Source: a virus
Reading direction: 5' to 3' (one strand)
IMG/VR virus record: IMGVR_UViG_3300010371_000061
Span: 1-41,459 of that record
DNA length: 41,459 nucleotides
Shown: positions 1-41,459 of the stretch, piece by piece
Layout: each line of letters starts with the position of its first letter
Numbering within the stretch: position 1 is the stretch's first letter
The notes under the pieces: generated by a model
What the model was told of the DNA's origin: nothing
Databases searched by the model: none
The model's input: only the letters and a program-made list of their open reading frames with translations
Position numbers and translations under genes: made by a program

Positions 1-2
1 AT

Positions 3-236
3 ATTAAAACAAAACAGAAAAAAAGATTCTGGAAATCTCTTGGAAGAGAAGTAGGAGAGTTTCTTGAAGGTGACGTGATAGTAGAGCAAACGACATCTGG
101 GGTACTAATGTATACGATTAAAAATAATAGCACATCTTCTAGAAACTGTAGTCTAAACTATGCTTCTCATGCCTATACCCACGGATTTCTATGTGGTTTT
201 TATCCAGTGGAATCTCTCGTAACATTTAAAGATTAA
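3..236 (+). CDS. Hypothetical protein, 5' end cut by window edge
   Basis: The frame is open from the first bases of the window to TAA at 234-236, giving 77 visible residues. The true start lies upstream. The visible part begins with a basic stretch (KQKKRFWKSLGREVGEF) and ends in a region rich in Cys, Tyr, His and Ser. I recognise no family. Spacing to the next gene, and the strand, fit the dense phage gene array that follows. Confidence 0.6.
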   Translation: MKTKQKKRFWKSLGREVGEFLEGDVIVEQTTSGVLMYTIKNNSTSSRNCSLNYASHAYTHGFLCGFYPVESLVTFKD

Positions 237-296
237 CACAATGCACCATCACATTATACGATTTTATGTTGAAATAAAAATCAGGAGGAAAGAGTA

Positions 297-455
297 GTGT
301 TCACATTTATAATGTTTGTTATATGGATTGCTTCAATTATTGCATTGGCTATTGAATATGGCACAGTGTGGCTGGTATTGCTTATTGTTACAACCATTTA
401 CTTAGCTATACGTGGCATAATATTCATTGGCTTTGATTTTGATGATTTATTTTAG
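297..455 (+). CDS. Small membrane protein, 52 aa
   Basis: GTG start preceded by AGGAGG at 283-288. The product is almost wholly hydrophobic, with two predicted membrane segments (about residues 3-20 and 24-46) and an acidic tail ending FDFDDLF. Function unknown. Small two-helix membrane proteins are common in phage host-takeover regions, but nothing more specific can be said. Confidence 0.65.
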   Translation: MFTFIMFVIWIASIIALAIEYGTVWLVLLIVTTIYLAIRGIIFIGFDFDDLF

Positions 456-490
456 TGATAAATTCAACATGCACATGGAGGTGAAAACGT

Positions 491-661
491 GTGGCTTCTA
501 ACAATCAATTTAAAGTAGTCTTATTGAATATGAAGCAAGAAGATTTACTAAACTTCATATGGGTGTATGACCAATACGTGCAGAATCTAAACACTGATGA
601 ATATCCTGTCACAATAGAGAGCTTCTATAAAAATTTTTATAAAACTCAACTTATTAAATAA
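491..661 (+). CDS. Hypothetical protein, 56 aa
   Basis: GTG start 6 nt after a strong GGAGGTG site at 478-484. An alternative GTG at 489 is out of frame. The soluble product is rich in Asn, Tyr and Phe (for example LNFIWVYDQYVQNL). No family recognised. It is followed after 27 nt by the next small gene. Confidence 0.6.
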   Translation: MASNNQFKVVLLNMKQEDLLNFIWVYDQYVQNLNTDEYPVTIESFYKNFYKTQLIK

Positions 662-688
662 TAAAAATACCGCTGAGTTGGAGGAGCA

Positions 689-856
689 ATGACTATGGAT
701 TTAATTAATATGACAGTACAAGAGAAGTTAGATTACATTATCAATAAGCTTCATAGTCTAGAAAAAGATATCCAAAAATTCGCAAGTGATAGAGCTGATG
801 AGTGGATTGAAACAGAGGATGGATTGCGAGCAATTATCATAAAACATAATAAGTAA
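689..856 (+). CDS. Hypothetical helical protein, 55 aa
   Basis: ATG at 689 with GGAGGAG at 680-686, three nt upstream; a second in-frame ATG at 695 gives better spacing and may be the true start. The product has a predicted amphipathic helix (VQEKLDYIINKLHSLEKDI) that could form a short coiled coil. Function unknown. Confidence 0.65.
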   Translation: MTMDLINMTVQEKLDYIINKLHSLEKDIQKFASDRADEWIETEDGLRAIIIKHNK

Positions 857-897
857 TAAGAGGTAAAATGTACCTTTACTGGGAAGTAGGTGAAATC

Positions 898-1065
898 ATG
901 AAATATCTGCTTATAGGGCTAGTTGTGGTGTTTATAGCACAAGGACTAGGCTATGCCGTGGGAAACGTTATACCTACAGCCTTTAGTGCATCCGCAAACT
1001 CATTTTTCTTAGCTATTCTGTTTTTCATCACATATTTAGGAGAAAGTGAAAAGAATACCAAGTAA
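898..1065 (+). CDS. Small membrane protein, 55 aa
   Basis: The frame is open from an ATG at 868, but the ATG at 898 is preferred: it follows TAGGTG and places a Lys directly before the first hydrophobic helix (MKYLLIGLVVVFIAQGLG). A second membrane segment spans about residues 33-47, and the tail is hydrophilic (GESEKNTK). Function unknown. Confidence 0.6.
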   Translation: MKYLLIGLVVVFIAQGLGYAVGNVIPTAFSASANSFFLAILFFITYLGESEKNTK

Positions 1066-1117
1066 AAAGTAAATTTTATTGGATGACGGACGTAAAGCGA
1101 AGTAAGAGGAGGATTTT

Positions 1118-1297
1118 ATGTCAAAAGAATTGGAAGATAGAATTTCTGAACTTGAGGACTTCGTAAAGGTTTACTACAACGCTTTCCTTGATTCAAGACA
1201 CATCAATGAAAATATGCGTATTTCACATAATGACCAATATTTCATATACGCAAAAGCGAACAGACTGCTAGGAGAACCGAACGGCAAAAGGATTTAA
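1118..1297 (+). CDS. Hypothetical protein, 59 aa
   Basis: ATG start 5 nt after AGAGGAGG. The product is soluble, with an acidic N-terminal helix (KELEDRISELEDFVKVYY) suggesting a short coiled coil, and a basic C-terminus. Its TAA overlaps a spurious upstream ATG of the next frame. No family recognised. Confidence 0.65.
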   Translation: MSKELEDRISELEDFVKVYYNAFLDSRHINENMRISHNDQYFIYAKANRLLGEPNGKRI

Positions 1298-1365
1298 TGA
1301 GCATTACGTTGATTTGTAGTCCGAGTATAAGATGCATTATGCTGAAAGGAGGAAGAAATATCACC

Positions 1366-1674
1366 ATGAGTAGATATAGGTACATCTTATGTGGTGTTGT
1401 ATTGGGAACTGATAAAATATCAGACTATAGACTTATAGGTGGAAAACACATCAAAGCGCCATATAAAAGCTCATCAGGATTGAGAGTTCAAATACCTGAT
1501 GACTTGGTGCTGGAGAAGTGGAGTTGCGACAACTACTCTACTACGAGAGATGAGCGAACACTTGATGAATTAGGATATGATGTGATGATATGGAACGGAA
1601 AGAAATGGGTTAAACACAATGAATTGAAAGGATTAAATCCTCACGAGTTCCCCTTTCCGATGTACGGATATTAA
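1366..1674 (+). CDS. Hypothetical protein, 102 aa
   Basis: The frame is open from 1297, but the only good ribosome site (AAAGGAGG, 1347-1354) lies ahead of the ATG at 1366, with a long spacing of about 11-13 nt. The product is soluble and mixed alpha/beta, with an aromatic C-terminal stretch (YDVMIWNGKKWVKHNELKG). Function unknown. Confidence 0.6.
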   Translation: MSRYRYILCGVVLGTDKISDYRLIGGKHIKAPYKSSSGLRVQIPDDLVLEKWSCDNYSTTRDERTLDELGYDVMIWNGKKWVKHNELKGLNPHEFPFPMYGY

Positions 1675-1756
1675 TGGCTAAGTGCTGTAGTAAATATGGC
1701 AATACAATCTGTGTTTTAAAGGATAGTTAATATATAAGGAGAAGGAGTGAAACTCA

Positions 1757-1939
1757 TTGAAAATAACTAAAGAGGAATTTTTAGAAAGAATTCATAAAGT
1801 CGGAGATGAAAATAAGTTAGTTAGACGATTGCTAGATGATGTTGGATACGATAAATTTCCAGAACATCTTATATCGCAATTGCACGAAAAGGCAGGGGTG
1901 AAAATAACTGTTATTACGGAGTATTCAACCGTAGATTAA
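1757..1939 (+). CDS. Hypothetical acidic/basic helical protein, 60 aa
   Basis: TTG start with AAGGAGTG about 7 nt upstream. The N-terminal part (KITKEEFLERIHKVGDEN) looks helical and highly charged. Immediately after the stop, at 1945-1955, lies one copy of the dispersed AGTACGACCAT element. Function unknown. Confidence 0.6.
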   Translation: MKITKEEFLERIHKVGDENKLVRRLLDDVGYDKFPEHLISQLHEKAGVKITVITEYSTVD

Positions 1940-1986
1940 TACCTAGTACGACCATAGCGCAATATCATGAAAAGGAGAGAGCTCAA

Positions 1987-2253
1987 ATGATTGAAGTCAG
2001 TATTTCGAAAGATGCGGATTGGGGTGGCTCTGGTAAAAGCTTCTCATTAGATAAAGGAGAAATAGAAATTATTCACGACACAGAGGATGGAAAAGACATA
2101 GTGCGAGTCACCATCAATGGAAAAATTGAATTTGAGTATGATGTGAATAATCCAGATGAAGAAATTGTTGGATACTTTACATCAAAAGAAGAATGGAAAG
2201 AAATCAAAAAATATATGACAGAAGAGCAAATAAGAAATATAGCATACGCTTGA
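1987..2253 (+). CDS. Hypothetical protein, 88 aa
   Basis: ATG start with AAGGAGAGAG upstream. Predicted mainly beta in the first 60 residues (short strands, DGKDIVRVTINGKIEFEYDV), followed by an acidic helical tail. Function unknown. A minus-strand frame over the same bases is only its shadow. Confidence 0.65.
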   Translation: MIEVSISKDADWGGSGKSFSLDKGEIEIIHDTEDGKDIVRVTINGKIEFEYDVNNPDEEIVGYFTSKEEWKEIKKYMTEEQIRNIAYA

Positions 2254-2361
2254 CTCAGCAATAAGTCAGAAGATGTGGGAAAACACTATCTAGAAAAAGC
2301 AGTCAGATATGCTAATAAGTCAATTCATATAGAATAAGATGAACATAGAGAGGTGGTCAAC

Positions 2362-2574
2362 ATGTACTATTTTTGGTTAATTCCGATACTACTAGTGGCA
2401 ATCGGTCTGTATTTCAGACACAAAGAAATTAAAGAGTTTAACAACGGCAATTGTAGTTGTGGTGGAGTTTTTAAAGCGATTGCTATGGATTCTCAAGGTG
2501 GTACTGGCTGGAGCTGTAATAAATGCAATAAATCCATGTGGACATCTTGGATTAAAGTATGTAAGTATAATTGA
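2362..2574 (+). CDS. Membrane-anchored zinc-ribbon protein, 70 aa
   Basis: The ATG at 2362 is chosen over the in-frame GTG at 2353, because GAGGTGG (2350-2356) overlaps that GTG and fits the ATG. Residues 3-18 form one membrane helix. Two cysteine pairs follow (NCSCGG and CNKCNK), about 26 residues apart, the pattern of a small zinc ribbon. The expected topology is a tethered cytoplasmic zinc-binding module. Partner unknown. Confidence 0.65.
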   Translation: MYYFWLIPILLVAIGLYFRHKEIKEFNNGNCSCGGVFKAIAMDSQGGTGWSCNKCNKSMWTSWIKVCKYN

Positions 2575-2600
2575 TGCGCATTGGCAAAAGGAGACATACT

Positions 2601-2777
2601 ATGGAAGTTAGAGTGGAGAACGATACAGAGGTCAAGGAGATATCTACAAACAGAATCTTAAAAATCATAGATGCAGTTGAAACGAACAACCAATTTGGTT
2701 ACGGGGTTTATTTATATAGATTTGAAGGCTTAACTGACACAAGTTTCGGATTGTATAGAAGCGAGTTTGTAGTTTGA
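2601..2777 (+). CDS. Hypothetical protein, 58 aa
   Basis: ATG at 2601 with AAAGGAGA upstream. The frame extends back to 2571, but that region contains the ribosome site. The product is probably beta-rich (GYGVYLYRFEGLTDTSFGLY). Function unknown. Confidence 0.6.
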   Translation: MEVRVENDTEVKEISTNRILKIIDAVETNNQFGYGVYLYRFEGLTDTSFGLYRSEFVV

Positions 2778-2818
2778 TACACAGTTCATCTATGAAGCGT
2801 GGTAAAGGAGATAAAAAT

Positions 2819-3004
2819 ATGGGAAATTTCAAAGTTAAAATTACTGACTCATTCGCTTATGAAATTGAAATAAAAGCAAAAAATAAGAACGAAGCTATCA
2901 AAAAAGCAAAAGAATACTATGAAAATGTCGATGATGGATATGTAGGGGTTGCAGATGCAAATAGCTTTGAAAGCACCAAAATTCAAATACTAAAAGATGA
3001 ATGA
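2819..3004 (+). CDS. DpnD/PcfM-like small protein, 61 aa
   Basis: ATG at 2819 with AAAGGAGA eight nt upstream. The arrangement of a first strand, then EIEIKAKNKNEAIKKAKEYY, then a Tyr/Asp-rich turn and a final strand (ESTKIQIL) matches my memory of the short DpnD/PcfM family found on phages and mobile elements. That family has no established biochemical role. A copy of the ACAGTACGA element follows the stop at 3008-3016. Confidence 0.55.
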   Translation: MGNFKVKITDSFAYEIEIKAKNKNEAIKKAKEYYENVDDGYVGVADANSFESTKIQILKDE

Positions 3005-3072
3005 TATACAGTACGATAGTTATCTGTCTTAATTAGAATATGAATTCTGTTTTTATAAGGAAGGTGAAATCA

Positions 3073-3336
3073 ATGAGCATTATTGAAACTCTTAAACCTT
3101 GTCCATTTTGTGGAGGAGTAGCACATCTTTCAATCAGTGATGATGAAGGAAATGATAGGGATGAAGAGTACGAAAACGACCCGTGGTCTGGACTTTCATT
3201 TAAGATTCAACATAATCACGATGATAATAAAGGGTGTCCAATAGCTTCTTATAGTGCAGAAGAGGGTGGCTCTATAGGCGTTTACCTTTATGAAAGTCGT
3301 GAAGAAGCAACCCAAGCTTGGAATACAAGGAGTTGA
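3073..3336 (+). CDS. Lar-like zinc protein (possible anti-restriction)
   Basis: ATG at 3073 with AAGGAAGGTG upstream; an earlier in-frame ATG (3040) lacks a site. Residues 7-14 read LKPCPFCG and the C-terminus reads SREEATQAWNTRS, the two hallmarks of the Lar (restriction alleviation) family. A further HNH-like cluster (QHNHDDNKGCP, about residues 49-59) supplies more zinc ligands. Founding Lar from the Rac prophage modulates type I restriction-modification. Whether this 87-aa copy does so is inference, since many phage Lar-like proteins are untested. Confidence 0.65.
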   Translation: MSIIETLKPCPFCGGVAHLSISDDEGNDRDEEYENDPWSGLSFKIQHNHDDNKGCPIASYSAEEGGSIGVYLYESREEATQAWNTRS

Positions 3337-3340
3337 TAGT

Positions 3341-3529
3341 ATGGTTACAAGAGAGTATTTTGTCTGGTTTAAAAGTGAAGAGTGCCTAGTCATCAAAGTA
3401 AAAGATGATGTAAACAGACCCAACAATGACGATTGTGATACTGTATTACAACGTTGGGTCTATGAAAATTATGGAGATACAGAATATGAGTATTTTGAAA
3501 TTGATTCTGTTGAGGTTATAGAACTCTGA
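3341..3529 (+). CDS. Hypothetical acidic protein, 62 aa
   Basis: ATG at 3341 lies 4 nt after the Lar-like stop, and its ribosome site (AAGGAG) sits inside the end of that gene, so the two are probably translationally coupled. The product is acidic with many aromatic residues (VYENYGDTEYEYFEID). Function unknown. Confidence 0.6.
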   Translation: MVTREYFVWFKSEECLVIKVKDDVNRPNNDDCDTVLQRWVYENYGDTEYEYFEIDSVEVIEL

Positions 3530-3545
3530 TAAGGAAGGTGAAGAA

Positions 3546-3761
3546 ATGACAGAATTAGAAAGAAAACAGTCCCAATTGATTTATAATTTGCGAGACGAAA
3601 AAGTAAAATTGGAGAATGCGAATCGTCATCTTCTGAGGGAGAATTACGAGCTACAAGCATTTAAACATCACGCAGAATTCATCTTGTCGGAAAATATGTA
3701 TGAGCAAATAGTAGAGGAAACAGAAGAACACCTGACGAGAGAAAAAGAAAATGTGCAATAG
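3546..3761 (+). CDS. Coiled-coil protein, 71 aa
   Basis: ATG start after AAGGAAGGTG. Residues 1-55 have dense heptad-like Leu/Glu/Arg spacing (LRDEKVKLENANRHLLREN), predicting one long coiled coil. Function unknown. Confidence 0.65.
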   Translation: MTELERKQSQLIYNLRDEKVKLENANRHLLRENYELQAFKHHAEFILSENMYEQIVEETEEHLTREKENVQ

Positions 3762-3774
3762 GGAGGTCAATAAA

Positions 3775-4059
3775 TTGGATAAAAAAGAAGCTAAATTCAT
3801 GATGTATGATTGGGATGAAGGAGTATTCGAACTACTACCGACAAATAATATTGTTGAATCTATTTATACTGCATGGAACTATGAGTTTGATTTGTATGAA
3901 GTTGAAACTGAAGATATCGTCTTTAGTGGTCGAGAGTGCAATGAGGCAAACTCTGAATGGTTAGAACCATATGGAATAAGAATGATAGACGGAGATAGAT
4001 ATAGGGTTCTGCAAGACATTAAAACTGGTGAGGTTTATGAAGCTGAGTGGCAGTCTTAA
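3775..4059 (+). CDS. Hypothetical protein, 94 aa
   Basis: TTG start at 3775 chosen because GGGAGGTC lies about 7 nt before it; the upstream in-frame ATG (3751) sits inside the previous gene with no site. The acidic product looks beta-rich and contains repeated Asp/Glu-Val-Tyr patches. Function unknown. Confidence 0.6.
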   Translation: MDKKEAKFMMYDWDEGVFELLPTNNIVESIYTAWNYEFDLYEVETEDIVFSGRECNEANSEWLEPYGIRMIDGDRYRVLQDIKTGEVYEAEWQS

Positions 4060-4091
4060 TAATGAAATACTCTGCACAAAGGAGGTACTGT

Positions 4092-4265
4092 ATGAAAAAA
4101 GTAATTGTAACAGAAGAGTATGATTCAAAGATAAATGAGCATTTGTATGAAGAAGGGCAAATGATTAAAGTCACTGAATTAGATGGATTTGAAGATAGCT
4201 ATGCCATATATAGATATGGTGGGTTGGACTGGATACCGAAAACTCATGTGAAAATAGTTGATTGA
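4092..4265 (+). CDS. Hypothetical beta-rich protein, 57 aa
   Basis: ATG with AAAGGAGG seven nt upstream. The compact product (MKKVIVTEEYDSKI... ending GLDWIPKTHVKIVD) looks like a small beta barrel. The W-I-P-x-x-H-V-K ending resembles the closing strands of SH3-like small phage proteins. That resemblance is only suggestive. Confidence 0.6.
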   Translation: MKKVIVTEEYDSKINEHLYEEGQMIKVTELDGFEDSYAIYRYGGLDWIPKTHVKIVD

Positions 4266-4305
4266 TGGTTGCTAGCTTATTCAACGATGGAAGGGAGAGT
4301 TGAGA

Positions 4306-4662
4306 ATGTCTCAAGTGAACTTTAAAGATGACGAATTCTACGGATTATTACATTTTAATGTGATAGCTATGGAGTATGAAAATATGCAAGAGATAGAAGT
4401 AACTATAAACGATTTTGATGACTTTATTTTTTATATGAGTAGCTTTTACAAAGAGGATTATGACTCGCTATTTAAGGAGAGCTTAACTGTCGAATCAATA
4501 GAATTTGAAGGATTTTCTTTCAAAGGAAGACAGGATAGCGAAAGTTTCTCAATTGATATGACTGATGGATGGAAGCGAGCAACTATCATCTTTGATGAAA
4601 AGAAATTCGGTGATGTAAATATTGATAAACTAAGACGAATGAAGAAGATTATTGAGGAGTAG
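4306..4662 (+). CDS. Hypothetical protein, 118 aa
   Basis: ATG at 4306 preferred over TTG at 4300, because GGGAG (4292-4297) is properly spaced only for the ATG. The acidic, Phe-rich product has alternating strands and helices and a basic helical tail (KLRRMKKIIEE). No family recognised. Confidence 0.6.
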   Translation: MSQVNFKDDEFYGLLHFNVIAMEYENMQEIEVTINDFDDFIFYMSSFYKEDYDSLFKESLTVESIEFEGFSFKGRQDSESFSIDMTDGWKRATIIFDEKKFGDVNIDKLRRMKKIIEE

Positions 4663-4669
4663 ATAAGGA

Positions 4670-4975
4670 ATGAAAATCAGCAAAGATAGATGTTATGTAC
4701 TACTTTCTATTAAGTGGACTAGAAAAGGCACACTAATGTTTTGGGGAACAATATCAGAAGATGACAACGAACGCTCCTTTGGAGGTTATACAGATGACAT
4801 AAACGCTTGTGAGAGGTACACATTCGAAGAAGCAAGAAATGAACGTCATTCCCATTATGAATATAATGACGAAACACTCGACCAATTAATGAATGACAAT
4901 CGAGATGGCACTTGGATAATTCACATCAATGACTTGGGTAATTTAGGTAAGGCTGTTGTGCATTACGTCTACTAG
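4670..4975 (+). CDS. Hypothetical protein, 101 aa
   Basis: ATG 7 nt after the previous stop, with a short AAGGA site. The N-terminal part (CYVLLSIKWTRKGTLMFWG) is beta-rich, followed by an acidic middle (YTDDINACERYTFEEA). Function unknown. Confidence 0.6.
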   Translation: MKISKDRCYVLLSIKWTRKGTLMFWGTISEDDNERSFGGYTDDINACERYTFEEARNERHSHYEYNDETLDQLMNDNRDGTWIIHINDLGNLGKAVVHYVY

Positions 4976-5025
4976 AGCATGATACTTACCAAGTAAAACT
5001 TCAATTTTAAAAGGAGGAGAGTAAT

Positions 5026-5223
5026 ATGAAATTCAAAGTAATTGAAAATGAAATGCCTGCTTTCGAGGAAGAGTTGAATGAGTTTGTGTCACGAAAAGAC
5101 ATTGAAATTCTCGATATTAAGTATTCAACATCAGGTCTTGCTCCAGACGAAGAATATGGTTGGCATACAGCTAACATGCACAATGTTTTGATTAGTTATC
5201 GCCAATTTGAAGAAGTGCAATAA
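5026..5223 (+). CDS. Hypothetical protein, 65 aa
   Basis: ATG with AAGGAGGAGAG upstream, preceded by the recurring ATTTTAAAAGGAGG leader. The beginning (MKFKVIENEMPAFEEELNEF) is acidic and helical, with a strand at IEILDIKYS and a final strand. Function unknown. Confidence 0.6.
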   Translation: MKFKVIENEMPAFEEELNEFVSRKDIEILDIKYSTSGLAPDEEYGWHTANMHNVLISYRQFEEVQ

Positions 5224-5248
5224 AAACTATATTTTAAAGGAGAATGCT

Positions 5249-5365
5249 ATGCGTGATACAAAACCTAATGACTACACTTTTGAGATAGTGATTTATTCTT
5301 TATTAATGCTAGCTTTAGTTGGACTAGGTGTAATCGTTTATCTAGTATTCAGCAGGATATTTTAA
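5249..5365 (+). CDS. Single-pass membrane peptide, 38 aa
   Basis: ATG with TTTTAAAGGAG upstream. A polar N-terminus (MRDTKPNDYTF) leads into one strongly hydrophobic helix (IYSLLMLALVGLGVIVYLVF). Function unknown. The strong ribosome site and clean hydrophobic segment support a real gene despite its size. Confidence 0.55.
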   Translation: MRDTKPNDYTFEIVIYSLLMLALVGLGVIVYLVFSRIF

Positions 5366-5410
5366 CGTCGCAGTATGACCCATAGAAAATTTATAGGTAG
5401 GGGTGAGAAG

Positions 5411-5779
5411 ATGAAAGAGATTGAAGTTCAACAAAATAATATCAATGAATTAATTAAATTGACTCAACAATACCCAGACTTAAGAATCGTCCCTATGGTT
5501 GACAGTGAAGTTGGTGGAGATGATTTTTCTTGGTATATGGGTAATTGGGGAAAGACTGATATTGAAGAAGTTTACCATGAAGATGAAAGAATTTATTTTC
5601 GCTCTCTGGATGAGGATGATTTAATAGAGAGGAAAATGGATATTATCTTTGATGAGGAGCATGTTACTCATCAATATTTAAACGATGAAGAGCTTAAAGT
5701 GGTTGCAGATAAAGCAACAAAACAAGTCGAAGAATTAGAGTGGGAGAAAGTTATCGTTGTGTATATTAATTGTCCATAA
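5411..5779 (+). CDS. Hypothetical acidic protein, 122 aa
   Basis: ATG at 5411 follows GGGGTGAG. An upstream in-frame ATG at 5375 belongs to a dispersed CAGTATGACCCA element and lacks a ribosome site, so it is rejected. The product is strongly acidic, with a helical N-terminus (QQNNINELIKLTQQYP) and WYMGNWG in the middle. It resembles small phage proteins of unknown function that carry such tryptophan motifs. Confidence 0.6.
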   Translation: MKEIEVQQNNINELIKLTQQYPDLRIVPMVDSEVGGDDFSWYMGNWGKTDIEEVYHEDERIYFRSLDEDDLIERKMDIIFDEEHVTHQYLNDEELKVVADKATKQVEELEWEKVIVVYINCP

Positions 5780-5796
5780 TAGATAGGAGGAAAAAT

Positions 5797-6087
5797 ATGA
5801 ACGGCAGAGATTTAATCTTAGAGTTATTAGATTTACCATTAGATGCAACAATTGAAATTAGCATAGGTGGAGACGAAGTAGGTATTGCTGAAGTTAAAAC
5901 ACGATACGGCTTTTCTGACTATATACAAATAGTTATTGATGATAACAGAGTAGAGCTGATAGATAAAACTGATTTAGAAGAGTTGAGAGATGGCTTCGCA
6001 ACTTTGATAGAGTACGCTAGAGAATTAGAAGACGTAATAAATTCACTCAACACAGAGCTTGCTCGTTTGGAAGAAAAGAATGAATAA
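5797..6087 (+). CDS. Hypothetical acidic coiled-coil protein, 96 aa
   Basis: ATG with ATAGGAGG eight nt upstream. The N-terminal half has a compact beta region (DATIEISIGGDEVGIAEV). The last 40 residues (LEELRDGFATLIEYARELED and on) predict an acidic coiled coil. The gene overlaps the next by 8 nt. Function unknown. Confidence 0.65.
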   Translation: MNGRDLILELLDLPLDATIEISIGGDEVGIAEVKTRYGFSDYIQIVIDDNRVELIDKTDLEELRDGFATLIEYARELEDVINSLNTELARLEEKNE

Positions 6088-6307
6088 ATACATCTTTACT
6101 TTTGGTTCAGGGCATCTTTATCAAGGATTCTACCAACCCATATTTGCTAGTGATAGAAGTATTGCTCGACTTAAGATGATTGAGCTTTACGGTTTAAAGT
6201 GGGGCTTTGAGTACACAGAAGAAGAATGGAATAAAACAATTAAAGACTACTCTTATGGCAATTCTATTAATTGGGAAAGACCATTAGAAGCAGTATATTG
6301 TGATTGA
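6080..6307 (+). CDS. Hypothetical protein, 75 aa
   Basis: ATG at 6080 overlaps the end of the previous gene and uses a GGAAGAAAAG site there. The product (MNKYIFTFGSGHLYQGFYQP...) has the look of small phage proteins that take up an alpha-beta fold, with repeated aromatic residues and an acidic helix (YTEEEWNKTIKDY). Function unknown. Confidence 0.6.
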   Translation: MNKYIFTFGSGHLYQGFYQPIFASDRSIARLKMIELYGLKWGFEYTEEEWNKTIKDYSYGNSINWERPLEAVYCD

Positions 6308-6319
6308 GAGGTGTTTATT

Positions 6320-6514
6320 TTGAATCAGCACAAAGTAATTAAAATACTGGGAGAAGCAGAGCCAATGAAACACAGATTCGACCACATAATAGTGAACTAC
6401 TGGGGAGTTCCAGTAGTTTTAGAGTTTAACGGTAAGAGAAATGAATCTATTGTATCATTTGACACCTTAGAGAAGGCGCAAAAACTTCAGTTAGGGGATG
6501 TGTTCATGCGATGA
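6320..6514 (+). CDS. Hypothetical protein, 64 aa
   Basis: TTG start at 6320 with GAGAGGTG upstream; GTG at 6311 lies inside that site. The product is basic at its N-terminus and beta-rich (HIIVNYWGVPVVLEFNGK). Its stop overlaps the next ATG (ATGA at 6511-6514), implying coupled translation. Confidence 0.6.
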   Translation: MNQHKVIKILGEAEPMKHRFDHIIVNYWGVPVVLEFNGKRNESIVSFDTLEKAQKLQLGDVFMR

Positions 6515-6684
6515 CGAGATTAAGCAAGAGTAAGGAAGTGGAAATAAGAAACAGACTGGACGAAATTGGAGCTAGAATGTATCATGATGTAGTTGTCTTT
6601 GATGACATTCACTGGTCACATAAGACTATTAATGAATTGCTATTCATCATCTACACACTACAAGAGTGGGAGGAGGATGGATAG
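6511..6684 (+). CDS. Hypothetical protein, 57 aa
   Basis: ATG overlaps the preceding stop by 4 nt. The product has a basic start (MTRLSKSKEVEIRNRLDEIG) and a tryptophan-containing helix (SHKTINELLFIIYTL). It ends in EWEEDG, whose codons provide the GGAGGAGG ribosome site for the next reading frame. Function unknown. Confidence 0.6.
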   Translation: MTRLSKSKEVEIRNRLDEIGARMYHDVVVFDDIHWSHKTINELLFIIYTLQEWEEDG

Positions 6685-6747
6685 ATGTATTTAGAAAATA
6701 TGTTACTACTGATATTCGCTATTAGTAGTACAAAGGAGGATGAGTGA
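6685..6747 (+). CDS. Possible 20-aa hydrophobic peptide
   Basis: ATG directly follows the preceding TAG and has GGGAGGAGG at 6668-6676. The peptide (MYLENMLLLIFAISSTKEDE) is half hydrophobic, half acidic. Its final codons form the AAAGGAGG site of the next gene, so it may serve only to couple translation. It could equally be spurious. Confidence 0.35.
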   Translation: MYLENMLLLIFAISSTKEDE

Positions 6748-6748
6748 G

Positions 6749-7003
6749 TTGAGTGGAGAAGAATTAGAAATAGAAAACGTTGATAGAGCAGAAAGAGTTT
6801 TAACTCAAAAGTATGAAACACTATCTAACTCATTAGTAAAAAACTTTGAAAAAATTAGGCACGAATTAGAAACATATGAAATTGGTGAGAAGATTCTTGC
6901 TAGAGTCGGAGAAGTAATGTATAAAATTTCTAATATGGATGACATTAAAGAAATTGAAGAAGAAGTGAAATATTTGTCGGATACTTTTTACCAGTGGATA
7001 TGA
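6749..7003 (+). CDS. Coiled-coil protein, 84 aa
   Basis: TTG start at 6749 is 8 nt after AAAGGAGGA. The ATG at 6740 overlaps that site and is rejected. The product is almost all helix, with acidic heptad repeats (LVKNFEKIRHELETYEIGEK). Function unknown. Confidence 0.6.
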   Translation: MSGEELEIENVDRAERVLTQKYETLSNSLVKNFEKIRHELETYEIGEKILARVGEVMYKISNMDDIKEIEEEVKYLSDTFYQWI

Positions 7004-7033
7004 ATATGAAAATAGATTAATAGGAGTGATAAA

Positions 7034-7306
7034 ATGATTTTAAAATTAGTGGAAGTTAAAAGAGAAACAGGCAATATTGAGCTAGATAAAGAGAATATCA
7101 ATAAGAAATTTCTTGTAAGTCAGATGCTCACAGGGAGAAGTGCTGTATTGTATTATCTGGATGAACACAATGACATTACAAATATGTACTTGAATACTTC
7201 AGGAGTTAAAAGTATTGGTATTGTATATGATATTTTGTATATGGAAACGAATAATACAATGTACAAATTTGAAATTGTAACCACAGGAGTGATTGGTAAT
7301 GAATAA
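7034..7306 (+). CDS. Hypothetical beta-rich protein, 90 aa
   Basis: ATG with TAGGAGTG upstream. Alternating hydrophobic strands (MILKLVEVKRETGNIEL, then VLYYLDEHNDITNMYL) suggest a beta-sandwich or barrel. The gene overlaps the next by 8 nt. Function unknown. Confidence 0.6.
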   Translation: MILKLVEVKRETGNIELDKENINKKFLVSQMLTGRSAVLYYLDEHNDITNMYLNTSGVKSIGIVYDILYMETNNTMYKFEIVTTGVIGNE

Positions 7307-7484
7307 AAATACTACTGTTTGGATTGTAATTTATGACTATAATGTGTCAGGTGAAGATTCTATTATGGGAGTTTTCTTTTGTGAGAAGAAAGCAAAGGAA
7401 TTTATTGCAGACTACGTTTTAAAGAATGAGATAGATACTGGTTATTTATATTTATTCTCTAAAGAAGTAAGTGACAACTATTAA
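7299..7484 (+). CDS. Hypothetical protein, 61 aa
   Basis: ATG at 7299 with GGAGTGATTG upstream, overlapping the preceding gene. The pattern of a strand (TTVWIVIYDY), a turn, then MGVFFCEKKAKEFIADYV is like small phage alpha/beta proteins whose first strand is followed by a G-V-F-x-x-x-x-K-A motif. I know no function for them. Confidence 0.6.
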   Translation: MNKNTTVWIVIYDYNVSGEDSIMGVFFCEKKAKEFIADYVLKNEIDTGYLYLFSKEVSDNY

Positions 7485-7501
7485 TTAAAGGAGGTGAGAA
7501 G

Positions 7502-7837
7502 ATGAAATTGAATGAAGACTACCATTTAACATTTGATAAATACAATGTTATTTTAAATGAAAAGTATGAGAAGCGTGTAGGGCGAGGAAAGAATGCGGCA
7601 CTATCTGGAGAATATTCTACTCGTGAAGTTGGATATTTCAGGTCACCTAGAGCAATAGCAGACCAAATTGAAATGCTAACATTGAATAAGTTTCAAGATT
7701 TGGAAGAGGTAGTAGTAGAATTAGAGAAAATTAAAGATGAGATGACTATTATTATTGGTGAAGCCATTCAATTTGGAAAAGAGCAGTATGAGAGAGAAGT
7801 GGAAGATAAGAAAGAAAAAGGAAGTGTCGAAGATTGA
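7502..7837 (+). CDS. Hypothetical protein with helical tail, 111 aa
   Basis: ATG with AAAGGAGGTGAG upstream, the strongest site in this block. The first half is basic (YEKRVGRGKNAALSG). The second half (about residues 50-111) is a charged helix or coiled coil ending KEKGSVED. Its stop overlaps the RusA-like TTG start by 4 nt, so the two genes are coupled. Position suggests a role near DNA processing, but nothing in the protein proves it. Confidence 0.65.
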   Translation: MKLNEDYHLTFDKYNVILNEKYEKRVGRGKNAALSGEYSTREVGYFRSPRAIADQIEMLTLNKFQDLEEVVVELEKIKDEMTIIIGEAIQFGKEQYEREVEDKKEKGSVED

Positions 7838-8418
7838 AATTAGAGTTAACTCTGCCAGTGCCGACCTCAATAAATGCTTTATATATTAACCAGTATAAGT
7901 GGAATCCTTTTACTAGAAAGAGTGAGCCTACTGGGGCAAAAATCCTATCTAAAGAAGGCGAACTATGTAAAAAGCAAATACAGTTTCATGCAGAAAAACA
8001 ACTAAGTGAACAAGAATGGGACTATGAATGGACAGTAGAAAAAAACAACTTTCTCTACCAAGACGCAGTTATTTACTTTTCCAGAAAAGGAAGAGATGAT
8101 AATAACGTATATAAACTCCTCAATGACTCACTAGAAAAAATAACCTATGAAAATGATTCTCGTGTCCTAGTAAGAACACAAAAAATCCTCTATGATACAA
8201 AAAATCCACGTATCGAACTAACTCTCTATCCCGTAAGCTATTCTGGAATCTTCAACACTAAAGAAGAAGCATCTAACTTTATAGGAAAATGTGAAAGTTG
8301 CACAAGATATTTAAAGGGGCGATGCAGTATTTTAGTAGATTCTTTGAGTGCAACTGTTCGTGAAGAGGTAGGGGATATTAATAATCCAGTCTGTGAAAAG
8401 TATAAGGAAAAGAAATAA
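7834..8418 (+). CDS. RusA-type Holliday junction resolvase with Cys-rich tail
   Basis: TTG start overlaps the preceding stop; GGAAGTG lies upstream. Residues 1-140 match the RusA endodeoxyribonuclease family: an opening LELTLPVPTSINALY, then the acidic core RKGRDDNNVYKLLNDSLE (about residues 83-100) with the Asp-Asp-Asn signature and a downstream ENDSRV Asp. RusA enzymes cut four-way junctions as dimers during recombination and late replication. The C-terminal 50 residues are not typical: they carry four cysteines (CESC near 150, then two more), suggesting an added zinc or metal-binding finger. It precedes the SSB-like and recombinase genes, consistent with a recombination module. Confidence 0.75.
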   Translation: MKLELTLPVPTSINALYINQYKWNPFTRKSEPTGAKILSKEGELCKKQIQFHAEKQLSEQEWDYEWTVEKNNFLYQDAVIYFSRKGRDDNNVYKLLNDSLEKITYENDSRVLVRTQKILYDTKNPRIELTLYPVSYSGIFNTKEEASNFIGKCESCTRYLKGRCSILVDSLSATVREEVGDINNPVCEKYKEKK

Positions 8419-8438
8419 AAAATAAATTTTAAGTCGTG

Positions 8439-8467
8439 TTGCATTTAACACTATTAATCTCTATAAT
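8439..8467 (+). promoter_or_regulatory. Sigma-A-type promoter for the SSB-like gene
   Basis: TTGCAT (8439-8444), a 17-nt spacer and a perfect TATAAT (8462-8467). The predicted transcript starts near 8474. A small GAGAGA/TCTCTC stem (8473-8489) would sit at its 5' end, then an A-rich leader, then GGGAGAATG ahead of the gene at 8530. Confidence 0.7.
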
Positions 8468-8529
8468 TAAGTGAGAGATAGATTCTCTCCAAAAAATAAA
8501 AAACACACATAAAGGGAGAATGATTTATT

Positions 8530-9591
8530 ATGACAGAAATTACAACAGAAACTAAGAAAATTTGGAAGCAAGCACCTAACCAAGTAACGGTAGTTGGAAC
8601 ACTAGCAGTTAACAACTTGGTGCATAAAACAGATTTCGCAGTATATGAAAATGGCAACCTAGTGCAAGGTCAGCAACGAACAGGAATTCAAGGTGACATT
8701 GTTATTGCAACAGCAGAAAACGAAAAGCATACAGTACGATATAAAGTGATGCAGCTGACAAATGCTGGGAAAGAAAATTCTGTCTATCCTAAACTACTAG
8801 CATTCATGAATAGTGCAGTATCCATGGCAGATTCAGCCGCTAATCCAGAGTTGACACCTTCACGAGTTGAAGCTCTAGGTAGTCTAGAGCGTAATGAATT
8901 TGGTGGCTCTGATGGACAACTTCGTTCATATCAAGCAATTAAAGGTGCGTACAATCCAGAAATCCTTCCAGCAGACAGTCAAAAAACTGCAAAAGCAGAA
9001 TTCGATTTAGAAGGATATGTTGCAAAAGTAGTTGATGAGATTGACCGAAGCAATGACAATCTACCAACTGGACGTAAAAAAGTAGAATTATATGTTCCAC
9101 TATTCAACTCAGTTGTTCCACTTGATTTTGTAGTAGATGAAGGAGACGGTGCAGATTATATCGGAGAGAACTTCACTAAGGGTGCTACTGTTCGAGTATA
9201 CGGAGCTCTAGTCAACTATAGTAATACAGAGACGAAAACAGTTTCAATGGGCTTTGGTGCAGATAAAGTTGAAGAATTCACAACTTATGTTAACGAGAAT
9301 AATATCCGTGGTGGTTCTCTATATGAGCCAGATATTCACACAACAAAAATTATTGACCAAGAGCTAATGAAAGAAAAACTAGCAGACCGTGAAAAACATC
9401 TTGAGAACCTCAAGGAGCGTGGAATGCAACCTCGTAACAACACTTCTACACCACAAACAGGATTTGGTCATGCCACACCACCAGCTACAGGATTTACTCC
9501 ACCAAACGTAGGTACAGCTCCAAACTCTAACTCCGCAAGCACAGGAACTCCTAATAACTTATCGAAAGCCGCAATTGGAAAGCTATTCTAA
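8530..9591 (+). CDS. SSB-like (OB-fold) single-strand DNA-binding protein
   Basis: ATG with GGGAGAATGATT upstream. This 353-aa protein resembles a family of phage proteins annotated as SSB-like: WKQAPNQVTVVGTLAVNNL near the N-terminus, two presumed OB-type regions (about residues 15-110 and 155-265), then a charged helix (residues 275-300). The tail is a low-complexity Pro/Thr/Asn/Gly segment (about residues 303-340) ending LSKAAIGKLF. A flexible tail with a conserved tip is typical of SSBs, although this tip is basic rather than acidic. It likely coats single-stranded DNA and works with the adjacent Sak4-like ATPase. It has its own promoter at 8439. Confidence 0.65.
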   Translation: MTEITTETKKIWKQAPNQVTVVGTLAVNNLVHKTDFAVYENGNLVQGQQRTGIQGDIVIATAENEKHTVRYKVMQLTNAGKENSVYPKLLAFMNSAVSMADSAANPELTPSRVEALGSLERNEFGGSDGQLRSYQAIKGAYNPEILPADSQKTAKAEFDLEGYVAKVVDEIDRSNDNLPTGRKKVELYVPLFNSVVPLDFVVDEGDGADYIGENFTKGATVRVYGALVNYSNTETKTVSMGFGADKVEEFTTYVNENNIRGGSLYEPDIHTTKIIDQELMKEKLADREKHLENLKERGMQPRNNTSTPQTGFGHATPPATGFTPPNVGTAPNSNSASTGTPNNLSKAAIGKLF

Positions 9592-9674
9592 TTCATAATC
9601 TTAAGAAGTGCTAATGCAATGTAAACAACAAAAAATAAAAAAAATATAATTTTATGAATGGAGAATGATTTTTT

Positions 9675-11021
9675 ATGGTAAAACTAGACATTTTCAACCC
9701 GCAGGTATCTAAGGTTGCAGAAGGACTAGAAGGAAAAGCAGTATTGATTTATGGAACTAACAACTTAGGAAAAACTTTGCAAGCGACACGTATGAAAAAA
9801 CCATTCTATCTTGGGTAAAAACTTGCCCCTTTTATTAGTAATAGTAAAATGATAATCTATTGAACCTTATTGCTCAAGGGTGTATATCTGACGCATATGA
9901 ACTATAAGCTAAGGAGTGCTAGGAAATGAGCACTAACAGATATGCTAACAGGGGAAGCCTAAGTTGGACAGCACATCCAATAAGGTAATCCTGTGCCAAG
10001 CCTGACACTCCCTTTCAGGAAGGTGCAACGACTAGAGTGAGAACTCGTAGAATTGAGAATGAGCTACAATTCGAAGCGGTAGATAAATACTTTATTTTTA
10101 AGTATTTAATGATATAGTCTAGTCCCTTTAAAATATCGGGAAACCGAGGGTATAAACGTTGAAATGGGAATTCGTGCAATCAGTGGTGTACCGTTCTTAC
10201 CTCTAAATACTTGGGTTGATTTTAAACGTATTAATCAACAGCTTACCAATCCAAAGACGTTAGATAAAGCTCGTGAAGCTTATCAAACTATTATCTTTGA
10301 TGAGGTATTTGCTTCTGCTCGTATGTGTCAAGACTATGTATGTCAAATGAATGGTGCAACACATATGGGAGAGGTTGCACCTCAAGGTGAAGTACGTCCT
10401 AACCTGTGGACAGCCTATCAAGCAGAATACTACACAGAGATTAATAAACTTCTAAAGAGTGGATTTACAATCGTATTTATTGGTCACGAAACACGAGATA
10501 AAGAAACTAATCAAATTATTCCTAAAGGTGATGTACGTAGTATGGAGCTTGTTCGAGACCATGCAGATATCACTATTTATCTAGCAGGAAATGGTGTAGA
10601 TGAAAACAATAAAGTAATTAAATCTTCTGCATATCTAGCAGCTACACCTGATTACTTTGCACGTTCACGCTACGACTACATGGACACTTATATTCCAGAG
10701 TTTACGGCTGAAGCTTTAGAGGAAGTGGTTGCAGAAGCAGTTCGACGAGAGGAAGAGGCTACTGGCAATAAAACAGTATCTTTCGCTGAGCATTTGGAAT
10801 CTGTCACAACCGCTGAAATCAACCTTGATGACTTGAAAGCAGAAGTCAATGAAGTTGGAGCATTGCTAGCAGAGGAACACTTAGACGAACTCTTAGAAGT
10901 TATTTCTCGTCATCTTGGAAAAGGTGCAATAGTAGATAATGTTAAGATTTCTCAAGTGAATGAGTTAGCAGTAGTAGCCCTAGAGCTAAAAGACTTAGCA
11001 ATCAAATATAATGTCATTTAA
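9675..11021 (+). CDS. Sak4/RecA-like recombination ATPase, split by a group I intron
   Basis: Exon 1 is 9675-9816 and exon 2 is 10159-11021; joined they encode 334 aa. Splicing joins ...KPFYLG to FEMGIRAISGVPF, restoring the YLGFEMG sequence expected in this phage RecA-fold family. Walker A is GTNNLGKT (residues 27-34) and Walker B lies in YQTIIFDEVF. FTIVFIGHE and the later DHADITIYL match the core strands of phage Sak4-type (Rad51-like) ATPases. Such proteins anneal or pair single strands with help from an SSB, and here the SSB-like gene is directly upstream. Without splicing, exon 1 stops at TAA 9816-9818 after 47 residues. Function is inferred from the family. Confidence 0.75.
9817..10158 (+). 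ncRNA. Group I self-splicing intron (no internal ORF)
   Basis: 342 nt interrupting the Sak4-like gene. P7 is ACTAGA (10031-10036) pairing with TCTAGT (10118-10123), inside a GATATAGTCTAGTCC block typical of the conserved 3' core. Between them are a P8-like hairpin (AAATACT/AGTATTT) and an extra hairpin (CGTAGAATT/AATTCG) suggesting P7.1-type additions of subgroup IA. The exon ends ...GGGU and can pair with GCCC just inside the intron (P1), and the intron ends in G at 10158. Boundaries were set by restoring the reading frame and a conserved protein sequence. It carries no endonuclease gene. Confidence 0.85.
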
Positions 11022-11042
11022 TTAAATAGTTGATTGAATAAA

Positions 11043-11088
11043 TGGGTGTAGTTATGTATCGAAAGATATTAGCTACACCCAAATTTTT
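11043..11088 (+). terminator. Rho-independent terminator after the recombinase gene
   Basis: GGGTGTAG (11044-11051) pairs with CTACACCC (11073-11080). An inner TATC-GAAA-GATA helix (11057-11068) closes with a GNRA tetraloop. AAATTTTT follows. It separates the recombinase gene from the zinc-protein/helicase/primase operon. Confidence 0.75.
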
Positions 11089-11107
11089 CAAAGTTTGAGG
11101 TGAGAAT

Positions 11108-11617
11108 ATGAGCGAAGACAAAATAAAAAAACCAAAGAAGTTAGCATTGGTAAAATGTCCTCATTGTAAAGAAAGCGTAGATAGAAACACAGAAGAGTTT
11201 CAAGAGCATAATAAAAGATATTACCATCAAGATTGCTTTGATTTCAAACACGGTGAAGTTATAGAAAGAGATGCATTACACACATATATAAATATATTAA
11301 AAGGAACTAAGTTTCCTTCTAGTCACATATTACGGCAGATTAAAGAGTTCCAAGAGCCACCATTTAACTACACCCTAAGAGGAATGTTAACCACTTTAAA
11401 GTTCATGTATGAAGTAGAAGGTGTTACAGAAAAAGGTGATAACACTGGAATAGGTTTAATTGAATACTATTATAATAAAGCTAGAGAGCATCATACTAAT
11501 TTAATTAATATTAGTGAATCTGTAACGAATGAAACATTTAAAACAGAAAAGAAAATTGTCAGGACTGCTCCTCCTAAACCAAGAGTTATAGATTTAATAG
11601 ATATCGGGGGTTTGTAA
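11108..11617 (+). CDS. Zinc-finger protein upstream of helicase, 169 aa
   Basis: ATG with TGAGGTGAG upstream. Residues 16-41 hold a treble-clef or LIM-like zinc site: LVKCPHCKESVDR, then KRYYHQDCFD (Cys-Cys-His-Cys). The middle (about residues 55-120) is helical, with FNYTLRGMLTTLKFMYE. Similar zinc proteins sit beside phage replication genes. A role as helicase loader or accessory is possible from position but not shown. It ends where the helicase GTG begins, and GGGGG near its end is the helicase ribosome site. Confidence 0.6.
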   Translation: MSEDKIKKPKKLALVKCPHCKESVDRNTEEFQEHNKRYYHQDCFDFKHGEVIERDALHTYINILKGTKFPSSHILRQIKEFQEPPFNYTLRGMLTTLKFMYEVEGVTEKGDNTGIGLIEYYYNKAREHHTNLINISESVTNETFKTEKKIVRTAPPKPRVIDLIDIGGL

Positions 11618-13273
11618 GTGACAAATTTATTGCATGATAAAAAATCTACGTTTCAACTATTCGCTGGCTTGATGGCAAATCCAGATATATTAGCAAATAC
11701 TAAAGAGTATAAATTAAGCACAGATGATTTTCCAGAACAATTTCATAAAATTATATTTGGAGCAATATACAACTTACAAAAACAAGGAATTGAAAAAATC
11801 ACAAGGTTTGAAGTCGATAATGCTCTTTCTGCATTTCCTAATCAATATCGTATCTACAATGAGAATAATATGAATGGAAATGACTACTTACTCAAAGTTG
11901 AGGAGTTTGGAAGTCCAGAAAACTTTAATTTACACTATGATAGAATTAAAAAATTCTCTTTCTTGCGGTCATGTGAAGGAAAAGGAATAGACATTACAGA
12001 CATATATGATAAGAATGAAGTAGGCATCAAAGAAACAGAAGCTCAACAATATTTGTTTGATACGACACCTTTAGATGACATGATTAGATATGTTGAAGAT
12101 AAATTTTTAACTATTAAGGACGAGTTTCTGTTTAATAATGGAGGACTGCAAGGTTCTCACGCTTCTGATGGGTTGATGGATATATTAATAGAGAAGATGC
12201 AGAAGCCATCATATGGAGCAAGTTTCAGTTCAGGGTTATATACAGCAGCTACTAGGGGAGCTAGACGTAGAAAAGTATATCTCAATTCAGCACCATCAGG
12301 AACAGGTAAGAGTCGATTTGCAATATCTTCTATGTTGGCTCTGTGCGTTCCTGAGATATGGGATAGTAAGCTTCAACAATGGGTTCAAACAGGCGCTACA
12401 GGTCGTTGCTGTTATATAGGAACAGAACTAGAAGAGGAAGAAGTTAAGATTCCTATGGTTTGCTATGTAGCAGATATTCCAGAAGATAAAATTAATGATG
12501 CCACATTAACATTTGAAGAGCAAGAAAGAGTATTGCGAGCGGTAGAAATACTGAAAATGACACCGTTTTGGTTCGAGCCTTTGGACGACTTTGATTTGAG
12601 TGACATTGAACATGCAATTGTAAAAAATATCAATAGAAATCAAGTAGACTTCATATCTTTTGATTATATTCATACTAGTATGAAGCTTCTGGCATCTATG
12701 AGTAAGTTTAGACTTCAAGAGCACCAAGTATTACTACAGATGTCTATAAGGATTAAAGAATTAGCTAATAAATATGATGTGTTTATCATGACAGCTACTC
12801 AACTTAATGGAACATATAAAGATGGAGACATGGATGATAATAGTCTTTCTGGTGCTAAGTCTATCGCTCAAAAAGTTGACATCGGGAGTATCATGTTAAA
12901 CTTAAATGAAAAAGATGAGGCAATTATAGATTCAATCATGAGTGGAAGTCAGACTGGAACAGGTAAATTCTGCTCTCGTCCTAATATGTCAATAAACCTT
13001 TATAAAAACCGAGGAAACAAATGGAAACTAGTAAGACTATGGATAAACTTTAATTTGGGCACTCTTCGGATTGAAGATTGTTTCGCTACAAATTATAAGG
13101 GTGAGCCAATAAATGATTTAGAGTCTTTGTATGTTGTATTTGATGAGCAAGAAGAAATGGATTTAGACAGTCTTCCAGAAGGATTTAGAGACTATCTAAA
13201 GGGAGAAGATGTAAAAGATGCTCTTCCAGATGTGTTTAATGAAATAGCTCAAGAAGCACCAAAGCTATTCTAG
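11618..13273 (+). CDS. DnaB-like replicative helicase
   Basis: GTG start directly after the previous TAA, with ATCGGGGG upstream. The 551-aa protein has a DnaB-like N-terminal helical domain (about residues 1-130) and a RecA-type motor. Walker A is SAPSGTGKS (about residues 224-232). Walker B is in VDFISFDYIHTS (about 341-352). The TATQLNGTYKDG and SLSGAKSIAQKVD segments match helicase motifs H3-H4 with the nucleotide-sensing Gln. It unwinds DNA 5'-3' as a hexamer at the fork, paired with the primase encoded next. Length is slightly above the usual 450-500 aa because of an insert after Walker A and an acidic tail. Confidence 0.85.
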   Translation: MTNLLHDKKSTFQLFAGLMANPDILANTKEYKLSTDDFPEQFHKIIFGAIYNLQKQGIEKITRFEVDNALSAFPNQYRIYNENNMNGNDYLLKVEEFGSPENFNLHYDRIKKFSFLRSCEGKGIDITDIYDKNEVGIKETEAQQYLFDTTPLDDMIRYVEDKFLTIKDEFLFNNGGLQGSHASDGLMDILIEKMQKPSYGASFSSGLYTAATRGARRRKVYLNSAPSGTGKSRFAISSMLALCVPEIWDSKLQQWVQTGATGRCCYIGTELEEEEVKIPMVCYVADIPEDKINDATLTFEEQERVLRAVEILKMTPFWFEPLDDFDLSDIEHAIVKNINRNQVDFISFDYIHTSMKLLASMSKFRLQEHQVLLQMSIRIKELANKYDVFIMTATQLNGTYKDGDMDDNSLSGAKSIAQKVDIGSIMLNLNEKDEAIIDSIMSGSQTGTGKFCSRPNMSINLYKNRGNKWKLVRLWINFNLGTLRIEDCFATNYKGEPINDLESLYVVFDEQEEMDLDSLPEGFRDYLKGEDVKDALPDVFNEIAQEAPKLF

Positions 13274-13285
13274 GAGGGGATATAG

Positions 13286-14422
13286 TTGATAAGACATGAC
13301 AAAGACCTCCTTAAGCATTCCTTATCAATAGAAGACATACAAACTATACTATATAAGTTAGGCGCAATGAGTGCTGACTACAGCGAAACAAAAAATGAAA
13401 TTAAAGCAAATACAATATGCCATAATGTTGCTCATGGCGGGATGAATTTAACCTATTATCCAAATACAGACAATGATGACTTAGAGCCTTTGTTTCAATG
13501 TTACTCTAACTGTGGCAGTATGGATATTTATAAGTTTGTTAGAACGTCTTTCTCATCAAAAGGAATGGATATGTCATTTCCAGATGCAGTAAGCTGGGTA
13601 GCTGACACTACGAATAAAAGTTTTGGGTTTGGGTTTGGACATGCTGAAGTAGAAGAAGTTAAAGAAATTGATAGTGACTGGGACTGGTTAAGCAGATTTG
13701 AGAAGAAAGAGAAGCAACCAACTACAGAACTTATAACCTACTCTGATAGAATATTAGATGTTTTTGATAGAGGGTATTACCCACCTAACTTTTTAAATGA
13801 CAATATCACACCAGAAGTTATGAGGAAATATGATATTATGTTTTATCCTTATGCAGAAAGAATAGTTATTCCTCATAGACACCCAGAGAATGGCAAGATT
13901 ATATCTCTAAGGTCTAGAGCAACTAGACAATCAGATATTGATGCAGGTGTCAAGTATCTTCCATTGACAATACAAGGACATCTATATTCTAGTCCAAGCT
14001 ATGAGTCACTATATGGCTATTGGGAGAATAAAGACACAATTAGAAGATTAAAAAAAGTAATCGTGTTCGAATCAGAAAAGAGTGTAATGCAGTGTGAGGC
14101 ATATTTCCCAAATAATAATTTTAGTGTAGCTTTATCTGGAAGAAATATATCTCAAAGACAAGTCGACATGCTTATGGATTTGGAGATAGAAGAAATTATT
14201 CTTGCCACCGACAAGATGTTCGAAAAGATAGATACAGATGAATGTAAGCAAGACATAAACTTCATCTTACGGATGGCGAGAAGATTTACTCCATATGTTA
14301 GAGTTTTTGCGCTTTTCGATGATGAAAATAAAATAGAATACAAGTCATCTCCTAGTGATTGTGGAAGAGAGATATTGTTAGATATGATGAAAAAAAAGAA
14401 AGAAGTATTAAACATAGAATAG
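13286..14422 (+). CDS. DnaG-like DNA primase
   Basis: TTG start with AGGAGGGG upstream, 12 nt after the helicase. The N-terminal 75 residues hold a divergent CHC2-type zinc domain (TICHNVAHGG, then FQCYSNCGSMD). The TOPRIM fold follows: KKVIVFESEKSVMQCEAYF (about residues 256-275) with the catalytic Glu, then EIILATDKMFE (about 301-311) in place of the usual DxD motif. Only the first Asp of that pair is obvious, so the metal site is divergent. At 378 aa it is shorter than bacterial DnaG because the C-terminal helicase-binding domain is missing or reduced. It would make RNA primers for lagging-strand synthesis. Confidence 0.75.
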   Translation: MIRHDKDLLKHSLSIEDIQTILYKLGAMSADYSETKNEIKANTICHNVAHGGMNLTYYPNTDNDDLEPLFQCYSNCGSMDIYKFVRTSFSSKGMDMSFPDAVSWVADTTNKSFGFGFGHAEVEEVKEIDSDWDWLSRFEKKEKQPTTELITYSDRILDVFDRGYYPPNFLNDNITPEVMRKYDIMFYPYAERIVIPHRHPENGKIISLRSRATRQSDIDAGVKYLPLTIQGHLYSSPSYESLYGYWENKDTIRRLKKVIVFESEKSVMQCEAYFPNNNFSVALSGRNISQRQVDMLMDLEIEEIILATDKMFEKIDTDECKQDINFILRMARRFTPYVRVFALFDDENKIEYKSSPSDCGREILLDMMKKKKEVLNIE

Positions 14423-14453
14423 AGGAAACAACATCAAACTAAAAGACAATGCT

Positions 14454-15830
14454 ATGCTGACTCACAAGCCAGAACTATTTTATGAATGGGATTTTGAGAA
14501 GAACGATAAATTGGGTTTGGATGTGTTCAAGGCTACTTATGGTAGTAAGAAGATAGTATGGTGGAAATGCACTGAGTGTGAGAGTGGTTATGATATGACT
14601 ATAAAAGCGAGAGTTAAATTTAAAAGAGGCTGTTGTCCTAAGGGGTGGAGAATAAACAATTCATTAGCCAGCCTATATCCAGAAGTAGCCTCTGAATGGC
14701 ATCCAACAAAGAACGGAAATTTAACTCCTCATGATGTAACATTTGGAGTAGATTTGGAAGTCTGGTGGTTTGGGACGTGCGGACATGAATGGGATGTAAA
14801 GGTATGCAATAGAACAACTAATGGTCACAATTGCCCTTATTGCTCAAATCAAAAACTACTTATTGGCTTCAACGACATGTGGACAACTAATCCCGAACTT
14901 GCTTCTATGTTATTAAATCCAGAAGATGGCTATAAGTGCACTTACGGAAGCGGTAAGAAAGTAGATTGGAAATGTTTGGATTGTGGAAATGCAATTAAAA
15001 ATAAAAAAATAAGTGATGTTTATTATCAAGGAGTATCTTGTCCTAGATGTTCTGACGGGATTAAATTTCCTGAGAAATTTGTGCACAATCTGCTCAGGAA
15101 ATTTAACATTGATTTCAAGTTCGATGAAGCCCAGAGCTGGGCACAGGGGAGAAGATATGACTTCTATTTTGAACATGAAGAAAAAACATGCATCATTGAA
15201 ACACACGGAGAGCAACATTATAAAGAGGGATTTAAAAGAGTAGGAGGAAGGTCTCTCCAAGAAGAACAGGAGAATGATAGATATAAAGAAAAATTAGCAA
15301 AAGAAAATGGTATTGATAAGTATATTGTAATTGATTGTAGGTGCTCTACTATTCAGTGGATTAAGAGTAGTATATTAAATAGTGAATTGATAGAAATTAT
15401 TGATATGAATAAGGTGGATTGGGAAGAAACAGGAAAAATATCTACTAAGTCCCTTGTCAAAGAGGTGTGTGATTTATGTATGAGTGGAATGAAAAGTGTT
15501 TCTGAACTGGAGGTATATACGAAGTTGAGTAGAGCAACCATTCTCAAATATCTCAAAAGAGGTGTAGAAATTGGATGGTGTGATTATTCAAGAGAAGAAA
15601 GTTTGAAAAATACAGGAAAGTCTGTACGCAGAAAAGTGGTGCAACTCACTTTAGACCAAGAATATATAAATGAATGGGAAAGTATTTCTGATGCGTCTTT
15701 ATCCTTGACTGGAAAAAGAGACTCTGCGACACATATAAGTGCTACATGCAGAAATAAAAGAGAATCGTTCAAAGGTTTTAAGTGGATGTATAAGGAAGAT
15801 TATGACGAGCCTATGACCTCCCAAGATTAA
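14454..15830 (+). CDS. Free-standing EDxHD homing endonuclease
   Basis: The 458-aa protein begins with two or three treble-clef/zinc-ribbon repeats (CTECESGYDM, HNCPYCSNQ, CLDCGNA and CPRCSDG, residues about 37-200). A Vsr-like nuclease core follows, with the EDxHD residues: E207 (FPEKFV), D236 (RRYDFYF), H251/H255 (ETHGEQHY) and D275 (ENDRYK). A winged-helix region lies near residues 320-370 (SVSELEVYTKLSRATILKYL). A NUMOD1-like DNA-binding repeat (VQLTLDQEYINEWESISDAS ... GFKW) ends it. This is the family of I-Bth0305I. The ATG at 14454 lacks a clear ribosome site; ATC at 14433, six nt after GAGGA, is a possible alternative start. Confidence 0.8.
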   Translation: MLTHKPELFYEWDFEKNDKLGLDVFKATYGSKKIVWWKCTECESGYDMTIKARVKFKRGCCPKGWRINNSLASLYPEVASEWHPTKNGNLTPHDVTFGVDLEVWWFGTCGHEWDVKVCNRTTNGHNCPYCSNQKLLIGFNDMWTTNPELASMLLNPEDGYKCTYGSGKKVDWKCLDCGNAIKNKKISDVYYQGVSCPRCSDGIKFPEKFVHNLLRKFNIDFKFDEAQSWAQGRRYDFYFEHEEKTCIIETHGEQHYKEGFKRVGGRSLQEEQENDRYKEKLAKENGIDKYIVIDCRCSTIQWIKSSILNSELIEIIDMNKVDWEETGKISTKSLVKEVCDLCMSGMKSVSELEVYTKLSRATILKYLKRGVEIGWCDYSREESLKNTGKSVRRKVVQLTLDQEYINEWESISDASLSLTGKRDSATHISATCRNKRESFKGFKWMYKEDYDEPMTSQD

Positions 15831-15888
15831 AAAACAAAACAAGAAATTTTAAATTGAGTATAAACCTAACAAGATGAGGATGATGGTG

Positions 15889-16287
15889 ATGGACACGGAA
15901 ACTTTATTATATATTGATAAATTAGTTGCAACAGGAGCTATGGGCTGGAAACTTACAGATGTAGGGACATGCATGGAAAGCTGGGCTGACAAAGACGGTA
16001 AAAATACTTATATTTTATCAGACTCATTCAATCCTGCAAGTGATATAAACGACACATTAAAAGTGTTAAGTAAATTTGAGAATTATTCTATTGAAAAATA
16101 TAAGGATGAGTTTAGCGTATATATTAATTCAGGAAAATGTGCAAAAGATGCTTATATGCAAGATATTGAATTAATATACTATGCAAGTAATCCATCTCTC
16201 AATCTAGCAGTATGCTTAGCAATATTAGAAAGTATTGGAATAGATACTAATGACTTACTTGGTGGCATTGACAATATAGTCCACTAA
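15889..16287 (+). CDS. Phage ABA-sandwich (BC1872-like) protein
   Basis: ATG at 15889 chosen because GAGGA (15876-15880) fits it best among several nearby in-frame ATGs. The 132-aa sequence has the marks of the phage ABA-sandwich family: an N-terminal helix ending VATGAMGWKLTD, then SFNPASDINDTLKVLSKFEN, then a C-terminal NLAVCLAILESIGI helix. The family is widespread in Firmicute phages with unknown function. Confidence 0.6.
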   Translation: MDTETLLYIDKLVATGAMGWKLTDVGTCMESWADKDGKNTYILSDSFNPASDINDTLKVLSKFENYSIEKYKDEFSVYINSGKCAKDAYMQDIELIYYASNPSLNLAVCLAILESIGIDTNDLLGGIDNIVH

Positions 16288-16344
16288 AGGTAAGATTATA
16301 AGGTAATAAATTTCTATAAAAGAAGATGAAAAAGAGGGATGTAA

Positions 16345-16815
16345 ATGACAAAAACTAGCAATATTTACAAGGTTCCAATTGGAGATTGGTCAACAGATGG
16401 ACATGGGTATTGTGAAGAGTATTTGATTGAGGCTAACTATTCATTAAAAGAAATGCAAGAAGCCTACAGAAAGACATGCGATACTTTAGGAGTGTATTTG
16501 CATCAAGAGTGGAGCGAAAAGAGTAGGCTTCATGGTAATGAAGATTGGCGAACAATGTTGTGTGAATATGAAGATTCATCTATTCACCCTAAAGCAGTGA
16601 AAATACTAGTTGAGAACGGTTATGAATTTTCAGTATCTGAGGAAGTCCTTGAAGAATATATTTATTTTAATGGACAAGATACATTTGATTTATTTATGTG
16701 GTTCATCTCGTTTAGTTTGCCAGATGATTTCCACTACAAAGAGCTAGACATTCAATCAATAAGTGGATATTGGGGAGACTTGAATATTTCTGTGGGATAC
16801 GGAGTATTCGAGTAA
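16345..16815 (+). CDS. Conserved phage protein with PIGDW motif, 156 aa
   Basis: ATG with AGAGGGATG upstream. The opening VPIGDWSTDGHGYCEEYLIE is, from memory, a motif shared by a set of phage proteins of unknown role. Later residues are helical and aromatic (TFDLFMWFISFSLPDDFHY). It ends just before a terminator at 16834. Function unknown. Confidence 0.6.
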   Translation: MTKTSNIYKVPIGDWSTDGHGYCEEYLIEANYSLKEMQEAYRKTCDTLGVYLHQEWSEKSRLHGNEDWRTMLCEYEDSSIHPKAVKILVENGYEFSVSEEVLEEYIYFNGQDTFDLFMWFISFSLPDDFHYKELDIQSISGYWGDLNISVGYGVFE

Positions 16816-16833
16816 GCTGCTAGTAAATTAATT

Positions 16834-16866
16834 TGTTCGCTACTCTTGGTGGGTAGCGAATTCTTC
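16834..16866 (+). terminator. Rho-independent terminator
   Basis: TTCGCTAC (16836-16843) pairs with GTAGCGAA (16853-16860), extendable by two more pairs to leave a short loop. The sequence TTCTTCTAT follows. The U-tract is interrupted by C, so termination may be partial. It closes the unit ending at 16815. Confidence 0.65.
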
Positions 16867-16898
16867 TATACAGTCAAAGAGAAAAAGGAGAGAGCATA

Positions 16899-17288
16899 GT
16901 GAAGTATTTATTTAAGTTCTATTGGAATTGTGGAAGAATGGGTCATGTAGAAGGATTATTTGTGGCAACGGAAAAAGAAGTGAGTGATGCAATGGGGGAA
17001 GAAATATACTTAGGGGAAGTATTGGGAAAGCACTCGCAAATCTATGGAACTATTGATGAAAATGATATTACGAAGCTAGATGTATCCCCAGAAGCAGTTG
17101 CGGAAGTTTCTAAATATCTAGGAGATAAATGGTCTGGATATAATCCACTAGACTATGTTAAAACAACATGTGAAGATTGTGAAGAGGGTTATACTGCTGA
17201 TGAATGGTGGTGTGAACATAGAGAAGAGTATGATAGAACCCTATGTCATGAATGCTATGAAATAAGAACAGAAAAGGAGAATGATTAA
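16899..17288 (+). CDS. LGE-GKHS protein with C-terminal zinc module, 129 aa
   Basis: GTG start with AAAGGAGAG upstream. Residues 1-70 carry YLGEVLGKHSQIYG, which matches SLGEIAGKHSDEYG in the gene at 39185, so the two are paralogous domains. Residues 90-122 add a cysteine-rich module (TTCEDCEEGYT, WCEHR, LCHECYE) that probably binds zinc. A domain that recognises some shared ligand plus a zinc ribbon is inference; no function is known. Confidence 0.6.
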   Translation: MKYLFKFYWNCGRMGHVEGLFVATEKEVSDAMGEEIYLGEVLGKHSQIYGTIDENDITKLDVSPEAVAEVSKYLGDKWSGYNPLDYVKTTCEDCEEGYTADEWWCEHREEYDRTLCHECYEIRTEKEND

Positions 17289-17289
17289 T

Positions 17290-17547
17290 ATGACAAATAT
17301 GAGAGTAGCTAAAGCTTATATTCAAGGATTTGATATAGCGAAAGAGTTAGGTGTTGATAGTGGAGCAATAGTAACTATAGCAAAAGACAGTCTTTTAGAA
17401 GATGGTTCGTTAGAGCTCTTAATTTTCTCAGATTCCATGAGCAACGAGTGGATGAATAAGAGTTCATCCATAAATGACTTAGACGGAACTCCTCTTAGTG
17501 CAAACTTAAGACGACAAAGGGTAGGAATAGGAGGACGGAAAGAATGA
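17290..17547 (+). CDS. Hypothetical protein, 85 aa
   Basis: ATG with AAAGGAGAATGATT upstream, the same leader motif as the SSB-like gene. The product has a helix-turn pattern at its start (RVAKAYIQGFDIAKELG) and a basic tail (RRQRVGIGGRKE) that could bind nucleic acid. Its last codons contain the ribosome site of the next gene, which overlaps by 4 nt. Function unknown. Confidence 0.6.
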   Translation: MTNMRVAKAYIQGFDIAKELGVDSGAIVTIAKDSLLEDGSLELLIFSDSMSNEWMNKSSSINDLDGTPLSANLRRQRVGIGGRKE

Positions 17548-17726
17548 GCTATATTAAAAGAATAGCGAGCTTTGACAGACAGGATTGGAAGCATATCACA
17601 TGGCTTACTAAGAGCTTCTTTACTTCATTATTTTTAAAATATGATTGGCATGATGCAAAAGAAGCGCTGATTTTTATTAAGATTCATTTGTACTATGATT
17701 CTACTAGAGTAGAAGATAATAAGTAG
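17544..17726 (+). CDS. Hypothetical protein, 60 aa
   Basis: ATG overlaps the preceding TGA. GGAGGACGG lies about 8 nt upstream, inside the previous gene. The product is basic and aromatic (FDRQDWKHITWLTKSFFTSL), with an amphipathic helix. Function unknown. Confidence 0.6.
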   Translation: MSYIKRIASFDRQDWKHITWLTKSFFTSLFLKYDWHDAKEALIFIKIHLYYDSTRVEDNK

Positions 17727-17753
17727 AGTAATAGGAATATAGATTAAAAAAGA

Positions 17754-19505
17754 ATGTATAAAAATATAAATATGGAGATGATTGAAATTTATACGCTCGG
17801 AGATAGTAGTAACAGCTTACTTAATATCCTTGGAACAGTTGCAAAAAATCGTAGCATAGAAGATATCGAAAAATTTCTTAATCCATCTTCTTCTGATGTT
17901 ATTCATTATAGCAAATTAAAAAATATGGATTTAGCGGTAGAAATGCTAGAAAAACACAAAGAAAAGGACTCAGAATTTGTAGTCGTAATAGACAGCGACG
18001 GAGATGGATATACTAGCAGTTGCATTCTATACAGATATCTAAAACGTCTAATTCCTAATATTAAAATAAACTATATTATGCATGAAGGAAGAGCAAACGG
18101 ATTAACAGAGCAAATTATGGAAGAGATTAACAAGTTAAATCCAGATATTGTAATTTTACCTGATGCCTCCAGTAATGACCTCTCACAGCACAAAACATTG
18201 CACGAAAAAGGAATAGATGTCCTCTGTCTTGACCATCACGAATTGACAGGTGAAGAATCTAAATTTGCGGTAGTAGTCAACCCACAATTGTCTCCAGAGC
18301 ATAAAAATAAGCAAATATCAGGGTGTACTGTGACTTATAAATTCCTTAAAGCTCTGGATGAAGAGTATGGAAATGATTGGGCAGATGATTACTTAGATTT
18401 AGTAGCATTGTCGAACGTATCTGATGCCATTGAGATAGTGCATCCTGATGTTAGATATTTGACATACAAAGGATTTGAGAAGATAAACAACCCTTTTCTT
18501 AAGGAGTTGGCATTTAAAAATGCAGGATGGACAAAAGGCAAGCTGTTTCCTCACGTTCTCAGTTGGTCTATTTTACCAAAACTGAATTCGCTTATTCGAG
18601 TAGGGAGTGCAGAAGAAAAACTCGATATTTTTGAAGCTTTTATTGGGATGGAGAGAGAATTTTATAATACGCGCACAAAGAAAACGGAGTCGCTAGTCCA
18701 AAAATCTGCGAGACTATGTACAAATTCATATGCTAAACAGAAAAGGATACGCACTAAATTAGTAGAAAAAATAAAAGAAACAGTAGAAAGAGAAGAATTA
18801 GATAAGAATGCAGTCATTTTCCTTACCTTAGATGAGTTTCAAGAAGGGTTAGCAGGTTACATCGCTGGAGGTTTAACAAATGAATATCATCGACCAGTAG
18901 TGTTAACTTCGTGGAACAAAAAAGAAGATATGTACACAGGAAGTTTACGTGGATACTCTGGAGGAGCTATCACAGATGTTAAAGAGCTTCTTGAAAAAAC
19001 TGAGTTGTTCTCACTTTTGGCGGGTCACGGAAACGCGGCAGGTGTCAAGATAACAAAAGAAAACTCTTTAAACTTAAATGAGAAAATTAACTCTGTGCTT
19101 CAATTTGAGACAGAAAAGAAATCTGATATAGAAGTAGATTTTGAGATTAAAGGGTCATCCTTGAGCAGTGCATTGATAGATAGATTTGAGGAGCATTCAA
19201 AATTGTGGTGTAAAGGTTTTGAATCTCCTCGGATAGCAGTTACAGACATTGAAGTAAGAACGTCTGATATACAAGTAGGAAGCACTATGAAGTTTAATAA
19301 AGGAAATGTGGAAATAGTATCTTTTAGTGTAGACCCTGAAATTGAAAGGCTGACACTAGAAAAAGATTCTATTTTGAATTGTACGATTCTAGGAACAGTT
19401 GGAATTAATAGATTTTTAGGAAAAGAGACCTATCAGTTGGTCGTTGAGAAAATAGTCGTTAATGAAATAAAAGAAGCCCCAGCAAAAAGAAAATTCCAAT
19501 TCTAA
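17754..19505 (+). CDS. RecJ/DHH-family single-strand exonuclease
   Basis: The 583-aa protein has the full DHH set. Motif I is VVVIDSDGDGYTSS (about residues 75-88) with the Asp cluster. Motif II is VILPDASSND. Motif III is DVLCLDHHELTG (about 155-167). The C-terminal DHHA1 domain carries LLAGHGNAAGVKI (about 420-432), and an OB-like domain occupies the last 120 residues. RecJ degrades single-stranded DNA 5'-3' and supports recombination and repair. With the RusA-like, SSB-like and Sak4-like genes it completes a recombination kit. The ATG at 17754 has only a weak AAGA site. Confidence 0.85.
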   Translation: MYKNINMEMIEIYTLGDSSNSLLNILGTVAKNRSIEDIEKFLNPSSSDVIHYSKLKNMDLAVEMLEKHKEKDSEFVVVIDSDGDGYTSSCILYRYLKRLIPNIKINYIMHEGRANGLTEQIMEEINKLNPDIVILPDASSNDLSQHKTLHEKGIDVLCLDHHELTGEESKFAVVVNPQLSPEHKNKQISGCTVTYKFLKALDEEYGNDWADDYLDLVALSNVSDAIEIVHPDVRYLTYKGFEKINNPFLKELAFKNAGWTKGKLFPHVLSWSILPKLNSLIRVGSAEEKLDIFEAFIGMEREFYNTRTKKTESLVQKSARLCTNSYAKQKRIRTKLVEKIKETVEREELDKNAVIFLTLDEFQEGLAGYIAGGLTNEYHRPVVLTSWNKKEDMYTGSLRGYSGGAITDVKELLEKTELFSLLAGHGNAAGVKITKENSLNLNEKINSVLQFETEKKSDIEVDFEIKGSSLSSALIDRFEEHSKLWCKGFESPRIAVTDIEVRTSDIQVGSTMKFNKGNVEIVSFSVDPEIERLTLEKDSILNCTILGTVGINRFLGKETYQLVVEKIVVNEIKEAPAKRKFQF

Positions 19506-19556
19506 TCACTCACTATTCCTCACACTCATATCACTACTATCACTTCCCCCAACATC
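19490..19556 (+). other. G-free, C-rich segment (candidate rut site)
   Basis: 67 nt with no G on the + strand. The intergenic part (19501-19556) is about 41% C and ends in CCCCC. This is opposite in bias to the purine-rich coding strand everywhere else. C-rich, G-poor RNA is the classic signature of a Rho loading site, so a Rho-dependent terminator after the RecJ gene is plausible. A protein-binding or origin-related element is also possible. Confidence 0.4.
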
Positions 19557-19578
19557 GACCACAAAGGAGTAATCGCAT

Positions 19579-20094
19579 ATGACTTTAAAAAGAGCATTGT
19601 TAGAATCCTTAATAGAAATGAAATCCGACATTATGAAAGAGCTAGAGAGAGAAAAAAGAAATATAAAACAAAGCGAAGATAGACTAGAAATAATTAATAG
19701 CGCTATCACCAATCTGCAAGGTGAAGTAGAATTAAAGAACCTAGACATTTTAATCGTTACAGATAATATTGAGCATTCTATAAAATGTTGCAACAAGTTA
19801 GATAGCCTATTAAATTATAATATAGATGAAAAATCAACTGTAGCATACACTACAATTAAGTCAAACAATGTCACATATATTTTCCATGAGAAAAACATCC
19901 AAACCATAGGAATGAGATGGAACTATCTTTTAAATTTAACGCAGGATGAAGCTTTGAAAAATAAAGATTTGCATAAAACTCCTCCTCACCCTGTCTCAAA
20001 AGACAATAGCTACTGGAGTGATACTTTCGAAGTGTTGGACAAATTGGAAAAATGGAGTAAAAATAAATATGGTGGCTATAATAAATATGTTTGA
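19579..20094 (+). CDS. Coiled-coil protein, 171 aa
   Basis: ATG with AAAGGAGTAATCG upstream. Residues 1-60 form a long charged coiled coil (MKELEREKRNIKQSEDRLEI). The rest is a compact mixed domain with YIFHEKNIQTIGMRW and a Trp/Tyr-rich tail. The end of the gene overlaps the -35 of the promoter at 20091. Function unknown. Confidence 0.65.
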   Translation: MTLKRALLESLIEMKSDIMKELEREKRNIKQSEDRLEIINSAITNLQGEVELKNLDILIVTDNIEHSIKCCNKLDSLLNYNIDEKSTVAYTTIKSNNVTYIFHEKNIQTIGMRWNYLLNLTQDEALKNKDLHKTPPHPVSKDNSYWSDTFEVLDKLEKWSKNKYGGYNKYV

Positions 20095-20119
20095 CAACCA
20101 ATATAAATAATGTTACAAT
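20091..20119 (+). promoter_or_regulatory. Near-consensus sigma-A promoter
   Basis: TTGACA (20091-20096), exactly 17 nt, then TACAAT (20114-20119). This is the closest match to consensus in the window. The predicted start near 20126 lies just before a hairpin with a U-tract at 20134-20155. Confidence 0.75.
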
Positions 20120-20133
20120 CCTATTATGGAGTT

Positions 20134-20155
20134 AAATCCTGATAGGATTTTTTCT
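20134..20155 (+). terminator. Hairpin plus U-tract immediately after a promoter
   Basis: AAATCCT (20134-20140), loop GAT, AGGATTT (20144-20150), then TTTCT. It looks like a weak intrinsic terminator or attenuator located about 10 nt after the predicted start of the 20091 promoter. It could also end read-through from upstream. Confidence 0.5.
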
Positions 20156-20175
20156 ATATAAATTTAGGGGTAGAA

Positions 20176-20532
20176 ATGAAAGATAGATTGACATCAGAAG
20201 TCTTAAAGTCTATTAAAGAAAGACTAGACAATAGTAAGCATACGGAAGAGGATGTAGCACTACTACAATGCTACAGCAAAATAAAAAAACACAGAATGGT
20301 GGAGTGGCGAATGAAAAAAGTTACATTATGGTACAAAATTACTCGCAATGGAAAAGGGGATGTTATGAGCACACCGTTTAACCACCTTGATGACGGATGG
20401 AAAGAGGAAATTCATCCATTGCCCAAATCTAAATCATATACTAATCAAGTAGCATGGGGACGTGAAGAGTGGTTGAAACAGTGGGCATACTTGACTGATG
20501 ATTTTGTAGTAGAGAGAGTAAAGTTGCAGTAG
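20176..20532 (+). CDS. Hypothetical protein, 118 aa
   Basis: ATG with AGGGGTAG upstream, the first gene after the 20091 promoter. It has a helical N-terminal half (SEVLKSIKERLDNSKHTEED) and a tryptophan-rich second half (EEWLKQWAYLTDDFVVERVK). Expression may depend on read-through of the leader hairpin. Function unknown. Confidence 0.65.
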   Translation: MKDRLTSEVLKSIKERLDNSKHTEEDVALLQCYSKIKKHRMVEWRMKKVTLWYKITRNGKGDVMSTPFNHLDDGWKEEIHPLPKSKSYTNQVAWGREEWLKQWAYLTDDFVVERVKLQ

Positions 20533-20551
20533 AAGAAATGAGGGGGAAGCA

Positions 20552-20704
20552 ATGGACATTTATACTGGAAGTAAGATTCAAGCACAAACGCTAAAAAAAG
20601 TTGAGCAGGAGCTTGGACATAAACTTACAGAAAATGAATTGAAGGTTTTTTATAAAGCCACAAGAATTGCTATGATAAAAGGCTATGACTACGCAAAGAA
20701 ATAG
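20552..20704 (+). CDS. Hypothetical protein, 50 aa
   Basis: ATG with GAGGGGGAAG upstream. The product (ending KATRIAMIKGYDYAKK) is basic and helical, with LKKVEQELGHKLTENELKVF in the middle, resembling a small three-helix fold. Function unknown. Confidence 0.6.
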   Translation: MDIYTGSKIQAQTLKKVEQELGHKLTENELKVFYKATRIAMIKGYDYAKK

Positions 20705-20714
20705 GAGTGTTAAT

Positions 20715-20903
20715 ATGAACGAAGTGCTACCAAAAAGAGTGTTACTTACTCTTGGAGAGATAAAGCGTATAGGAATATTTGAAGAGTTTTGTGACTCAGA
20801 GAAATTTGATAAGAGAGGAATAATCACAGGAGTTTCAGATGATGCGATGTTTTCAATTAAATCTAAATTATTACCAGATGGATGGGTTGTGGCGGAGACG
20901 TAA
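20715..20903 (+). CDS. Hypothetical protein, 62 aa
   Basis: ATG with AGGAGTG upstream, 10 nt after the previous stop. It begins MNEVLPKRVLLTLGEIKRIG and ends with a short hydrophobic strand (DGWVVAET). Function unknown. It is the last gene before the dyad promoter at 20964. Confidence 0.6.
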   Translation: MNEVLPKRVLLTLGEIKRIGIFEEFCDSEKFDKRGIITGVSDDAMFSIKSKLLPDGWVVAET

Positions 20904-20963
20904 GAATAGCGGAAATAAGAGTGTGGATAAGTCGGTAAAACAAATATTTTATTGGGTAATATT

Positions 20964-21033
20964 ATAGATTCCCTATTGCTTTATTTTTAATCATTTGATA
21001 TGATGAATATAGATAAAGCAATAGGGAATCTAT
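20964..21033. repeat. Perfect 21-bp inverted repeat enclosing a promoter
   Basis: The left arm 20964-20984 and right arm 21013-21033 are exact complements, separated by 28 nt, with TTTTGC after the right arm. The arm core is ATTCCCTATTGC / GCAATAGGGAAT. A promoter lies inside it. It could be a bidirectional terminator, an operator for a dimeric repressor, or both. Confidence 0.85.
20976..21004 (+). promoter_or_regulatory. Extended -10 promoter inside a dyad
   Basis: TTGCTT (20976-20981) lies in the left arm. A 17-nt spacer ends in TGA, then TATGAT (20999-21004) in the loop. The TGN extension strengthens the call. Predicted start near 21011, at the beginning of the right arm. It drives the gene at 21078 and those after it. 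Confidence 0.65.
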
Positions 21034-21077
21034 TTTGCTAGATTGATAGATTAAATAGGAGAAGGAGAGCGATAAGT

Positions 21078-21239
21078 ATGAGTGCAATTAAATCAATTTG
21101 GATGCCAGTAAGACGCTATTTATTTTTAGAGGACGACGAGAAATTTCATAGGTCTGATATAATGACTTTAATAGGAGTTTCATCAATTACCATAATTACT
21201 TTACTAGTGTGTCTATTTACAGTCGCAGGAAACTATTAA
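21078..21239 (+). CDS. Membrane protein, 53 aa
   Basis: ATG with GAAGGAGAG upstream. The first 30 residues are polar (SIWMPVRRYLFLEDDEKFHR), followed by a single membrane helix (MTLIGVSSITIITLLVCLFT). It is the first gene after the dyad promoter, so perhaps expressed early. Function unknown. Confidence 0.6.
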   Translation: MSAIKSIWMPVRRYLFLEDDEKFHRSDIMTLIGVSSITIITLLVCLFTVAGNY

Positions 21240-21266
21240 AATTTAACATAGAATGGAGAGAGTAAT

Positions 21267-21473
21267 ATGAATTTAAATAAAACAGAAAACTTTGCAATTG
21301 ATATTGCCAATATGGCATTTGCTGACATATCACAAAAGAAGCAAATTAAAGAGGCAATAATGAGAGAAATAGCTCTATCTTGTCTACACTATTCAAAAAA
21401 CCCGAAATATAAGGAAGAGATGGATAACTACATTCAGTATTTAAGAATGAAAATGGCATATGAACCATTTTAG
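21267..21473 (+). CDS. Hypothetical helical protein, 68 aa
   Basis: ATG with TGGAGAGAG upstream. All-helical and mildly basic (DIANMAFADISQKKQIKEAI; DNYIQYLRMKMAYEPF). Function unknown. Confidence 0.65.
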   Translation: MNLNKTENFAIDIANMAFADISQKKQIKEAIMREIALSCLHYSKNPKYKEEMDNYIQYLRMKMAYEPF

Positions 21474-21511
21474 GCGGGAGATTTTAAATGAAATTGAATG
21501 GAGGAGATAAA

Positions 21512-21742
21512 ATGAAAAATCCAGCATTAGAATTGTATAGTGAGCTATTACAAATGGAAAAGATTACAGTCAGCACTGAGGATTCTGTTAACTTACTGAA
21601 GGCAATGAATAAGGCTTTGTTAGCAGGTACGAACCCAGCAGCAATTGTAAGTAAACTGCGCAAAATGGAAGAAGAAGTACAAGACTCTTTAAGTGGTAGA
21701 AGAGTGTCTGATATGGAGCATGCACAGAAAATGAATTTATAG
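21512..21742 (+). CDS. Hypothetical helical protein, 76 aa
   Basis: Two in-frame starts have ribosome sites: ATG 21488 (GGGAG) and ATG 21512 (TGGAGGAG). The second is stronger and chosen, adding no residues of obvious structure. The product is helical with a dense middle (SVNLLKAMNKALLAGTNPAA). Function unknown. Confidence 0.55.
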   Translation: MKNPALELYSELLQMEKITVSTEDSVNLLKAMNKALLAGTNPAAIVSKLRKMEEEVQDSLSGRRVSDMEHAQKMNL

Positions 21743-21754
21743 GAGGGTGTAGAA

Positions 21755-21961
21755 ATGGGAATGTACTATATTTCTATATGTCATGATTGCCAAAAGCAAG
21801 TTCGTTATATGGATAAATGGACAGAAGAGTCAGCAGTGGAATGCCATGAAAGTTTTAAGAAAGACCATATAAAATGCAACGTTGAATTAGGCAATGATTA
21901 CATGGACGACTCAAAATTTTGGAACTATGTCAGAGTTGATGATAAAAAGTACATTGAATAA
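21755..21961 (+). CDS. Small Cys/His protein, 68 aa
   Basis: ATG with AGGAGGGTG upstream. It has Cys and His at ISICHDCQKQ, AVECHESF and KDHIKCN, a spacing consistent with one zinc site. The acidic tail contains DDSKFWNYVRVDD. Function unknown. Confidence 0.6.
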   Translation: MGMYYISICHDCQKQVRYMDKWTEESAVECHESFKKDHIKCNVELGNDYMDDSKFWNYVRVDDKKYIE

Positions 21962-22011
21962 AAATAAAAAATGAAAATTAATGCAAATTTGAACAGGAGA
22001 GATAAATAAGA

Positions 22012-22278
22012 ATGAACACAATTTATATTTTAACTCAAGGTGATTATAAGTATAAAAGCACTGTTTTAGTTACTACTGATGTGAAGCAAGTGGTAAAGAA
22101 ATATGTAGAAATTATTGTATCAGATGGATATGGCAAGATTTTTGATAATCCTTATATTGAAATTTGGAAAAATGGATGCGAGGAAGAGTATCACTATAAA
22201 GAGTTTCATGAAAATAATAACAATGAGAACCAAATTGTTAAATATCTGAGTAAATTAGGAAGAGAAATTATCCAATAA
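22012..22278 (+). CDS. Hypothetical protein, 88 aa
   Basis: ATG with CAGGAGAG upstream. It begins with a strand-helix unit (NTIYILTQGDYKYKSTVLVT, then VKQVVKKYVEIIV) and has an acidic, Asn-rich tail. The stop is followed by the recurring TTGCGTATTTTAAAAC segment. Function unknown. Confidence 0.6.
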   Translation: MNTIYILTQGDYKYKSTVLVTTDVKQVVKKYVEIIVSDGYGKIFDNPYIEIWKNGCEEEYHYKEFHENNNNENQIVKYLSKLGREIIQ

Positions 22279-22332
22279 ATTGCGTATTTTAAAACGTATC
22301 AGATAAAAATTGTTGAGTAAGGAGAGAGGTAA

Positions 22333-22515
22333 ATGACTGAAAACCAATTGCATGATTTTGTGAAAGAATTGCAAAGAGATTCCGTAGAATTGACTAATTT
22401 TGTTGCTGAAAATGCAGAAGAACTAACAGGAGAAGAAATTGACGAATTGGTTGAGGATTTTGAGGGTGATTATTTAAGTTTGAGGGATTTTGTAATCAGA
22501 GCATTAGAAGATTAA
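22333..22515 (+). CDS. Very acidic helical protein, 60 aa
   Basis: ATG with AAGGAGAGAGG upstream. About a third of residues are Asp or Glu (ENAEELTGEEIDELVEDFEG) and it is predicted all-helical. Strongly acidic small phage proteins sometimes mimic DNA, but nothing here proves that. A GCAGTATGACCATTAAGT element follows its stop. Confidence 0.65.
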   Translation: MTENQLHDFVKELQRDSVELTNFVAENAEELTGEEIDELVEDFEGDYLSLRDFVIRALED

Positions 22516-22570
22516 TAAGCAGTATGACCATTAAGTATTATAAAACTAATTTTAAGGGAGGAGTATTAAT

Positions 22571-22648
22571 ATGATACATGGATTGATAATAGGATTCTGT
22601 GCAGGAGCTATAGCAGGGTACATCTATAGATGTATGAGATTCGAATAA
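22571..22648 (+). CDS. Single-pass membrane peptide, 25 aa
   Basis: ATG with AAGGGAGGAG upstream. The peptide is one glycine-rich hydrophobic helix (LIIGFCAGAIAGYI) with a basic tail (YRCMRFE). The strong ribosome site favours a real product. Function unknown. Confidence 0.45.
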   Translation: MIHGLIIGFCAGAIAGYIYRCMRFE

Positions 22649-22676
22649 ATTGTATATTTTAAATGGGGGAAACATC

Positions 22677-22877
22677 GTGGGGAATGAAAAAATAATTATT
22701 AGGCAGTATGTAGAAAGAATGTTAGACTTGTGGGAAGACAACGACGATTTAGCGAAGTTTGCATCTACGGTATCCGTTTTACACAACAGTGGATACGAAA
22801 AAGAGTTTATTCATAAAGTTATGGAAGAGTTCAAAGAGAGCATTGAGACGTCGTACATGTGTTACGGTGGCAATTAA
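22677..22877 (+). CDS. Hypothetical protein, 66 aa
   Basis: GTG start with ATGGGGGAAA upstream; the open frame back to 22650 overlaps the TATATTTTAAA segment and lacks a site. Helical and acidic (RMLDLWEDNDDLAKFAST). Function unknown. Confidence 0.6.
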   Translation: MGNEKIIIRQYVERMLDLWEDNDDLAKFASTVSVLHNSGYEKEFIHKVMEEFKESIETSYMCYGGN

Positions 22878-22908
22878 TGAAAGACTTATTTGAATGGAGG
22901 AGGAAATC

Positions 22909-23145
22909 ATGAAACTGATGGATAGTGTATTTGAAACAATGGCTTCAATATGCATATTTCTTGCTGTCAGTTCTCTTAGCGTATGGATGCTAAGTGGAGG
23001 AGTTAATGATTGGGGAGTTATGCATAAGATTTCAATGTCTATGGCTCTTGTTGGTTTAGTGTGTTCTATATTAACACTTTTATTTCTTGTGGTGTGTGGA
23101 GCATTTTGTCTTGTTCAATGGTTATATCAAGGAGGATTAAAATGA
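22909..23145 (+). CDS. Two-helix membrane protein, 78 aa
   Basis: ATG at 22909 with GGAGGAGG upstream. Two hydrophobic segments (about residues 8-26 and 43-70) are joined by a short loop (GGVNDWGVMHKIS). Its stop overlaps the next ATG. Function unknown. Confidence 0.65.
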   Translation: MKLMDSVFETMASICIFLAVSSLSVWMLSGGVNDWGVMHKISMSMALVGLVCSILTLLFLVVCGAFCLVQWLYQGGLK

Positions 23146-23417
23146 AATATATCTCACAGCTTACAGTAGAGCAAATAAGAGAAATAATGGAAATATACGC
23201 TCCTTCACATACGTATTTAGAATATGAGCGCTTTGAGAGGTACTTGCATGTATCTGTGCATGATTCAGACGGATGTGAGGACAATTACAGTATACATGAC
23301 TATGATGTACAAGTATTCGACTGGATGGGAGGAGGAGATTACTTAGAGCGATTCAGAGAGAAAATGTTGCTCTGGTTCGGTGAGCAGTATGCAATTGACT
23401 ACTTATTAGGCTATTGA
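23142..23417 (+). CDS. Hypothetical protein, 91 aa
   Basis: ATG overlaps the preceding stop, with AAGGAGG upstream. A helix (LTVEQIREIMEIYAP) is followed by beta strands containing His/Asp (RYLHVSVHDSDGCEDNYSIH). Function unknown. Confidence 0.6.
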   Translation: MKYISQLTVEQIREIMEIYAPSHTYLEYERFERYLHVSVHDSDGCEDNYSIHDYDVQVFDWMGGGDYLERFREKMLLWFGEQYAIDYLLGY

Positions 23418-23471
23418 GAAGAATAGCTATATGCAATGTTGGTAATAATATAATATAAGGGAGAGATAGTG

Positions 23472-23675
23472 ATGGATAAAGAGTTATATGACAAAATTTT
23501 AACGCTCATGGCAATTGATGTAACATATGAAAAAGAATATGGTAGCAGATATGTGAAACAGGAAGTGTTTGATGAGTTACTAGTAAAAGCAAATGTATTG
23601 GCATGTAACGAGGACTATATTAAAGAGAGATTAAAAACCATCATGAATCAACTAGAAAAAGAACTTATTCAATAA
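23472..23675 (+). CDS. Hypothetical helical protein, 67 aa
   Basis: ATG at 23472 (GTG at 23469 is also in frame) with AGGGAGAG upstream. Helical and mixed charge (YDKILTLMAIDVTYEKEYG). A TTGCATTTTTAAC segment follows its stop. Function unknown. Confidence 0.6.
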   Translation: MDKELYDKILTLMAIDVTYEKEYGSRYVKQEVFDELLVKANVLACNEDYIKERLKTIMNQLEKELIQ

Positions 23676-23738
23676 CTTGCATTTTTAACAAGAAGATGTT
23701 AATATTATTATAAGAAGATTTGATAGGAGGAGAAATTA

Positions 23739-24035
23739 ATGACTAACAAATGGGGCTTACAGTTTACTGAAATTGACCATGAGAATCAAAAATTTAAACT
23801 ACTACTCTATCTAACAGCAGATGAAAAACAAGCAAAGAAAACATTTGAAAATATTAAAGCAAAATTTAAGAGAAATGAAGGCGAAGCAGATTGCTTGATT
23901 GACCTTATTGATGTAGATGACGGTGATTGTATTGTAGATGACTATCCTTTAACTAAGATGCAACTTGAAATGGTTGCTACACTTTTAGGGTTTGAATTGA
24001 GCAAGGAATGTATTAGAGAGGAAGATACAGAATGA
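23739..24035 (+). CDS. Hypothetical acidic protein, 98 aa
   Basis: ATG with AGGAGGAG upstream. Beta-rich start (KWGLQFTEIDHENQKFKLLL), a lysine helix, then an acidic turn (LIDVDDGDCIVDDYP). It overlaps the next gene by 4 nt. Function unknown. Confidence 0.6.
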   Translation: MTNKWGLQFTEIDHENQKFKLLLYLTADEKQAKKTFENIKAKFKRNEGEADCLIDLIDVDDGDCIVDDYPLTKMQLEMVATLLGFELSKECIREEDTE

Positions 24036-24319
24036 AGAAAAACAGAGATGAAATGCAGAAAATAGGAGAAGAAATCAGTATGTCCACCTACCACATTCAA
24101 GAAGCAAAACAAATAGGATACGAACTTGCTGAAATTATGGCAGGTATTAATACTTTAAATGGACTAGTTGAAGAAGGATTGCTAGATGCAGAGCTCTACA
24201 AGGATTATGCTTTGCGTCAAAAGGGAGACATTAAAAGTTTAATTGCTAAAATTTATGCTAATATGGAACTAGATAAAGTTGAGTGTATGTTTGATGGTGT
24301 ATTTGAGAAGGAGGTTTGA
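24032..24319 (+). CDS. Hypothetical coiled-coil protein, 95 aa
   Basis: ATG overlaps the previous stop; AGAGAGGAAG provides the site. Fully helical (AKQIGYELAEIMAGINTLNG). The last codons hold the AAGGAGG of the next gene. Function unknown. Confidence 0.6.
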   Translation: MKKNRDEMQKIGEEISMSTYHIQEAKQIGYELAEIMAGINTLNGLVEEGLLDAELYKDYALRQKGDIKSLIAKIYANMELDKVECMFDGVFEKEV

Positions 24320-24323
24320 TAGA

Positions 24324-24632
24324 ATGTATATTTTAAAAGCTACTCACAAAGGAAGCTGGTTTAGGAGCAATGATGCGTATAAAGAATACAACACAGAAGA
24401 GCAGGCACTAGAAATGTATGCAGAAATAGTAAATCAATATCCAAACTCTATTGAAGTTGAAATATTTAAGTCTGAAAAAATTGAATTGTCAACTCATATT
24501 CTTGAAGAAGCTCTTAAGCGTGAAGAGGAAGAATATAAAATGAAGATATTTATGATTGAGAATGGTATTTATGAGCATATCGAAGTAGACTTAGACAGTA
24601 AAACAGTAAGAAAATATCATCTAATAGATTGA
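24324..24632 (+). CDS. Hypothetical protein, 102 aa
   Basis: ATG at 24324 with AAGGAGG about 8 nt upstream; the frame open from 24279 lies inside the previous gene. A strand start (MYILKATHKGSWFRSND), a helix (EEQALEMYAEIVNQYP) and a charged tail suggest an alpha/beta fold. Function unknown. Confidence 0.6.
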   Translation: MYILKATHKGSWFRSNDAYKEYNTEEQALEMYAEIVNQYPNSIEVEIFKSEKIELSTHILEEALKREEEEYKMKIFMIENGIYEHIEVDLDSKTVRKYHLID

Positions 24633-24651
24633 TTTAAAAGGGGTGAGAGAG

Positions 24652-25035
24652 ATGAAGGTAGGAAGTCGCTTTATTGTAGATGGTGATTATTATTATGGGT
24701 CTCTTGCTGGAGAGACAGGAGTTGTAATAGAAATGGAGGAGAACGAATACTATATTAAAGAGGTACTATTTGATAATCCTATTAAACAAGAGTTGTATAT
24801 TGAACAAGGAGAAAGATGTATCGACCCAATTTGGCTAATCAGTAGTAATCAAAAAGGTATGAGTGATATAGAGTTTGAAGATAAATTAAAAGAAGCATTA
24901 ATTTCACTGCTCGAAAGAGGAGAAGTGGAAATACATTCTGATTTGGAAGATGACTATGGAAGAAAGATAATAACAACAAGAGTTATTATTGACGATAAAG
25001 AGATATACTCTAGGAGAGTGGATGCTAATGTCTAA
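24652..25035 (+). CDS. Hypothetical SH3-like protein, 127 aa
   Basis: ATG with AAGGGGTGAG upstream. The first 65 residues (VGSRFIVDGDYYYGSLAGET then GVVIEME) look like a small SH3-type barrel. The second half is an acidic helix plus strands. It overlaps the next gene by 8 nt. Function unknown. Confidence 0.55.
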   Translation: MKVGSRFIVDGDYYYGSLAGETGVVIEMEENEYYIKEVLFDNPIKQELYIEQGERCIDPIWLISSNQKGMSDIEFEDKLKEALISLLERGEVEIHSDLEDDYGRKIITTRVIIDDKEIYSRRVDANV

Positions 25036-25177
25036 AATTTATGTTGTGATGTGCTTGGGGGAACTTGCAAGTGATATGTATTATATTAATGAGAATGATG
25101 CAATCAAAGAAGTAGAACTAGCTAACATTAATATGGGCGGAGACTTTTGGTATAAAGAGCTTGAGTTAAGTCAATGA
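25028..25177 (+). CDS. Hypothetical protein, 49 aa
   Basis: ATG at 25028 is 11 nt after TAGGAG; an in-frame ATG at 25022 is also possible. Strand-helix-strand pattern (KIYVVMCLGELASDMYYINE, then DAIKEVEL). Function unknown. Confidence 0.5.
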   Translation: MSKIYVVMCLGELASDMYYINENDAIKEVELANINMGGDFWYKELELSQ

Positions 25178-25202
25178 AACTATTTTACAGAGGATGGGAA
25201 AG

Positions 25203-25409
25203 ATGAAGAGATACTTATTGTTTGAAATCACCGCATTCTATCCAGCTGGAGGAATGGACGACTTGATGGATTCTTTTGACACATGGGAGGAGCTCGATTC
25301 ATATTACGAAAAACATGGTGTCGAGAATCTTAATGGTGAATATCAAGTGTTTGACAGAATAGAGGGAAGAGTCTTTAGTTATCCATCAAAAGAAGATATG
25401 CATGAGTAG
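25203..25409 (+). CDS. Small conserved-looking phage protein, 68 aa
   Basis: ATG at 25203 with AGAGGATGGG upstream. It opens KRYLLFEITAFYPAGGMDDL and continues DSFDTWEELDSY. A Y-P-x-G-G motif followed by S-F-D-T and an acidic helix recurs, from memory, in short phage proteins of unknown role. Confidence 0.55.
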   Translation: MKRYLLFEITAFYPAGGMDDLMDSFDTWEELDSYYEKHGVENLNGEYQVFDRIEGRVFSYPSKEDMHE

Positions 25410-25599
25410 ATGAAAACAAGATTTTAACAGACAACAGACATAGAAAAAGCAGAGGATTAGTTTGATGTTTTCAACGAATTTTTCGAGGATTCGTCTATTC
25501 CATCGAACTAAGTTATATACTGTTGATATACTATACGTCATAACGGGTTCGACCATTAGATGTTTCATTCAATACACAAACAGTGAGGGAGTGAAAGGA
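25410..25599 (+). other. 190-bp intergenic segment with extended -10 element
   Basis: No convincing gene. It holds TGA-TATACT (extended -10, TATACT at 25527-25532) with a poor -35 (CGAACT, 25504-25509), and an ACGAAT/ATTCGT dyad around 25477-25497. It could be a promoter needing only the -10, feeding the gene at 25600. Confidence 0.35.
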
Positions 25600-25971
25600 A
25601 TGGGCTTAGATGTTTATGTTAGCGGTTCAACAATGAGTCATCAGATTGACCAAGAAAAGTATTTCAATAAAAGACTATATAATAAAGATAGATATAATCG
25701 CTTTCACATCGACCTGCCAAAAGCATCAAGATTATCAGGTATGTTCAGAGAATACGGAATAGAGTTCGATGAAGATTGCTTTTATGTAAAGAAAGACGAT
25801 GTACTCAAATTGATGAATCAAGAACTACAACTAAATCCTTTTGATTACAATAAAGACTCTTACGATACGAGAGCCTATTATTTATTGATGTTTTACTTAG
25901 AGGAAAACAGAGGGATAATAGAAAGCAATAGCAAAGATGAATTTGTTCTTATATTTGAACTATCTTACTGA
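25600..25971 (+). CDS. Hypothetical protein, 123 aa
   Basis: ATG at 25600 with GAGGGAGTG upstream; the open frame back to 25462 crosses the intergenic segment and lacks a site. Tyr- and Asp-rich (YFNKRLYNKDRYNRFHIDLP), with a C-terminal helix. Function unknown. Confidence 0.6.
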   Translation: MGLDVYVSGSTMSHQIDQEKYFNKRLYNKDRYNRFHIDLPKASRLSGMFREYGIEFDEDCFYVKKDDVLKLMNQELQLNPFDYNKDSYDTRAYYLLMFYLEENRGIIESNSKDEFVLIFELSY

Positions 25972-26037
25972 ACAATTCGAAATCTAATGTGACACAAGGT
26001 CGCATACGAGAAATAAAAAAATGGAGGGAGAGGTAGT

Positions 26038-26202
26038 ATGCTGATTAAGGACGAACACTACGCTAGAGCGTGTCAGGATGCCAAAGATGATTATTTTATT
26101 TTTGGCATTAATCGGACAGATGAAGACGTAAACGAACAAGCGGAACGCTATAGACAGCAAGATAAAAGGAATGTTGCACCAGAGACACAAACTACGAAAT
26201 AA
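26038..26202 (+). CDS. Hypothetical charged protein, 54 aa
   Basis: ATG with ATGGAGGGAG upstream. Soluble, hydrophilic, Asp/Arg rich (CQDAKDDYFIFGINRTDEDV), with a disordered-looking C-terminus. Function unknown. Confidence 0.55.
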   Translation: MLIKDEHYARACQDAKDDYFIFGINRTDEDVNEQAERYRQQDKRNVAPETQTTK

Positions 26203-26214
26203 AGGGGAATTTAT

Positions 26215-26397
26215 ATGAAGATTTTTCTTGCCGAGTATTTTCTTTTTGGAAATCTAACAAAAACAGTAGTGTTGGCAGATGATATTAAAGATGCTATTGA
26301 TTTTATACTCAGTGATGATGTTGTAGCTTCTGATATAAATAGTTGTCGTGAGGTTGCTGAAAACGGAAAAGTTCTAACTTGGCATCAGCCAGATTAA
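26215..26397 (+). CDS. Hypothetical protein, 60 aa
   Basis: ATG with AAAGGGG upstream. A strand, then VVLADDIKDAIDFILSDDV and a final strand, gives a pattern similar to the DpnD-type small protein at 2819. A CACAGTACGAACATTAAGT element follows the stop. Function unknown. Confidence 0.55.
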   Translation: MKIFLAEYFLFGNLTKTVVLADDIKDAIDFILSDDVVASDINSCREVAENGKVLTWHQPD

Positions 26398-26441
26398 TTA
26401 CACAGTACGAACATTAAGTGCAGTAAGAAAGGAAGATGAAA

Positions 26442-26669
26442 ATGGCGAATACAGAGGATATGAAGTTGAAATTCACAGTCATTAAAAATGAAGAGGTTTT
26501 GTCTTTACCGAAAGGTGAACTATGGATGGAAAGGTTAAATAATATTAGTGATGCTTTAGATGTTCATCATTATCGGGAAGAACCAAAAAAATATCTCGTA
26601 ATCAACACTGATGAACCTTATGCAGATGAAATCATTGAAATATTAAAACGTAATGGTCATTGGGGATAA
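26442..26669 (+). CDS. Hypothetical protein, 75 aa
   Basis: ATG at 26442 with AAAGGAAG upstream; ATG at 26436 is also in frame. Alpha/beta pattern with KKYLVINTDEPYADEIIEIL near the end. A CACAGTACGACCATTAGTT element follows at 26672-26690. Function unknown. Confidence 0.55.
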   Translation: MANTEDMKLKFTVIKNEEVLSLPKGELWMERLNNISDALDVHHYREEPKKYLVINTDEPYADEIIEILKRNGHWG

Positions 26670-26732
26670 TCCACAGTACGACCATTAGTTGATTCAATCA
26701 AGACACATTATGCATCGTAGAGGGGTGAGAGA

Positions 26733-27032
26733 GTGAAAGAACTCAAAAATGTGGCTATCTTAAAGGAAATAGGACTGATTACATCAAAAATAAGCTCTTT
26801 AAATAGTGAAATATCAGCGACTTGTCATCAATTATCTGGTAAAGACGAACAGGGCAGGTGGAGGTTCGGAATTGTTTCAGTTAGCTTTCCGGTGAAGGGG
26901 AACAGTAAGTTAATTGGTTTGCTAAAGTCCAATGATTATACGGTGAGAAGAGTAAAAAAGGCGCAAATTGATTATCAGTATGATGGCTATGTAATGTGGA
27001 CTATTGCTGAAAAGCATGTTGAGTTAGAATAA
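26733..27032 (+). CDS. Hypothetical protein, 99 aa
   Basis: GTG with AGGGGTGAG upstream. N-terminal helix (LKNVAILKEIGLITSKISSL), then beta-rich sequence (RWRFGIVSVSFPVKGN) and a basic turn (VRRVKKAQ). A CACAGTACGACCA element and a hairpin follow. Function unknown. Confidence 0.6.
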   Translation: MKELKNVAILKEIGLITSKISSLNSEISATCHQLSGKDEQGRWRFGIVSVSFPVKGNSKLIGLLKSNDYTVRRVKKAQIDYQYDGYVMWTIAEKHVELE

Positions 27033-27059
27033 TAAACTATATCACAGTACGACCAAACT

Positions 27060-27084
27060 GGTTATTTCCAAAATGGAAAACACC
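27060..27084 (+). other. Intergenic hairpin
   Basis: TTTCCA (27065-27070), loop AAA, TGGAAA (27074-27079), flanked by GGT and ACC that can also pair across a 2-nt mismatch. There is no T-run, so it is more likely an RNA-processing or stability element than a terminator. Confidence 0.45.
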
Positions 27085-27145
27085 ACTCAATAGGCTGTAT
27101 AAAAATAAAACTGAATAATATCACGATTTTAAAGGAGTGTCAGGA

Positions 27146-27289
27146 ATGAATATGGATAAATTTAGTGACTCTAAATGTAAATGTGATAATTGTGATAACA
27201 CTGCATCCAAAGTTATTAATATGGATTTAAATAGAGTGTGGTTATGTGATGAATGTAGTGAAACGATAATTAGATTGCTGAGTAAATAA
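27146..27289 (+). CDS. Zinc-ribbon protein, 47 aa
   Basis: ATG with AAAGGAGTGTC upstream. Cysteines in SKCKCDNCDN and WLCDECSE give a CxCxxC ... CxxC ribbon that fits a single zinc ion. Function unknown. Ribbons of this size often act in protein-protein or nucleic-acid contacts. Confidence 0.6.
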   Translation: MNMDKFSDSKCKCDNCDNTASKVINMDLNRVWLCDECSETIIRLLSK

Positions 27290-27344
27290 GTTGCAACTAA
27301 AATGTGATGTGGAATAAAATAACAATTGTATTGGAGGAATGAGC

Positions 27345-27722
27345 ATGTTATTAACAAAAGAAGATTTTAAAGTAGGTCAAGAGGTTGCATGTAAACACGT
27401 TGGCAATAAGGCGAGATATGGTGCAGGTGTTGTTACCTATGGAGAGGTTACGAGAAGTGGTAAGAAACTGGTAACAGTTCAATTAAGCAACGACAATAGT
27501 ATTCAGTTTGAATTCGAAGAGAGCTTTGAAAGAGACTACCTATTGCAAAAAACCAATATGAGTGGAAATTATGAGCTATTTCCAAGCAAACAAGATTATT
27601 TGGATTATGAGGAAAAGCAAGAAAAGCTATCTAAAATTCACAACGCTGTTTCAGTAGTATGTAAAGTTTGCAAATTAAATATTGACCAAGTTAGAAGAAT
27701 TTATGATATTGTAAATGAGTAG
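27345..27722 (+). CDS. Phage SH3-like beta-barrel protein, 125 aa
   Basis: ATG at 27345 chosen because ATG 27339 is too close to TGGAGG. It begins LTKEDFKVGQEVACKH; a barrel with EVTRSGKKLVTVQLS and a helical tail (YEKQEKLSKIHNAVSV-like, about residues 85-125) follow. This two-part layout is recurrent in small phage proteins, with no known biochemical role. Confidence 0.6.
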   Translation: MLLTKEDFKVGQEVACKHVGNKARYGAGVVTYGEVTRSGKKLVTVQLSNDNSIQFEFEESFERDYLLQKTNMSGNYELFPSKQDYLDYEEKQEKLSKIHNAVSVVCKVCKLNIDQVRRIYDIVNE

Positions 27723-27745
27723 AAAATTATACTGGAGGGAAAAGA

Positions 27746-27946
27746 ATGAGAGAGATTAACACATGGAGAACAGTTCGAACCACTTATATTTATGACGATG
27801 AGTTAGAATTAGAAATGCATAAGAAAATTATGAATGGAAGAGGGTATCACGTATTGTCGAAGAGCTTTGAGCCCCTTTATGTGAATAATGATTTAGTGGT
27901 AACATATGAGATAAAAGACTTAGTAGACGATATTGCGAGATTTTAA
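27746..27946 (+). CDS. Hypothetical protein, 66 aa
   Basis: ATG with TGGAGGG upstream. Beta-rich with a basic helix (ELEMHKKIMNGRGYHVLSKS). Function unknown. Confidence 0.6.
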   Translation: MREINTWRTVRTTYIYDDELELEMHKKIMNGRGYHVLSKSFEPLYVNNDLVVTYEIKDLVDDIARF

Positions 27947-27986
27947 CTAGTTAAATCATGGTTTTATTTTGAGAGGAGGAACTTCA

Positions 27987-28346
27987 TTGCTAGACAAGGA
28001 GCAGCTGAAGGTGCTTGATAACTACTATCAGTCCAATATCAAACCTGCCTTTGAAGATAATAAGGAAGAACTAAACACTTTCATGAAGATAGCTGATAAG
28101 CTCTGTGAATCAGAAGCGGTGTTTGAAGTTACATTCGAAGATGAGGTTCATCGGCAGTGGTCGTGTGAATTTATATTCAGTAACTTTAATGATGCAAAAA
28201 ACTACCTATTAAACAAAGGCTTCATAGAGAAAAACAGGTTATTTTATAGAGAGAATTATAAGTGGAGTTTATATTTAAAGGCATACATCACACCAAAGAA
28301 AGTATATAGCGAAACAGACAATAGTACACCAGAAGGAGACTATTAA
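27987..28346 (+). CDS. Hypothetical protein, 119 aa
   Basis: TTG start with GAGAGGAGGA upstream; an in-frame ATG or GTG further upstream is not supported by a site. Helical N-terminal half (LKVLDNYYQSNIKPAFEDNK), beta-rich second half, polar tail. It is followed closely by the methyltransferase. Function unknown. Confidence 0.6.
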   Translation: MLDKEQLKVLDNYYQSNIKPAFEDNKEELNTFMKIADKLCESEAVFEVTFEDEVHRQWSCEFIFSNFNDAKNYLLNKGFIEKNRLFYRENYKWSLYLKAYITPKKVYSETDNSTPEGDY

Positions 28347-28351
28347 ACACT

Positions 28352-28876
28352 ATGCTAGCTATTAGAGATTTGTATTCAGAGATTGGCGTAGAAGAATACT
28401 ATAGTGAGTGTCACTTAGACTATAAGAATCCTCATGAATCTATTATTAAAACTCTCATAGAAAAGGCTAAAAATGATAGACTAATTGGCAAGAATGTGTT
28501 AGACTTATGTTGTGGTACAGGAGAGGTCACTCAATTATTGAAAGGTTACAATGTCACAGGAGTAGACCCTTATATGAGCAAAGCATATTTTAATAGAACA
28601 GGAAAAGAAGCTTTAAATTTATCCTTTAAAGATATTGTGGAGGGATGTTTAAAGGATAAATTTGATACAATAATTTGTAGTTTTGCATTGCATCTTTGTC
28701 CTAAATCAATGCTTCCATATTTGCTATGGAATTTAGGGGAGTGTGCTAAAACATTGATTGTCATTTCGCCCAATAAGCGTCCAGATTGTGATAGTGTATC
28801 AGGTTGGATGTTAGTAGATGAATATATAGAAAAACGAATAAGAATGAAAATTTATATGAGAAGTATGATTACCTAA
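28352..28876 (+). CDS. Class I SAM-dependent methyltransferase, 174 aa
   Basis: ATG with AAGGAG 14 nt upstream (long spacing). Motif I is NVLDLCCGTGEVTQLL (about residues 48-63), followed by VTGVDPY with the acidic residue that binds the ribose. Motif IV-like FDTIICSFALHLCP lies near residues 104-117. No DPPY or NPPY motif is seen, so it is probably not a DNA amino-methylase; its small-molecule, RNA or protein substrate is unknown. At 174 aa it is short for the family. Confidence 0.75.
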   Translation: MLAIRDLYSEIGVEEYYSECHLDYKNPHESIIKTLIEKAKNDRLIGKNVLDLCCGTGEVTQLLKGYNVTGVDPYMSKAYFNRTGKEALNLSFKDIVEGCLKDKFDTIICSFALHLCPKSMLPYLLWNLGECAKTLIVISPNKRPDCDSVSGWMLVDEYIEKRIRMKIYMRSMIT

Positions 28877-28915
28877 CTATTGAGACACAATACTACTGAG
28901 GAGAGGATTAACAAA

Positions 28916-29115
28916 ATGAAAAACTCAAACGCAATGATGGTCTATTTTACACAGTATCCGAAGAAAACACAGGATTTCATATTTCAATAGTAAATGACAA
29001 AGACGTAGAAGTATATGGATATACAAACCCCCTTACGAATCGAAAAGATGCAGAAACAGCATGCGTTCTTCTAATGGACACATTTAATAAAGCTTATTCA
29101 ATGCCAAGATATTGA
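28916..29115 (+). pseudogene. Frameshifted small gene (A-run indel after the start)
   Basis: GAGGAGAGG precedes ATG 28916, but that frame stops after 24 codons. The second frame stays open from just after the start to TGA 29113-29115, encoding LKRNDGLFYTVSEENTGFHI and about 45 more coherent residues, with no usable start of its own. The ATG is followed by five A's; six would join the frames as MKKLKRNDG. So one A is missing, by mutation or sequencing error, or slippage on the A-run restores the frame. Confidence 0.6.
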
Positions 29116-29156
29116 GTGTGTAAAATAATGTTTTTATTTTAAAAAGGAGAATATAC

Positions 29157-29372
29157 ATGAGAGAATTATATCAAGTTGTGAAAGAAATGAATATCTACAC
29201 AAAACAGGGAGTAGACCTAATCGAAGAAGCTTACAACATTGTAAATACTATTGATAAAGGTCTAACAAAGGAAGGTATTACGATTTTAACAAACTTTGCA
29301 GATGAGTTCCCATATGAGTTCAAGGAATTAATGAGAGAAAAAGAACGAGTAATGCACGGAATTAGGATTTAG
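29157..29372 (+). CDS. Hypothetical helical protein, 71 aa
   Basis: ATG with TTTTAAAAAGGAG upstream. All-helical (MRELYQVVKEMNIYTKQGVD; FADEFPYEFKELMREKERV). Function unknown. Confidence 0.65.
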   Translation: MRELYQVVKEMNIYTKQGVDLIEEAYNIVNTIDKGLTKEGITILTNFADEFPYEFKELMREKERVMHGIRI

Positions 29373-29432
29373 AGTAAAAGAGACTTTTTATTAGCTAAGG
29401 ACACAGAGTGAGATAAAAAAGGAGCATGGAAA

Positions 29433-29624
29433 ATGGATGAGAAAATAATTAAAGAAACGGTAAAAAAGATGTTTGCTACTGGTGAAATACAAGTTGGTGT
29501 AAATATAAGTGATGTAGATGAAAACGAGTTACGCATTACTGTTTTCATCACAGATGGCGAAGAAGATGTTCTGCAAAGCGCAACCGATTTTTATAAAAAA
29601 GGAAGAGAGAGTGCAATAGAATGA
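29433..29624 (+). CDS. Hypothetical acidic protein, 63 aa
   Basis: ATG with AAAAGGAGC upstream. Helix, then strands (QVGVNISDVDENELRITVFI), then an acidic tail. It overlaps the next gene by 4 nt. Function unknown. Confidence 0.6.
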   Translation: MDEKIIKETVKKMFATGEIQVGVNISDVDENELRITVFITDGEEDVLQSATDFYKKGRESAIE

Positions 29625-29791
29625 AGATTTATATGGTTAGATACTTCTATCGAGGTTCTGCACAGAAAGCCGTAGAAGCCGAGAGCAAGGAGGATGCCAT
29701 AGAGAAGTATGATTCTTGGAAAGAAACAAGAGAAGATAGCGATAAATACAGCAAAGCTCATGGTGCATATGAATTAGACATATTAAAGTGA
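29621..29791 (+). CDS. DpnD-like small protein, 56 aa
   Basis: ATG overlaps the previous stop with GGAAGAGAG upstream. The strand MKIYMVRYFYRG followed by KAVEAESKEDAIEKYDSW is the same strand-helix pattern as the gene at 2819, so the two may be distant paralogs. Function unknown. Confidence 0.55.
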   Translation: MKIYMVRYFYRGSAQKAVEAESKEDAIEKYDSWKETREDSDKYSKAHGAYELDILK

Positions 29792-29813
29792 TAAAAGAAT
29801 TGTTTAAAGGGCG

Positions 29814-30029
29814 GTGACTAAAATAGAAGAGTTACTATTTGTGATAAATGTTGTGGATTTTGCTTATGAAAAACCTATTGTAAAAGTTGCTTACGCTGGA
29901 GCAGATATGAATAAGGCTTATTCTATCTATCAAAAACATATTGCGTGCAGTGACAGAACACAAGTAAATTTAGAGCTTGTGCAAGGAGATAGTGTAAAAC
30001 GATTAGAAACACACCACTTTAAATTGTAG
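29814..30029 (+). CDS. Hypothetical protein, 71 aa
   Basis: GTG at 29814 is in frame, but AAAGGG is only about 3 nt upstream. GGCGGTGA would fit a start near 29823 (ATA) or GTG 29844, so the exact start is unsure. The body (VKVAYAGADMNKAYSIYQKH) is alpha/beta. A GCAGTATGA element follows the stop. Function unknown. Confidence 0.5.
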   Translation: MTKIEELLFVINVVDFAYEKPIVKVAYAGADMNKAYSIYQKHIACSDRTQVNLELVQGDSVKRLETHHFKL

Positions 30030-30049
30030 CAGTATGAGGAGATATAAAT

Positions 30050-30517
30050 ATGAAAATAACTCAAATTGAAATAGAAAATTATTGTAAGTCGTTCCTGATG
30101 GAAAGTTATAATTTAGATTTAACGATACCTATAAAAATAAACTCAAGAACAACTACTACGCTGGGTTCATTTATACATTCTAAAAAAAATGGAGCAATTC
30201 GCCTTGAATTTTCTAAAAAGTTTTTTCAAAATGGTGAAATAGTAGACATATATGATACTATGAGACATGAATGTATTCACTATGCTTTATACGTGAAGGA
30301 GAAGCCTTTCAGAGACGGTGACAGATACTTTGAAGATGAACTAATAAAATATAATACAACTAGCACTGGTATGACTGATGTAAGATATGAAAGAAATGTC
30401 AGAGTATATAGCTGTAAGTGTGATGAGCATATATTTTTAGCTACAATAAGACCAAGTAAGTGTACAAAGTGTAATAGTGTGTTAGAATATAAAGAAAGAA
30501 GAAAACAATTAATGTGA
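30050..30517 (+). CDS. SprT-like zinc metalloprotease
   Basis: ATG with GAGGAGAT upstream. The 155-aa protein has the HExxH site in TMRHECIHYALYV (about residues 68-80), a downstream FEDEL segment, and a C-terminal zinc ribbon (YSCKCDEH then KCTKCNS, about residues 120-145). Together these define the SprT/Spartan-like family. Eukaryotic Spartan removes proteins crosslinked to DNA; bacterial and phage SprT roles are mostly unproven. It would act in the cytoplasm. Confidence 0.7.
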   Translation: MKITQIEIENYCKSFLMESYNLDLTIPIKINSRTTTTLGSFIHSKKNGAIRLEFSKKFFQNGEIVDIYDTMRHECIHYALYVKEKPFRDGDRYFEDELIKYNTTSTGMTDVRYERNVRVYSCKCDEHIFLATIRPSKCTKCNSVLEYKERRKQLM

Positions 30518-30529
30518 GGAGAGATTAAT

Positions 30530-30775
30530 ATGCAAGAATTAGAGATGCAACTATTAAAAATGTGGGAAGATGCGGGGATAAAGGCAATTTATAAATACAA
30601 AAATAGAATTAATGCTTTTAGGGAGCCTCTGTTTAACATTGAGCTGTTTAATGACTTAACTTACAAAATGTTCAAGGATGTAGAAGATACAGCGAATAAT
30701 GCTGACTGTCTTTATGTAGACTATGCGGTAAGTGTTGAAGAGCTAATACAAAATAGATATACGGAGGAGAGGTAA
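30530..30775 (+). CDS. Hypothetical helical protein, 81 aa
   Basis: ATG with GAGGAGAG upstream. Helical (MQELEMQLLKMWEDAGIKAI), with mixed charge and an acidic end. Function unknown. Confidence 0.6.
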   Translation: MQELEMQLLKMWEDAGIKAIYKYKNRINAFREPLFNIELFNDLTYKMFKDVEDTANNADCLYVDYAVSVEELIQNRYTEER

Positions 30776-30777
30776 GT

Positions 30778-31017
30778 ATGAATATTAGTGCAATGTTTGA
30801 AAATAATAAAGTTATTGTAGCTTATAATCTAACAGATTCAGAGATGGACATATTAAAACATTTGAAAGAGCATGGATTTTTGGAGCTTCGAAATAGTTCA
30901 GCAACAGTCACATATAATTTAATAGACTATGGATTTATCGAATTAGATGACGACTCGTGGCACTTTACGGTTACCCTAACGGAATTAGGTAAAATAGTTA
31001 TTAAATCTATGGAATAG
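30778..31017 (+). CDS. Possible winged-helix protein, 79 aa
   Basis: ATG 2 nt after the preceding stop, with GGAGGAGAGG in the end of that gene. Helix-helix-strand order (LTDSEMDILKHLKEHGFLEL, then VTYNLIDYGFIELDDDSWHF and a final strand-helix) is the layout of a small winged-helix DNA-binding domain. The match is structural reading only, so a regulator is possible, not shown. Confidence 0.45.
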   Translation: MNISAMFENNKVIVAYNLTDSEMDILKHLKEHGFLELRNSSATVTYNLIDYGFIELDDDSWHFTVTLTELGKIVIKSME

Positions 31018-31031
31018 GAGGTGAAATAGAA

Positions 31032-31241
31032 TTGGAGACAATGAAAAGAGTTAAGCATAATGAAATTATGGAATTTATATACGATTCAAAAGAGCAAAGA
31101 GAGACGCATATTAACATAATGAAATCTAATGGTTGGGAAGCAGGAGATAGATTGAAGAGACTACACCCCAATGTTAGCATTTGGGGTGCAACAAATGAAG
31201 ACTATGAGTGGTTTGCTGAGTTTTGGAAGTGTCATGTATAA
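31032..31241 (+). CDS. Hypothetical protein, 69 aa
   Basis: TTG with AGGAGGTGAAA upstream. A charged helix (RETHINIMKSNGWEAGDRLK) is followed by an aromatic tail (NEDYEWFAEFWK). Function unknown. Confidence 0.6.
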   Translation: METMKRVKHNEIMEFIYDSKEQRETHINIMKSNGWEAGDRLKRLHPNVSIWGATNEDYEWFAEFWKCHV

Positions 31242-31259
31242 ATTTGGAGGTGGAGAAAA

Positions 31260-31454
31260 TTGAAATTAAAACACAGTGATTTGGGAAGTCTGCGTCAAAT
31301 TGCAGACGCTCTATGGAAACAGATGAATCTTGAAATTGAGAGAAATGGTTATAGTGAATTAACATATGAAATGGAATCATCGGCATATGGTATTTTAGAT
31401 ATTATTAGCTTAAACAATGTTATTGAAGAAAGTATATTTAAAAAAGAAGAATAA
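31260..31454 (+). CDS. Hypothetical helical protein, 64 aa
   Basis: TTG with GGAGGTGGAG upstream. Helical (SDLGSLRQIADALWKQMNLE), with a second helix at the end (ISLNNVIEESIFKKEE). Function unknown. Confidence 0.6.
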   Translation: MKLKHSDLGSLRQIADALWKQMNLEIERNGYSELTYEMESSAYGILDIISLNNVIEESIFKKEE

Positions 31455-31521
31455 ATTGTGATTCTGAAAACTATTGAGATAAATGATAGATTAACACTTG
31501 CATAATAATAGGGGAGATGAT

Positions 31522-31779
31522 ATGATGTTAACTGTAGAGATGGTAGAGTTTGAAGATTTAACAGAGGAAGAGCAAGAATTACAACCGAACAATGGCAACG
31601 GTAAAGAGTGTGCTAATTATATTAAGATGACTAAAGATGGTGAGACAATTATGATTCTATCTGATGCGGTAGAACGAGAAGATGCAACATTCTCACGCGA
31701 TTTTAGTAATGTGATTGATGCTATTGAACTAGCATATGAAATTGGTATGGTTGATGGAAGAGACGAGAGTATTAAATAA
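31522..31779 (+). CDS. Hypothetical acidic protein, 85 aa
   Basis: ATG at 31522 with AGGGGAG upstream; the open frame back to 31498 lacks a site. Acidic (MVEFEDLTEEEQELQPNN), with a beta-rich centre and helical end. It lies just before the dyad promoter at 31784. Function unknown. Confidence 0.6.
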   Translation: MMLTVEMVEFEDLTEEEQELQPNNGNGKECANYIKMTKDGETIMILSDAVEREDATFSRDFSNVIDAIELAYEIGMVDGRDESIK

Positions 31780-31783
31780 AAAA

Positions 31784-31832
31784 CTATTAATATATCACTT
31801 GACGAGTTGATAAGTGTATGATATATTAATAG
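31784..31832. repeat. Perfect 14-bp dyad around a promoter
   Basis: CTATTAATATATCA (31784-31797) and its exact complement (31819-31832) flank 21 nt. The right arm contains the -10 box of the promoter below. AT-rich and without a T-run, it looks more like an operator than a terminator. Confidence 0.7.
31799..31827 (+). promoter_or_regulatory. Extended -10 promoter inside a dyad
   Basis: TTGACG (31799-31804), 17 nt ending TGA, then TATATT (31822-31827). The -10 and its TGN extension lie in the right arm of the dyad, so a protein bound to the dyad would block it. It serves the gene at 31872 and possibly those beyond. Confidence 0.65.
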
Positions 31833-31871
31833 AGAAGTTAAGAATACAATAAAAAACAGGGAGTGGTTAAG

Positions 31872-32156
31872 ATGAGTGAAAAAGTAGAGCGAGCAGTAGT
31901 GCAAGGAACAGTAACATTTACTGTAGATTGTGATTTGTTAATTGGGTTAGTTGAGCCAGAAGTAGCCAATAATAGCCATCTGTTGATAATGTGGCTACAG
32001 GATAAGGCGTTCAAGATGATTGATTCAGCTTCAGTAGAGGTGGAAGTTGAATATAATGAAATTGTCAATATTGCAAAAGAGACCGCTGATTCATACACAG
32101 ACACTATCATTGGAGCAGGAGACTGGAAGAGGATTATGAAAGAAAATAAAGAATAA
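31872..32156 (+). CDS. Hypothetical protein, 94 aa
   Basis: ATG with CAGGGAGTGG upstream, first gene after the dyad promoter. Mixed alpha/beta with acidic regions (SVEVEVEYNEIVNIAKETAD) and a basic end. If the dyad is an operator, this small gene is a candidate target or autoregulator, but it shows no obvious helix-turn-helix. Confidence 0.55.
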   Translation: MSEKVERAVVQGTVTFTVDCDLLIGLVEPEVANNSHLLIMWLQDKAFKMIDSASVEVEVEYNEIVNIAKETADSYTDTIIGAGDWKRIMKENKE

Positions 32157-32207
32157 TAGATTTAAAACATAAAATAAAAAAAACATAAACACTAGGAGGA
32201 ATAACAG

Positions 32208-34256
32208 ATGACGATGGAATTTAAAGAATTTAAGGAAATCCTACAGAAAAACTTTGCAAATATCACAAAGGATACTACGCACTTATTTGAAGTTAGTGTA
32301 GACATGGATGAGATGTGGGAATTGTATCAAAGCAGTTATCCAGAGGGTACAAATATGGTGTTCCGAGAACGCCGTGAGATGGATTGCAGTTGCTGTAAAA
32401 ACTTTATTAGAAATATTGGCAATGTTGTTCTTATTGAAAATGGTAAGATTACAACTATTTGGGATGTTGAGACAGGAAGCGCGACATTTCAGCCTGTAAT
32501 GGATGCACTATCAAACTATGTTAAATCTAAAACTATTAAAGATGTATGGGTAAATAAGATTAAGAAGTTAGGTGTTAATAATAACTTTGAGAAACTTGAA
32601 AATGGAACAGTAACTGAATGGCATCACTTTTATTTAGAGCTTCCTAATAAGTTTGTTGACCATAGTGGGAAATCTGAGGCAGATGTGAAAGGAACGCTTA
32701 GAACTACACGAGATGTTTTCAAGCGTTCACTAGATGAGATTTCAGAAGATAGTCTGCTTACTGTACTAGAGATTATTGCTCAGAATTCACTATATAAAGG
32801 TGAAGAGTGGCGAAGTGCTCTAAATGAATTCTACAAATACAAGAAAAAATATGACGAACTAGAAACAGATAATGAAAAAGATGTTTATGCTTGGGAGAAT
32901 TCAGTCAAAGCTGGAGGAGCAATTGGTAGAATTAAAAATCATAGTATGGGGACTCTACTGATTAATATTAGCGAAGGAGTGGAGTTAGACTTAGCAGTAA
33001 AGAAATATGAGCAAATTGTAGACCCTGAAAACTATAAGCGCAGTAAGCCTGTGTATAGCCAGAAGATGCTGGATGATGCTAAGAAGACTCTTGAACAGCT
33101 TGGTTATTTAGAATCGCTTCCTCGTCGTCATGCAGACTTAGAAGATATCACAGTTAACAATATCTTATTCTCTAATAAAGACTCAGCTAAAACCATTGGC
33201 GGGTTGGATGTTTTTGGAGAAATGTCTAGTGATATTGCTGTTAATCCTAAGAAATTTTCAAAAGTAGAAGAGGTTTCAATTGATAAATTTGTAAGTGATA
33301 TTCTTCCAACAGCAAAAGAGATTGAAGTATTACTAGAAAACAAACATGCAAGCAATATGGTCTCACTAATTGCTCCAGTAAATAAAGATGCAAAATCAAT
33401 GTTTAAATGGGACAATCCATTTAGTTGGGCTTACTCTGGCAATATGACGGACAGTTCTATGAAAGAAAATGTCAAGTCTGCTGGAGGAAAAGTCGATGGA
33501 GTATTGCGCTTCTCTATTCAATGGAATGACAACGAGTTTGACGGCAACGATTTAGACGCACACTGCATTGAGCCCCATGGAAATGAGATTTACTATGGAG
33601 ATAAACGGAACTATGACACTACTGGTCAGTTAGATGTTGATATTACACATCCACGAGAAAACACACCAGCTGTTGAGAATATTACTTGGACAAATAGAAG
33701 CAGAATGAATAAAGGAACTTACAAATTCTACGTGAATAACTTTGCTAACAGAGGTGGAAAGACTGGATTTAGTGCTGAAATTGAGTTCGATGGTCAAGTC
33801 CATTCGTTTGACTATAGCAAAGAGCTTAAAAATAAAGAAAAAATCTTAGTGGCGGAAGTTATTTTTGATGGAGAGAATTTCAGTATTGTAGAGAAATTGC
33901 CATCAAGTGTATCATCAAGAGAAGTTTGGGGATTGAAGACTAATCAATTTGTTCCTGTATCCGTAGTTTCATATAGTTCGAACTACTGGAATGAGCAACA
34001 AGGTATTGGCAATAAGCATTTCATGTTCTTCCTGAAGAGCTGTATTAATCCTGAACAACCCAATGGATTCTACAATGAGTTCTTAAATCAAGAGTTAAAT
34101 CCACACCGTAAAGTTATGGAGGCTTTATCCTCAAAACTATCAGTTGAAAGTGTAGACAATCAGCTCAGCGGTCTAGGTTTTTCTTCTACTAAGCGAGATG
34201 AGTTGATTGTGAAGGTGACAGGAAAGACAGAGCGGGTATTGAAAATTAAATTTTAA
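32208..34256 (+). CDS. Large phage protein with YfaP/DUF2135-like domain
   Basis: ATG with TAGGAGGA upstream. The 682-aa protein opens with a domain (about residues 1-160; RERREMDCSCCKNFIRN, with CxCC, and KLENGTVTEWHHFYLELP) that, from memory, is shared by phage proteins of unknown role. A middle helical region follows. Residues 430-565 resemble a YfaP/DUF2135 domain (DGNDLDAHCIEPHGNEIYYG, then QLDVDITHP and ENITWTN). The C-terminus (FMFFLKSCINPEQPNGFYNE, then GLGFSSTKRDEL) is also shared. It lacks a signal peptide, so it acts in the cytoplasm or virion. It is paired with the 129-aa gene downstream. No enzymatic motif recognised. Confidence 0.65.
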   Translation: MTMEFKEFKEILQKNFANITKDTTHLFEVSVDMDEMWELYQSSYPEGTNMVFRERREMDCSCCKNFIRNIGNVVLIENGKITTIWDVETGSATFQPVMDALSNYVKSKTIKDVWVNKIKKLGVNNNFEKLENGTVTEWHHFYLELPNKFVDHSGKSEADVKGTLRTTRDVFKRSLDEISEDSLLTVLEIIAQNSLYKGEEWRSALNEFYKYKKKYDELETDNEKDVYAWENSVKAGGAIGRIKNHSMGTLLINISEGVELDLAVKKYEQIVDPENYKRSKPVYSQKMLDDAKKTLEQLGYLESLPRRHADLEDITVNNILFSNKDSAKTIGGLDVFGEMSSDIAVNPKKFSKVEEVSIDKFVSDILPTAKEIEVLLENKHASNMVSLIAPVNKDAKSMFKWDNPFSWAYSGNMTDSSMKENVKSAGGKVDGVLRFSIQWNDNEFDGNDLDAHCIEPHGNEIYYGDKRNYDTTGQLDVDITHPRENTPAVENITWTNRSRMNKGTYKFYVNNFANRGGKTGFSAEIEFDGQVHSFDYSKELKNKEKILVAEVIFDGENFSIVEKLPSSVSSREVWGLKTNQFVPVSVVSYSSNYWNEQQGIGNKHFMFFLKSCINPEQPNGFYNEFLNQELNPHRKVMEALSSKLSVESVDNQLSGLGFSSTKRDELIVKVTGKTERVLKIKF

Positions 34257-34285
34257 TTGAGTAACAATGAAACACTATATATAAA
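34257..34285 (+). promoter_or_regulatory. Possible promoter for the 129-aa gene
   Basis: TTGAGT (34257-34262), 17 nt, then TATAAA (34280-34285). It overlaps an A-rich leader that resembles those before the SSB-like and recombinase genes. Moderate match only. Confidence 0.4.
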
Positions 34286-34321
34286 AATAAAAAAACCAAA
34301 TTAAAAGGAGAATGATTTATT

Positions 34322-34711
34322 ATGACAAACACTAACTTATTTGAGGTTGCAGTACGAGAAAAATTACGGTTCACTTATAAGGGATATCTGTCAACGGAAG
34401 ACGTCTGGGACTTATCGGTCAGTGAACTGGACACTATCTTCAAATCATTAAATTCTCAGCTAAAACAAGCTCAAGAGGAAAGCTTGCTAAATACAAAAAC
34501 AGCTGAAGATGTTGAGCTGGACACAAAAATTGAAATCATTAAACACATCTTTAATGTGAAAGTTGCTGAAGCGAATGCACGTCTACAAGATAAAGAAAAA
34601 GCTGAAAAGAAACAGCAAATCTTAGGTCTCATTAAGAAAAAACAAGACGAAGCAACAGAAGAGAAGTCGGTTGAAGAGCTACTAGAAGAGCTTGCTAAAT
34701 TAGAAGACTAA
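34322..34711 (+). CDS. Conserved helical phage protein, 129 aa
   Basis: ATG with AAAGGAGAATGATTTATT upstream, the same leader as the SSB-like gene. It begins NLFEVAVREKLRFTYKGYLS and continues WDLSVSELDTIFKSLNSQLK, a sequence I recall as widely shared among phage proteins located next to the large protein family above. The remainder is a charged coiled coil. Function unknown; pairing with the 682-aa protein suggests a complex. Confidence 0.6.
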   Translation: MTNTNLFEVAVREKLRFTYKGYLSTEDVWDLSVSELDTIFKSLNSQLKQAQEESLLNTKTAEDVELDTKIEIIKHIFNVKVAEANARLQDKEKAEKKQQILGLIKKKQDEATEEKSVEELLEELAKLED

Positions 34712-34720
34712 TAGTATAAT
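34692..34720 (+). promoter_or_regulatory. Promoter for the ABC/PspA operon
   Basis: TTGCTA (34692-34697), 17 nt, then perfect TATAAT (34715-34720). It lies across the end of the 129-aa gene. Predicted start near 34727, inside the following hairpin. It gives the ABC operon its own transcription unit. Confidence 0.65.
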
Positions 34721-34721
34721 G

Positions 34722-34741
34722 AGAGAGGAGAAATCCTCTCT
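34722..34741 (+). terminator. GAAA-capped hairpin at the operon boundary
   Basis: AGAGAGGA (34722-34729), loop GAAA, TCCTCTCT (34734-34741). The tail TCTCTAATAAG is only moderately T-rich, so termination of upstream transcription is possible but may be leaky. It overlaps the start region of the 34692 promoter. Confidence 0.5.
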
Positions 34742-34771
34742 TCTCTAATAAGTTTTAGTAAGGAGCTAAAT

Positions 34772-35530
34772 ATGTTCAAAATAAGAGCAGTTAAACGCAT
34801 ACTTCCCATTATCTTTGTTTTAATATTGTGGGCAATTGGAAGTCAATTTAGTAGTCCTTTGTTTTTACCCCAACCTACAAAAGTAGGGGAAACATTTTTA
34901 GGGCTAATTCAAAATGGAATGCTTATAGAATCAGTGAAAGTTTCCTTTTTGAGAATAACTTCAGCAACAATCTTAGCAGCGACCATTAGTATTCCGATTG
35001 GACTTCTTGTGGCAAACTACAAGTTCATTGATGATATAATTACTCCAATTACTAGTTTCATGAGATTTATGCCAGTGACAGCATTTTATCCTCTGTTGAT
35101 TATGTGGATTGGAATTGGAGAGCTAATGAAAGTGTCATTTCTATTATTTGCGACAGTGTTCTTCTTCTTACCAACAGTTATCTTAGCTGTAAAAGATGTA
35201 AGTGTTGATTTAGTAGATACGGCTAGAACAATGGGGATGTCGAAATTAAAAGTAATGACTAAGGTTCTTTTACCAGCCTCACTCCCTTCAATATCCCAAT
35301 CTTTCTTAATGATGTATGGGATTGGATGGACATATATCATTATCGCAGAGATGATAAATACAAATGTTGGATTAGGATACTTAATGAACATTGGTTCAGC
35401 ACGAGGAAGAACGGATATGGTATTCGCTGCTTTAATAGCTGTTCTAATTGTCAGTTACATTTTTGACACTATTGGTAATGCTACTATTAAAAAAGTGTTT
35501 AAGTGGAAGTTTATTCGAAAATCTGAGTAA
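34772..35530 (+). CDS. ABC transporter permease (NitT/TauT-type)
   Basis: ATG with AAGGAGC upstream. The 252-aa protein has about six membrane helices and the permease signature (EAA loop) at VDLVDTARTMGMSKLKVMTK with the following LPASLPS (about residues 150-175). FMPVTAFYPLLIMWIGIGE and GIGWTYIIIAEMI match the SsuC/TauC/NrtB class that imports nitrate, sulfonates or thiamine-pyrimidine-type ligands. It pairs with the ATPase and the substrate-binding protein of the same operon. Substrate unknown. A full ABC importer in a phage is unusual. Confidence 0.8.
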   Translation: MFKIRAVKRILPIIFVLILWAIGSQFSSPLFLPQPTKVGETFLGLIQNGMLIESVKVSFLRITSATILAATISIPIGLLVANYKFIDDIITPITSFMRFMPVTAFYPLLIMWIGIGELMKVSFLLFATVFFFLPTVILAVKDVSVDLVDTARTMGMSKLKVMTKVLLPASLPSISQSFLMMYGIGWTYIIIAEMINTNVGLGYLMNIGSARGRTDMVFAALIAVLIVSYIFDTIGNATIKKVFKWKFIRKSE

Positions 35531-35553
35531 TCTATGAGGCGGTGAGAACAAGA

Positions 35554-36180
35554 ATGATACAGGTAGATAACTTGAGTGTTTCTTTTGGAAGCAATAAAGT
35601 CCTAAACAATTTGAATCTTGATTTTGAAGATAATAAAATATATTGTGTATTGGGTCGTAGTGGTACGGGCAAGTCAACGCTATTAAGAAGTATTGCTGGA
35701 TTGATTGTACCTTCTGACGGGAAAATAGTTTACAATAATAAAGAGATTACAAAACCAAATGAAAATATATTTATGATGCATCAAAACTATACAAACTTTC
35801 CTTGGAAGGACTGCATGGAGAACGTATTATTCCCAATAAAACTTAAACGAAAAGCTACTAGAGAAGATTATATCGAAGCTACTAAACTTTTAGTTAGGGT
35901 TGGATTGGGAGAGCACATCAAGAAGTATCCAGAGCAACTATCAGGCGGTCAAAGGCAACGCCTATCTTTAGCCAGAGTCTTAATGAGCAAACCTAAAGTA
36001 ATCCTTATGGATGAGCCATTGAGTGCCCTAGATGATAAGACAAGAGAAGAGATGCAAGACCTTATAATGAATCTTCAAAAAGAAACTAAGAATACAATTA
36101 TTATGATTACTCACAGTAGGGAAGACGCCGATAAAATGGCTGACCATATAATTCAATTAGAAGGAGAGAAAGTAAAATGA
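35554..36180 (+). CDS. ABC transporter ATP-binding subunit
   Basis: ATG at 35554 with GGCGGTGAG upstream. Walker A GRSGTGKS (residues 34-41), Q-loop MMHQNYTNFPW, signature LSGGQRQRLSLARVLMSKP (from residue 129), Walker B VILMDEP (149-155), D-loop SALD and switch His in ITHSRED are all intact, so it should be an active ATPase. At 208 aa it is short for the NitT/TauT class, lacking an extended C-terminal region. Its stop overlaps the next ATG by 4 nt, indicating coupled translation. Confidence 0.85.
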   Translation: MIQVDNLSVSFGSNKVLNNLNLDFEDNKIYCVLGRSGTGKSTLLRSIAGLIVPSDGKIVYNNKEITKPNENIFMMHQNYTNFPWKDCMENVLFPIKLKRKATREDYIEATKLLVRVGLGEHIKKYPEQLSGGQRQRLSLARVLMSKPKVILMDEPLSALDDKTREEMQDLIMNLQKETKNTIIMITHSREDADKMADHIIQLEGEKVK

Positions 36181-36752
36181 CAAAGAAAAAATCGTGGTTA
36201 GAAAAATTGAAATTAGTAGAAGTAGAAGAGGGTTTTAATCAAGATGAACTGATTGAGAGTTTGCAGACACAATCACAACAGATGGATGCATATATTCCAC
36301 CTCAAGAATTCTCGCAAGCAATCTATCAATTTACAGAAGAAGACTTCTTGACAGTAGAGGAAATCTATGGGAAGATTGAGATGTCAGATTTAAGCAAGTC
36401 AATCTTCAAGATTGAGGAGTTTAAGAAACATTTTCCTGACAGTCTGCCTTCTGAAGTAAAGCGTCAGACAGTCATTGGCATTTTAGAGGCAGCTGGACTA
36501 AGTTTAGAGGAGTTGATTGAAGATGCAGAAGGGCGGATTAATGCTCTCAAAGGAGTTTCAGTAGTAACCAATGAAAAAAGCAATCTAGTTGTTATGGAGA
36601 AAGAGGAAGAGATTGATAGTCTACTGAGTAAGATAGACTCTCTGAAACAAGACAATATTGATAGAAAGACAGCACAAGAAAAGCAAGATAGCTTAATTGA
36701 TGAGGAATTGGACAAGATTGGTCAAATTTTAAAGTTTATCTCATCTAAATAA
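36177..36752 (+). CDS. Helical protein of the ABC/PspA operon, 191 aa
   Basis: ATG overlaps the ATPase stop, with AAGGAGAG upstream. Residues 1-50 are polar. A central helical domain (about 55-135) includes EEIYGKIEMSDLSKSIFKIE and VKRQTVIGILEAAGLSLEEL. The last 50 residues are a coiled coil (SLLSKIDSLKQDNIDRKTAQ). No signal peptide or membrane helix. Its position between ATPase and PspA-like genes suggests a cytoplasmic adaptor. No family recognised. Confidence 0.65.
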   Translation: MTKKKSWLEKLKLVEVEEGFNQDELIESLQTQSQQMDAYIPPQEFSQAIYQFTEEDFLTVEEIYGKIEMSDLSKSIFKIEEFKKHFPDSLPSEVKRQTVIGILEAAGLSLEELIEDAEGRINALKGVSVVTNEKSNLVVMEKEEEIDSLLSKIDSLKQDNIDRKTAQEKQDSLIDEELDKIGQILKFISSK

Positions 36753-36766
36753 AAGGAGGAAATAAT

Positions 36767-37501
36767 ATGGAAATTATTGTTTTAGGAATTATTGTTATTG
36801 TATTAGCTGGAGTGTTCATTTTTGGAGGGAAACCTCTAAGAGTATTACTCAAGGGATTTATAGGGGTATTTATTGAAGATAGAGCCAAAACTCCAGAAGG
36901 TGCGGCTGCGGTCTATAATCAAGTTATTGATAAAGCTCAAAACGATTATGCTATAGCTCACAATACTCTTCAAAAAGTTGCAGGTCAATTGGACTCTTCT
37001 AAAAAGAGTGTAGTATCTACCAAAGATAAAATACAGAAATCAGAGGAAAAATGCGAGGCATTTGCGAAGGCTGGTCAATTTGATAAGGTAGACTTATTTG
37101 CTGAGCAACGCGACAATCTTATCGAGGAATTGGGGAATCATGAGAGAGCAGTTAAAGAACTGGAGCCAATTTTTGAGGAAGCTAAGCGTATTAGTAATTA
37201 CTTAGAGAAAAAACTAACACAATTAAAAGCAGACAAAGTTCGCGCTATCAATGACCTTAAATTAAATAAACAGCTTAAAGATATGTATGATGATATGGAA
37301 GAGTTAAAAAATACTACAAATATTGATAAGCTTCTAGGCTCTGTTAAAGAGGGAGTGAAAGATTCTCGCGAGCAAGCGGTAGGAGCTAGAGTTGTACACG
37401 GCAACAAGTTATCTACTAAAATTTCAGATGCGGACGAAGAAGCAAAAAAGCTAGTTAGAAATGATTACGCTGAAGAATTGAAAAGAAAATATCAAAAGTA
37501 A
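36767..37501 (+). CDS. PspA/IM30-like protein with N-terminal membrane anchor
   Basis: ATG with AAAGGAGG upstream. Residues 1-20 form a hydrophobic helix (MEIIVLGIIVIVLAGVFIFG). The rest is a long antiparallel coiled-coil hairpin typical of PspA/Vipp1/ESCRT-III-like proteins (VYNQVIDKAQNDYAIAHNTL; KEGVKDSREQAVGARVVHG). Canonical PspA uses an amphipathic helix rather than a true transmembrane segment, so this one is permanently anchored. PspA proteins bind stressed membranes and preserve the proton gradient. Here it probably shields the membrane near the transporter, which is inference. Confidence 0.65.
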   Translation: MEIIVLGIIVIVLAGVFIFGGKPLRVLLKGFIGVFIEDRAKTPEGAAAVYNQVIDKAQNDYAIAHNTLQKVAGQLDSSKKSVVSTKDKIQKSEEKCEAFAKAGQFDKVDLFAEQRDNLIEELGNHERAVKELEPIFEEAKRISNYLEKKLTQLKADKVRAINDLKLNKQLKDMYDDMEELKNTTNIDKLLGSVKEGVKDSREQAVGARVVHGNKLSTKISDADEEAKKLVRNDYAEELKRKYQK

Positions 37502-37535
37502 TATCACATATGACATGAGAAAAGGATGATGAAAA

Positions 37536-39107
37536 TTGAAGATGATGAAAATGACCTTTGCTGGAAAGCTTCTTGCTTTTGTTTTAGCTATAATGGTAGT
37601 TCTTGGATGTACGTACTTTGCTGGAGGGTTTAACTTCTTAAAAGATGTAGGGAGCTCAGTAGTTTCTGATGGTGGTAATTCTGATAATGGAGTAGCCAAA
37701 AAGAATGGCTCTAAAAAATCAAAAGCATCAGATGAAATCAATATTTCTATTGACGAATGGATTGGTTGGTCAACAATCATTTCTGCAAATGGTGGTTTAA
37801 AGACACAAAAAGGCTCTATTTTTGATGAGTTAGGAATTAAAGTTAACATCAGTGTTATTAATGATGCAACACAATCTTCAAACGCATTAATTAAAGGAGA
37901 TATTGATGGTGCTGGATACACGGTTAATCGCTATGCTTTCTTATATCCTAAATTTAAAGAGAATGGTGTAAATGCAGTAATGCCATTCATTACAAACTTC
38001 TCTTCTGGTGGAGATGGAATCATTGCGAAAGACAGCATTAAGAGCGTAGAAGACCTTGTAGGTAAGAAAATTGCAGTGCCTCGCTACAGTGAAGCACAAA
38101 CATTGGTATGGTGGTTGTTGAATAAATCAAATCTAACTGAAAAAGAAATTGAGCAAATTCACAATGACATGGTATTATTTGATACTCCAGATGACGCAGC
38201 TAAAGCATTCTTCGCTGGACAAGTAGATGCAGCTGCAACATGGCAACCATATTTGTCACAAGCACAAGAAACAACTGGAGCTCGACTATTATTCTCTACA
38301 AAGGCAGCACACAACATTATTCTTGATGGGATTGTATTCGATAAAAAATTCCTAGATGAAAACAAAGAGCTAGTTTCTAAATTCATAGAGGGTACGTTAC
38401 TTGCTATGCCTCTATATAAAACAGAGTTCACATCGGTTAAAAACTCAATGCCACTATTCTCTACTGAAACAAATGAGAGTATTGCAGAAATGGCAAAAGA
38501 TGCAGACCTTGCTGGTTATGCAGAAAACCTTGAGCTATTAGCTTCTACAGCTAAAAATCTATTCGTTGATATGAGCGACATTTGGTCAGCACTGGGTGAA
38601 AAATCCATGTCAGAAGAAGTAGATAACGCATTCGAAACATCTACGTTAGAGCTACTATCTAATAAATTTGACTCGAAAGAAGTGCATGGTGCTCCATCGT
38701 TTACAGAAGAGCAACGTCAGCAAGCTCAACAGGTTGATAATGTTGAATCTTTATTGAAGAAATCTGTAACAATTGAGTTCCAGCCTAACTCAGCAGCTTT
38801 CTTGGATGCTGAACAAGCGTCTAAAGTGTTAGATGAATTTGTTGGAATTGCTAAGATTCTCAATGGCTCTGTCATTCAAATTGAAGGCAACATTAATGAT
38901 ACAGGAATTGGTGAAAGTGAAGCTGGTAAAAAACTGTCCTATCAGCGAGCAAAAACTGTTTCAGAATACTTGAAGCATAACGATGTTGACCCGTCACGAT
39001 TTGTTATTGTTGGAAACGGCATTTCTAAACAAGTTGGAGATAATAAAACAGAAGCAGGTAAACAACAAAATCGTCGGACAGACATTTTCTTTAAAATAGT
39101 TGAATAA
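37536..39107 (+). CDS. Substrate-binding protein fused to OmpA-like domain
   Basis: TTG at 37536 is 10 nt after AAAGGATG; ATGs at 37542 and 37545 are alternatives. Residues 5-27 are a signal/anchor segment with VVLGC, a possible lipobox. Residues 65-400 are an NMT1/SsuA-type substrate-binding fold (INISIDEWIGWSTIISANGG; GKKIAVPRYSEAQTLVWWLL; FAGQVDAAATWQPYLSQAQE). Residues 410-523 are an OmpA-like peptidoglycan-binding domain (KKLSYQRAKTVSEYL and QQNRRTDIFF). The protein would sit outside the cell membrane, tethered to cell wall, feeding ligand to the permease. Confidence 0.75.
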   Translation: MKMMKMTFAGKLLAFVLAIMVVLGCTYFAGGFNFLKDVGSSVVSDGGNSDNGVAKKNGSKKSKASDEINISIDEWIGWSTIISANGGLKTQKGSIFDELGIKVNISVINDATQSSNALIKGDIDGAGYTVNRYAFLYPKFKENGVNAVMPFITNFSSGGDGIIAKDSIKSVEDLVGKKIAVPRYSEAQTLVWWLLNKSNLTEKEIEQIHNDMVLFDTPDDAAKAFFAGQVDAAATWQPYLSQAQETTGARLLFSTKAAHNIILDGIVFDKKFLDENKELVSKFIEGTLLAMPLYKTEFTSVKNSMPLFSTETNESIAEMAKDADLAGYAENLELLASTAKNLFVDMSDIWSALGEKSMSEEVDNAFETSTLELLSNKFDSKEVHGAPSFTEEQRQQAQQVDNVESLLKKSVTIEFQPNSAAFLDAEQASKVLDEFVGIAKILNGSVIQIEGNINDTGIGESEAGKKLSYQRAKTVSEYLKHNDVDPSRFVIVGNGISKQVGDNKTEAGKQQNRRTDIFFKIVE

Positions 39108-39116
39108 TTGAAGCTT

Positions 39117-39143
39117 ACTCCTCTAATTAGAGGAGTTTCTTTT
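39117..39143 (+). terminator. Strong rho-independent terminator
   Basis: ACTCCTCT (39117-39124), loop AATT, AGAGGAGT (39129-39136), then TTCTTTT. It lies 10 nt after the substrate-binding gene and cleanly ends the ABC/PspA operon. Confidence 0.8.
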
Positions 39144-39184
39144 AAAGAAAGCATATAAATTATAATTTAAATGGAGGAACATAA

Positions 39185-39721
39185 ATGACAAAAGTTATGA
39201 AGTTGAATGTATCTTACGATGGCTATTATGGTGGGAGTGTTGATGAAACTGTAATTCTACCAATGGATATTAATGGAGTTTTATTTGAAGAGTTAGAGGA
39301 GAAAACATATAGTGAAGCAATATCTTTAGGAGAAATTGCAGGAAAACATAGTGACGAATACGGCGATTTAACAGTAGATTTTATTGATTTAGATGAGCTT
39401 TCCATTAAACAAGTAACAGACTTAATTAATGAATCATACTATGGTGAGTTTGAAGTTTACTTTGAGGGTGCAGAAGAGAGCCTGTTTGAAGACTCAGATG
39501 AAGAAGATGATAAAACTATTGAGGATAAAATAGATGAAATCTTTAAGAAGTATAATGTAGTACGTCCACGATGGGGAACAACTAATACTATTTACGGCAA
39601 GTTTATTGAACAACTGAAAGATAAATATGTAAAAAGCTTTAGTGATATCACTGTGCTAGAAGAAGACTATGATAAAGCTAGTAAGCTATTAAAAGATAAC
39701 AATATCAAAACTTACGAGTGA
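39185..39721 (+). CDS. LGE-GKHS domain protein, 178 aa
   Basis: ATG with TGGAGGAAC upstream. Residues 1-90 share SLGEIAGKHSDEYG with the gene at 16899. A highly acidic linker (EESLFEDSDEEDDKTIEDK) joins a helical C-terminal part with RPRWGTTNTIYGKFIEQLKD. The zinc tail of the 16899 protein is absent. Function unknown. Confidence 0.6.
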   Translation: MTKVMKLNVSYDGYYGGSVDETVILPMDINGVLFEELEEKTYSEAISLGEIAGKHSDEYGDLTVDFIDLDELSIKQVTDLINESYYGEFEVYFEGAEESLFEDSDEEDDKTIEDKIDEIFKKYNVVRPRWGTTNTIYGKFIEQLKDKYVKSFSDITVLEEDYDKASKLLKDNNIKTYE

Positions 39722-39735
39722 GAAAGGAAGTAATA

Positions 39736-40128
39736 ATGATGAAAGAACTAGATAATATTAAACAGCTAAATGAAAGGCGCGAGGTATTAGAAAAAGAGTT
39801 GAAAGATATTGTAACTGAGATTGTGCTATATAATCTAAAAAATGAATTACAGAAGCCATTAAGTGATGCTGGAATTGAAGTGACTAGCATTGAATGGGAT
39901 TTCTATCCTGAGTCAGATGATGAGGGTGGAAGTATTTACTATCCGTCAGGATTGGAAATTAATACTGTTGACAACAAAGATTTAGAAGGAGTTACAATTA
40001 AGGAAGTGTACTATGGCGATGAGTATGACACAGACGTAGACGAATTTATTCGAGAGAAGCTATCTTATTATAGCTCTGATTTATATGATTATGATATTTA
40101 TGAGATTGTGTTTAAGGAGGAGGATTGA
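39736..40128 (+). CDS. Hypothetical coiled-coil protein, 130 aa
   Basis: ATG at 39736 with AAAGGAAG upstream (39718 in frame lacks a site). N-terminal coiled coil (KQLNERREVLEKELKDIVTE), then an acidic beta-rich part with YYPSGLEINTVDNKDLEG. Its last codons supply the AAGGAGGAGG site for the next gene. Function unknown. Confidence 0.6.
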   Translation: MMKELDNIKQLNERREVLEKELKDIVTEIVLYNLKNELQKPLSDAGIEVTSIEWDFYPESDDEGGSIYYPSGLEINTVDNKDLEGVTIKEVYYGDEYDTDVDEFIREKLSYYSSDLYDYDIYEIVFKEED

Positions 40129-40129
40129 T

Positions 40130-40519
40130 ATTTCACATCCCCTAGTTCACGCCAAGAACTCTGCTAAGAGGTTTGGAGGAGTACCAGACGATTATATTGA
40201 GATACACCAATGGTTTGATATGTCGAAAGAAGCAATGTCAGATATGCGCCATAGAGCATTGAGACACCACACTGTAGGAATTTATGATGCAGAGAGACTG
40301 TTTGGGAAAAGCATCGTCAACTCCGATGGCAAGGAAGTATTTGTGCGCTACATTGGAGAACAGCACATCCTCGAAGATTTAGGCTTCATTCCGAGTCTTG
40401 AAGATTGGTTTATTAATATGGAAATGCAGAAGTGGATGATGAGTCGAGATATGAGAATCCATAAAGCAAATAAAGCTAAAGATAAACTGCCTAAGAGTTT
40501 AGTAGGTAAAGTGAAATAA
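40130..40519 (+). CDS. DUF6915-like protein, probable AUU start
   Basis: The frame has no ATG, GTG or TTG between its strong ribosome site AAGGAGGAGG (40114-40123) and the conserved start of the protein. ATT at 40130, six nt after the site, gives (M)SHPLVHAKNSAKRFGG, matching DUF6915 proteins, which begin SHPLIHA-like from memory. Further family marks are HQWFDMSKEAM, HRALRHHTVGIYDAERLFG, VRYIGEQHILEDLG and IPSLEDWF. The 129-aa protein has many conserved histidines and could bind metal. Function unknown. The next ATG overlaps its stop by one base. Confidence 0.6.
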   Translation: MSHPLVHAKNSAKRFGGVPDDYIEIHQWFDMSKEAMSDMRHRALRHHTVGIYDAERLFGKSIVNSDGKEVFVRYIGEQHILEDLGFIPSLEDWFINMEMQKWMMSRDMRIHKANKAKDKLPKSLVGKVK

Positions 40520-40647
40520 TGGACTATACAAAAGAAGAATTAGATGAACATCTCAATGATGCTGACGCAGAATGTGAGCATGAATTAGACCCTAATTGTT
40601 ACAGTGGAATTAAATGCTTGCATTGTAGTGGTTGGTTTTGTTATTAA
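40519..40647 (+). CDS. Zinc-ribbon peptide, 42 aa
   Basis: ATG shares its A with the preceding TAA. An acidic start (DYTKEELDEHLNDADAECEH) leads to C-E-H, NCYSGIKCLHCSGWFCY, a Cys/His set that can hold one zinc. Similar CxHCxGWFCY endings occur in small phage proteins. Function unknown. Confidence 0.55.
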   Translation: MDYTKEELDEHLNDADAECEHELDPNCYSGIKCLHCSGWFCY

Positions 40648-40666
40648 TATGCAAAGGAGGGGTATT

Positions 40667-40915
40667 ATGTACGGTAAAGACGAATACTTAGAAATGCTAA
40701 AAGAAATGTTCACGGATAATGTCAACTATCCATTTGATGGCTCAGAGGAAGTCTCTGATTTTAAAACTTTCATAGAGATAGTATTAAGTGAGGCAGATAG
40801 TCTATATTCAGATGAATACCACTACAGAGAATATCCAGAGTTTAAAGACTTTCTATATACACATCATGTTGACACTATTGCTTATCACGCTTATACTGGT
40901 GAATATGACTATTGA
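40667..40915 (+). CDS. Hypothetical acidic protein, 82 aa
   Basis: ATG with AAAGGAGGGG upstream; the frame open from 40604 overlaps the zinc-ribbon gene. Acidic, Tyr- and His-rich (DEYHYREYPEFKDFLYTHHV). Function unknown. Confidence 0.6.
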   Translation: MYGKDEYLEMLKEMFTDNVNYPFDGSEEVSDFKTFIEIVLSEADSLYSDEYHYREYPEFKDFLYTHHVDTIAYHAYTGEYDY

Positions 40916-40930
40916 TAGGAGGATGCAAGA

Positions 40931-41137
40931 ATGAGAGACTACTTAGATGAAGATGAGATATTCCTATTAGATAAAGCTATCGCAAATCCAGCGAAATATT
41001 TAATTAAAGTTGACAATGATGATGTGTTTGTTGTTGATATGGAAAAAGATGAATTTGTAGACGACTTTGGCTTGTATGGACAAGATATGATAATTGCTCT
41101 ACTGAATCACATTGGAGCATCGGCAGAAACCGTGTAA
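40931..41137 (+). CDS. Hypothetical acidic protein, 68 aa
   Basis: ATG with TAGGAGGATG upstream. Acidic (MRDYLDEDEIFLLDKAIANP, then DNDDVFVVDMEKDEFVDD), helix at the end. Function unknown. Confidence 0.6.
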   Translation: MRDYLDEDEIFLLDKAIANPAKYLIKVDNDDVFVVDMEKDEFVDDFGLYGQDMIIALLNHIGASAETV

Positions 41138-41163
41138 ACTAGAAAAAATGCAAATATGTCAGT

Positions 41164-41229
41164 GTCTGATTCGTCATAGTATACTGGCGTATTCGCATTG
41201 GTACAAGTCAGTAAAATCAGACTTTTATT
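41164..41229 (+). terminator. Long-loop hairpin with T-tail
   Basis: GTCTGATT (41164-41171) and AATCAGAC (41215-41222) pair, followed by TTTTATT. The 43-nt loop can form inner pairs (TACTG/CAGTA and GCG-TATT-CGC). It may be a terminator or a small structured RNA after the gene ending at 41137. Confidence 0.4.
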
Positions 41230-41273
41230 GGAACAATAATCCAAATCACAAAATGAGTCTAGGAGGGGTAAAA

Positions 41274-41459
41274 ATGGAATATGAAGTAAAAAAAGAAATT
41301 GAAATCACACTAAAACTTTCACAGAAAGAATTCAATACTCTTGTTTCAGGACTTGGTACATCATCACACGTTGATAGAAAAATAGTTGCTAGAAACAGTG
41401 GACTTTCCATTTTAAAGTCTGAGGACGATGAAGAATTTTATTCTAAAATTAAACAAATA
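41274..41459 (+). CDS. Hypothetical protein, 3' end cut by window edge
   Basis: ATG with AGGAGGGG upstream. 62 residues are visible and the frame is still open at the window end. Begins MEYEVKKEIEITLKLSQKEF; the visible part is basic and helix/strand mixed. No family recognised. Confidence 0.6.
   Translation, partial: MEYEVKKEIEITLKLSQKEFNTLVSGLGTSSHVDRKIVARNSGLSILKSEDDEEFYSKIKQI

Follow-up and report, generated by a model that had tools for sequence, protein, structure and literature searches.

A phage-encoded ABC importer operon with a PspA-like protein and an OmpA-fused binding protein, shared by large phages and bacteria

Among the closest known systems is a bacterial operon to which Ravi et al. 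2024 (mSystems, PMC11237479) devoted one sentence of a comparative-genomics study. Operons of this kind, exemplified by OGG56892.1, encode a PspA/Snf7 homologue with a transmembrane (TM) segment, an AAA+ ATPase, an ABC ATPase, a permease and a PBPB-OmpA protein, and the authors inferred a link between membrane remodelling and solute transport (PMC11237479). The openly accessible article texts that we searched contained no description of the module in phages. The viral DNA analysed here (IMGVR_UViG_3300010371_000061, 41,459 nt in full length, hereafter the window) carries a five-gene operon at 34772-39107 on the + strand that we regard as a phage-borne form of this bacterial envelope module. 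Our tentative reading, to which we give slightly less than an even chance, is that an ABC importer tethered to the cell wall works together with a membrane scaffold of the PspA type and so preserves the host envelope throughout a long infection.

The five ORFs are intact, lie on one strand and are tightly packed, with intergenic gaps of 11, -4, 14 and 34 nt and purine-rich stretches resembling ribosome-binding sites 5' of the ORF starts. The gene content and identities proposed in an earlier, sequence-only reading of this DNA are borne out. The operon and its flanking sites comprise the following features.

34692..34720, + strand: promoter-like site (TTGCTA-17-TATAAT) within the 3' end of the upstream ORF, 10/12 consensus
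34722..34746, + strand: hairpin of 10 pairs right after the promoter-like site, found by sequence inspection
34772..35530, + strand: ABC importer permease of the TauC/SsuC/NrtB type, 252 aa (Pfam BPD_transp_1, 1.5e-22)
35542..36180, + strand: ABC importer ATPase, 212 aa (Pfam ABC_tran, 3.3e-31, and motifs)
36177..36752, + strand: helical protein, 191 aa (family-wide HMM; AlphaFold2 mean pLDDT 85)
36767..37501, + strand: TM-anchored PspA/IM30-like protein of the ESCRT-III superfamily, 244 aa (family profile, AlphaFold2, N-terminal hydrophobic helix)
37536..39107, + strand: NMT1/SsuA-like substrate-binding protein (SBP) with a C-terminal OmpA-like peptidoglycan-binding domain, 523 aa, TTG start (Pfam, TM segment)
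39117..39136, + strand: terminator-like hairpin with a T-rich tail, aptly positioned immediately 3' of the operon

The sequence-only reading placed the operon between a promoter with a hairpin and a strong terminator. Sites of these kinds do exist, and the promoter-like one is the best match in the scanned region; however, neither promoter-like sites nor hairpins clearly exceed the numbers seen after shuffling, total promoter-like sites being close to the shuffled expectation and terminator-like hairpins numbering two against 1.7 expected. The sites are not kept at the related locus L007, which has no terminator-like site, and with counts near chance we rejected a conserved promoter and terminator. 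The hairpin at 34722-34746 may terminate the upstream operon (682-aa/129-aa).

Phages had been said rarely to carry a whole importer. For this module that view does not hold: the five-gene cassette also occurs in Bacillus phage G (gp243-250), in Lak megaphages, in a 735-kb phage and at 45 further IMG/VR loci, so that dozens of large viral contigs carry it, as do bacteria. A neighbourhood survey, which the sequence-only reading had called for, returned two gene orders. The order permease-ATPase-191-aa-PspA-like-SBP is shared by the window and phage G, and the order 191-aa-PspA-like-SBP-permease-ATPase characterizes the Lak type and recurs on Bacteroidota chromosomes. Among viral loci, the full ordered set of five is present at 29 of 34 of the G type and 13 of 17 of the Lak type; among the 80 bacterial loci, many of them broken by contig ends, it is present at 39. 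The constant core is the trio of 191-aa, PspA-like and SBP genes; the permease and ATPase genes are permuted, unlinked or, in the case of the ATPase, missing on some viral contigs. At several phage loci the contig, possibly incomplete, lacks a matching ATPase, and import may therefore not be what is essential about the module.

A constant trio beside a variable transporter would suit a wall-tethered envelope sensor, in which the SBP-OmpA protein and the ABC proteins would detect a ligand or stress on the wall and control when the PspA-like and 191-aa proteins assemble into a scaffold, with little net import. ABC modules act as sensors in some antibiotic-sensing systems, and a related cluster on Vibrio plasmids has TelA and a vWA protein in place of the PspA-like protein. 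We nevertheless consider such a sensor rather unlikely, given that most members of the module family retain complete ATPase motifs and that 6 of the 7 genomes searched among bacteria with trios lacking a linked permease carry the specific permease elsewhere, which argues that the permease is a true partner.

The module is also not tied to one phage lineage. The replication genes of the window have their closest counterparts in SPbeta-like Bacillus phages and in Geobacillus virus E3 rather than in phage G; as DnaB and RecJ are closest to SPbeta-like/Geobacillus phages and the module flanks differ, we rejected the window as a phage-G-like genome and conclude that the module sits on unrelated phage backbones. 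Clustering of 6-kb flanks revealed no gene common across phage lineages, and a fixed extra partner gene was likewise rejected. Conservation of all five genes in diverged relatives rules out chance, and dN/dS against the nearest relative (0.05-0.12 where computable) indicates purifying selection; the operon genes are therefore not decayed. The module proteins are co-inherited, their evolutionary distances being correlated with one another (Mantel r 0.78-0.91, 0/2000 permutations). In the Lak-A2 phage, none of the 60 glutamine codons of the module is TAG, against 26 of 56 in the terminase and an adjacent 505-aa gene (p=1e-10), and this avoidance of the recoded codon fits expression of the module ahead of late genes.

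Profile matches assign identities to four of the five gene products. Permease, ATPase and binding protein have the composition of a NitT/TauT importer, namely a BPD_transp_1 permease, an ATPase with complete motifs (Walker A GRSGTGKS, LSGGQ, Walker B VILMDE and H-loop THS) and an NMT1/SsuA-class SBP. The permease sequence contains hydrophobic segments and an EAA-like loop and matches the NCBIfam SaoP, TauC and SsuC models, all under cut-off. For the SBP, the best profile matches are SsuA_fam (1.6e-25, far under its cut-off) and the TauA and SsuA structures; on these similarities a sulfonate- or taurine-like ligand appears better supported than the thiamine-like nutrient that had also been suggested. 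No equivalog cut-off for a defined substrate was reached, as all NCBIfam matches shown fall under their cut-offs. The closeness of SBP and permease to SsuA/TauA and TauC/SsuC could also point to a plain auxiliary-metabolism importer of taurine, sulfonate or a similar anion, with the PspA-like and OmpA parts only stabilizing it. We find this very improbable: all matches are far under the family cut-offs, the core trio also occurs where no transporter is linked to it, and no sulfonate-catabolism gene was noticed adjoining the window operon.

The 523-aa protein matches both Pfam NMT1 (2.9e-12) and OmpA (7.4e-11), as predicted in advance, and homologues over its whole length were found in phages and bacteria. 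It had been described as secreted; with a TM segment at residues 12-30, near its N-terminus, it looks membrane-anchored. By A. baumannii OmpA, we take an Asp and an Arg to be the DAP-contact residues of the OmpA domain. The Arg is kept in all 122 compared sequences. The Asp is present in all Lak-type and bacterial sequences and in 8 of 26 window-type sequences; Asn or Ala replaces it in 17 of the 26 (Asn in the window protein), which leaves wall binding in the window type putative.

Taken alone, the 244-aa protein has a weak PspA_IM30 match (E=0.005, under the Pfam cut-off). Its assignment to PspA/IM30 follows from the family: 40 of 64 homologues match PspA_IM30 (best 7.8e-11), and the family profile finds Vipp1/PspA as its best PDB matches (4.4e-8). 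The AlphaFold2 model forms a PspA-like long hairpin (H43-101/H105-242), for which Foldseek places Vipp1/PspA among the top matches, but at E>0.01 and with other coiled coils scoring similarly. The pairing of importer and PspA-like protein noted at the outset is upheld. The 191-aa gene is a direct neighbour of the PspA-like gene at almost every locus, and its product has a short conserved N-terminal motif, a linker, a small helical region and a long C-terminal helix. This fold is without a match in the PDB, and the only match in the viral library is the homologue gp246 of phage G. An amphipathic N-terminus resembling PspA helix 0 was rejected for this protein (hydrophobic moment 0.46 vs 0.47 shuffled).

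Following these assignments, we propose that the permease and ATPase form a TauABC/SsuABC-like importer. The binding protein might be fixed to the inner membrane by its N-terminal helix and to peptidoglycan by its OmpA domain, and would thereby act as a strut running from membrane to wall next to the transporter. On the cytoplasmic face of the membrane, the PspA-like protein, anchored by its TM helix, and its 191-aa partner could polymerize as an ESCRT-III-type scaffold that braces or remodels the membrane around the importer complex. If the phage keeps its host alive through a long infection with a large genome, or in carriage, the cell would in this way retain an intact, energized envelope and might also be supplied with a small anionic solute, perhaps a sulfonate. 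The earlier suggestion of an energized envelope and an anionic nutrient is compatible with the data and, in this modified form, leads among the readings. What the analysis shows is the anatomy of the operon and the partnership of its genes; that the products form a complex, the direction of transport, the ligand, the timing of expression and the benefit to the phage are inferred. Alternatively, scaffold and strut could stop DNA injection or pore damage, providing superinfection exclusion or protection against competing phages or membrane-targeting defence. Other envelope-stress genes do occur in large phages, and Iyer et al. 2021 proposed that the Ter/TelA systems of jumbo phages counter superinfection (PMC7824862). 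The module also spans unrelated phage backbones. Against this stand the module's solitary position on Bacteroidota chromosomes, amid unrelated genes, and the absence of defence-specific homology in PADLOC, where the ATPase alone gave strong matches, all to ATPase models, and the other matches were weak and of coiled-coil/MotB type. A known defence system was rejected on the PADLOC result, and we judge exclusion unlikely.

The importer-scaffold reading can be extended, speculatively and with low confidence, to large phages of unrelated lineages with hosts in different phyla. These phages might share a prokaryotic, ESCRT-III-like, wall-anchored envelope guard that keeps the host sealed in long infections and perhaps closed to other phages, re-tuned to host wall chemistry and working without the cellular AAA+ disassembly ATPase. 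The cassette is conserved from Bacillus phage G through to the megaphages of Prevotella, which suggests that large phages are under selection to keep the host envelope intact, and widens the range of a bacterial system that we found described only in the one sentence cited above. Since phage G is culturable, cooperation of a PspA/ESCRT-III-like protein with transport and the cell wall is open to genetic test.

The window operon resembles SsuABC/TauABC (NitT/TauT) in its SBP class and in its permease and ATPase families, but scores far under the equivalog cut-offs and has an SBP that is OmpA-fused, membrane-anchored and linked to the PspA-like and 191-aa proteins. With PspA/Vipp1 (IM30) the 244-aa protein shares profile homology and, in its predicted model, a long helical hairpin; it differs in an N-terminal TM helix that replaces amphipathic helix 0, and PspF/PspBC partners are absent from the cluster. 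The TelA-type cluster of Vibrio plasmids and a cluster in a 595-kb phage likewise bring together two SBP-OmpA proteins, an SBP, a permease and an ATPase, with a vWA protein added; in place of the putative PspA-like coiled-coil protein of the phage, the plasmids encode TelA. The proteins scanned at the window locus contained neither a TelA nor a Ter domain. The operon of Ravi et al. 2024 also combines a TM PspA-like protein, ABC ATPase, permease and SBP-OmpA in one operon, and Tenacibaculum, one of the Bacteroidota, has exactly this set plus an adjacent AAA+ gene. The form described here is phage-encoded, its gene order is permuted in the window/phage G type, and the OmpA Asp is mostly lost in the window type. 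An AAA+ gene recurs in seven bacterial loci, whereas flank clustering found none recurring within 6 kb of phage modules; of 18 viral records, phage G alone contains AAA_lid_6, far from the module, and the window is itself a fragment. Without a linked AAA+ gene, the phage module is a related variant of the Ravi operon and not the same operon. The gp243-gp250 cluster of phage G has the same genes in the same order at 42-69% identity to the window, and is distinguished by a second, paralogous SBP-OmpA gene and two extra small genes.

The operon encodes a permease, an ABC ATPase, a 191-aa protein, a 244-aa PspA-like protein and a 523-aa substrate-binding protein fused to an OmpA domain (SBP-OmpA).

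34772-39107, + strand: five-ORF operon, gaps of 11, -4, 14 and 34 nt, purine-rich RBS-like stretches before the ORFs

Pfam and NCBIfam identities, a family profile and dN/dS establish that the module and gene calls of the sequence-only reading are real and correct. What speaks for an operon is the tight packing and conserved order of the genes, not the flanking sites. Promoter- and terminator-like sites, claimed to flank the genes, are present, but their counts lie near shuffled-sequence level, and none terminator-like was seen in L007, a 166-kb viral contig and the nearest relative. Module amino-acid identity to L007 is 69-87%, with dN/dS of 0.05-0.12 in the four genes with unsaturated dS. 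The G+C content (0.33-0.35) is even throughout the window, a 41,459-base IMG/VR virus record, and gives no sign of a recent insertion.

The first ORF product is a BPD_transp_1 permease with SaoP/TauC/SsuC as nearest models (Pfam, NCBIfam), the second an ABC ATPase with the full motif set (Pfam, NCBIfam, sequence inspection), and the fifth joins an NMT1/SsuA-like binding domain and an OmpA domain in one protein (Pfam, NCBIfam). Both the binding protein and the PspA-like protein start with a hydrophobic segment; the former, previously labelled secreted, is therefore better described as membrane-anchored. Across the SBP-OmpA alignment the wall-contact Arg of the OmpA domain is invariant, and its partner Asp is present in 80/80 bacterial and 16/16 Lak-type sequences and in 8/26 of the G type, where 14 carry Asn and 3 Ala. 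This loss suggests that wall contact may be altered in G-type phages.

Alone, the fourth ORF product matched PspA_IM30 at E=0.005, short of the Pfam cut-off. A profile built from 64 homologues had Vipp1/PspA chains as top matches (4.4e-8), and 40 of those 64 family members matched PspA_IM30 (best 7.8e-11), bearing out the proposed PspA/IM30 kinship. In the AlphaFold2 model a hydrophobic helix at the N-terminus precedes a long hairpin (H43-101/H105-242; pLDDT >90 in the hairpin core). Foldseek ranked Vipp1/PspA first, which we do not take as proof because the E-values are too weak and coiled coils look alike. The 191-aa protein matched no Pfam family and no fold in the PDB; a clear relative by structure was found only in Bacillus phage G (gp246).

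Phages had been said rarely to carry a whole importer, a generalization that our searches contradict for this module. With SBP-OmpA as tblastn query against 50,697 phage records, matches over most of its length occurred in phage G (twice, at gp249 and gp250), every one of the 15 Lak phages listed, a 735-kb phage represented by two records and one gut contig; companion genes adjoin it in the representative phage loci read. Two IMG/VR scans gave 46 loci, one being phage G again, on contigs up to 512 kb. With that duplicate left out and loci from outside IMG/VR added, the order permease-ATPase-small-PspA-SBP, in which small is the 191-aa protein, occurs in 29/34 G-type loci and small-PspA-SBP-permease-ATPase in 13/17 Lak-type loci. 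Since 16/20 of the larger contigs carry a terminase, most are plainly phage. Large phages thus carry the cassette repeatedly, and it is a variant of a bacterial system that has hardly been described. In phage G (L002), gp249 and gp250 are tandem SBP-OmpA paralogues (10001-13206), possibly serving two ligands with one transporter. RNA-ligase-like (annotated or apparent) and kinase-like genes precede the module there (3976-5958) and in a further locus, L014 (2519-3421), which suggests a shared neighbourhood.

In a quick tree of 97 SBP-OmpA proteins, which is unrooted, has long branches and so gives no transfer direction for the G type, G-type proteins form a single virus-only clade of 26 (SH-aLRT 100), and Lak phages and their kin interleave with Bacteroidota. 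Two replication-type genes and two flanking genes of the window were also placed.

11618-13273: DnaB-like helicase
17754-19505: RecJ-like nuclease
32208-34256: 682-aa protein, phrog_1735, unknown function
40085-40519: full-length DUF6915 protein (1.3e-45), unknown function

The closest relatives of the helicase and nuclease are in SPbeta-like Bacillus phages and in Geobacillus virus E3 rather than in phage G; the cassette therefore rides on different phage backbones, and these affinities point to a putative Bacillota host. Homologues of the 682-aa protein occur in ~500 phage records (best match 62%, Clostridioides phage pCD1602_4), and also near the module in L007 and another locus, L050; one Vibrio homologue is annotated YfaP.

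Among bacterial genomes, a scan found 80 loci, mainly in Bacteroidota, 39 with Lak-type order. Carriers include isolates (Tenacibaculum dicentrarchi, on a 629-kb contig, Dysgonomonas and Flavilitoribacter nigricans); phage sequence binned by mistake may account for some of the MAG loci. Even samples of ~300 genomes from each of three phyla showed the binding protein to be rare: one match each, the seed, in the phyla of a Mycoplasmatota MAG and of Tenacibaculum, and 6/299 in the third, seed counted and the remainder partial or distant.

The core trio small-PspA-SBP is kept intact at almost every locus, with permease and ATPase before it, after it or elsewhere. Because this trio can also occur with no transporter linked to it, a plain importer is an improbable account of the module. 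The transporter is a true partner, since 6/7 bacterial genomes having the trio without a linked permease keep the specific permease elsewhere. Four viral contigs showed no matching ATPase anywhere along their length; there it may be host-supplied or lie on a missing contig part. Among the five proteins, pairwise distances correlate (Mantel r 0.78-0.91; 0/2000 permutations as high); co-inheritance, like gene content, homology, order and selection, is shown. In Lak-A2, where TAG is predicted to encode Gln, TAG accounts for 0/60 Gln codons in the module versus 26/56 in the terminase and adjacent 505-aa gene (Fisher p=1e-10). According to a proposal cited in PMC11165621, recoding in phages of this kind restrains late proteins, so the module would be translatable before the switch; several nearby genes also lack TAG, so its absence means 'not late' and confers no special status. 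Our leading, still tentative reading is that an importer tethered to the wall would be coupled to a PspA-type scaffold, that the two would maintain the envelope of a long-infected cell, and that the importer would supply it with a small anion; complex formation, ligand, timing and benefit are what we infer here. A sensor role is a less likely alternative, and superinfection exclusion, raised by the sequence-only reading, a slightly less likely one again.

The putative wall-tethered importer and scaffold have bacterial counterparts. Ravi et al. 2024 (PMC11237479) refer in a single sentence to operons with a transmembrane PspA/Snf7 homologue, AAA+, ABC ATPase, permease and PBPB-OmpA; a limited collection of papers yielded no description of a phage-borne module. 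The Tenacibaculum locus matches that operon exactly, AAA+ gene included, whereas no such gene lies near the phage modules, and 17/18 viral records have no AAA_lid_6. A richer cluster is found on Vibrio plasmids and in a 595-kb phage.

L053 13395-22766 and L054 8393-17755 (Vibrio plasmids): ABC ATPase, two SBP-OmpA, vWA, TelA, free SBP, permease
L006 7860-16422 (595-kb phage LR756511): two SBP-OmpA, vWA, putative PspA-like coiled-coil protein, SBP, permease, ATPase

The plasmid clusters are uncharacterised and lie near an RctB-domain replication gene. The coiled-coil proteins of L006 had no Pfam match. Each version has two SBP-OmpA proteins as well as a vWA protein, and where the plasmids encode TelA, the phage has the putative PspA-like protein.
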